The translations under genes and the position numbers were made by a program. A DNA stretch of 37,499 nucleotides from the NCBI RefSeq assembly GCF_002937075.1, contig NZ_NHSJ01000093.1, positions 1-37,499 of the forward strand, written 5' to 3'. The stretch is from Rhodoblastus sphagnicola. Its GTDB lineage: Bacteria; Pseudomonadota; Alphaproteobacteria; Rhizobiales; Beijerinckiaceae. The notes under the pieces were generated by a model. That model saw only the letters and a program-made list of their open reading frames with translations. It searched no databases and was not told where the DNA came from. Positions 1 to 37,499 of the stretch are shown here, piece by piece (position 1 is the first letter of the stretch; every line of letters starts with the position of its first letter).

Positions 1-654
1 CGGCGCGAACGACCGGCGCCGGTTCGGCGCGCGGGGCCGGCGCACCTTCAGCTCGCCGCCCTGGTGCCGCCGCCGCGTCCCGCCTTTGTCGCCGCCGCGC
101 CGCAGCCGCCCAAGAACATTCCCGACGAGCGGATCAGCCGCGACGACCGCACCGCCACGGCGACCCGACAGGACGCCGCGACCCGACAGGACGGCTCGAC
201 CCGACCGACCCAGGAGGCCGCCGGCGCCGCCACCCCCGGCGGCGCGCGCTGGATGACCGGCGCCCCGCCGATGGTCAAGGCCAAGCTCACCGCCCGAATC
301 GAGCCGAAAGCCGCGCCCAAGGCGGCCGAGGACAATGACGACGGGGTCAGCGTGAAGGCCCCGGCTCAGGACAAAGGCAAGGACAAGATCGCGTCGGAAA
401 AGCCGGCTGTATCCGGCTGGATCCTCCAGATCGGCGCCACCGACGACGCCGACAAGGCGCTCGCGCTCATCAAGAGCGCCAAGGAAAAGCGCTCCGCCCT
501 GCTCGGATCGGCCCGCGGCTATACCGAGGCGGTGCGCAAAGGCAAGGAAACGCTCTACCGCGCCCGCTTCGCCGGGCTGGAGGAGTCGCGCGCCGAAGCG
601 GTGTGCAAGGCTTTGAAAAGTTCCGGGTTTTCCTGCATCGCGATGCGCAATTGA
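1..654 (+). CDS. SPOR-domain protein, C-terminal part (5' end outside window)
   Basis: The reading frame is open from the first base to the TGA at 652-654, so the gene starts upstream. A GTG at 64 is in frame but has no visible ribosome site and is probably internal. The first ~130 residues are low-complexity, rich in Ala, Pro, Arg and Lys, and look like a periplasmic linker. The last ~75 residues, starting near SGWILQIGA (about 410-440), match a SPOR domain: a short beta strand, two helices separated by an aromatic YRARFAGL strand, and a closing CIAMRN strand. SPOR domains bind denuded septal peptidoglycan. In Rhizobiales this linker-plus-SPOR arrangement is common at the end of D-alanyl-D-alanine carboxypeptidases, so that is my best guess for the full protein, but the catalytic part is not in the window. 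Confidence 0.7.
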   Translation, partial: RRERPAPVRRAGPAHLQLAALVPPPRPAFVAAAPQPPKNIPDERISRDDRTATATRQDAATRQDGSTRPTQEAAGAATPGGARWMTGAPPMVKAKLTARIEPKAAPKAAEDNDDGVSVKAPAQDKGKDKIASEKPAVSGWILQIGATDDADKALALIKSAKEKRSALLGSARGYTEAVRKGKETLYRARFAGLEESRAEAVCKALKSSGFSCIAMRN

Positions 655-716
655 AGCGGCCGCGCGTGGGGAAGTCTGGTTGAGTTCGTTGCGTCTTTAA
701 AAAAGTTGGGAGGTCG

Positions 717-1415
717 TCAGACATGACGCCGCAAGAGCCTGTCCTTGGCCTGATTGAGACGGGCCGCGTCATCCGTCGTCCCCCCGTGGTCGGGATGACG
801 TTCCTTCATGAGCGCGCGATGCGCCCGAACGATCTCGTCCGCGCTCGACCCCCGTCGAAGTCCGAGCGTCTGATAAGCTTCCTGCTCGCTCATTTCGCCG
901 ACGCGGCCGTTCGACCCGTTCCAACCCGCGTCCGCATTGTCCTGAGCTGTCGCGCGCCATCCGGGAAAGCGGCGGTCCAGATAAGCCTCTAGCGCCAGCA
1001 GCGCCTGGGGATCCTCCACGGCGCACTGGGCGTGGAAGGCGTCGCATTCGAACTTGGACATTTCCGACAATTTCCAGCCGGCGAAGCGGCCGGAGAGAAC
1101 TTTTCCGTCGCGCACGCCGTAATCGTCGAATTCCAGATCCACCGTACCGCCACGCACGCGCTTGGCGCCGCCGAACGTGAAGGGCGCGCGAAAATTCTTG
1201 CCCGCCGCCGTCAGCATGGCCGCGCCCCCCAGCGCCAGCGCCACGATGAAATGGCCGCGCGTGAGCGCCAGCGCGGCGGCGCCGAGCGCCATCATCGCCA
1301 GCGCGGAGCGCGTCAGCGCGGCGACGCGCGCCGGCGGGGAGCGGCCCATTTCGCGCAGGGCGTAAAGCACAAGGATGAGAGCCAGAAGTCCGAGCAGAAG
1401 AATATTCGCCTCCAT
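717..1415 (-). CDS. Membrane-anchored J-domain (DnaJ-like) protein
   Basis: The protein has 232 residues. The N-terminus is hydrophobic (residues ~3-20, then ~35-70, with an Ala/Leu-rich pair of membrane segments around a short RSPPAR loop). A middle region of unknown fold follows, and a short J domain ends the protein (about residues 175-232). The J domain keeps the HPD motif (His207) in KERHPDHGG and the preceding helix-II pattern EIVRAHRALMK. J domains stimulate the ATPase of DnaK-type chaperones. The layout of an N-terminal membrane anchor with a C-terminal J domain resembles TIM14/DjlA-like co-chaperones of alphaproteobacteria and suggests recruitment of DnaK to the inner membrane. The gene is divergent from the DUF1489 gene, with 115 bp between them. 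The client is unknown. Confidence 0.85.
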   Translation of the reverse strand: MEANILLLGLLALILVLYALREMGRSPPARVAALTRSALAMMALGAAALALTRGHFIVALALGGAAMLTAAGKNFRAPFTFGGAKRVRGGTVDLEFDDYGVRDGKVLSGRFAGWKLSEMSKFECDAFHAQCAVEDPQALLALEAYLDRRFPGWRATAQDNADAGWNGSNGRVGEMSEQEAYQTLGLRRGSSADEIVRAHRALMKERHPDHGGTTDDAARLNQAKDRLLRRHV

Positions 1416-1530
1416 TTTTCGCGGTCAAGATAGTCCTTCTCGCCCCCAGGCGCCAGCAGGGGGCAACGGGAGCCAGCGCGGGACGATAGGCGCCATTGGA
1501 CGGACGCGCCCGCGCCGGGTAGAAAGGCGC

Positions 1531-1947
1531 ATGCCGCTCCATCTGCTGAAACTTTGCGTCGGAATCGAGTCCGTCGCCGAATTGCGCCGCTTCACCCTGG
1601 CGCGGGCGAAAGCGAGTCCAGGCGCGATCCACGCCCATGTGACGCGGATGCGCCCCACCCGCGCCGGGGAATTGCTCGACGGCGGCTCGCTGTATTGGGT
1701 GATCAAAGGCCAGATTTGCGCGCGGCAGAAACTGATCGGCCTGGAGGATTTCGTCGATTCCGCCGGGGTGCGCCGCTGCGCGCTGGAACTCGACGACGAC
1801 ATCGTGTCGGTCGCCCCCCGCCCCTGCCGCGCCTTTCAGGGCTGGCGCTATCTGAAACCCGAGGACGCGCCCGCCGATCTCGGCGCCGCCGGCGAGGCGC
1901 TGCCGGAAGAGTTGCGCCGCCAGTTGAGCGCGCTGGGGCTGTTGTGA
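1531..1947 (+). CDS. DUF1489 family protein
   Basis: This is a 138-residue soluble protein beginning MPLHLLKLCVGIESVAEL. The pattern of an N-terminal LxKLCVG, a central HVTRMRPxR motif, GGSLYWVIKG and a C-terminal AFQGWRYL fits DUF1489, a family of short alphaproteobacterial proteins with no established biochemical role. I chose the ATG at 1531 because the family conventionally begins at this M-x-L-x-L-x-K-L motif. The frame stays open further upstream to about 1375, but that stretch has low-complexity shadow-like composition. No signal peptide or membrane segment is visible. The gene stands alone: the J-domain gene points away from it and the next gene is convergent. Confidence 0.85.
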   Translation: MPLHLLKLCVGIESVAELRRFTLARAKASPGAIHAHVTRMRPTRAGELLDGGSLYWVIKGQICARQKLIGLEDFVDSAGVRRCALELDDDIVSVAPRPCRAFQGWRYLKPEDAPADLGAAGEALPEELRRQLSALGLL

Positions 1948-2025
1948 CCGGCGCGCGGCCGAGGCGCCATCCGACCTAAGGCGACGCGACGAAATAAGTG
2001 AATCGTCCGCATCGCGAGGAACGAA

Positions 2026-2077
2026 CCCCTCATCCGTCGCGCTTGCGCGCGACACCTTCTCCCGCAAGGGGAGAAGG
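2026..2077. repeat. Intergenic palindromic repeat, CCTCATCC / CTTCTCCCGCAAGGGGAGAAG type
   Basis: The element reads CCCCTCATCCGTC, then a small GCGCG hairpin, then CTTCTCCC-GCAA-GGGGAGAAG, a strong stem-loop. The same core occurs in both orientations at 24376-24520. This is one of the dispersed RIME/REP-like intergenic repeats familiar from Rhizobiales genomes. Here it lies between two convergent genes, where it may also act as a transcript-end hairpin. Confidence 0.8.
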
Positions 2078-2144
2078 GAAGCGCGCCGGCGAGGCGTGGC
2101 GCTTATCCGGCGCCGGAATTGAAGCGGTTATTTCGTTTCGTTGC

Positions 2145-2591
2145 CTAAGCCATCCGCTCCGCGAAAGCCCGCGCGATCCGGCGGTGGAATGGCGTCACGG
2201 CGGCGAGATAGAGCCGCCCCCAAATATTGTGGCGGCGCACCAAAGTGGTGAGCGTCGCCCTGCCGCCCGCGACCCGCGCCACGATGCGGAAATCCAGATG
2301 GGTGTCGTCGAAGCCCAGCACGACCTCGTCCGGCCGTTCGGAAATCACCGGAAAGCCGGTGGACGGCGCCGGTTTCAAGCCGAAGGGGCCGACGAGCGCG
2401 TCGCGCAGGTCCATCAGCATCGCCGCCCAGCGCGGCGGATTGGCGAAGATGCGCCGCACCGCTTCCGGCGCGTCGAGGTCGGGCGCAACCGCGATTTCAT
2501 AACAATCGGCGAAATCATGGCCGGGCAGCGCCGCGCCGCAAGCAGCGGGCGGCGCGACGCAAACCGCGCGGTTTCCCTGCAAACGCCCCAT
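2145..2591 (-). CDS. DUF2867 family protein
   Basis: The protein has 148 residues, starting MGRLQGNRAVCV. Recognisable family features are the N-terminal DFADCYEIAV segment, a central WAAMLMDLRDALVGPFGL, the GFDDTHLDFRIVARV strand pair, and a C-terminal VRRHNIWGRLYLAAVTPFHRRI motif. This matches DUF2867, a START/polyketide-cyclase-like fold of unknown substrate. In several proteins the domain follows an SDR epimerase, but here it stands alone. There is no signal peptide. It is transcribed towards the DUF1489 gene, with the hairpin repeat at 2026-2077 between the two stop codons. The function cannot be named from sequence. Confidence 0.8.
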   Translation of the reverse strand: MGRLQGNRAVCVAPPAACGAALPGHDFADCYEIAVAPDLDAPEAVRRIFANPPRWAAMLMDLRDALVGPFGLKPAPSTGFPVISERPDEVVLGFDDTHLDFRIVARVAGGRATLTTLVRRHNIWGRLYLAAVTPFHRRIARAFAERMA

Positions 2592-2752
2592 CCATTCCGC
2601 TCCTCTGAAAAGCTCGGCTTTATCCTATCCCTTTTTCGCATTTGCGGCGACGCTTCCGTCCCGCTTCGCGTCAAGCTTGCATTAAGCCAAAGCGTGCAAC
2701 GTGAGAACGCCGGCATGACGCCGGTCCGGCGTCCGCGCGCCGGAGCGGCCGA

Positions 2753-5491
2753 ATGCGCAGGCAAAGGCCGAAGCCGATATCAGGGCGGCGATCGCGGATG
2801 GGGACGGCGCAAGCCGGCCGCGCCTTGACGCCAAGCGAAACAGCCGCCACTTTTCAGGCCCAAAACCGTCGCGCCCTCGGCATGTTCGTCGTCATCCTCG
2901 TCGGGCTGGTCGCGGCCGTCTTCGCCTATCGCCTTGGCGAAGATGCGCAAACCAGCCGCATCCAGGCCTCGTTCGAGCGCATCGCCGGCGAGCGCATCGC
3001 CGCGGTCGAGGCGGGTCTGCTCACCACCATCGGCTCGCTGCGGCCGCTCGCCTCCTTCCTCAACGCGGCGCGCGAACCCGGCCCGGAGGAATTTCAGCGC
3101 TTCGTCGCGCCCCTGCTCGCCTCAAGTCCGGGGATTCAGGCCTTCGAATGGGTTCCAGTGGTCGAGAATGCCGAGCGCGCCCGGTTCGAGGCCGAAGCCG
3201 CGCGCGAGTTTCCGGGTTTCCGCATCCGCGACCAAAATGGGCAGGGCATGGCGGTCGCGGCGGAGCGCGCGCGCTATTATCCCGTGACCACGGTCGAGCC
3301 GCTGCGCGGCAATGAAAAGATCGTCGGCTTCGATGTCGCCTCCGATCCCGTCCGCCGCGCGGCCATCGAAGCGGCGGTCGCCACCCGCGCCCCCCAGGCC
3401 TCCGGCCGGATCACCCTGATTCAGCACGCCGGCGACCATAACGGCTTCTTCGTGGCCTATCCGGTGTTCGACGGCTCGGACCGGCTGCGCGGGCTCGTGC
3501 TGGGTGTATTCTGCGTCGAGGAGGCGGTGAATCGCCTCGGGTCCGGCGCCGATCTCTCCCTTTCCATCAGCGACCTCGCCGCCGACCCGCGCGAGGCGCA
3601 AATGTATCCGGCGACGCCCCGGGGCGTGTCGCGCCCGCCCGCCGCCGTCGCAAGTTCGCGGGTGCTGTCGATCGGCGGGCGGCCCTGGCTGGTCGAGGCC
3701 GTGGCGACGCCGGATTTTCTGGCGCGCGAGACCGGGCGGTTGCCGGAAGTCCTTCTGGTGGCCTGGCTGTTCCTGGCCGGCAATATCGCCTGGCTGGTGG
3801 ACCGGCGCTATGCGGTGAAGGCCGAGGTGATCGCGCGCACGGCGGACATGCGTCAGGCCCGCGACGAGGCCCGCCGCGCCAATCGCGCCAAGAGCGATTT
3901 CCTCGCCGCCATGAGCCACGAAATCCGCACGCCGCTGATCGGCGTGGTCGCGCTCGCCGATCACCTGCTGGACCAGAATTTGAGTCCGGAGCACCGCCAA
4001 TCCCTGGCGATCATCGCCCGCTCCGGCGAGCATCTGCACCGGATGATCAACGACATTCTCGACTTTTCAAAACTCGAGGCCAAGCAACTCACCCTGGAGA
4101 TCCGCCCGTTCAACCCGTCGACGGCGGCGCGCAACGTCGCCGCGCTGATGGAGCGACAGGCGGCCGACAAGGGACTGTCGCTCGACGTGCGCATCGCCGA
4201 CGATCTGCCCGAGCGGGTCGCGGGCGATCCGGCGCGTCTGCGCCAGATCCTGCTCAACCTGATCTCCAACGCCTTGAAATTCACCGATTCAGGCGGCGTC
4301 CATATCGAAGTTTCCGCCGAATCGCCGCAAGCTGACGGCCGCCGCCCGCTCGTCTTCACGGTGCGCGATTCGGGGCCGGGCATGAGCGAGGCCACCCGCG
4401 CCAAACTGTTCACCGAATTCTGGCAGGCGGACAGCTCCATCGCCCGGCGCTTCGGCGGCACCGGCCTTGGCCTCGCCATCTCGCGCCGGCTCGCCAAGCG
4501 GATGGACGGCGATATTTTCGTGGTCAGCGCCCCCGGCGAGGGCAGCGCCTTCACGCTGCGCGCGCCTTTCGCCGAGATTCCGGCCGAAAACGCGGCGCAA
4601 GAGCTTGGGGAGGAGAGGAGCGCCGCGCCCCCCATCCTTTCAAACGACCTGCCCGCGCCGATCCGGCTGGTGATTCCGCCGCCAGCGCCGGATGCGGACC
4701 AGCACGACTTTTCCGGCCGCTCGATCCTGCTCGCCGAGGACAATCCGACCAACCGCGCCATCGCCCAGACCATACTGGCGCGCACCGGCGCCCGTGTCGT
4801 CGAGGCCAGCGACGGCGCCGAGGCCCTGGCGAAAGCCTCATGTGAAAGATTCGACCTGATCCTTATGGACGTGCACATGCCCAACATGACCGGACTGGAG
4901 GCTGCGCGCGCCATCCGCGCCCTGCCCGCGCCGTTCGGCGACACTCCGATCGTGGCGCTGACCGCCAGCGCCTTCCAGGAGGACCGCAACCTCTGCGCCG
5001 CCGCCGGAATGGACGATTTCCTGGCCAAGCCCTATCGCGGCGGCCCGCTGCGCGACGTGGCGGCGCGGGCCATGGCCGCCGAACCGGCCAGCGCATCGGC
5101 GCGCGGCTCCACGCCGGTCTGCGGCGAGCCCGCCGCGCAAGTCGGCGCACCCGCCTTCGCTTACGACTCCTTCGCGCTGCTGGGCGCCGAGGTCGGGCCG
5201 GAGGACGCCCGCGACCTGCTGCGCGATTTCATGACCGACGCCTCGGCGCGGCTGGAAATCATCGAAGCCGAGTTGCGCAAGGGCGAATTGGGCGTTTCCG
5301 GCCGCGAGGCGCACGCCCTGAAAAGCTCCGCCGCCACCATGGGCCTCGCCCGGCTCGCCGCCATCGCCCGCGAACTCGAAGCCGCCGCCCGGCGCGAGGA
5401 CGGCGCCAGCGCCGAAACGCTCGGGCAAGCCGCCCGCGCCGCCTTTGACGAAGCCCGGCCCCATGTCGACGAAATCCTCTCCGCAGCCTGA
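2753..5491 (+). CDS. CHASE-domain hybrid histidine kinase with receiver and HPt
   Basis: This is a 912-residue membrane sensor. Order: transmembrane helix at ~42-60 (MFVVILVGLVAAVFAYRLG), periplasmic CHASE domain ~75-300, second helix ~332-350, short coiled coil, HisKA with phospho-acceptor His389 in MSHEIRTPL, HATPase with N box around 505-510 (LISNALKFTD) and GTGLGLAIS, receiver domain from ~657 with phospho-acceptor Asp706 in LMDVHMPN, and C-terminal HPt with His854 in AHALKSS. The whole phosphorelay His-Asp-His is therefore in one chain. The ATG at 2753 has GGAG seven bases upstream; ATG 2798 is an alternative and neither choice changes a domain. CHASE domains bind small extracellular ligands (cytokinin-like or amino-acid-like molecules in known cases), but the ligand here is unknown. 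A single-domain receiver gene starts 12 bp after the stop and is the obvious downstream partner. Confidence 0.93.
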   Translation: MRRQRPKPISGRRSRMGTAQAGRALTPSETAATFQAQNRRALGMFVVILVGLVAAVFAYRLGEDAQTSRIQASFERIAGERIAAVEAGLLTTIGSLRPLASFLNAAREPGPEEFQRFVAPLLASSPGIQAFEWVPVVENAERARFEAEAAREFPGFRIRDQNGQGMAVAAERARYYPVTTVEPLRGNEKIVGFDVASDPVRRAAIEAAVATRAPQASGRITLIQHAGDHNGFFVAYPVFDGSDRLRGLVLGVFCVEEAVNRLGSGADLSLSISDLAADPREAQMYPATPRGVSRPPAAVASSRVLSIGGRPWLVEAVATPDFLARETGRLPEVLLVAWLFLAGNIAWLVDRRYAVKAEVIARTADMRQARDEARRANRAKSDFLAAMSHEIRTPLIGVVALADHLLDQNLSPEHRQSLAIIARSGEHLHRMINDILDFSKLEAKQLTLEIRPFNPSTAARNVAALMERQAADKGLSLDVRIADDLPERVAGDPARLRQILLNLISNALKFTDSGGVHIEVSAESPQADGRRPLVFTVRDSGPGMSEATRAKLFTEFWQADSSIARRFGGTGLGLAISRRLAKRMDGDIFVVSAPGEGSAFTLRAPFAEIPAENAAQELGEERSAAPPILSNDLPAPIRLVIPPPAPDADQHDFSGRSILLAEDNPTNRAIAQTILARTGARVVEASDGAEALAKASCERFDLILMDVHMPNMTGLEAARAIRALPAPFGDTPIVALTASAFQEDRNLCAAAGMDDFLAKPYRGGPLRDVAARAMAAEPASASARGSTPVCGEPAAQVGAPAFAYDSFALLGAEVGPEDARDLLRDFMTDASARLEIIEAELRKGELGVSGREAHALKSSAATMGLARLAAIARELEAAARREDGASAETLGQAARAAFDEARPHVDEILSAA

Positions 5492-5503
5492 AAGCGCCTT
5501 GCC

Positions 5504-5941
5504 ATGAGCCAAGCTCCCGAATCCGCCTTGGTCAGCCGCCTTCTGGTGGTGGACGACGACCTGATCCAGCGCCGCCTCATCGCGAAAATCGCCGCGCAGG
5601 CGGGGCATGAGGTGGCGCAAGCCTGCTCGGTGGCGGAGGCGGAGGCCATCCTCGCCCAGACCTGCCTCGAACAACGACCGTTCGATTGCGTGACCGTCGA
5701 TCTCGGCCTCACCGATGGCGTCGGCGCCGACCTGCTCCACCTCACCGCGGAAAAATGTCCGGGCGCGCGGGTGCTGATCGTCACCGGCGAAACGGGGCAT
5801 CTGCTCGACGACACCCTGACAATCGCGCGCGAACATGAGATAGAGATCGCCCACATCTTCATCAAGCCGCTCGACCTCGTCGGGCTGCGCGACGCGCTGA
5901 AGCGGGAGCGGGAGAGTCTTGCGCGCCGCTCCGCGGCTTGA
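5504..5941 (+). CDS. Single-domain response regulator (CheY-like receiver)
   Basis: The protein has 145 residues and no output domain. The receiver signature is complete: acidic cluster VVDDD near residues 15-19, phospho-acceptor Asp66 in VTVDLGL, conserved Thr in LIVTGETG and Lys in FIKPLD. It begins 12 bp after the hybrid kinase stop with no room for a promoter, so the two are almost certainly one operon. The likely role is to accept phosphate from the HPt of the upstream kinase and act by protein-protein contact or as a phosphate sink. Single-domain receivers are frequent in alphaproteobacterial relays (compare DivK and Sma0114-like proteins). The output target cannot be told. Confidence 0.9.
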   Translation: MSQAPESALVSRLLVVDDDLIQRRLIAKIAAQAGHEVAQACSVAEAEAILAQTCLEQRPFDCVTVDLGLTDGVGADLLHLTAEKCPGARVLIVTGETGHLLDDTLTIAREHEIEIAHIFIKPLDLVGLRDALKRERESLARRSAA

Positions 5942-6242
5942 GGGCGCATGCCTCATATGCGCGGGGTCAAGCGCTGGCGGGCTGCGGCAAGAGCCGTGGA
6001 CCGCCCTCGTGCTTCGAGACGGCTCCTTCCGAGCCTCCTCAGCATGAGGGCTACTAGAGGGCTACTCTATTGATTCCATTGATCCCCTCATGCTGAGGAG
6101 GCGAGCAAAGCTCGCCGTCTCGAAGCACGAGGGGATCAACTCACGAAGCTATCGGCAGCCACCAAGCTTAACCTGGCGCATATGGGCGCACGCCCTCTCG
6201 CCCTGGCGTCGGACGAGGCGGTTCAAGGCGCCCGTGAGGAGC
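5942..6242. repeat. Gene-free spacer with a large inverted repeat of the 'CCTCGTGCTTCGAGACG' family
   Basis: No gene is seen in this 301-bp spacer. Its centre is an inverted repeat with arms at about 6004-6050 and 6084-6134: left arm CCTCGTGCTTCGAGACGG ... CCTCCTCAGCATGAGG, right arm the reverse complement with an extra inner GCGAGCAAAGCTCGC hairpin. A short direct repeat GAGGGCTACT lies in the loop. Elements with this wording are scattered through many Rhizobiales genomes. Placed between two convergent genes, it may form the transcript ends of both, but I see no separate T-tract terminator. Confidence 0.8.
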
Positions 6243-6557
6243 CTATTTCTCCACCGACTCGCCCGCCGCGAGCCAGTCGTTCATTGAGCCGGCATAATGG
6301 GTGTCGGCGTCGCCGCGCCCGCCCAGCCGGGCCATTTCGATGGCGCGCTGGGTGCGCTGGCCGGAGCGGCAGGAGAACACGATTCTCTTGCCGTTTTCGC
6401 GCGGCAGGCGGGACGGATCGAAGGTGGACAGCGGAAAACTGACCGCGCCCGGAATATGGCCGGCGGCGAATTCATTGGGCTCGCGCACGTCAAGCAGCAG
6501 GATTTTTCCTTCCGCCAGACCTTGCTTCAATTGTTCCCGCGTCACAATCTCAACCAT
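6243..6557 (-). CDS. Single-domain rhodanese (sulfurtransferase-like)
   Basis: The protein is 104 residues from the chosen start, MVEIVTREQLKQGL. An in-frame start 45 bases upstream (6602) would add a repetitive QAGHSQAGHSKDEA stretch that is not part of the fold. The rhodanese landmarks are present: LLLDVREPNEFAAGHIPGAVSFPLS, the active-site loop with Cys63 in SCRSGQR, and the closing GSMNDWLAAG. The CRSGxR loop is the form seen in GlpE/PspE-like single-domain rhodaneses that move sulfane sulfur from thiosulfate or a persulfide. No signal peptide, so it is cytoplasmic. It is divergent from maeB with 216 bp between the two starts. The physiological sulfur donor and acceptor are unknown. Confidence 0.9.
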   Translation of the reverse strand: MVEIVTREQLKQGLAEGKILLLDVREPNEFAAGHIPGAVSFPLSTFDPSRLPRENGKRIVFSCRSGQRTQRAIEMARLGGRGDADTHYAGSMNDWLAAGESVEK

Positions 6558-6773
6558 TGCCTCGTCCTTCGAATGTCCTGCCTGCGAGTGTCCTGCTTGC
6601 ACTCACCTTTACGCCCAGTCTCGCCGGCCGGAAAGCCCAAAGGCCTGAAGTCCTGCTGCAATCTTCGGCACGGCCGCCAATGGCGCCGGCGCGCTTCGTC
6701 TCATATATAAACGGCCCGTCTGGAGCGTCGAATCGCCGCGCAAACCTCCGGAAACCAACGCCAGGGAGCCTCA

Positions 6774-9074
6774 ATGAGCGAGAGTCTGTCATCCGACCTG
6801 CAATCCGGCGCGCTGGTCTATCACTCGCATCCGCGACCGGGAAAGCTGGAAATTCGCGCGACCAAACCGCTCGGCAACCAGCGCGACCTCGCGCTGGCCT
6901 ATTCGCCCGGCGTCGCCGCGCCCTGCCTGGAAATCGCGGAAAATCCCGACAAGGCCGCGCTCTATACCTCGCGCCAGAATCTGGTGGCCGTCGTCACCAA
7001 TGGCACCGCCGTGCTCGGCCTCGGCGACATCGGGCCGCTGGCGGCCAAGCCGGTGATGGAGGGCAAGGCGGTCCTGTTCAAGAAATTCGCCGGCATCGAC
7101 GTGTTCGACATCGAACTGAACGAAAAGAACGTCGACAAGCTGGTTGACGCCATAGCCGCGCTGGAGCCGACGTTCGGCGGCATCAATCTGGAAGACATCA
7201 AGGCGCCCGAATGCTTTGAAGTCGAACGCCGGCTGCGGGAAAAAATGGCGATCCCGGTGTTTCACGACGACCAGCATGGCACCGCCATCATCGTCGGCGC
7301 CGCCGTCACCAATGGCCTGAAACTCGCCGGCAAGAAGATCGAGGAGGCGAAAATCGTGTCCTCCGGCGCCGGCGCGGCGGCCTTGGCCTGCCTCAGCCTG
7401 CTGGTGGCGCTCGGGGCGAAACGCGAAAACATTTTCGTCACCGATCTCGAAGGCGTGGTCTACAAGGGCCGCAACACGCTGATGGACCCGCTCAAGGAGA
7501 CTTTTGCGCGGGAAACCTCCGCGCGGACGCTGACCGAGGTGATTCCCGGCGCCGACGTCTTCCTCGGCCTGTCGGCCGGCGGCGTGCTCAAGCCGGACAT
7601 GGTCCGGGAAATGGCGGCGACGCCGCTGATCCTGGCGCTGGCCAATCCCGACCCGGAAATCCTGCCCGAGGCGGCGCTGGCCGTGCGTCCCGACGCGGTT
7701 TTATGCACGGGGCGGTCGGATTATCCCAACCAGGTCAACAATGTCCTGTGTTTCCCCTACATTTTCCGGGGCGCGCTGGATGTGGGCGCCACCACCATCA
7801 ACGAGGCGATGAAGCTCGCCGCCGTCGAGGCCATCGCCGGGCTCGCCCATGAACCGCCCTCTGAAGTGGTGGCCCGCGCCGCCGGCGGCGTCGCGCCGGC
7901 CTTCGGCAAGGCCAGCCTGATTCCCTCGCCGTTCGATCCGCGCCTGATCCTGCGCATCGCCCCCGCCGTGGCCAGGGCGGCGGCGAAAAGCGGCGTCGCC
8001 CGCCACCCCATCGTCGATTTCGAGGCCTATCAGGCCAAACTGGAAGCCACGGTGTTCCGCTCCGGCTTCATCATGAAGCCGCTGATGCAGGCGGCCAAGG
8101 CCAGCCCGCGCCGCGTGGTCTATTCCGAGGGCGAGGACGAGCGCGTTTTGCGCGCGGTCCAATCCGTGGTGGAGGAAGGCATCGCCCTGCCGATCCTGAT
8201 CGGGCGGCGCGCCGTGGTGGAGAAGCATCTCAAAAAGTTCGGGCTGGCCATCGCCATCGACCGCGATTTCCAGTTGATCGATCCCGAACACGACCCGCGC
8301 TACAAGGATTATGTCGCCTCGCTGGTGGCCATCGCCGGTCGGCGCGGCGTCAATCCCGACCTCGCCCGCACCCTGGTGCGCACCAACGCCACGGTGATCG
8401 GGGCGCTGGCGCTGGCGCGCGGCGAGGCCGACGGCCTGCTGTGCGGGCTTGAAGGCCGCTATGCCGAGCGTCTCTGCAATGTGCGCGACATTATCGGGGT
8501 GGCGCCGGGCGTGTCGGATTTCTCCGCCATGAGCCTGATGATCACCAACAAGGGCGCGTTCTTCATCGCCGACACCCATGTGCGCCGCGATCCCAGCGCC
8601 CGCGAGATCGCCGAATCCGCCGTGCTCTGCGCCGCCCACGCCCGCCGCTTCGGCCTCAACCCGAAAATCGCGCTGGTGACCGATTCCGATTTCGGCTCGG
8701 AGGATTCGCCCTCCGCGGCGAAAATGCGCGCCGCGCTCGACATTCTGCGCCACGACGCGCCGGATCTGGAAGTGGACGGCGAAATGAAGGCCGACAGCGC
8801 GCTGTCCGAGGTCAAGCGCGCGCGCGTCTTCCCCAACTCACGGCTCAAGGGCGTGGCCAACATCTTGATCATGCCCAATCTTCCCGCCGCCAACATCGCC
8901 TACCAGATGACCAAGATGATGGCCGACGCCCTGCCGGTCGGGCCGATCCTGCTCGGGGCCGCCAAACCCGCGCATATCCTCACGCCGTCAGTCACGGCGC
9001 GTGGCATCGCCAACATGACGGCGGTGGTTGTGGCGGAAGCGCAACACCACGACGAAGAACCCGACAGGACCTGA
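6774..9074 (+). CDS. maeB: NADP-dependent malic enzyme, malic enzyme-phosphotransacetylase fusion
   Basis: The protein has 766 residues, the normal size for MaeB. It converts malate to pyruvate and CO2 with reduction of NADP, feeding gluconeogenesis and acetyl-CoA formation. The N-terminal malic domain (~15-165) has the [13 protein letters not shown] and [28 protein letters not shown] blocks. The NAD(P)-binding domain (~165-425) has [15 protein letters not shown] and the [12 protein letters not shown] nucleotide loop. The C-terminal phosphotransacetylase-like domain (~430-755) begins near [11 protein letters not shown] and is usually regulatory rather than catalytic, sensing acetyl-CoA. The ATG at 6774 follows AGGGAG with suitable spacing. 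An AT-rich CATATATAAAC stretch at about 6702-6712 could hold its promoter. It appears monocistronic, since the porin after it has its own spacer. Confidence 0.96.
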
Positions 9075-9104
9075 CCCCGCTTCGGCAAAATGTTCCAATC
9101 GTGC

Positions 9105-9110
9105 TATATT
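9105..9110 (+). promoter_or_regulatory. Possible -10 element for the porin gene
   Basis: TATATT at 9105-9110 stands 45 bp before the porin ATG in an AT-rich island. The only hexamer at a suitable distance upstream is TTCGGC (9081-9086, 18-bp spacer), which is a weak -35. A plausible sigma-70 site, not a proven one. Confidence 0.3.
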
Positions 9111-9154
9111 CCATGGGAGTCATCCCCTATCTGGGGACGATGGGAAGGTTGACG

Positions 9155-10567
9155 ATGAGGTTCGCCTCGATTCGCGGAATCGCCGCTGTAGTGAGCCTGC
9201 CGCTCGCCGCGCTACCGGCGTGCGCGGCGGAACGCTTTGTCGCGCCCGCAGCCCCGGCCGACAGCGCGCCGACCTACGCGCGGACCTGCAACGCCTATGG
9301 CGAATCCTATTTCGCCCTTCCCGACTCCGACATGTGCCTGGCGATCGGCGGCGGCGCGATCGGCCAGCTCGAATTGCGCAGCCTGCCGCGCACGCCGGCC
9401 GGGCCGCCGGCCGGCGCCCGCCTGCCCTTCGTCATCGATTCGACCGAGCATCCCGCCGCGCTCGGCGGCGCCTTCGCCGTGGGCCTGACCGTCGCGGCCC
9501 GGCTGCCCACCGACGCCGGGCTGGTTTCGGCCTATGTCAGCGCCATGGCCGGCTATGGCGGCAGCGCCAATCCCGACAATTGGGCCAATCTCACCCGGCT
9601 CGACCTCGCCTATATCACCTTCGCCGGCTGGACCGCCGGCCGCGCCCAATCCGCCTTCGATTTTTACGCCGACGCGTGGAATTTCACCGTGCTGCGCGGC
9701 TCCAACACTCGCACCGAGCTTTTCTCCTACGCTTTCGCGCCAACGCCCGGCGTCACCGCCATTGTGTCGGTGGAAAACCCCCATGAGCGCCGCGGCGAGA
9801 TCGGCCAGGCGGTCAATCCATTGGCCAGCGTCGGCTACCAGGGCGACGGCGCGCCGGATATCGTGGGCGCGCTGCGGGTCGAGAGTCCGTTGGGTCAGGC
9901 GCAGATCAGCGCCGCCGCCCATCAATTGCGCACCCGTTACGCCGCGCCGGCCTCGGTCGCGCCGGGACAGCCGGACGCCGCCACCTCGTCGCAATGGGGC
10001 TTCGCGGCGCAAGGCGGGCTCAAGGTCAACCTGCCGAGCCTGTCGGACGCCGACGCCATGATCCTGCAAGCGACCTACGCGCGGGGCGCTTCGGCTTACG
10101 TCGCCGGCGACAGCCAGAGCACGTTCGGCGACATCAACCATCCCGGAATCGCCAGCCCGCGCCTGACCACCGCGCCAGGGCTGGCCGCCTATGATTACGA
10201 TTGCGTGGTCGCGGCGCAACCGTTCGGGCGCTGCGACAGGTCCAGCGGCTACGCCATTGTCGCGGCCCTCAAGCATTTCTGGTCCCCGGAGGTCTCCTCC
10301 TCGCTGTTCGCCAGCGTGTTCGGCATGAGCTATCCCGACGCCGTCAAGACCGGCCAGTCGGGCGTGGCCGGCGCCGGCGAGTACCGCGAGTCCATCGTGG
10401 GCGGCAATCTGGTGTGGACGCCGCTGAAGAACCTGATGATCGGCGGCGAGATTTCCTACGCGCTCGGCCAGACGGAAACGCCGTCGTCCCCGTCCGGCGG
10501 CGCCGGCGAGCAATGGACCACCTCGACGTCATGGTCGGGCCGCGTCCGCGTGCAGCAGAAATTTTGA
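9155..10567 (+). CDS. Alphaproteobacterial outer-membrane porin (Porin_2-like)
   Basis: From the ATG at 9155 the protein has 470 residues. It starts with a signal peptide (MRFASIRGIAAVVSLPLAAL, cleavage near ACA-AERF). The start drawn further upstream at 9101 would put 18 extra residues before the signal peptide, so I reject it; GAAGGTTG before 9155 is a fair ribosome site. The mature N-terminus has the CNAYGESYFALPDSDMCLAIGG block typical of Porin_2 proteins, which carry two Cys residues there. The rest is rich in alternating polar/hydrophobic strands (LDLAYITFAGWTAGRAQSAFDF, LMIGGEISYALGQTE), and the protein ends in Phe (VQQKF) as beta-barrel proteins recognised by the BAM complex do. It should form a trimeric diffusion pore for small hydrophilic solutes. 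No partner genes adjoin it. Confidence 0.9.
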   Translation: MRFASIRGIAAVVSLPLAALPACAAERFVAPAAPADSAPTYARTCNAYGESYFALPDSDMCLAIGGGAIGQLELRSLPRTPAGPPAGARLPFVIDSTEHPAALGGAFAVGLTVAARLPTDAGLVSAYVSAMAGYGGSANPDNWANLTRLDLAYITFAGWTAGRAQSAFDFYADAWNFTVLRGSNTRTELFSYAFAPTPGVTAIVSVENPHERRGEIGQAVNPLASVGYQGDGAPDIVGALRVESPLGQAQISAAAHQLRTRYAAPASVAPGQPDAATSSQWGFAAQGGLKVNLPSLSDADAMILQATYARGASAYVAGDSQSTFGDINHPGIASPRLTTAPGLAAYDYDCVVAAQPFGRCDRSSGYAIVAALKHFWSPEVSSSLFASVFGMSYPDAVKTGQSGVAGAGEYRESIVGGNLVWTPLKNLMIGGEISYALGQTETPSSPSGGAGEQWTTSTSWSGRVRVQQKF

Positions 10568-10686
10568 CCCTGATCTGAACGCCGCCTTGCGGTCTCCCGC
10601 GCGGCGCGCATGATGCGAAGCGATCAGGAGCAGGCGATGGGCGCGCGGCTTTTCAATGTTTCCCTTCCGGCCGTCGGGGGGCGGGC

Positions 10687-12108
10687 GTGACGACGGCGGG
10701 CGACACCGCGCCAGCTTTCGCCATGGGCCTGTTCGCTTTCGCCCGAATCGGCGCCGATCTGCGGGTGCGCGCCGTCGAGGGCCGGTTGCTGGACTGGCTG
10801 CCGCCCCCGGGCGCGCCGCTGGTCGACAGCCCGGTGTTCTTCGGGATGGAGGCGGAACTGGATGCGTTGCGCGCGGGCGCGCGGGCGCGGATCGACCTGC
10901 CCGGCCTGCGGCTGCCGCCGGCGGAAAACCCCTTCGCGCTGACCCTCGTCCGCGAAAGCGAGAGCGGCGATGTGCTGATCTACGCCTGCGCCGATTGCGG
11001 CGCGCTCGATTTCGAGCGCCAGATCGCCCACGAACGCCGCCAGACCCAAATCCTCGCCGATCAGGCCGCCAGCGCCGGCCGCGTGCTGCGCGAACAGGCG
11101 GCGCTCTACCGCGACATTGTCGAAAACGACAGCGATCTCGTGCTTCGCCTTGGCGCCGATCTGCGCGTGTCCTTCATCAACCGGGTCGCCTGCCGGCGCT
11201 TCGGCCGCGCCGAGGCCGATTGTCTCGGCCGCGCGGTGGACGATTTGCTCGGCTCCGGGCGGGAGGAGCGCTGGACGGCGCGCTGTTCGGGCCAATCCGA
11301 CACGTCGTTCGAACAGGCCTTGTTCGGCGCCGGCGGCGCAACGGTGTGGATCTGGTGGCGCGTGCATTGGGTCAGCGGCGGCGCGGAATATCAGGCGGTC
11401 GGCCGCGACATCACCGATCTGCGCCGTCTGCGCGCCGACGCCGACGCCCGCGCCGAGGAGGCGCGCGTCAACGCGGTGATGCGCGAGCGCCTGCGCATCG
11501 CCCACGCGCTGCACGACACCCTGGTGCATTCGCTGGTGGCGCTCAGCCCCCAGATCCGCCTGATCCGCAAGACCGCCGGTCACGACGCGCCGCCGCGTCT
11601 GGCCGAGGAATTGGGGGTCGCGGAACAGGCGGTGCGCGACGGCCTGGCGCGGGCGCGGGCGGCCATCGCCGATCTGCGCGCCCATCCGCTCGAACGTGAA
11701 GGCCTCGGCGCGGCGCTGGAATCGCTGGCGCGGCGCTTCAACGAACACACCGGCGTGCACGTGTGCGTCGATCTCGACGCGCGCATCCTTTCCGGCCTCG
11801 GCCCGGAGGTGGCCGAGACCTTTTTCCGGATCGCCGAGGAGAGCCTGCGCAACGCAGAACTGCACGCCCAGCCGACGCGGGTCGGCGTTCATCTCGCCGC
11901 CGACGCCGAGGACGGGGCCAAGCTGGAGATTGTCGACGACGGCTGTGGTTTCGAACCGAACCGGGCGCGGGACGGCCATTTTGGCCTGATCGGCATGCGC
12001 GAACGCGCCGAACTGATCGGCGCGCGCTTCAACATCGAAACCGGCCCTGGCGCCGGGACCCGAATCGTCGTGGCGGCGCCAGGCGCGCGAAGCGCGCGGG
12101 AGAGCTGA
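10687..12108 (+). CDS. PAS-containing NarL-type sensor histidine kinase
   Basis: The protein has 473 residues from a GTG start; ATG 10723 is the alternative. No transmembrane helix is visible, so it is a cytoplasmic sensor. The first ~110 residues form an unassigned domain, a coiled coil follows (~113-140), then a PAS domain (~140-245: YRDIVENDSDLVLRLGADLRVSFINRVACRRFG ... ITDLRRL). HisKA_3 follows with His276 in AHALHDTLVHSL, then a HATPase with FRIAEESLRNAELHA (N box), VDDGCGF and HFGLIGMRERAELIGA. This kinase class pairs with NarL/LuxR-type regulators, and such a gene lies 558 bp downstream on the same strand. The last codons fall inside a 28-bp tandem repeat that runs past the stop, so the C-terminal tail ARSARES is encoded by the repeat and may vary between strains. 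The PAS ligand is unknown. Confidence 0.92.
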   Translation: MTTAGDTAPAFAMGLFAFARIGADLRVRAVEGRLLDWLPPPGAPLVDSPVFFGMEAELDALRAGARARIDLPGLRLPPAENPFALTLVRESESGDVLIYACADCGALDFERQIAHERRQTQILADQAASAGRVLREQAALYRDIVENDSDLVLRLGADLRVSFINRVACRRFGRAEADCLGRAVDDLLGSGREERWTARCSGQSDTSFEQALFGAGGATVWIWWRVHWVSGGAEYQAVGRDITDLRRLRADADARAEEARVNAVMRERLRIAHALHDTLVHSLVALSPQIRLIRKTAGHDAPPRLAEELGVAEQAVRDGLARARAAIADLRAHPLEREGLGAALESLARRFNEHTGVHVCVDLDARILSGLGPEVAETFFRIAEESLRNAELHAQPTRVGVHLAADAEDGAKLEIVDDGCGFEPNRARDGHFGLIGMRERAELIGARFNIETGPGAGTRIVVAAPGARSARES

Positions 12109-12190
12109 AGCTGCGCGAAGCGCGCGGGAGAGCTGAAGCTGCGCGGAGCGCGCGGGAAACGTGAAGCCATGCGCGGAACGCGCGGGAAAC
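12085..12190. repeat. 28-bp tandem repeat spanning the 3' end of the kinase gene
   Basis: Four near-copies begin at 12085, 12113, 12141 and 12171 (spacing 28, 28 and 30 bp). Each holds a small hairpin of GCGCGC/GCGCGC type around GAA or GGA, followed by GGGAGAGCTGAAG or a variant. The period is not a multiple of three, and the kinase stop codon (12106-12108) lies in the first copy. The last copies are degenerate. Confidence 0.85.
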
Positions 12191-12666
12191 CGAGAGGCCC
12201 GCGAAGCATTCGTCGCCGCAGGCCCTGCGCTAATCTTGCGTCATAAAACGTTGTTCTTGCAAGGACGTTGGCGAAAATACCGAAGAAGGCCGGGGCCGAC
12301 GCCGGTCTTGCGTTGCGTCAGCTCCAACCGACAGCCAACGGATTCGTTGGGCTCTCGGTCAATCTACTTCGAGAAGACGTTGAATTCTAAGTAAATTGCA
12401 TTGTGACGAAAAAGCAGCTAAAGCTTGCTTGAAGTGTTTCAGCACTCTCGGCGCACACATTTCTGGCGCGACCTGATTTCGGCGAGCCTCCCTGAATTGT
12501 GTTACGTGAGGACACGCTGCGGCTTTCGTCTGGCCGGCCTTGGACGGTCATGCCTCCACCGGCGCATCCTCCCGCAATGGACGGTCTGGAGCCTGCGCTG
12601 AACAAGATGCGGAAGCAGGTTCGGCGGCGCGCGCCCTGCTTCCTTCGTGACTGGAGAGGGAAACCG
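12109..12666. other. Gene-free spacer between sensor kinase and response regulator
   Basis: I see no gene here. The first 80 bp finish the 28-bp tandem repeat. From ~12230 to ~12480 base composition turns noticeably AT-richer than the surroundings, with a small perfect stem CCAACG-GATT-CGTTGG at 12335-12350 and a promoter-like pair at 12396-12424. A frame open from 12499 into the response regulator is discussed under that gene. The AT-rich stretch may be the regulatory region of the regulator gene or a remnant of an inserted element; nothing decides between these. Confidence 0.6.
12396..12424 (+). promoter_or_regulatory. Possible sigma-70-like promoter upstream of the response regulator
   Basis: TTGCAT (12396-12401) and TAAAGC (12419-12424) are separated by exactly 17 bp within an AT-rich island, about 240 bp ahead of the GTG start. 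The -35 is good and the -10 weak. If used, the response regulator would be transcribed separately from its kinase, with a long leader. Confidence 0.3.
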
Positions 12667-13332
12667 GTGCAGGATGAACGCATCCGCATTCTGATCGCGG
12701 AGGATCAACCGATGATCCGTCGCGCCTTCGCTTCGATGCTGGCGCTGGAGGTCGATATGACGATCGTCGCGACGGCCTGCGACGGCGCCGAGGCCGTGCA
12801 GGAGGCGCGGCGCTGGCAACCCGACATCGTGCTGATGGACATCCAGATGCCCCGGCTCAACGGCATCGTCGCGACGCGCCAGATCGTCAAGGATTGCCCG
12901 GACGCGCAAGTGATCATCCTCACCACCTTCGACAGCGACGACCTGATCTTCGACGCCATTTGCGCGGGCGCGCAGGCCTATTTGCTCAAGGACGCCGAGG
13001 AGGAGGAAATCCTCGAAACCATCCGCGCCGTCTCGCGCGGCCATTCGCGGCTCGCGCCCAATGTGGCGCGCAAGCTGCTCGACGAATTCCGCCGCGTGCG
13101 CCGGGCGCCCGCGCCTTCGAGCGAGCCCCAGGACCCCGGCGAGGCGCTGACCGATCGCGAGAACGACATCCTGCAATTGATCGTCGCCGGCAAGGGCAAC
13201 AAGGAAATCGCCGCCAATCTCAAGCTGGCCGAGGGCACGGTGAAGAATTACGTCAGCCGGATATTGGAAAAGCTCAACGCCCGCAGCCGCACGGAACTGG
13301 CCGTGAAGGCGCTCAACCGCAGGGTGGAGTAA
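12667..13332 (+). CDS. NarL/LuxR-family response regulator
   Basis: From the GTG at 12667 the protein has 221 residues, the normal size of the family. GGAGAGGG lies seven to eight bases ahead of the GTG, and the receiver domain starts within the first ten residues (RIRILIAEDQPMIRRAF). Upstream in-frame starts back to 12499 would add 56 residues of proline/arginine-rich shadow-like sequence. The receiver holds Asp58 in VLMDIQMPRLNG, Thr in ILTTFDS and Lys in LLKDAEEEE. The C-terminal LuxR-type helix-turn-helix (~155-215) reads LTDRENDILQLIVAGKGNKEIA then EGTVKNYVSRILEKLNARSR. It should be the DNA-binding partner of the PAS kinase upstream. The target genes are not apparent. Confidence 0.93.
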   Translation: MQDERIRILIAEDQPMIRRAFASMLALEVDMTIVATACDGAEAVQEARRWQPDIVLMDIQMPRLNGIVATRQIVKDCPDAQVIILTTFDSDDLIFDAICAGAQAYLLKDAEEEEILETIRAVSRGHSRLAPNVARKLLDEFRRVRRAPAPSSEPQDPGEALTDRENDILQLIVAGKGNKEIAANLKLAEGTVKNYVSRILEKLNARSRTELAVKALNRRVE

Positions 13333-13419
13333 GGATTAGCGACGAAGCATGGCCCCCTCCGCCCGTCAGCGGGGAGAGAGGGAGGCCGGCGCCCGTTCCT
13401 GACAAGAGCGTATAAATGA

Positions 13420-13443
13420 AACGGGCCGCTTGCGCGGCCCGTT
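13420..13443. terminator. Bidirectional intrinsic terminator between the response regulator and rne
   Basis: Perfect stem AACGGGCCGC / GCGGCCCGTT with loop TTGC. It lies between two convergent stop codons (13332 plus, 13448 minus). On the minus strand the stem is followed by TTTCATTTATAC, a reasonable U-rich tail for rne; on the plus strand the tail GCTGTTAC is poorer. Confidence 0.75.
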
Positions 13444-13447
13444 GCTG

Positions 13448-16400
13448 TTACTTTCCGGAAAGACTGGCCTTGGCCCGCGACCACCAGCCCGAGCGCTTGG
13501 GCGCGGCGGGGTCGGCCGCCGTGATCACCGGCAGTTCGGGTTGAGTCGGAACCGGCTTCTCTTCCGCCACCTGTTCCGTCGGAGCTTCGGCGGGCGCGGC
13601 TTGGGGCGCTGACGAAACCTCCGAAGCGGCGGCTTCGGGGGCCGACGCGATTTCCGGAAGCGCGGGTTCCAGGTGCGCGGGTTCCAACTGTGCGGTTTCC
13701 AGCGGCGCGGGTTCCAAGTGTACGGTTTCCAGCGGCGCGCTCGGCTCGACCGGTTCGCCCTGCGGTTCGTTCGTCACCGGGGCGGGTTCGCCTTCGAAGG
13801 CCGCGCGCGCGTCGTCGTTCGCAGCCCATGCGGTCGCGACCGCTTCGCCCTCGCTCGCCTCGGCTCCAGCTTCCGCTCCGGGCTCGGCGCCAGCTTCCTG
13901 GCCGCTCGGGCGCCAATCACCCGAGAAATCGCTGACTTCGCCGCCACGACCCCGGCCGCGCCGACGCCAGCGGCCCCGACCGCGCCGACCCTCTTCGCGG
14001 GCGCCGTCAGACTCCTCGCCCTCGCCCTGTACCTCGGCGGGGCGGTCCTCGGCCGGCGTCATCATGTCGCCGCCGATCCGCGCCATCATGCTCAGGCCCT
14101 CGTCGGAGGGCTGCGGCGCATTGGCCTCGATCGACGATTCGCCGCGGCCCCGTCCGCGCCGACGGCGGCGACGGCGGCGGTTTTCAGCCTCCTCGCGCTC
14201 CTCGGCTGTGCCCACCTCGACCTCGGGCGCTTCGGTCTGCTCCTCGTCGAATTCGGCTTCGGTCTCAGCTTCGCCGATCGGCTCCGGCTCCTCCAGCGGA
14301 CGGCGCGGATCGAAGCGCCGCAAGGGATCGGCCGGTTCGCCGCGCTCCAGCGCGTGATAGGCGCCGCCGGTGAGGGTGTCGTCGGCCTCGACGATCACGG
14401 AGACGCCGAAGCGCTCCTCGATCAGCCGCAGCAGCGCGCGCTTCTGGTTGAGGATATAAAGCGCGATGTCGGTGCGGGTGCGCAGGATGACATTGTGGGT
14501 GGCGCTCTTGATCAGCGCATCCTCAAGCACGCGGATGACATGGACCGCGACCGAGGAGGTGCTGCGCACCGTGCCGGCGCCGGCGCAATGCGGGCAAATG
14601 ATAGACGAGCCTTCCAGCACGCCGGTGCGGATGCGCTGGCGCGACATTTCCAGCAGACCGAAATGCGAGATGCGGCCGACCTGGATGCGGGCGCGATCGT
14701 CCTTGAGCGCTTCCTTGAGCCGGCGCTCGACCGAGCGGTTGTTGCGACTCTCCTCCATGTCGATGAAATCGACCACGATCAGGCCGGCGAGATCGCGCAG
14801 GCGCAACTGGCGCGCGACTTCGTCCGCCGCCTCCAGATTGGTGCGCAGCGCCGTGTCCTCGATATTGTGTTCGCGGGTCGAGCGGCCCGAGTTCACGTCG
14901 ATGGCGACCAGGGCCTCGGTCTGGTTGATGACGATATAACCGCCCGAGCGCAGCGTCACCTGATTGTGGAACAGCGCGTCGAGCTGCGATTCCGCGCCCC
15001 ATTTGGCGAAGATCGGCTGGGGATCGCGATAGGCGGCGACGTTCTTGACGTGGCTCGGCATCAGCAGGCGCATGAAATCGCGCGCCTCGCGATAGCCGGG
15101 CTCACCGGCGACCACCACCTCGTCGATCTCCTTGCTGTAGAGATCGCGAATGGCGCGCTTGATCAGCGACCCCTCCTCATAGACCAGGGCCGGGGCGCTG
15201 GAGGTCAAGGTGAGTTCGCGCACCTGCTCCCACATGCGCATCAGATATTCGAAGTCGCGCTGAATCTCCTGCTTCGTCCGAGCCGCCCCAGCTGTGCGTA
15301 AAATCACGCCCATGCCGTCCGGCACCTCCAACTCGCCCGCGATCTCCTTGAGCCGCTTGCGGTCGCCGGTGTCGGTGATTTTCCGCGAAATGCCGCCGCC
15401 GCGCGCGGTGTTGGGCATCAGGACGGAATAGCGGCCGGCCAGCGACAGATAGGTGGTCAGCGCCGCGCCCTTGTTGCCGCGCTCTTCCTTGACGACCTGG
15501 ATCAAGAGCACCTGGCGGCGCTTGATCACTTCCTGGATCTTGTACTGGCGGCGCAGACGGGGGGCGCGATAGGGCGTCTCGTCCATGGCGTCGCCGCCAA
15601 GTTGCTCGACGCCTTCCTCTTCCTCGTGGTCGGCGCTGTCGTCGTCGCCCGGTTCGCCTTCGTCGGAGAGCGGCTCGAACGCCGGCGCCTCCTCGACCCG
15701 CGCGGGGCGCTCGGCCGTGACGACGTCATCGGTCTCGGAATCGTCTGCGGTCTCGGAGTCTTCCGCGGTCTCGGAGTCATCCGCGTCGGATTCGGCGGCC
15801 AGACGGTCCTTCTCCTCGACCACGGCGAAGCCTTCGGGATCGTGGAAGAAGGGCGGGACCAAGACGGCCGGCGCTTCGGCCTGGACCTCGACTTCGGCCG
15901 GAGCCTCGGCGACGGGGGAGTCTTGCGCCGGTTCGGCGGCGGCTTCCACCTCGGTCTCGACGGACGGCGCTTCAACCGGCGCGGCCTCGGCGGCGAAGGG
16001 CGCGTTTTCCTCCGGCGCGGACGGCGCCGGCTCGGCGGCCAAGGTTTCGACCAGGTTTGGTTCGGCGCCCTCTTCCGCGCCGTTGGTTTCGGCGCCGACG
16101 TCACCCAAATGGTCTTCGACGGAGCCGTATTCGGTCGCGCCCTCGTCGGCCTCATCAACTTCGCCGGTCACGCGCTCGTCGGTGCGGCGCTTTTCCGAGC
16201 CGCGACGGTTGCGGCGGCTGCGGCGGCGCGGGCTTTCCTCTTCGTCCTCCTCGCGGTGGGCGCGGGATTCCTCCTCAAGCAGCGCGAGTCGGTCGGAGTG
16301 CGGGATCTGGTAGTAATCCGGGTGGATTTCACTGAAGGCGAGGAAGCCGTGGCGGTTGCCGCCATATTCCACGAAGGCGGCCTGCAACGAGGGTTCGACC

Positions 16401-16546
16401 CGCGTGACTTTCGCCAGATAGATGTTTCCGCGCAATTGTTTCTTGGAGGCGGACTCGAAATCGAATTCCTCGACTCTATTTCCTCGAAGCACCACCACCC
16501 GCGTCTCTTCGGGGTGGGAGGCGTCGATCAGCATTTTGTTGGCCAT
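13448..16546 (-). CDS. rne: Ribonuclease E
   Basis: The protein has 1,032 residues, starting MANKMLIDASHPEETRVVVLRGN, the usual alphaproteobacterial start. It is the endonuclease core of the RNA degradosome. The S1 domain begins at ~37 and is interrupted after ~95 by a long acidic Glu/Ala/Pro-rich insertion (to about residue 335) before it resumes (YKIQEVIKRRQVLLIQVVKEERGNKGA). Catalytic aspartates are Asp550 (AIDVNSG) and Asp593 (VVDFIDMEE), 43 residues apart as in E. coli Asp303/Asp346. The zinc-link Cys651 and Cys654 (CPHC) follow 58 residues later, again the E. coli spacing. The tail from ~770 is disordered, with Arg-rich RNA-binding runs, and ends KRSGWWSRAKASLSGK. The GWW motif matches the short PNPase-binding element described for Caulobacter RNase E. 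A long leader precedes the gene and a hairpin terminator follows it. Confidence 0.97.
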   Translation of the reverse strand: MANKMLIDASHPEETRVVVLRGNRVEEFDFESASKKQLRGNIYLAKVTRVEPSLQAAFVEYGGNRHGFLAFSEIHPDYYQIPHSDRLALLEEESRAHREEDEEESPRRRSRRNRRGSEKRRTDERVTGEVDEADEGATEYGSVEDHLGDVGAETNGAEEGAEPNLVETLAAEPAPSAPEENAPFAAEAAPVEAPSVETEVEAAAEPAQDSPVAEAPAEVEVQAEAPAVLVPPFFHDPEGFAVVEEKDRLAAESDADDSETAEDSETADDSETDDVVTAERPARVEEAPAFEPLSDEGEPGDDDSADHEEEEGVEQLGGDAMDETPYRAPRLRRQYKIQEVIKRRQVLLIQVVKEERGNKGAALTTYLSLAGRYSVLMPNTARGGGISRKITDTGDRKRLKEIAGELEVPDGMGVILRTAGAARTKQEIQRDFEYLMRMWEQVRELTLTSSAPALVYEEGSLIKRAIRDLYSKEIDEVVVAGEPGYREARDFMRLLMPSHVKNVAAYRDPQPIFAKWGAESQLDALFHNQVTLRSGGYIVINQTEALVAIDVNSGRSTREHNIEDTALRTNLEAADEVARQLRLRDLAGLIVVDFIDMEESRNNRSVERRLKEALKDDRARIQVGRISHFGLLEMSRQRIRTGVLEGSSIICPHCAGAGTVRSTSSVAVHVIRVLEDALIKSATHNVILRTRTDIALYILNQKRALLRLIEERFGVSVIVEADDTLTGGAYHALERGEPADPLRRFDPRRPLEEPEPIGEAETEAEFDEEQTEAPEVEVGTAEEREEAENRRRRRRRRGRGRGESSIEANAPQPSDEGLSMMARIGGDMMTPAEDRPAEVQGEGEESDGAREEGRRGRGRWRRRGRGRGGEVSDFSGDWRPSGQEAGAEPGAEAGAEASEGEAVATAWAANDDARAAFEGEPAPVTNEPQGEPVEPSAPLETVHLEPAPLETAQLEPAHLEPALPEIASAPEAAASEVSSAPQAAPAEAPTEQVAEEKPVPTQPELPVITAADPAAPKRSGWWSRAKASLSGK

Positions 16547-17214
16547 TGCGAACTCTTGATTCCATGGCGCCGCTCAGGCTGGCCGCTTGCGTTGCGCGCA
16601 GGACGGGACTCGAACTTTTCGAGTCGACCGGTCCCGCCGCGCGCGCGGCGCCGCGCCAAATCTGGCGCGCCATGCTCTTGGATGTGGAGGAAGGATTGGA
16701 TGTGGAGGAAGGAAACGTCCACGCCGAAGCGGCCGTGAATTTCGCAAAAAGCGAAGCGCGGCGCCCGACGCGGGACGGTGTGGGGCATTGTTGGTAGACA
16801 GAAAAATCTTGGACATCAGCCCGAGGCGCGCCGAATCGTACGAAGGCGCGGCGTGTCGAAGCGCGCTGGCCCTTTCCCGATTCTGTCTTCGCGCGGAGAA
16901 GGTCTCCGCCCCGAAGGTTTGGCGTCGCCACGTGCAAACCTTTGCAAATAACCGCGCCCCAGCCCTGTAAAGACCTTGGCGGCGGAGCATCTTCGAGTTC
17001 CGCGCCCACGGATCCAGGATGGCCTTGGGCGGACGATTAAACACAGTCGGTTTCCCACGCGGCGCCAACGACGCCTCCGTCGCATTCGCGCGCGAAAAAC
17101 CCTCCGCCTCGCGGAAAATCCGGGCCGTCTTGCTTGACGGACATGCCGGAACGCCTGCCAGACGGGAAACCCATTCGAATCCGGCGCTGCGACTCTTTGT
17201 CTCGCGCCGCCGAA
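16547..17214 (-). promoter_or_regulatory. Long 5' leader of rne (gene-free stretch)
   Basis: Nothing between the rne start and the amidase start looks like a gene: all open frames here are short and have shadow-like composition. If the promoter at 17222-17250 is used, rne mRNA has a leader of roughly 670 nt. E. coli and other bacteria use long rne leaders for autoregulation by RNase E cleavage, so a similar role is a reasonable inference. The leader holds a perfect 18-bp tandem duplication at 16678-16713. Confidence 0.5.
16678..16713 (-). repeat. Perfect 2 x 18-bp direct repeat in the rne leader
   Basis: Two identical 18-bp copies, TTGGATGTGGAGGAAGGA on the plus strand, abut each other. In the rne leader RNA (minus strand) each copy contains UUCCUCCAC, an anti-Shine-Dalgarno-like CCUCC element. 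Any regulatory meaning is inference. Confidence 0.8.
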
Positions 17215-17221
17215 CATATGC

Positions 17222-17250
17222 TATGTAATGGTCGCATGCGTCCTTGGCAA
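17222..17250 (-). promoter_or_regulatory. Sigma-70-like promoter for rne
   Basis: On the minus strand TTGCCA (17250-17245) and TACATA (17227-17222) are separated by 17 bp, a good match to the housekeeping consensus TTGACA/TATAAT. Predicted start of transcription is near 17214, about 670 nt before the rne ATG. It is the best promoter-like pair I found on this strand in the spacer. Confidence 0.5.
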
Positions 17251-17375
17251 GTTCCCGCGACGCGGAAGGCCGCGCCGGTCGCCGCAAGCTTCGTTAAGGA
17301 TTGTTAACCCTTTCATGCTCTGAATTGCGCGCGCGGGCGTCGCGCATTGCTTTCCACGGATATTCCCCTCCACGA

Positions 17376-18821
17376 ATGATGAGAGCCTTGCAGAGATTTT
17401 CGCCCAAACTTGGCGCCATGGGTCGCGCGTGCGTGGCATTGCTGGCGGCCGGGCTGGCCGCCGGCGGGGCGCGCGGGGAAGGCGTCGCGGCGAAGACCGA
17501 CCCTGTCGCCGCCTATGAGGTGCGCGTCGAGACAGCGGACGTCGCCGGCGGACGCCAGACGAGGCTGGTTTTCACGCTCAACGCCTGCGTGGCGCCCCAG
17601 GCCTATGTGCTCGACCAACCCGCGCGCGCCGTGGTCGATCTGCCCGAGGTCAAGTTCCTGATCGATCCCAGCCACGGCGATCCCGCCCGCGACGCGCCCA
17701 GGCGCCGCCACCATGCCCGAGGCGCGAGCCACGCTTCGAGTCCAGCGCCGGACCCGGCCCTGTCCTACCGGTTCGGCCGGCTTTCGGCGGGCAAGTCGCG
17801 CATCATCGTCGATCTGCCCGGGCCATCGGACTTTTCCGCCTCCTGCGTTCAAGACGAGGGCCAGACCAAGGGCCAAAAAGACGGAGTCGCGACCTTGACG
17901 CTTGCGATCAAGCCGACGGACGCGGCGGCCTTCCACGCCGCCGCCCACGCCGGCGCCGACAGGCAGGCGCAAGACGCGCGCGACGCGACCGGCGCCATCG
18001 CGCCGCCCGCTCAAGAGCTCCCGCGCGCTCAAGACGCGACGCGCCTCGACGCCAAACCGCTGATCGTGCTCGATCCCGGCCATGGCGGCGTGGACGCCGG
18101 CGCCAGGGGCGGCGACGCCGTCGAAAAGACTGTGGTGCTCGATTTCGCCAAGGCCCTGGCGGAGCCGTTGCGGGCGAGCGGGCGCTACCGCGTCGCCTTC
18201 ACCCGCGAGGACGACACTTTCGTGCCCTTGCAGGAGCGGGTGCGAATCGCCCGGAAACTCGGCGCGGCCCTGTTCGTCTCGCTGCACGCCGATTCGCTGC
18301 GCGGCGCCTCGGCGAAGGTGCATGGCGCGACGGTCTATACCGTGTCCGAGCGCGCCTCCGATTCCGAAGCCGCGCGGGTCGCCGAAAGCGAAAACCAGGC
18401 GGATGCGCTCGCTGGCGTGGAGGCGCGGGAGCAGGCCGGCGAGGTCAACGACATATTGTTCGATCTGACGCGGCGGGAAACCCGCGCTTATTCAAACGTC
18501 TTCGCAAAATATCTCAGCGAACGCTGGAAGATCGCGGCCACGCTCAACAAGAATCCCCGGCGCTTCGCCGGCTTCGTGGTGCTCAAGGCGCCTGACGTGC
18601 CTTCGGTGCTGATGGAGCTGGGCTATCTCTCCAGCTCGGAGGATTCGGCGGAGCTGAACTCGCCGCAATGGCGCGAGAAGGCCGCCGCCCAGGCCGCGCT
18701 GGCCATCGACGATTTCTTCAAGAACCGGCCTCAAGGGGCGTCGCAAGGGACGTATCAAGGGGCGTCATCCGCGCCCGCCGGCTTGACCCCAGCCAACTTG
18801 GCCCAGCCGCGCGAGCCTTGA
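17376..18821 (+). CDS. N-acetylmuramoyl-L-alanine amidase with AMIN domain (AmiC-type)
   Basis: From ATG 17376 the protein has 481 residues; ATG 17379 or 17418 are alternatives, and the hydrophobic signal segment MGRACVALLAAGLAAGGARG starts at 17418. A TTG-initiated frame from 17301 runs through a TTAA-rich promoter-like stretch and is rejected. The periplasmic AMIN domain (~45-190) localises such enzymes to the septum. A low-complexity linker follows, then the Amidase_3 domain: zinc ligands His236 (DPGHGG), Glu250 (VEKTVVLDFA) and His304 (SLHADS), and catalytic Glu414 (LMELGYLSS). The enzyme cuts the stem peptide from N-acetylmuramic acid during daughter-cell separation. It precedes PBP1A on the same strand with 262 bp between, the usual alphaproteobacterial order rne / amidase / PBP1A. 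The C-terminus has a short QGASQGTYQGAS repeat. Confidence 0.93.
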   Translation: MMRALQRFSPKLGAMGRACVALLAAGLAAGGARGEGVAAKTDPVAAYEVRVETADVAGGRQTRLVFTLNACVAPQAYVLDQPARAVVDLPEVKFLIDPSHGDPARDAPRRRHHARGASHASSPAPDPALSYRFGRLSAGKSRIIVDLPGPSDFSASCVQDEGQTKGQKDGVATLTLAIKPTDAAAFHAAAHAGADRQAQDARDATGAIAPPAQELPRAQDATRLDAKPLIVLDPGHGGVDAGARGGDAVEKTVVLDFAKALAEPLRASGRYRVAFTREDDTFVPLQERVRIARKLGAALFVSLHADSLRGASAKVHGATVYTVSERASDSEAARVAESENQADALAGVEAREQAGEVNDILFDLTRRETRAYSNVFAKYLSERWKIAATLNKNPRRFAGFVVLKAPDVPSVLMELGYLSSSEDSAELNSPQWREKAAAQAALAIDDFFKNRPQGASQGTYQGASSAPAGLTPANLAQPREP

Positions 18822-19083
18822 TGCGCCGGATCGGCGCATTCGGGTTCGCCGCGCCCGCCGGCTGTCGGGACCATGCGCGGAAGAATATAGTTTCCCTCTC
18901 GCCCTCAAAGCGACACAAAAGCGCGCGATTTCTGCGGGCCTCACGCTTCGGCTCGAAAACTTGCCTATTTTCACATGGCCGTCGCGCGTCCGCGATGTTA
19001 TAGCCGCTCGCATCTGGTCCATGCCTCGCCGAGCGCCGGGGGTTTTGTGTCGACCCGGATTTTCGTGTTGAAGGGAATGTTGG

Positions 19084-21486
19084 ATGCGCATGTTCGCCCG
19101 CTTTTTCGCCTTTCTGTTCGCGGCGGGCGCGATCGTCTTCATCATTGGCGCGATCGCCGTCGGCGGGCTGGTCTACACCTATTCCAAGGATCTGCCCGAC
19201 CACACCCAGTTGAAGGACTACGAACCGCCGGTGATGACGCGCGTCCACGCCGCCGACGGTTCGCTGGTCGCCGAATACGCCCACGAGCGGCGGCTTTACA
19301 TTCCCTCCAACGCCATTCCCAAGCTGGTGAAGGAAGCCTTCATCTCGGCCGAGGACAAGAATTTCTACAGCCATAACGGCATCGATCCGGAAGGCATGTT
19401 GCGCGCGGTCAAGGTGCTGCTCGAGGGCAACAAGCGCATGCAGGGCGCCTCCACCATCACCCAGCAGGTCGCGAAAAACTTCCTGCTGACGCCGGAGCGC
19501 TCGTTCGAGCGCAAGATCCAGGAGGCGCTGCTCAGCCTGCGCATCGAGCAGACCTACAGCAAGGACCGGATTCTCGAACTCTATCTCAACAAGATCAATC
19601 TCGGCTTCGGCTCTTATGGAATCGCGGCGGCGGCGCTGAACTATTTCGACAAGTCGGTGCAGGAGCTGACGCTGGCCGAGGCCGCCTATCTCGCCGGCCT
19701 GCCCAAGGCCCCCAACAATTACAATCCGTGGCGCAACCATGACGCCGCGCTGGAGCGCCGCAACTACGTCATCAACCGCATGGTCGAAAACGGCTATGTG
19801 GCGCGCGCCGACGGCGACGCCGCCAGGGCCGAGCCGCTGGTGGTGACGCCGCGCAATGTTTCCGCGAACTCCTTCGCCGCCGGCTATTTCGTCGAAGAAG
19901 TGCGCCGCGAGCTGAACGACCGCTACGGCGACAGAAAGCTCTACGAGGGCGGCCTGTCGGTGCGCACCACGCTCGACCCGAAAATGCAATTGATGGCGCG
20001 CAAGGCGCTGGTCGATGGTCTGGTGCGGTTCGACGAGGCCCACGGCTATCGCGGCCCCTACAAGCAGATCGCGATCGGCGGCGACTGGGGCCCGGCGCTC
20101 GCGGACGTGGCGCCGCTCGGCGATGTCACGCCCTGGCGGCTCGCCGTGGTGCTCGACGCGGGCGAGTCCGCGCTGCGCGTCGGCTTGCAGCCGGTCAAGG
20201 AAAAATCCGGCGAAGTCGGACGCAACCGCGAAACCGCGACGCTGTCGGCCGACAACGCCCGCTTCGTGCGCAAGCGGCTGAAACAGGCTTTCGCCGTCGG
20301 CGACGTGATCTTCGTCGAGCCGATCGAGGGCAAGCCCGGCCAGGTGCGGCTGCGGCAGATTCCGGAAATCTCCGGCGCCATCGTGGCGATGGACCCGTTC
20401 ACCGGCCGCGTCTTCGCCATGGTCGGCGGCTTCTCCTTCGACCAGTCCTCCTTCAACCGCGCCACCCAGGCGCAGCGCCAGCCCGGCTCGTCGTTCAAGC
20501 CGTTCGTTTACGCCACCGCGCTGGATAATGGCTACACCCCCTCCTCCATCCTGCAAGACGAGCCGATCACGATCACCCTGCCGAGCGGGGAAACGTGGAC
20601 TCCGGAAAATTTCGAGAAGGGCAATTACGGCTCGCACACTTTGCGCTACGGCATCGAGCATTCCAAGAACCTGATGACGGTTCGCCTCGCCCGCGACATC
20701 GGCATGCCCCTGATCGTCGAGACCGCGCGGCGCTTCGGCATTTATGACAATATGGCGCCGTACCTCTCGATGTCGCTCGGCGCCGGCGAAACCACGGTGA
20801 TGCGCATGGTCACCGGCTATTCGATGTTCGCCAATGGCGGCAAACAGATCAAGCCGACGTTGATCGACCGCATCCAGGACCGCTGGGGCCACACCATCTA
20901 TCGGCACGACGAGCGCGAATGCCTTGGCTGCGACGCGGATCGGTTCTCGCCCGACAACGAACCCAAGCTCGTGGACAAGAGCGAGCAGGTGCTCGACCCG
21001 CTCACCGCCTACCAGATCACCTCGATCATGGAAGGCGTGATCCAGCGCGGCACCGGCGTCAGCGTCAAGGACGTCGGCAAGCATCTCGCCGGCAAGACCG
21101 GCACCACCAACGACGCCAAGGATCTGTGGTTCATCGGCTATTCGCCCGATCTCGCGGTCGGCGTCTACATCGGCTATGACAAGCCGCGCTCGCTCGGCGA
21201 GGCCGCGCAGGCCGCGACCTATGCCGCGCCGATTTTCCGCGATTTCATGAAAATGGCGCTGGCCAGCAAGTCGGACACCCCGTTCCGCGTCCCGCCGGGA
21301 ATCAAGCTGATTTCGGTGGATGTGAGGAGCGGCCTGCGCTCGTCCGGCCAGGGATCGATCCTCGAGGCCTTCAAGCCCGGCACCGCGCCGCCCGACTCAT
21401 ACGCCGGCTCCGGCGGGGGCGGCGGCGGACGCGCCGAACCGGCCAACGACAGCCAGGTCGGCGGCGGAACCGGCGGACTTTACTGA
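19084..21486 (+). CDS. mrcA: Penicillin-binding protein 1A (bifunctional class A PBP)
   Basis: The protein has 800 residues. A short cytoplasmic tail and one transmembrane helix (~6-34, FARFFAFLFAAGAIVFIIGAI) anchor it; the rest is periplasmic. The glycosyltransferase domain (~55-230) shows Glu90 in the EDKNFYSHNGID motif and GASTITQQVAKNFLL. An OB-like insertion (~300-430) follows. The transpeptidase domain has nucleophile Ser469 in SSFK, SKN at ~527 and KTGTT from Lys671. The tail is Gly-rich (GGGGGG). It polymerises glycan strands and cross-links them. The gene starts 262 bp after the amidase; ATG 19084 lies just after another ATG out of frame at 19078 and the protein begins MRMFARFFAF as homologues do. 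In polar-growing Rhizobiales, PBP1A is the main elongation synthase, which fits with the scaffold gene at 29.9 kb. Confidence 0.96.
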   Translation: MRMFARFFAFLFAAGAIVFIIGAIAVGGLVYTYSKDLPDHTQLKDYEPPVMTRVHAADGSLVAEYAHERRLYIPSNAIPKLVKEAFISAEDKNFYSHNGIDPEGMLRAVKVLLEGNKRMQGASTITQQVAKNFLLTPERSFERKIQEALLSLRIEQTYSKDRILELYLNKINLGFGSYGIAAAALNYFDKSVQELTLAEAAYLAGLPKAPNNYNPWRNHDAALERRNYVINRMVENGYVARADGDAARAEPLVVTPRNVSANSFAAGYFVEEVRRELNDRYGDRKLYEGGLSVRTTLDPKMQLMARKALVDGLVRFDEAHGYRGPYKQIAIGGDWGPALADVAPLGDVTPWRLAVVLDAGESALRVGLQPVKEKSGEVGRNRETATLSADNARFVRKRLKQAFAVGDVIFVEPIEGKPGQVRLRQIPEISGAIVAMDPFTGRVFAMVGGFSFDQSSFNRATQAQRQPGSSFKPFVYATALDNGYTPSSILQDEPITITLPSGETWTPENFEKGNYGSHTLRYGIEHSKNLMTVRLARDIGMPLIVETARRFGIYDNMAPYLSMSLGAGETTVMRMVTGYSMFANGGKQIKPTLIDRIQDRWGHTIYRHDERECLGCDADRFSPDNEPKLVDKSEQVLDPLTAYQITSIMEGVIQRGTGVSVKDVGKHLAGKTGTTNDAKDLWFIGYSPDLAVGVYIGYDKPRSLGEAAQAATYAAPIFRDFMKMALASKSDTPFRVPPGIKLISVDVRSGLRSSGQGSILEAFKPGTAPPDSYAGSGGGGGGRAEPANDSQVGGGTGGLY

Positions 21487-21531
21487 CGCCGGAGCCAAGG
21501 CGCGCGCGATCCACGATAACCGAAAATTGTC

Positions 21532-21553
21532 GCCCCGCCCCCCCCGGCGGGGC
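21532..21553 (+). terminator. GC-rich hairpin after PBP1A
   Basis: Perfect 8-bp stem GCCCCGCC / GGCGGGGC with a C6 loop, 46 bp after the stop codon. There is no following T tract, so it may be a 3'-end stabiliser or Rho-dependent end rather than a true intrinsic terminator. Confidence 0.4.
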
Positions 21554-21559
21554 CAGAGC

Positions 21560-21574
21560 TTCAGAGCCTGTTAA
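21560..21574 (+). promoter_or_regulatory. CtrA-like box before the chemoreceptor gene
   Basis: TTCA-GAGCCTG-TTAA followed by CCAT matches seven of eight conserved bases of TTAA-N7-TTAA, and TTAACCAT is the classical CtrA half-site wording. It lies about 75 bp before the MCP start. Chemotaxis and motility genes are frequent CtrA targets in alphaproteobacteria. Short sites like this arise by chance, so confidence is low. Confidence 0.35.
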
Positions 21575-21648
21575 CCATTCTCGCCCAGGTTGCGCCCATC
21601 TGATCGCGCCCGCCTTGCGGGTGCGCGACGCGCAGGTTTGGAGACGAC

Positions 21649-22905
21649 ATGGCCGGTTTGTTCCGCAAGACTCATGATCGCGTGGCGGAGATCGAGCGCG
21701 ATTTCTTCCATGTTTCTCCCGACGCGATCCTGACGATGGATGGCGAGCGGTTCATCGCTTGCAATGATGCGGCGGCGCGCATTTTCGGCCTGTCGAACAC
21801 GATCTCGGTCAAGACGATCACGCCCCAGATGATTTCGCCGCCGGCGCAGGCCGATGGCGAGGCCTCGCAGACCAAGTGCCTGCGCATGTTGCGGGAAGCC
21901 AGCGCCAAGGGATCGCACCGGTTCGACTGGCTGCATCAGCGCTCCAACGGCGAGGTCTTCCCGGCGCAGGTCACACTCATCCGGTCGCGCGTCGACCCCA
22001 ATGTGACTTACTGCTGCATCATCGATCTCACCGAGCGCGAAGGCAAGCGGCAGGCGCGCGAAAACGCCGTCGCCTCGCTCACCGACCGGTTCGACGGCGA
22101 CATCTCGCGCATGCTCGGAATCGTCAATCAGGTGGGAAACAGCATCGGCGACACCGCGCGAAAGCTGGCCGCCGAGGCGGAGCGGACGCGCGACCGCGCC
22201 GCCGCCGTGTCCGGGACCACCGCCGAAACAGCCGACAATGTGCGCAGCGTCGCCCAGGCCGCCGACGAACTGACCGCCTCGATCCGCGAGATCGCCACCC
22301 AGGTCGATCAATCGCGCAAATTCGCCGATCTCGCCACCGGCGACGCCAATGGCGCCAGCGCCAAGGTGCGCGGCCTCGCCGAAAGCTCGGCGCGCATCGG
22401 CGAAATCGTCAACATGATCAACGCCATCGCCAGCCAGACCAACCTGCTGGCGCTCAACGCCACCATCGAGGCGGCGCGGGCGGGCGAAGCCGGGCGCGGC
22501 TTCGCCGTCGTCGCCATCGAGGTCAAGCATCTCGCCAGCCAGACAGCCAAGGCCACCGAGGAGATCGGCAGCCAGATCAACGCCGTGCAAGCCGCGACCC
22601 ACGAGGCGGTGCTGGCCATGGACCAGATCAACGGGCGCATCGCCGAAATGAGCCATATCGCGGCGGTGATCGCCGCGGCGGTGGAAGAACAATCGGTTTC
22701 GACCGCCAATATCGCCCATAGCGTGCAGCGGGCCTCCGACGGCGCCGGCGCGGTGTCGCGGACCATCTCGGGCGTGTCCAATTCCGCCGACGAAACGCTC
22801 TCCGCCGCGCGGGAAGCCGCCGGCGCCATTTCGCGCATGGACACGGAAACCGGCCGCGTCTCCGGCATAGTCGGGGAGTTTCTGGCGGCGGTGCGCAAGA
22901 TCTGA
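21649..22905 (+). CDS. Soluble PAS-domain methyl-accepting chemotaxis protein
   Basis: The protein has 418 residues and no transmembrane segment or signal peptide, so this is a cytoplasmic chemoreceptor. A PAS sensory domain lies at ~15-130 ([30 protein letters not shown] ... [10 protein letters not shown]). A helical signalling domain of repeating heptads runs from ~145 to the end. The conserved hairpin tip at ~258-290 reads [34 protein letters not shown], close to the family consensus that docks CheA/CheW. The PAS domain could hold a flavin or haem for redox sensing as in aerotaxis receptors, but no diagnostic residue settles that. No che genes adjoin it in the window, so it must work with a chemotaxis cluster elsewhere. 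It is on the same strand as PBP1A, 162 bp after a GC hairpin. Confidence 0.93.
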
Positions 22906-22927
22906 GTCTTTCCGCGCACGCATGTCG

Positions 22928-23155
22928 CGGCCGTCTTCGACGGGCCAGCTTCTCAACTGAAGAGAGCGCGCTTTACAGCGCGCTGGCCCGTCTGCGACGC
23001 GCCAGCCTCTCGTTTGAAGAGTGCGCGCTTTACAGCGCGCTGGCCCGTCTGCGACGGGCCTGCCTCTCGATTGAAGAGTGCGCGCTTTACAGCGCGCAGG
23101 CCCGTCTGCGACGGGCCTGCCTCTCGATTGAAGAGTGCGCGCTTTACAGCGCGCT
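22928..23155. repeat. Four-copy 57-bp tandem repeat of triple hairpins
   Basis: Copies begin at 22928 (degenerate), 22985, 23042 and 23099, with exactly 57-bp spacing. Each unit contains three successive stem-loops: GGCCCGTC-TGC-GACGGGCC (8-bp stem in the cleanest copies), CTCT-CGATTGA-AGAG (4-bp stem), and GCGCGCT-TTAC-AGCGCGC (7-bp stem). The last two units are almost identical, the first two carry substitutions, some of them in stems. No open frame of gene-like composition crosses it. It fills nearly all of the spacer between the chemoreceptor stop and prfB. Confidence 0.92.
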
Positions 23156-23202
23156 TGCGCCCGCCTATGAACGGCGCTCCTCATTCATGATGGGAATCGC
23201 TC

Positions 23203-24334
23203 ATGCGCGCGGAAGCCGTGTCGCTTATAGAAGAGATCAAGCAGTCAGTCGGGCTGCTGAGGAGGCATCTTTGACGTCGATCAATCGACACGCCGCCTCG
23301 CTGAACTGAACGCCAAATCCGAACACCCGGATTTCTGGAACGACGCCGAAGCCGCGCAAAAACTGATGCGCGAGCGCACCGATCTCGAAGACCGGCTCGG
23401 CACGCTGAAAAAATTCGAAAACGACCTCGACGACGCCGTCACGCTGATTGAACTCGGCGAGATGGAGGACGACGAGTCCGTGCAGGACGAGGGCGTCGAG
23501 CAGCTCAAGACGCTCAAGAAGGAAGCCGAACGCCGCCAGGTCGAGGCCCTGCTTTCGGGCGAGGCCGACGCCAACGACACCTATATCGAAGTCCATTCCG
23601 GCGCCGGCGGCACCGAAAGCTGCGACTGGGCGCGCATGCTGCTGCGCATGTACACGCGCTGGGCCGAACGTCGAAAATTCAAGGTCGAGTTGATCGAGGA
23701 GACGTCGGGCGACGAGGCCGGCATCAAGTCGGCCACCCTGCTGATCAAGGGCCATAACGCCCATGGCTGGGCCAAGACCGAATCGGGCGTGCATCGTCTG
23801 GTGCGGATTTCGCCGTTCGATTCCAACGCCCGGCGCCATACGTCGTTTGCGTCGGCCTGGGTCTATCCGGTCGTGGACGACCGCATCGACATCCAGATCA
23901 ACGAAAGCGACTGCCGCATCGACACCTACCGCGCCTCCGGTTCCGGCGGCCAGCACATCAACAAGACCGATTCGGCCGTCCGCATCACCCATATCCCCTC
24001 GGGGATCGCCGTCGCCTGCCAGATGGAGCGCTCGCAGCACAAGAACCGGGCGACAGCCTGGAACATGCTGCGCGCCAGACTCTACGAGCAGGAACTCGAA
24101 CGGCGCCAGGCCGAGACCGACAAGCTCAACGCCGGCAAGTCCGACGTCGGCTGGGGCCACCAGATCCGCTCCTACGTGCTGCAACCCTACCAGATGGTCA
24201 AGGATCTGCGCACGGGCCTGGTTTCGGGCACGCCCGAGGACGTGCTCGACGGCGATCTCGACGCCTTCATGGAGGCGGCGCTGGCGCAGCGGGTCAACGG
24301 CGGCGGCCCGGACAGCGTCGAGGACGTGGATTAG
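23203..24334 (+). CDS. prfB: Peptide chain release factor 2, with programmed +1 frameshift
   Basis: Translation starts at ATG 23203, reads 23 codons to CTT (23269-23271), meets an in-frame TGA (23272-23274), and continues in the +1 frame from GAC at 23273 to the stop at 24334: join(23203..23271,23273..24334), 376 residues. The fused protein reads MRAEAVSLIEEIKQSVGLLRRHL then DVDQSTRRLAELN, the standard RF2 N-terminus. The codon-recognition tripeptide SPF is at 203-205 and the catalytic GGQ at 248-250, 45 residues apart as in E. coli RF2. RF2 releases peptides at UGA and UAA; scarcity of RF2 favours the shift, so the gene is autoregulated. An annotation starting at the internal GTG/ATG near 23366 would miss the first ~54 residues. 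This is not a pseudogene. Confidence 0.97.
23260..23275 (+). promoter_or_regulatory. prfB +1 frameshift signal
   Basis: AGGAGG-CAT-CTT-TGA-C: an internal Shine-Dalgarno sequence, one spacer codon, the slippery CTT and the UGA-C stop context. Spacing is identical to the E. coli site (AGGGGG-TAT-CTT-TGA-C). The peptidyl-tRNA slips from CUU to UUU, so GAC is read next. Confidence 0.97.
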
Positions 24335-24375
24335 GAGATTCCGCGAATTAGACGCGCCAATTGCGCTGCGGTTCT

Positions 24376-24520
24376 CCTTCTCCCCTTGCGGGAGAAGGTG
24401 GCCCCGAAAGGGTCGGATGAGGGGTCAAACGTAAGAACAACGGCGTTTTTCTGCGGCTGGCGCCCCCTCATCCGTCTCGCGCTTTCAGCGCGAGCCACCT
24501 TCTCCCGCAAGGGGAGAAGG
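24376..24520. repeat. Inverted pair of intergenic palindromic repeats
   Basis: The left copy (about 24376-24425) starts CCTTCTCCCCTTGCGGGAGA and ends GGTCGGATGAGGGG. The right copy (about 24464-24520) is its inverse, starting CCCCCTCATCCG, with a small GCGCTTTCAGCGC hairpin inside. The ~38 bp between them is AT-richer. The single copy at 2026-2077 belongs to the same family. The pair lies between the convergent prfB and cinA-like genes (24335-24623), where no gene is seen. Confidence 0.85.
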
Positions 24521-24623
24521 GGCGCGAACCCTTGGGGCCAGAGTGCAAACAAGGCATCAATTCAGTTATTTCGCCGCGTCGCCTCAGGCGCGGCGCCATC
24601 CTTCGGGTCCGGGGGCTGCGCGC

Positions 24624-25433
24624 TTAAAGGCTGTGCCGTTGCGCCGTTTCCTCCAGCAGCGTAGCGACCTCGCTCTCCGCCGCCGCCAGCGCGGCCGGAT
24701 CCTTGCAGCGCAGCACGATCTGGTTGAGGAACCGCCCGTCCTGCAAGCGCGGATAGGAGCCGATGGCGACGCTCGCGTGCTTTTTGGCGAGCGCGCCCAA
24801 GGCCTCGCCATAGGCGCCCTCGGGCAGGCCGTGGGTGTCGAGCATGGTGGAGATCATCGGCGCCCCCCGCGAAAGCCTGGGCGCGACGCCGTCGAGCATG
24901 GCCTGCATGATCGCGGGCACGCCGGCCATCACGATGACATTGCCGATCCAGAAGCCGGGCGCCTTGGAGATCGGATTGTCCACCAGTTCCGCGCCCGCCG
25001 GGATGCGCGCCATGCGGCGGCGCGCGGCGTTCAGATCTTGCGGCTTGATCCGCTCCAGCAGCAATTTTATCGCGCGCGGATCTTCGGAGATCTCCACCCC
25101 GAACGCCTTGGCCACCGCGTCGGCGGTGATGTCGTCGTGGGTCGGGCCGATGCCGCCGGTGGTGAACAGATAATCGTATTTTTCGCGTAAAGCGTTGATC
25201 GCGGCGACGATTTCATCCTCGTCGTCGGCGACCACGCGGATTTCGCGCAAGGTCACGCCGATCTGGGTGAGGTAATTCGCGATATAGCCGCTGTTGGTGT
25301 CGCGGGTGCGTCCCGAGAGGATTTCGTCGCCGATCACCAGGACGGATGCGGTGACCTGTTTGGTCTCTTGTGCGGTCGATGATGTGGTCGATGGCTTGGT
25401 CTTTTGGGCGGTTTCTTGGCTTGTTTCGCTCAT
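24624..25433 (-). CDS. CinA-N / competence-damage-inducible-like molybdopterin-binding domain protein
   Basis: The protein has 269 residues. The first ~27 are a Ser/Thr/Gln-rich low-complexity tail (KPSTTSSTAQETKQ); the domain proper starts at VTASVLVIGDEILSGRTRDTNS. Family hallmarks: GDEILSGRTRDTNSGYIANYL, VADDEDEI, and FTTGGIGPTHDDITADAVAKAF, the MoCF/MogA-type phosphate-binding loop. The C-terminal half (PAGAELVDNPISKAPGFWIGNVIVMAGVPAIMQAML) also fits COG1058 proteins. It lacks the C-terminal nicotinamide-nucleotide amidase half of full CinA, as is usual for this alphaproteobacterial form. Members of the family are nucleotide-processing enzymes (ADP-ribose pyrophosphatase activity is known for some CinA proteins); the exact reaction here is unknown. 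Its ATG overlaps the FkbM stop (ATGA), so translation is probably coupled. Confidence 0.9.
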   Translation of the reverse strand: MSETSQETAQKTKPSTTSSTAQETKQVTASVLVIGDEILSGRTRDTNSGYIANYLTQIGVTLREIRVVADDEDEIVAAINALREKYDYLFTTGGIGPTHDDITADAVAKAFGVEISEDPRAIKLLLERIKPQDLNAARRRMARIPAGAELVDNPISKAPGFWIGNVIVMAGVPAIMQAMLDGVAPRLSRGAPMISTMLDTHGLPEGAYGEALGALAKKHASVAIGSYPRLQDGRFLNQIVLRCKDPAALAAAESEVATLLEETAQRHSL

Positions 25434-26284
25434 GGGTCATCTCGCTCGTAGAACAGATAGGAGCGGCTGCGCCCGATCCGGCGGTAGCCGCGCTGGTCCA
25501 GCAGTCCGCGCAGGTCGGCGTCCCACTTGCCCGGCGAAAACGCCAGGATCAGCGCGCGCGGCCATAAATTTTCCGGCTCCTGGGTCAGGAAAGGCTCCAG
25601 CGCCAGATCCTCGGCGCCCTCGACGTCGAGTTTCAACAGGTCGATGGAGCCAAAGCCCTCGTCGCGGGCGAGCGTCGCCAGCGATTTCGCCGCCACGCGG
25701 GTCTGGCCGCCGCCGCCCTCGACATTGACCATGCGAATCGAGCTTTCCGAAAGGTCGTAAGGGTTGAAGAACAGCACCGCCTCGCCTTCCGTGTCGGCCA
25801 CGGCGCAATCCAGCGCCTTGACCGAAGGGGCGTCGTTCTGCCGCAGGTTGAACACCATGCGCTCGAACAGGGTCGGATTCGGCTCGACTGCGAGAATCTT
25901 CGCGCCCGGTCCCGTGCGCAACGCGACGAACAGGCTGGTCGCGCCGCAGCCCGCGCCAATGTCCAGAAAAGTCATTTCGGAGCGAACCTGCGCCGCGACG
26001 AAGGCGCGCTCGTCGCGATCGACATATTGCGGCGTGAACAGCAGCCGTTTTTCGCAAGCGTTATTATAGGGGTAGAGCCGCATCTGGGCGGCGAGCGGTT
26101 CGACCGTCACGTCCACGGGCGCGGCGCGCAGGCGGCGCAGGCCGACGCCACGCGCCAGCAGCGCGGCGCGCTGCGCCAGCCAGTTGGTTCCGGCGTTGCG
26201 GGTAAAATCCAGCAGTCGCCGCAGCACGCCGCGCGGGCGATAAGCGCCGAAAGGCGAAAAGTCGTTGTTTGACGCAGCGAACAT
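25430..26284 (-). CDS. FkbM-family SAM-dependent methyltransferase
   Basis: The protein has 284 residues from the ATG at 26284; a frame with a TTG start at 26320 is less likely. The Rossmann core begins at ~105 with FLDIGAGCGATSLFVAL (SAM-binding motif I), followed by ILAVEPNPTLFERMVFNLRQND (motif II), the family strand ALDCAVADTEGEAVLFFN, and IDLLKLDVEGAEDLAL, where the LDVEGAE motif is diagnostic for FkbM enzymes. These methylate hydroxyl groups of sugars, polyketides or lipid-linked glycans. The N-terminal ~95 residues are Arg-rich without a known domain. It is the first gene of a two-gene minus-strand unit with the CinA-like gene and is divergent from map with 136 bp between starts. The substrate is unknown and no glycan cluster surrounds it. 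Confidence 0.88.
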   Translation of the reverse strand: MFAASNNDFSPFGAYRPRGVLRRLLDFTRNAGTNWLAQRAALLARGVGLRRLRAAPVDVTVEPLAAQMRLYPYNNACEKRLLFTPQYVDRDERAFVAAQVRSEMTFLDIGAGCGATSLFVALRTGPGAKILAVEPNPTLFERMVFNLRQNDAPSVKALDCAVADTEGEAVLFFNPYDLSESSIRMVNVEGGGGQTRVAAKSLATLARDEGFGSIDLLKLDVEGAEDLALEPFLTQEPENLWPRALILAFSPGKWDADLRGLLDQRGYRRIGRSRSYLFYERDDP

Positions 26285-26420
26285 GCAAGAGGTTCTAGCA
26301 GTCGGCGCGCCCAACTCCAACCATGCGACGAACGGCCCGGCCCTTCGGTCTTGCGCGCTTCGGCAAAAAGTCTAAATCTGGCGCTAGAAAAACAGGCGCC
26401 CCGGCGCCGCTGGAGTCACG

Positions 26421-27251
26421 ATGACCTTTATCGAAGCCGACGCCGACCCCCGGCGCAAGAGCGGCCAGATTCGTCTGCATGGGCCAGAAGCTTTCGAAGG
26501 CATGCGCAAAGCCGGCCAATTGGTGGCCGAAGCGCTCGACCTGATGGCGCAAGCCGCCCAGCCCGGCGTCACCACCAATGCGCTCGACAAGCTCGCCTAT
26601 GAATTCGCCATGGATCGCGGCGCCTATCCCGCCCCGCTCGACTATCGCGGTTACCGCAAGTCGATCTGCACCTCGATCAACCATGTGGTGTGCCATGGCA
26701 TTCCCGACGACAAGCCGCTGCGCGACGGCGACATCGTCAACATCGACGTGACCTACATTCTCGACGGCTGGCACGGCGATTCCAGCCGGATGTACTGCAT
26801 CGGCGAGGTTCCGCGCAAAGCGCTGCGACTGATCGAGGTCACCTACGAGGCCCTCATGCGCGGCATCGCCGTCGTCCGTCCCGGCGCCACCACCGGCGAC
26901 ATCGGCCTGGCCATCCAGAGCTTCGCCGAGGGCGAGCGCTGCGCGGTGGTGCGCGAATTCTGCGGCCACGGCCTGGGAAAACTGTTCCACGACGAGCCCA
27001 ACATTCTGCATTACGGGCAAAAAGGCCAGGGCGCGCCGCTGCGCGAGGGCATGTTCTTCACCATCGAGCCGATGATCAATCTCGGCAAGGCGCCGGTGAA
27101 GATCCTGTCCGACGGCTGGACCGCCGTCACGCGCGACCGCTCGCTGTCCGCCCAGTTCGAGCACGCCATTGGCGTGACCGCCGAGGGCTGCGAGATCTTC
27201 ACCACCTCGCCGAAAGGCCTGCACTGCCCGCCCTATGGACTCGCGGGATGA
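26421..27251 (+). CDS. map: Methionine aminopeptidase, type I
   Basis: The protein has 276 residues. It removes the initiator methionine from nascent proteins. All five metal ligands are present: Asp109 (NIDVTYIL), Asp120 (GDSSRMY), His183 ([13 protein letters not shown]), Glu216 (TIEPMIN) and Glu247 (FEHAIGV); spacings 11, 63, 33 and 31 equal those of E. coli MAP (Asp97, Asp108, His171, Glu204, Glu235). The 12-residue longer N-terminus ([20 protein letters not shown]) is typical of alphaproteobacteria and lacks the zinc-finger extension of other MAP classes. GGAG lies five bases ahead of the ATG. The stop overlaps the radC start as ATGA. Confidence 0.97.
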
Positions 27252-27940
27252 GCGAGAGTCCGGCGCCAGAAAATCTGAACGCCGGTCATCGCGAGCGCCT
27301 GCGCGAACGTTTCGTTCAGGGCGGCCCCGACGCCCTGCCCGATTACGAATTGCTGGAACTGCTGCTGTTTCGCGCCATTCCCCGGCGCGACGTCAAGCCG
27401 ATCGCCAAAACGCTGATCGCCAAGTTCGGCTCCTTCGCCGAAGTGGTCGCCGCCGCCCCGGCGCGGCTCAAGGAAGTCGATTATGTCGGCGATTCCGTGG
27501 TCGCCGATTTGAAAATCGTCGAGGCCGCCGCGCTGCGGTTGGCGCGCGAGAGCATGAAGAAGAAGCTCACGCTCGGCTCGTTCGCGCAGGTGCTCGACTA
27601 TTGCCGCTCGGCCATGGCTTTCCGCGAAACGGAAGAATTCCGCGTGCTGTTCCTCGACAAGAAGAACGGCCTGCTCGCCGACGAGGTGCAGGGGCGCGGC
27701 ACGGTGGACCACACCCCCGTCTATCCGCGCGAGATCGTGCGCCGGGCGCTGGAGCTGAACGCCAGCGCGGTGATTCTGGTGCATAACCACCCCTCGGGCG
27801 ATCCCACCCCCTCCTCCGCCGACATCATGATGACCGAGACCATCGTCAGCGTCGCCAAGCCGCTCGGCGTCAACGTCCACGACCATCTGATCATCGGCCG
27901 CAACGGCCACGCCAGTTTTCGCGCGCTCAAACTTTTTTGA
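27248..27940 (+). CDS. radC: RadC-family JAMM protein (UPF0758)
   Basis: The protein has 230 residues. An N-terminal helix-hairpin-helix-like region (~25-100: [26 protein letters not shown]) precedes a JAB/MPN domain with the JAMM metalloprotease motif His179-x-His181-x7-Ser189-x2-Asp192 in [14 protein letters not shown]. The historical name RadC implies DNA repair, but E. coli RadC has no proven repair role, and the biochemical function of the family is unsettled. The ATG at 27248 overlaps the map stop by ATGA, so the two are translationally coupled, a common pairing in Rhizobiales. Longer upstream frames into map are shadows. Confidence 0.93.
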
Positions 27941-27946
27941 GGTTTC

Positions 27947-28723
27947 ATGTCCCGGATGCAGATCGGCGCGACCGAGGTGAATTTCGTGCTGTCCGGCCCG
28001 GAGACGGCGCCGGTCGTCGTGCTGGCGCATCCGCTCGGGGCCGATCTGAGCGTTTTCGACGGCGTCGCCTCGGCCTTGCGCGACCGGTTTCAATGTCTGG
28101 CCTTCGACGCGCGCGGGCATGGCGGCAGTTGGAAGCCGCCGGGTCCATACACGCTCGCCGATCTCGGCGGCGATTTGCTGCGCCTGCTCGACGCGCTGGC
28201 GATCGAGCGCGCGCATTTCTGCGGCCTGTCGATGGGCGGCCTGCTCGGGCAATGGTTGCTGGTCAACGCGCCGCAACGGCTGGACAAGCTGGTTCTGGCC
28301 AATACGGCGGCTTGTCTGCCCGACGCGGCGGCCTGGGACGGACGCATCGCGGCGGTGCGGCAAGGGGGAGTCGCCGCGCTGACGCCGGGCATCGTGCCGC
28401 GCTGGTTGAGCGCGCCGTTTCGCGAGGCGCATCCCGACGTCGCGGCAGGGATCGCGGCCCTGCTCGACGCGTGCGACGCCGGCGGCTACGCCGGCTGCTG
28501 CGCCGCCCTGCGCGACGCCGATTTCCGCGAAATTCTGCCCGAGGCGGCGAAAAAGGACATTTTGGTCATCGTCGGGGAGGCCGACGGCTCGACGCCGCCG
28601 GCCATGGGCGAGGATCTGGCGCGCCTCGCTGGGGCGCGGCTGGCGCGGCTGGAGGCCGCCCATCTCTCCTGTGTCGAGGATGCGCCGGGTTTCGCGGCGC
28701 TGCTGCGCGATTTTTTTATTTAG
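27947..28723 (+). CDS. Alpha/beta hydrolase of the 3-oxoadipate enol-lactonase (PcaD) family
   Basis: The protein has 258 residues and starts 6 bp after the radC stop, probably the third gene of the map-radC unit. The alpha/beta-hydrolase triad is visible: Ser95 in GLSMGG, Asp213 in EADGSTPP and His239 in AAHLSC; the oxyanion region is LAHPLGADLSVFDGV. The sequence LAFDARGHGGS with PPGPYTLADLGGDLLRLLDAL resembles PcaD-type enol-lactonases of the beta-ketoadipate pathway. No other aromatic-degradation gene (pcaB, pcaC, pcaHG) is in the window, so the specific substrate assignment is only a family-level guess. Cytoplasmic, no signal peptide. Confidence 0.85.
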   Translation: MSRMQIGATEVNFVLSGPETAPVVVLAHPLGADLSVFDGVASALRDRFQCLAFDARGHGGSWKPPGPYTLADLGGDLLRLLDALAIERAHFCGLSMGGLLGQWLLVNAPQRLDKLVLANTAACLPDAAAWDGRIAAVRQGGVAALTPGIVPRWLSAPFREAHPDVAAGIAALLDACDAGGYAGCCAALRDADFREILPEAAKKDILVIVGEADGSTPPAMGEDLARLAGARLARLEAAHLSCVEDAPGFAALLRDFFI

Positions 28724-28733
28724 CGCCCTTCGG

Positions 28734-29021
28734 TCAATAGCAGACGCGGCGATAGACGATTTCGCCCCACGGGTTGACATAGCGCCTGGTGAAGCAGCCG
28801 CCGCCATAGACGAAGCGCGGGCCATAGCCCCAACCGCCGCCCCAATGGCCGCCACCCCAATGGCCGCCACCATGGTGGCCCCAGCCGCCGTGGCCGCCCC
28901 AGGGACCGCCGCCATGCGGACCGTGCGGGCCGAACGCCAGGGCGTTGGTCGGCGTGAAAACCGCGCCGGCGGCGGCAAGCGACAGGCCGGCGGCGAAGAT
29001 GAAAGTGCGAAGGTGAGACAT
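28734..29021 (-). CDS. Small secreted Gly/His/Trp-rich protein
   Basis: The protein has 95 residues from ATG 29021. The signal peptide MSHLRTFIFAAGLSLAAAGA plus VFTPTNALA ends near residue 29. The mature part is extremely rich in Gly, His and Trp, with tandem GGGHW units (HGGGHWGGGHWGGGWGYGP), and closes with a Cys-containing segment VYGGGCFTRRYVNPWGEIVYRRVCY. The two Cys could form a disulphide. Small periplasmic or surface proteins of this build are common in Rhizobiales and have no assigned role; the His repeats suggest metal binding but this is inference. A start at 29114 adds a Pro-rich stretch before the signal peptide and is rejected. It converges on the hydrolase gene with 10 bp between stops. 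Confidence 0.8.
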   Translation of the reverse strand: MSHLRTFIFAAGLSLAAAGAVFTPTNALAFGPHGPHGGGPWGGHGGWGHHGGGHWGGGHWGGGWGYGPRFVYGGGCFTRRYVNPWGEIVYRRVCY

Positions 29022-29143
29022 GACGCGCTCCTTTGGCTGTCTGGCCGGAGCGGCGAAGGCCGAGAACTCCGGCGTTCCGGGATCGCCCGGAACGCCCATC
29101 GGTCGCGGCGTCATGGAAAAAGGTTCAAGGCGGCGCGAAAAAA

Positions 29144-29527
29144 TCAGCCGTTCAATTCGCGCAGCGCGCCCAAGGCTTCCGCGAGCGCCTCCTGCAACTG
29201 GCGCGAATCCATCGCCCGCATCAGGCCGGCGCGGGCGCTGTGTTCGTAATTTTCGGCCGCCTTGGCGACGGCGAAGGCGCCGACAGCGCGCGCGGACCCT
29301 TTGAGCTTGTGAGCGAGATCGGCGCGCACGACATGGTCGGCGCCCGTCTCCAGCGTCGTCAGCTTGCCGCCGATGTGGCTGGCTTGCCGTTCGAACAGGG
29401 CGAGCACCTCATGTTCGAGCGCGCGGTCGCCCATGGTCTGGCGCGAAAGATGCACCAGATCGATGGGGCAGGACGGGGCCGATCGGTTCTGTTCATCATG
29501 CGCGAGACTCATTGCCGTAACCGCCAT
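29144..29527 (-). CDS. Stand-alone HPt-domain phosphotransfer protein
   Basis: From ATG 29527 the protein has 127 residues. GGGAG stands six to seven bases upstream (GGGAGTTGAAC-ATG). A frame continuing to 29776 adds a Trp/Arg-rich run with no domain and is rejected. The four-helix HPt domain (~20-125) begins CPIDLVHLSRQTMGDRALEHEVLALFERQA and carries the phospho-acceptor His73 in ADLAHKLKGSARAVGA. It shuttles phosphate between the receiver of a hybrid kinase and a response regulator. It could serve the CHASE kinase family or an unlinked relay. It is divergent from the giant scaffold gene, with 354 bp between the starts. I recall similar neighbours for GPR/RgsE-type genes in Rhizobiales but cannot verify this here. 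Confidence 0.9.
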   Translation of the reverse strand: MAVTAMSLAHDEQNRSAPSCPIDLVHLSRQTMGDRALEHEVLALFERQASHIGGKLTTLETGADHVVRADLAHKLKGSARAVGAFAVAKAAENYEHSARAGLMRAMDSRQLQEALAEALGALRELNG

Positions 29528-29881
29528 GTTCAACTCCCAATTTACGCGAACGCGGCGCCAACAGCGTCTTCGACCGACCCAACAGCGCCTTCGACCGCGC
29601 CAAACAATCGCCCGAAAGGGCGCGTTGTGTACGATCCACAGGTTTTGATCAGGCTTAACGTGACCTTTAAAACCTGATGAAAGCCTTATTTTCCGGGGTT
29701 TGGCGCGCCTTTCGCCGATCATGGTGAATGTTCCGTTAACGACGTTTCGAAATCGCGCCGCCGCTCCGGTTTTCAAGGCTTGCGACCAAGCGTAGAGTAC
29801 GGCTTGGTTAACTGCCGCAATCCGCGCGTCTTTACTGTCGCGTGGCCAAGGGGGGCGGCGGATTTATAAAAGGTTAGTTTC
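29528..29881. other. Divergent regulatory spacer between the HPt and giant scaffold genes
   Basis: No gene is seen. The spacer is AT-richer than its surroundings towards the scaffold gene, and holds a short direct repeat CCAACAGCG(T/C)CTTCGACCG (near 29551-29590), three TTAAC motifs (about 29655, 29735 and 29807) and a weak CtrA-like box at 29655-29669. AAAAGG at 29868-29873, eight bases before the ATG at 29882, is the ribosome site of the scaffold gene. Confidence 0.6.
29655..29669 (+). promoter_or_regulatory. CtrA-like box upstream of the giant scaffold gene
   Basis: TTAA-CGTGACC-TTTA matches seven of eight bases of TTAA-N7-TTAA. It is 213 bp before the scaffold ATG and 128 bp before the HPt ATG, so it could serve either gene. 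Chance occurrence cannot be excluded. Confidence 0.3.
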
Positions 29882-32800
29882 ATGTCCAATCCCAGCACGG
29901 CTCAGGATCCGGCGGCGGCGGCCTTGACGGCCATAGAGGACGCCCTCAAGCTGCACCCCGAACCCGACAGCAAGGCGGCGCCCGCCGGCGAAGCCCCGAA
30001 GGAAGCCGGCAAGGAAGCCGGCAAGCTGGAATTTGGACTGCCGACGGCGCGAGGCGTCGACCTCCGCGAGCCGCGCGCGCCGGATGTCGCGCTGGACGAC
30101 GGGCCGCGCGCGCCGCTGTCGCCGGAAAGCGCCCCCGCCAACGACGACCGCGCCTCCGTCGGCCAGTTGCTGCAAAGCATGCAGGCCAAGCCCGATTCCA
30201 CTTCCGTCACCGTGGCGGTGCTGGCCTCCGCGCTGTGGGCGGGGCTGTGGATCGGCTACGCCATCTTCACCAAGGGCGAGGTCTTCGCCGGCAACATCTT
30301 CAACCCGGCGGCGGCGCTGGCCGTGTTCGCCCTGATCGGCCCGGTGATCTTCTTCATCGCCATGGGGCTGGTGCTGCGCCGCTCCCAGGAAATGCGCCTG
30401 ACCGCCCGCTCGATGGCGGAAGCGGCGATCCGCCTCGCCGAGCCGGAAACCTTCGCCACCGAACATGTGGTGACGCTGAGCCAGGCCATCCGCCGCGAAG
30501 TCGCCTCCATGGGCGACGGCATCGAGCGGGCGCTGGCCCGCGCCGGCGAACTGGAGGGCATGGTGCGCGCCGAAGTCTCCTCGCTGGAGCGCACCTATGG
30601 CGAAAACGAGCGCCGCATCCGCGTGTTGCTCAACGAATTGTCCAGCGAGCGCGAATCGATCGTCGTCAACGCCGATCGCGTCTCCTCGGCGCTGACCTCG
30701 GCGCAGGCCGCGCTCACCGGCGAGTTGGAGGCCGCCACCACCTCGCTGGCCGCCCTGCTCGACCAGACCGGCGATCGCATCGCCAACGCCCTGGAGACCC
30801 GGGGCCTCGACGTGCAGAGCGCCTTCGCCCAGACCAGCGAAATGCTGATGTCGGATCTGGAGGGCCGCGCCCGCAACCTGCTGCAAAAGTTCGAGCAGCA
30901 TGGCGCGCAAACCGCGCAGGTGATCGACGCGCGCTCGAACGCGGCCGACGCCGCCCTTCGGCAGGCCTCGGACCAGTTCCTCGCCCGCATCCACGAAAAG
31001 ACCGGCCAGTTGGCCCATGAGCTGAACACGCATGGCGAACGGCTGGCGGCGCTGGTCGGCGCGCGCGGCGGCGAATTCGCGGCCGCCAGCCAGGCGGCGC
31101 TCGCGGACCTCACCGCCCGCGTCGAAGCCCTGCATGCCGTGGTCGGCGAAACCGCGCAGCGCACCGTCGAGGAATTCAGCCACCACGTCGAGACGCTCGG
31201 CCACACCTATACGGCGATCAGCCAGCAGACGGTCGAGGGCGTCGCCGGCCATGCCCAGTCCTTGCGCGAAAACTTCGTGGTCGCGGCGGACGAGACCCTG
31301 ACCGCCTTCGCCGGCCACACCCGCGCCTTCAACGAGACCTTCGCCCGCGCCGCCGGCGAGACCATCGAAGCGGTCGCCGGCCAGACCGAGGCCCTGCGCA
31401 CCGCGGTGGACAGCTCCACCCGCGAAGCGGTCGAGACCATCTCGGCCCGAACCGAAGCCCTGTGCGCCGCCGTCGACGGCTCCACCCGCAGCGCGGCGGA
31501 AACCATCACCGTCCAGACCGAAGCCTTGCGCGCCGCCGTCGACGGCTCCACCCGCGAGGCGGTGGAAACCATCACCGGCCAGACCGAGGCCTTGCGCTCA
31601 GCCGTTGACGGCTCGACCCGCGACGCGGCCGAAACCATCGTCGCCCGGACCGAAGCCCTGTGCGCCGCCGTCGAAGGCTCCGCGCGCGGCGCGACCGAAA
31701 CCATTGCCGCCAGGACCGAAGCTTTGCGCGCGGCCGTGGACGGCTCCACCCGCGAAGCGGCCGAAACCCTCGCCGCCAAGACCGACGAGCTCAACAGCAC
31801 GTTCGCGCGGGTGTCGGGCGCCACGACTGACAGCCTCGCCGCCCAGACCGCCCGGATCGAACAGGCCTTCCAGGCGCAGGCGCAACAGATCGAATCGAGC
31901 GTCGCCTCCGCCGCCGGACAGACCCTGGCGGCCTTCACCGACCAGACCAACGCCTTCCACGAGCAGTTCGGCGCCGCCGCCGGCGACACGCTCGCCGCCT
32001 TCGCCGGCCACGCCGAAGCCTTCCACGAGCAATTCGGCTCCACCGCGCAAAACACCATCGAGACCATCGCCGGTCATGGCGAGCGGCTCGAACACATGGT
32101 CGCCGCCGCGACGCAGGACCAGTTGGCGTCGCTCGCCGGCCACACCCAGTCGTTCCAGGCCCAGTTCAACGCCGCCGCCCAGCAGGTGGCCGACGCGATG
32201 CTGAGCCAGGGCGAGCAACTCGAAACCACGGTCGCCGCCGTCGCCCAGACCCATGCGGCGACGCTCGTCAGCCACACCCAGACCTTCGCCGACCAGTTCG
32301 GCGAACTTGAGCAGCGGTTCGAGGCTTCGGCCCGGCAGGCGGTGGACAGCGTGGCCAGCCGCGGCGAACAGTTGGAAACCACCGTCACCGCGGTCGCCCG
32401 CTCGTTCCAGGACCAGATCGGCGCCGCCGCCCAGCAGACCGTGGACGCCATTTCCGGCCACAGCGAAAGTCTGGAGGCCACCGTCGCCGCCGCCACCCAG
32501 AGCCATCTGGCCGCGCTCACCGGCCACACCGAAGCCTTCACCGAAAAATTCGGCCAACTTCAGGAGCGGTTCGGCGCTTCGGCCCAGCAGACGGTCGAGG
32601 CCATCGCCAGCCAGGGCGACCGGCTGGAATCCACGGTCGCGACCGTCACCCAGGGCCATCTGGCCGCGCTCGTCGGCCAAACCCAGGCGTTCCAGGACCA
32701 GTTCGGCGAATTCCAGGCGCAGTTCGGGACTTCGGCCCGCCAGACCGTCGAGAGCATCGCCAGCCACGGCCAACAGCTCGAAAGCGTGGTCGCCAGCGTC

Positions 32801-35800
32801 GCCCAAAGCCATCTGGCCGCGCTCGACGGCCATGCCGAAGCCTTCCAGGACAAGTTCAGCACGGTCGCCCATCAGGCCGTGGAGGCCATCTCCAGCCAGG
32901 GCCAGCAACTGGAAGCCGCGGTCGTCGCCGTCTCGCAACAGCATCTGTCGGCGCTCGCCAGCCAGACCGACGCCTTCGACGACAAGTTCGGCGAACTTCA
33001 GGCGCGGTTCGGGGCTGCGGCCCAGCAAACAGTCGAGGCCATCGCCTCGCATGGCGAACGGCTTGAGACCACCGTTTCCGGCCTCACCGAGCAGCATGTG
33101 GCGGCGCTGTCCGTCCATGCTGAAACCTTCCAGTCGCAATTCGCGCAAGCGACCGGCGACGTGATCGCCGACGCCGAACAGCGCGCCGCGCTGCTGCGCG
33201 AATCGCTCGAAGCCACCACAAGGACAGTGGGCGCGGCGCTGACCGACAGCACCGTCGCGGCGCAGACGCATTTCGAGGCGACCGCCGAGAGCACGCTCAA
33301 CGCCCTGCTGGCGCAGACGCAGGCGCTCGACAGCACGTTCGCGGCGCAGGCGGCGCAGGCTTCCGAAACGCTGGTGGTCCGGCTCGACGACGCCCAGTCC
33401 CGCTTCGCCCAGACCGCCTCCGAGGCGGTGGCCGCCATCGGAACCCACGGCGACCGCATCAACGAGACCCTGTCCGAGCGGCTCGACACGTTCGAACGGA
33501 CGCTTTCACGCGGCGGAGAAGACACCGCCAACAGCATTGGCCAGCACGCCGAGCGGCTGGCCCAGCAGATCTCCGCGAGCTTGCAGAGCTTCGAGAGCAA
33601 GGTGGAGACCGGCGTCACCGAAGCGCATTCGCGTCTCGGCCAGCACGCCGAGCGCCTCAACGCCGATTTCGTCGCCCAGTTGGCGGCGCTGGAAAACCTG
33701 CTGCGCGACGGCGGCGAAAGCTCGGCCGACCACATCCGCGCCCAGACCGAAGTCTTGCGCCAGACGCTGGCGGAAAACCTGCGCGCCTTCGAGGCCGTGC
33801 TGATCGAGCAGGGCGAGGGCGCGGTGGCGCGCATTGGCGGCCATTCGCAGCAACTCGGCGCCGCCATCGCCGAGCGCCTCGCCCTGGTCGAGACCACGTT
33901 GGGCGCCCATGGCGCCGCGCTGGACGCGCGCCTGGGCGAACGCGCCCAGGCCACGGCGGACCTGCTGGGCCAGCAGCTCGAACGTTTCGAAGTCGCCGCC
34001 TGGGAACGCACGCAGCAGGTGGTCCAGAGCATGGACGGCCTGATCGGCAAGGCCGACGCCGGGCTGTCGGCGCGCTCGCGCCAGCTCAACGACGCGCTGG
34101 CCGGACGCGCCATCGACATCGCCAAGGTTCTGGGCGAAGGCGGCCGCGAGGTCGGCAAGGCGCTCGACTCCAAGGCGCGCGAACTCGACGAGATCATCCT
34201 GCGCCGCTCCAGCGCGCTCACCGACGACCTCGCCGCCAAGGCGCGGGACATCGACACCACGCTCGGCCTGCGCGCCGAGGAAATCGCAGCCCATCTCGGC
34301 GGCCATATCGGCCAGTTCGAGGACAAGGTGGTCAACCGGCTCGCCGCCGTCGGCAGTGAAGTCTGGTCGCGGACCGAAGAGATCGACGCCGCGCTGGCGG
34401 CGCGCTCCACCCAGATGGTGGACACGCTCGGCGCCCAGATCGGCCGGTTCGAGGACAAGGTGGTCAGCCGCCTGACCGCGGCGGGCCGCGAGGTCTGGAC
34501 CAAGACCGGCGAAATCGATTCCGTGCTGGCCGCCCGCTCCGAGCAGATGGTCGCCCAGCTCGGCGCCCATGTCGAGAATTTCGAGGCCAGGGTCGTCGAA
34601 CACGCCGACCAGGCCGCCGGCCGGATCGGCGCCAAGGCGGACGAAGTCGAGGCGGCGCTCTCCACCCGCTCCGAGCAGATCGTCGCCCATCTCGGCGCCC
34701 ATGTCGAAGCCTTCGAGGACAAGGTCGTCAACCGCGCCGACGTGGCCGCCGGCAAGATCGTCGCGCAGGCCGGGGTCGCCGACGCGACCATCGCCGCCCG
34801 CTCCGAACGGATCGTCGAGCATCTCGGCGCCCATATCGCCGCCTTCGAGGACAAGGTGGTCGCCCGCGCCGACGAGGCCGCCGACAAGATCGCCGCGCGG
34901 GCCGACGCCGCCGACGCGACCATCGCCGCCCGCTCCGAACAGATCGTCGAACAGATGGCCGCCTTCGAGGACAAGGTGGTCGCCCGCGCCGACCAGGCCG
35001 CCGCCAAGATCGCCTCCAAGGCGGGCTTCGCCGAAGCCGCGCTCGCAGCCCGCTCCGAGCAGATCGCCGCCCATCTCGGCGCCCATGTCGAGGCGTTCGA
35101 GACCAAGGTGGTCGCCCGCGCCGACGAGGCCGCCAACAAGATCGCCGCCAGCGCCAGCGAAGCCGGAGCGGCGCTTGGCGCCCGCTCCGGGGACATCGTC
35201 GCCGCGCTCGGCGCCCATGTCGAGGCCTTCGAGGACAGGGTGGTCACCCGCGCCGACGAGGCCGCCAACAAGATCGCCGCCAAGGCCGACGCCGCCGAAG
35301 CGGCGCTCGCGGCGCGCTCCATGGAAATCGCCGCCCATCTCGACGCCCATGTCGGCGCTTTCGAGGAGAAGGTGATCGCCCGCGCCGAACAGGCGGCCGA
35401 CCGGATCGCGACGAAATCGAACGAGGCCGACGCGGCGCTCGCCGCCCGCTCCGGCGAGATCTCCGCCCATCTCGGCGCCCATGTCGAGGCCTTCGAGGAC
35501 AAGGTCGTCAACCGCGCCGACGAGGCCGCCAACAAGATCGCCGCGCGAGCGGGCGAGGCCGAAGCGGCGCTCGGCGCCCGCTCCGCCGAGTTCGCGGTCA
35601 GGATCGGCGCCCATATCGAGAACTTCGAGGACAGGATCATCGCCGGCGCCGGCGCGGCCGCCAGCACGATTGCGGCCAGGGCCAGCGAGGCCGAGGCGGC
35701 GCTCGCCGCCCGCTCCGCCGAAATTTCCGCCCATCTCGGCGGCCATGTCGAGGCCTTCGAGGACAAGGTCGTCCTGCGCGCCGACGAGGCCGCCAACAAG

Positions 35801-37499
35801 ATCGCCGCCAAGGCCAGCGAGGCCGAAGCGGCGCTCGGCGCCCGTTCCGACGAGATCGCCGCCCATCTCGGCGGCCATGTCCAGGCCTTCGAGCAAAAGG
35901 TGCTCGCGCGCGCCGACGAGGCCGCCAACCTGATCGCGGCGAAAGCCAACGAGACCGAAGCGGCGCTCGGCGCCCGCTCCGCCGAGATCTCCGCCAATCT
36001 CGCCGCCCATGTCGACGCCTTCGAGGAAAAGGTGGTCACCCGCGCCGACGTCGCCGCCGACCGGATCTCCGCCAAGGCCGACAAGGTCGATCAGGTGCTG
36101 TCGCTGCGCTCGGAGCAGGTGTCGGCCCATCTCGGCGGCCATGTCGAACTGTTCGAGGACAAGGTCATCAACCGCGTCGCGGCGGTCGTGGAAAAGGTCT
36201 CCGCCAGCGCCGAGGAGATCGATTCCAGGCTGCGCGCCCGCACCGAGCAGATGTCCGACGCCCTCGGGAGCCAGATCGGCGCCATCGAGGCGACGACCGG
36301 CGCCTTCGAGGACAAGGTCGTCAACCGCCTCGGCGAAATGGGCGAGGAGATCGACCGCCGCGTCGCGGCGCTCGCGGCCACGCTCGAAGGCGATGGACGC
36401 GGCCTGGCCGAAGACCTGCGCCTGCGCACCGAAGAGCTGCACGACTGGTACGATACGCGCGGCCTCAAGCTGATCGAACTGCTGGAGGAGCGGGGCGGCG
36501 AAGTCACCCAGCGCATCGCCGACTTCAGCCAGACCGCCGTGGGCGTGCTGCATGAGCGCTCGGGCGAACTCGTCACGGAACTCGGCCGCAAGCAGCAGGA
36601 AATGACCGAGGCGCTGTCCGAGATCAACGCCAGGATCAAGAAGGACGTGATCGGTCTGGTCGAGGCGATGGCCCAGTCGCACGGCGCCCTGCTCGGCGTG
36701 GTGGACAAGGCCGAAGGCAGCCTGCGGCGCTACGATTCGCAGCTCGGCGAGCGCCTCGGCGCCTTCACCGGCGCGGTCGACGCGCTCGACGGCGAAATCG
36801 ACCGGCTCGACAATGCGGCGCGCCAAGGCGCCGACTCGCTCGCGCAATCCGCGCGCGGCCTCAAATCGCAAAACACCGGCCTCGCGGACTCGCTCGAAGA
36901 AATGCGCAAGACGCAGGCCGAGATCGACACGGCGCTGGATGCGCGCCTGCAAAGCCTGCAAACGCTTTACGGCGAGGCGCAGCAGCGCCAGGACGCCTTC
37001 GAGCAGCGCCTCGAACGCTACGCCGCCTCGATCGGCAAGACGCTCGCCGAGGCGGAGGGCAAGGCCCGTGAAGTCGGCGGCTTCCTCACCGACGCCACGG
37101 CCGCGACGGCGGGCGCGATGACCAGCCAGTTCGACGCGCTGCGCGACGCCGCCGCGCGCGAGCGTGAAAACACCTCGGTCGCGCTGACCAGCGCCTATGA
37201 GCAGAACATGGGCGAGATGAACCATCTGTTCGCCCAGGCGACCGAGCGTTACAAGGCCGTTTCGCAGGAACTGCGCGGCATGGGCGCGGAGATCCAGCGC
37301 GAACTCGAAGCGACAAGGCAGGAGCTGCGGCGCGGCGCGCTGGAGCTGCCGCGCGAGACCTCGGAACAGGCGGCCGCCATGCGTCGCGTGATCGCCGAGC
37401 AGATCAAGGCGCTCAACGAGCTGACCGACATTGTCGCCCGCTCCGGCCGCGCCCTGGACATCGCCGAGGCCCCCGCCCGCCCCGAGGCGCGCGCCAGCC
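29882..37499 (+). CDS. Giant membrane-anchored apolipoprotein-like coiled-coil protein, GPR/RgsE-like (3' end outside window)
   Basis: The frame is open from ATG 29882 to the last base: at least 2,539 residues with no stop. Residues 1-105 are a disordered Ala/Pro/Glu-rich cytoplasmic segment. Two transmembrane helices follow (~108-128 VAVLASALWAGLWIGYAIF and ~142-165 AAALAVFALIGPVIFFIAMG), leaving the remainder on the same side as the N-terminus. From ~170 onwards it is almost pure Ala/Glu/Gln/Thr/Arg amphipathic helix with no Pro for long stretches. Three tandem repeat blocks lie at 500-631, 739-1063 and 1477-2132. The part after ~2145 is non-repetitive and ends in IAEQIKALNELTDIVARSG. Size, N-terminal anchor and apolipoprotein-like helix match the growth pole ring protein of Agrobacterium (about 2,100 residues) and RgsE of Sinorhizobium, scaffolds for unipolar growth. 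That homology is inference from architecture. Confidence 0.85.
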   Translation, partial: MSNPSTAQDPAAAALTAIEDALKLHPEPDSKAAPAGEAPKEAGKEAGKLEFGLPTARGVDLREPRAPDVALDDGPRAPLSPESAPANDDRASVGQLLQSMQAKPDSTSVTVAVLASALWAGLWIGYAIFTKGEVFAGNIFNPAAALAVFALIGPVIFFIAMGLVLRRSQEMRLTARSMAEAAIRLAEPETFATEHVVTLSQAIRREVASMGDGIERALARAGELEGMVRAEVSSLERTYGENERRIRVLLNELSSERESIVVNADRVSSALTSAQAALTGELEAATTSLAALLDQTGDRIANALETRGLDVQSAFAQTSEMLMSDLEGRARNLLQKFEQHGAQTAQVIDARSNAADAALRQASDQFLARIHEKTGQLAHELNTHGERLAALVGARGGEFAAASQAALADLTARVEALHAVVGETAQRTVEEFSHHVETLGHTYTAISQQTVEGVAGHAQSLRENFVVAADETLTAFAGHTRAFNETFARAAGETIEAVAGQTEALRTAVDSSTREAVETISARTEALCAAVDGSTRSAAETITVQTEALRAAVDGSTREAVETITGQTEALRSAVDGSTRDAAETIVARTEALCAAVEGSARGATETIAARTEALRAAVDGSTREAAETLAAKTDELNSTFARVSGATTDSLAAQTARIEQAFQAQAQQIESSVASAAGQTLAAFTDQTNAFHEQFGAAAGDTLAAFAGHAEAFHEQFGSTAQNTIETIAGHGERLEHMVAAATQDQLASLAGHTQSFQAQFNAAAQQVADAMLSQGEQLETTVAAVAQTHAATLVSHTQTFADQFGELEQRFEASARQAVDSVASRGEQLETTVTAVARSFQDQIGAAAQQTVDAISGHSESLEATVAAATQSHLAALTGHTEAFTEKFGQLQERFGASAQQTVEAIASQGDRLESTVATVTQGHLAALVGQTQAFQDQFGEFQAQFGTSARQTVESIASHGQQLESVVASVAQSHLAALDGHAEAFQDKFSTVAHQAVEAISSQGQQLEAAVVAVSQQHLSALASQTDAFDDKFGELQARFGAAAQQTVEAIASHGERLETTVSGLTEQHVAALSVHAETFQSQFAQATGDVIADAEQRAALLRESLEATTRTVGAALTDSTVAAQTHFEATAESTLNALLAQTQALDSTFAAQAAQASETLVVRLDDAQSRFAQTASEAVAAIGTHGDRINETLSERLDTFERTLSRGGEDTANSIGQHAERLAQQISASLQSFESKVETGVTEAHSRLGQHAERLNADFVAQLAALENLLRDGGESSADHIRAQTEVLRQTLAENLRAFEAVLIEQGEGAVARIGGHSQQLGAAIAERLALVETTLGAHGAALDARLGERAQATADLLGQQLERFEVAAWERTQQVVQSMDGLIGKADAGLSARSRQLNDALAGRAIDIAKVLGEGGREVGKALDSKARELDEIILRRSSALTDDLAAKARDIDTTLGLRAEEIAAHLGGHIGQFEDKVVNRLAAVGSEVWSRTEEIDAALAARSTQMVDTLGAQIGRFEDKVVSRLTAAGREVWTKTGEIDSVLAARSEQMVAQLGAHVENFEARVVEHADQAAGRIGAKADEVEAALSTRSEQIVAHLGAHVEAFEDKVVNRADVAAGKIVAQAGVADATIAARSERIVEHLGAHIAAFEDKVVARADEAADKIAARADAADATIAARSEQIVEQMAAFEDKVVARADQAAAKIASKAGFAEAALAARSEQIAAHLGAHVEAFETKVVARADEAANKIAASASEAGAALGARSGDIVAALGAHVEAFEDRVVTRADEAANKIAAKADAAEAALAARSMEIAAHLDAHVGAFEEKVIARAEQAADRIATKSNEADAALAARSGEISAHLGAHVEAFEDKVVNRADEAANKIAARAGEAEAALGARSAEFAVRIGAHIENFEDRIIAGAGAAASTIAARASEAEAALAARSAEISAHLGGHVEAFEDKVVLRADEAANKIAAKASEAEAALGARSDEIAAHLGGHVQAFEQKVLARADEAANLIAAKANETEAALGARSAEISANLAAHVDAFEEKVVTRADVAADRISAKADKVDQVLSLRSEQVSAHLGGHVELFEDKVINRVAAVVEKVSASAEEIDSRLRARTEQMSDALGSQIGAIEATTGAFEDKVVNRLGEMGEEIDRRVAALAATLEGDGRGLAEDLRLRTEELHDWYDTRGLKLIELLEERGGEVTQRIADFSQTAVGVLHERSGELVTELGRKQQEMTEALSEINARIKKDVIGLVEAMAQSHGALLGVVDKAEGSLRRYDSQLGERLGAFTGAVDALDGEIDRLDNAARQGADSLAQSARGLKSQNTGLADSLEEMRKTQAEIDTALDARLQSLQTLYGEAQQRQDAFEQRLERYAASIGKTLAEAEGKAREVGGFLTDATAATAGAMTSQFDALRDAAARERENTSVALTSAYEQNMGEMNHLFAQATERYKAVSQELRGMGAEIQRELEATRQELRRGALELPRETSEQAAAMRRVIAEQIKALNELTDIVARSGRALDIAEAPARPEARAS
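31379..31774 (+). repeat. Six 22-residue (66-bp) repeats in the giant coiled-coil gene
   Basis: Residues 500-631. Six contiguous units of 22 residues with the pattern (A/G/V)(R/Q)TEAL(R/C)(T/A/S)AV(D/E)(G/S)S(T/A)R(E/S/D/G)A(V/A/T)ETI, followed by a decaying seventh. Twenty-two equals two hendecads, the same unit length as apolipoprotein A repeats. Units 2-6 are highly similar at DNA level, suggesting recent expansion or gene conversion. Confidence 0.93.
32096..33070 (+). repeat. Seven variable-length repeats (44/51/33 residues) in the giant coiled-coil gene
   Basis: Residues 739-1063. Successive units have 44, 51, 33, 51, 51, 44 and 51 residues. Each runs from (T/V)VA.V.Q.HLAAL through H(T/A)(E/Q)AF and F(G/Q) to A..TVEAI...G..LE. 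The 51-residue units differ from the 44-residue ones by a seven-residue FGELQ-type insert; the 33-residue unit lacks eleven. All lengths are therefore 11n or 11n+7. Confidence 0.9.
34310..36277 (+). repeat. Fifteen 44-residue (132-bp) repeats in the giant coiled-coil gene
   Basis: Residues 1477-2132. Each unit begins xxFEDKVV.RADEAA.KIAA, continues EAEAAL.ARS(E/A)(Q/E)I, and ends AHLGAHV. Fourteen units are exactly 44 residues (spacing of GCCCAT codons is 132 bp from 35081 through 35213, 35345, 35477 and 35609). The fifth unit has 40 residues, having lost a GAHI-like block near 34950-34960. The first two and the last unit are the most diverged, so the array probably grew from the middle. Short-read assemblies could miscount the units. 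Confidence 0.95.

Follow-up and report, generated by a model that had tools for sequence, protein, structure and literature searches.

The window analysed here is a complete contig of Rhodoblastus sphagnicola (C93, 37,499 bp), from a genome of 5.09 Mb in 141 contigs that is 99% complete. Its far end is occupied by a giant open reading frame on the forward strand (29882..37498), which begins with an ATG and runs for 2,539 codons without meeting a stop before the contig ends, as the first-pass annotation had described. Upstream of the ATG just four further codons precede a stop, giving an open frame of 2,543 codons; the stop-free maximum in 200 dinucleotide-Markov windows of equal composition is 775 codons. 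GC at codon positions 1, 2 and 3 is 0.73, 0.49 and 0.89, and the differences to the orthologue of Rhodoblastus acidophilus DSM 137 amount to 0.147, 0.101 and 0.284 at the same positions. Because third-position GC is this high and the differences peak at third positions, the frame is confirmed as a real gene that is coding on the sense strand. Antisense frames of 1,330 and 1,030 codons are also open across it, and in R. acidophilus DSM 142 (L040) the antisense frame is open over the entire gene (2,979 codons), a trap for gene callers against which the earlier annotation had fairly warned. Such frames would suit a reading in which the opposite strand carries the real gene and the sense frame is its by-product, but substitutions peaking at sense third positions and a sense-strand protein homology that extends across the whole order leave this reading practically no probability, and we regard it as refuted. 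Five sizeable frames lie upstream of the giant gene on the reverse strand of the window (18721-21084, 21574-23184, 23240-24184, 26298-27224 and 27236-28978); none has a Pfam match at E<=1e-5, and they could be genes or shadows of opposite-strand genes.

The encoded protein consists of a membrane anchor, a very long predicted helical rod and a C-terminal domain. Residues 1-87 (29882..30142, +) lie outside the conserved N-terminal domain and are not in alignment A1; by eye they are Ala/Pro/Glu-rich. The conserved domain, residues 88-270 (30143..30691, +), was delimited by the A1 alignment, BLASTP to RgsE, hydropathy and a structural model, and comprises two membrane helices followed by the beginning of the rod. 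The two helices claimed in the first-pass annotation are found as hydrophobic segments at residues 111-129 and 134-164, and AlphaFold2 in single-sequence mode places helices at ~106-131 and 142-168; this model, based on one sequence and with a pTM of 0.37, was taken for helix boundaries only. The proline-free stretch that follows, residues 189-2489 (30446..37348, +), is 2,301 residues long and predicted to be helical, in line with the more than 2,300 residues of helix proposed before. The Pfam apolipoprotein family PF01442 matches it at E=4e-112 in 13 stretches, and the predicted helix matching this family exceeds 1,500 residues. The hydrophobic period of the rod peaks at 3.66, with a power of 9.27 at 3.667 vs 1.07 at 3.5, so that the rod is mostly an 11/3 hendecad and a heptad (3.5-period) coiled coil was rejected; of the earlier description as a coiled-coil gene, the long predicted helical rod stands and the heptad coiled coil does not. 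Tandem Repeats Finder detects three arrays on the coding strand, with units of 66 bp or 22 residues (6.2 copies, 31378..31785), 153 bp or 51 residues (2.9 copies, 32406..32845) and 132 bp or 44 residues (12.5 copies, 34525..36165). The C-proximal rod segment, ~residues 2111-2489 (36212..37348, +), has a period of 3.60, as in short relatives. The rod carries a net charge of -6.2 per 100 residues and a narrow hydrophobic stripe, with basic residues gathered at +60 to +120 degrees around the helix and acidic residues at 150 to 330 degrees. The last stretch before the contig end (37349..37498, +) holds the end of the rod and the start of a Pro/Ala-rich linker.

The DSM 137 protein extends 165 residues beyond the position that matches the end of the frame in the window. 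When its C-terminal domain was compared with the window's own genome, a single match was obtained at the start of another contig, C13 (bases 18-416), within a 139-residue open frame that ends in a stop codon (C13:3-422); the stop sought past position 37499 was thereby located. The gene thus appears to be split over two contigs, which we join by homology. Since the 2,539-codon frame would continue as the C-terminal domain on C13, the full protein is probably about 2,700 residues long, with ~26 linker residues between the two contigs missing from view, and the window would hold 2,539 of ~2,700 codons of a GPR/RgsE-family gene (29882..37498, +, assigned by the frame and its homology to RgsE) whose 3' end is cut off by the contig end. 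Past the stop, C13 carries a convergent gene that, judged from its translation, resembles a lytic transglycosylase; the DNA there is 82% identical to that which immediately follows the DSM 137 gene; no DNA-level match to this downstream gene was obtained in the compared stretches of DSM 142, R. acidophilus MO and L043. On the other side, ~5 kb of DNA upstream of the giant gene is collinear with DSM 137 at 82-86% identity.

A Pro-rich linker, seen in part, thus precedes a conserved C-terminal domain. This domain has no Pfam family above the cut-off (best E 0.046), its best match by sequence in the PDB has an E of 0.056, and five relatives from outside the order gave rod matches alone or none against Pfam. 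AlphaFold2 predicts it to be all-helical (mean pLDDT 79), and a Foldseek comparison of the model with the PDB returned 87 matches at E<=10, none of them at E<=0.001. A resemblance of the model to the RsbR N-terminal/stressosome domain or to globin sensors was set aside at a TM-score of <=0.41 and an E above 1. In GPR, as described in PMC8262873, a Pro-rich region (aa 1,890-2,000) likewise precedes an essential C terminus, where trimming just the last 10 residues is enough to harm function.

Both non-repeat ends of the protein are homologous to RgsE of Sinorhizobium meliloti, which we read from CP090106.1, where it is annotated as 'kinesin' and has 2,089 residues from the first Met. In pairwise BLASTP, the N-terminal domain is 43% identical (147 bits) and the C-terminal domain on C13 52% identical (134 bits). 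RgsE (SMc00190 in PMC7327166) has the same two-helix anchor domain, Pro-rich linker and C-terminal domain, and its rod is likewise a hendecad with a period of 3.65; it differs in length (2,089 vs ~2,700 residues), and the two rods align at only 22-23% identity, in two BLAST matches that overlap and lie in different registers. Its depletion disturbs growth and shape, it is 42% identical to GPR and contacts with TolQ, RgsA and RgsS have been reported, according to PMC7327166. GPR of Agrobacterium tumefaciens (Atu1348, 2,115 aa), which we compared by description and not by sequence, is also alike, with two N-terminal membrane domains, a Pro-rich region, an essential C terminus and PF01442 over ~75% of its length (PMC8262873); PF01442 also matches the rod here. 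The assignment to GPR/RgsE made in the first-pass annotation is upheld, on the RgsE side by homology and on the GPR side by description only. The nearest named relatives of the N-terminal region are those of R. acidophilus DSM 137 (86% identity), MO (84%) and DSM 142 (82%), whose proteins have 2,650, 2,905 and 2,956 residues; all three share the upstream DNA, and DSM 137 the downstream DNA as well, and the rod gaps among these orthologues are often multiples of 11. In a quick tree, the window protein groups with RgsE and apart from the short relatives, in a long clade with a modest SH-aLRT of 82 that also holds two shorter members (G077 and MAG42). The gene is thus supported, from its homologies, as an ordinary single-copy GPR/RgsE orthologue of its order. 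An unrelated coiled-coil protein (ZorA-like, SMC-like or a 'kinesin') could resemble GPR through low-complexity helix only, and one might point to the name given to the S. meliloti copy and to the sub-threshold matches that are all NCBIfam yields (ZorA_3 with 23.2 bits at a cut-off of 250, TraY with 27.2 at a cut-off of 210); the homology of both non-repeat ends to RgsE refutes this idea, which we consider to have a negligible chance. Membership in ZorA of the Zorya antiphage system was rejected on the same score.

Judged from profile matches, what identifies the family is its pair of end domains and not the variable rod. The N-terminal profile matches 242 of the 249 genomes sampled from the order and 214 of the 215 of good quality, and the host genome (G000) has exactly one match to each end-domain profile. 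We fetched 86 homologous loci with enough sequence to hold the gene. In 83 of them a single frame carries both end domains, the N-terminal one near its start and the C-terminal one at its end; 21 of these loci went into the N-terminal profile and 20 into the C-terminal one, each time together with the window sequence, and those match by construction. The three exceptions are L041, which meets a contig end, L076, with the C-terminal domain in another frame, and L110, which has no C-terminal match. The interruption of the L076 gene (G108) may stem from a sequencing error or mean that the gene is broken. In a sample of 190 Alphaproteobacteria genomes, the N-terminal profile matches 26, three of them in the host's own family, and a broader C-terminal profile (A4) matches 72, the same three included; in a phylum sample of 299 genomes, class members included, all 74 matches are in Alphaproteobacteria. 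The C-terminal domain is thus found, by profile, in other Alphaproteobacteria, mostly in what appear to be shorter proteins, and among 13 proteins that carry both end domains and were fetched from outside the order, 11 are 629-1,087 residues long. Two families of the class outside the order (f64 and f115) have 605-1,005-residue proteins with the C-terminal domain, a length that suits TipN. Length itself is no novelty of the window gene. The first-pass annotation had called it longer than GPR and RgsE, which it probably is (~2,700 vs 2,115 and 2,089 residues), but it is not exceptional in the order, where 153 of 203 measured MreB-negative genomes have frames of at least 1,500 codons, the longest reaching 2,940 codons, and fetched relatives reach 2,977 residues. 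Frame length was measured in 230 of the 242 genomes with an N-terminal match, and these counts include frames cut by contig ends or broken (e.g. G093, G108, G189 and G246).

The host genome has no MreB at E<=1e-20. This threshold matters, as at Pfam's own cut-off the MreB profile matches the genomes of 60 of 60 relatives; the three weak matches in the host genome are Hsp70, FtsA and an Hsp70-like protein, and weak matches in other genomes were assumed to be of the same kind. MreC was found in none of the 11 genomes of the genus, host included, and in 7 of the 8 MreB-positive genomes tested alongside (the exception is G036). The host is accordingly one in which no MreB/MreC Rod system was detected. 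Within the order, MreB is present at E<=1e-20 in 28 of 249 genomes, and 27 of these also have an N-terminal match, the exception being G161, which is 88% complete. All 27 have frames below 1,500 codons (558-1,498), some of them cut or broken. At 19 of the 20 MreB-positive loci that were read, both end domains lie in one frame of 868-1,489 residues, counted from the first Met or, if no Met lies upstream of the domain, from the frame start. Thus, for the family as defined here, RgsE-family proteins and MreB coexist, against the suggestion of mutual exclusion in PMC7327166, which reports that Rgs homologues were missing from MreB-positive species of the order. The RgsE search described there kept lengths within 50% of 2,089, and 8 of our 19 proteins from MreB-positive hosts fall under that limit; the length filter can therefore account for no more than part of the disagreement.

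Mutual exclusion does hold for the long form in the sample from the order, where frames of at least 1,500 codons occur in 0 of 27 MreB-positive vs 153 of 203 MreB-negative genomes. When the longest frame per family was taken (10 vs 40 families, which are not independent), a Mann-Whitney test gave p=0.001; several MreB-negative families stay short (e.g. f3, f4, f15, f31, f34 and f51). On the tree, a single clade together with G039 and G057 accounts for essentially all of the long form, and MreB changes state ten times, five of these changes being forced by well-supported branches. An independent-pairs test had five pairs to draw on where branches are well supported, a number that could not reach 0.05 in any case, and its median p was 1. 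Among MreB-positive genomes from outside the order, frames of at least 1,500 codons occur in 8 of 63, and MreB is present in all 13 outside genomes whose proteins with both end domains were fetched. That MreB loss caused the long rods is offered here as a hypothesis. In nine MreB-positive genomes (G066, G108, G143, G224, G124, G289, G422, G400 and G402) the GPR-family gene shares a contig with mreB at a distance of ~45-84 kb, and in other MreB-positive genomes it is far from mreB or on another contig; a loose linkage of the two is possible.

Rod indels between close relatives often come in multiples of 11. Of the 12 sister pairs aligned, nine share 50% identity or more, and in these nine a multiple of 11 is found for 16 of the 32 rod gaps that are 4 residues or longer (p=3e-9 against an expectation of 1/11), vs 3 of 29 for gaps elsewhere in the protein. 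The three pairs below 50% identity, excluded from this count as their rod alignments are less sure, have 33 of 72 such gaps by hand count (8/33, 15/24 and 10/15). Indels in multiples of 11 are also expected without selection, when repeats phased at 33 bp undergo unequal exchange. Longer rods have longer hydrophobic periods, with a Spearman coefficient of 0.83, uncorrected for kinship, over 84 rods (the window's and those of 83 loci, after three loci that lacked a usable C-terminal domain were skipped): rods below 700 residues have periods of 3.57-3.63 and those above 1,200 residues 3.61-3.665. In the 40 long rods of the order, the first 350 residues and the middle have a period of 3.66-3.665 and the last 350 a median of 3.595, and in 39 of the 40 the period of the last stretch is below that of the middle. 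The rod end was set at a fixed 60 residues before the C-terminal domain, and in some proteins the last stretch may take in part of the Pro-rich linker; segment 2110-2490 of the window protein, which is all rod, also gives a period of 3.60. Most simply, these periods would reflect an 11/3 array inserted between the anchor and a C-proximal segment of older origin. Two long rods from outside the order, L098 and L107, which are not among the 40, have periods of 3.57-3.625 throughout, and a long rod is therefore possible without an 11/3 period. In a partial literature search, we found no published report of the rod length series or the period shift, and no paper that joins hendecad repeats with bacterial apolipoprotein-type proteins.

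Taken with the homology of its ends, these features make it highly probable that the protein is a GPR/RgsE orthologue with a membrane-anchored hendecad rod, which would act as a scaffold at the growing pole of a cell without MreB/MreC. The two-helix anchor would fix the protein in the inner membrane and leave the rod on the cytoplasmic side, and rods may associate side by side via the narrow hydrophobic stripe and the pairing of an acidic with a basic flank. The assembly would sit at the growing pole, where the C-terminal domain could recruit or position envelope-synthesis partners in a cell that does without MreB and MreC, and rod length might drift as 11-residue units are gained and lost without disturbing the phase of the stripe. 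Polar growth of the host is indirectly supported, because no MreB or MreC was found and the type species of the genus was reportedly presented, in the title of its original description, as a budding bacterium.

Two other readings accept the homology and differ on what the protein does. An 11/3 period is also found in lipid-binding helices such as apolipoproteins, and it is conceivable, with a limited chance, that the rod lies flat on the membrane and organises lipid as an apolipoprotein-type helix and is not a self-associating scaffold. The match to PF01442 could equally reflect membrane binding, and the 11/3 periodicity of the rod points the same way, as does the role in lipid synthesis proposed for GPR in PMC8262873; judged from composition, an acidic rod with a narrow stripe and with basic vs acidic flanks would suit helix-helix packing better. 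It is improbable that the protein is a polarity landmark of the TipN type, marking the pole without driving polar growth. TipN of Caulobacter, with 882 aa, is called analogous to GPR in PMC13170164, and GPR is stated to resemble TipN in PMC8546619; our own comparison with TipN goes by these descriptions. The existence of short proteins with the same end domains outside the order, 11 of 13 of them with 629-1,087 residues and all 13 from genomes with MreB, agrees with such a role. In the tree, on the other hand, the window protein groups with RgsE, a protein whose loss by depletion upsets both growth and shape (PMC7327166), and no MreB or MreC was found in the host; both observations argue against a landmark of the TipN type. 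No paper covering both TipN and RgsE was found in a partial literature search.

The gene itself is of a known kind, and what is new here are the comparative points, namely the end domains, the period of the rod and the coexistence with MreB; the known GPR/RgsE system is extended to a Rhodoblastus purple bacterium. We tentatively propose a broader scheme, itself rather uncertain, in which GPR/RgsE would be an enlarged branch of an old alphaproteobacterial polarity family with an 'anchor - rod - C-terminal head' plan that originally worked alongside MreB. The presumed ancestral short forms are mostly ~630-1,100 residues long, with a rod period of 3.57-3.61. The Hyphomicrobiales rod might then have grown by 11/3-period units between the anchor and the old C-proximal segment, and the main long branch might have lost MreB, its rod taking over the scaffold role. 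If so, the addition of units of whole turns could make rod length an adjustable ruler for the polar ring. Should the length of the rod or the loss of MreB prove important, the enlargement of an existing polarity protein may be how polar growth arose. The testable points are a family defined by its ends, a rod made of an 11/3 array and an older segment of period 3.6, and a short form that coexists with MreB. The record from which RgsE was read, CP090106.1 (L037), is titled S. meliloti Ak57 'plasmid pSymB'; it is 3.72 Mb long, carries folP, petA, cytochrome bc1 genes and rgsE, and looks like a mislabelled main chromosome.
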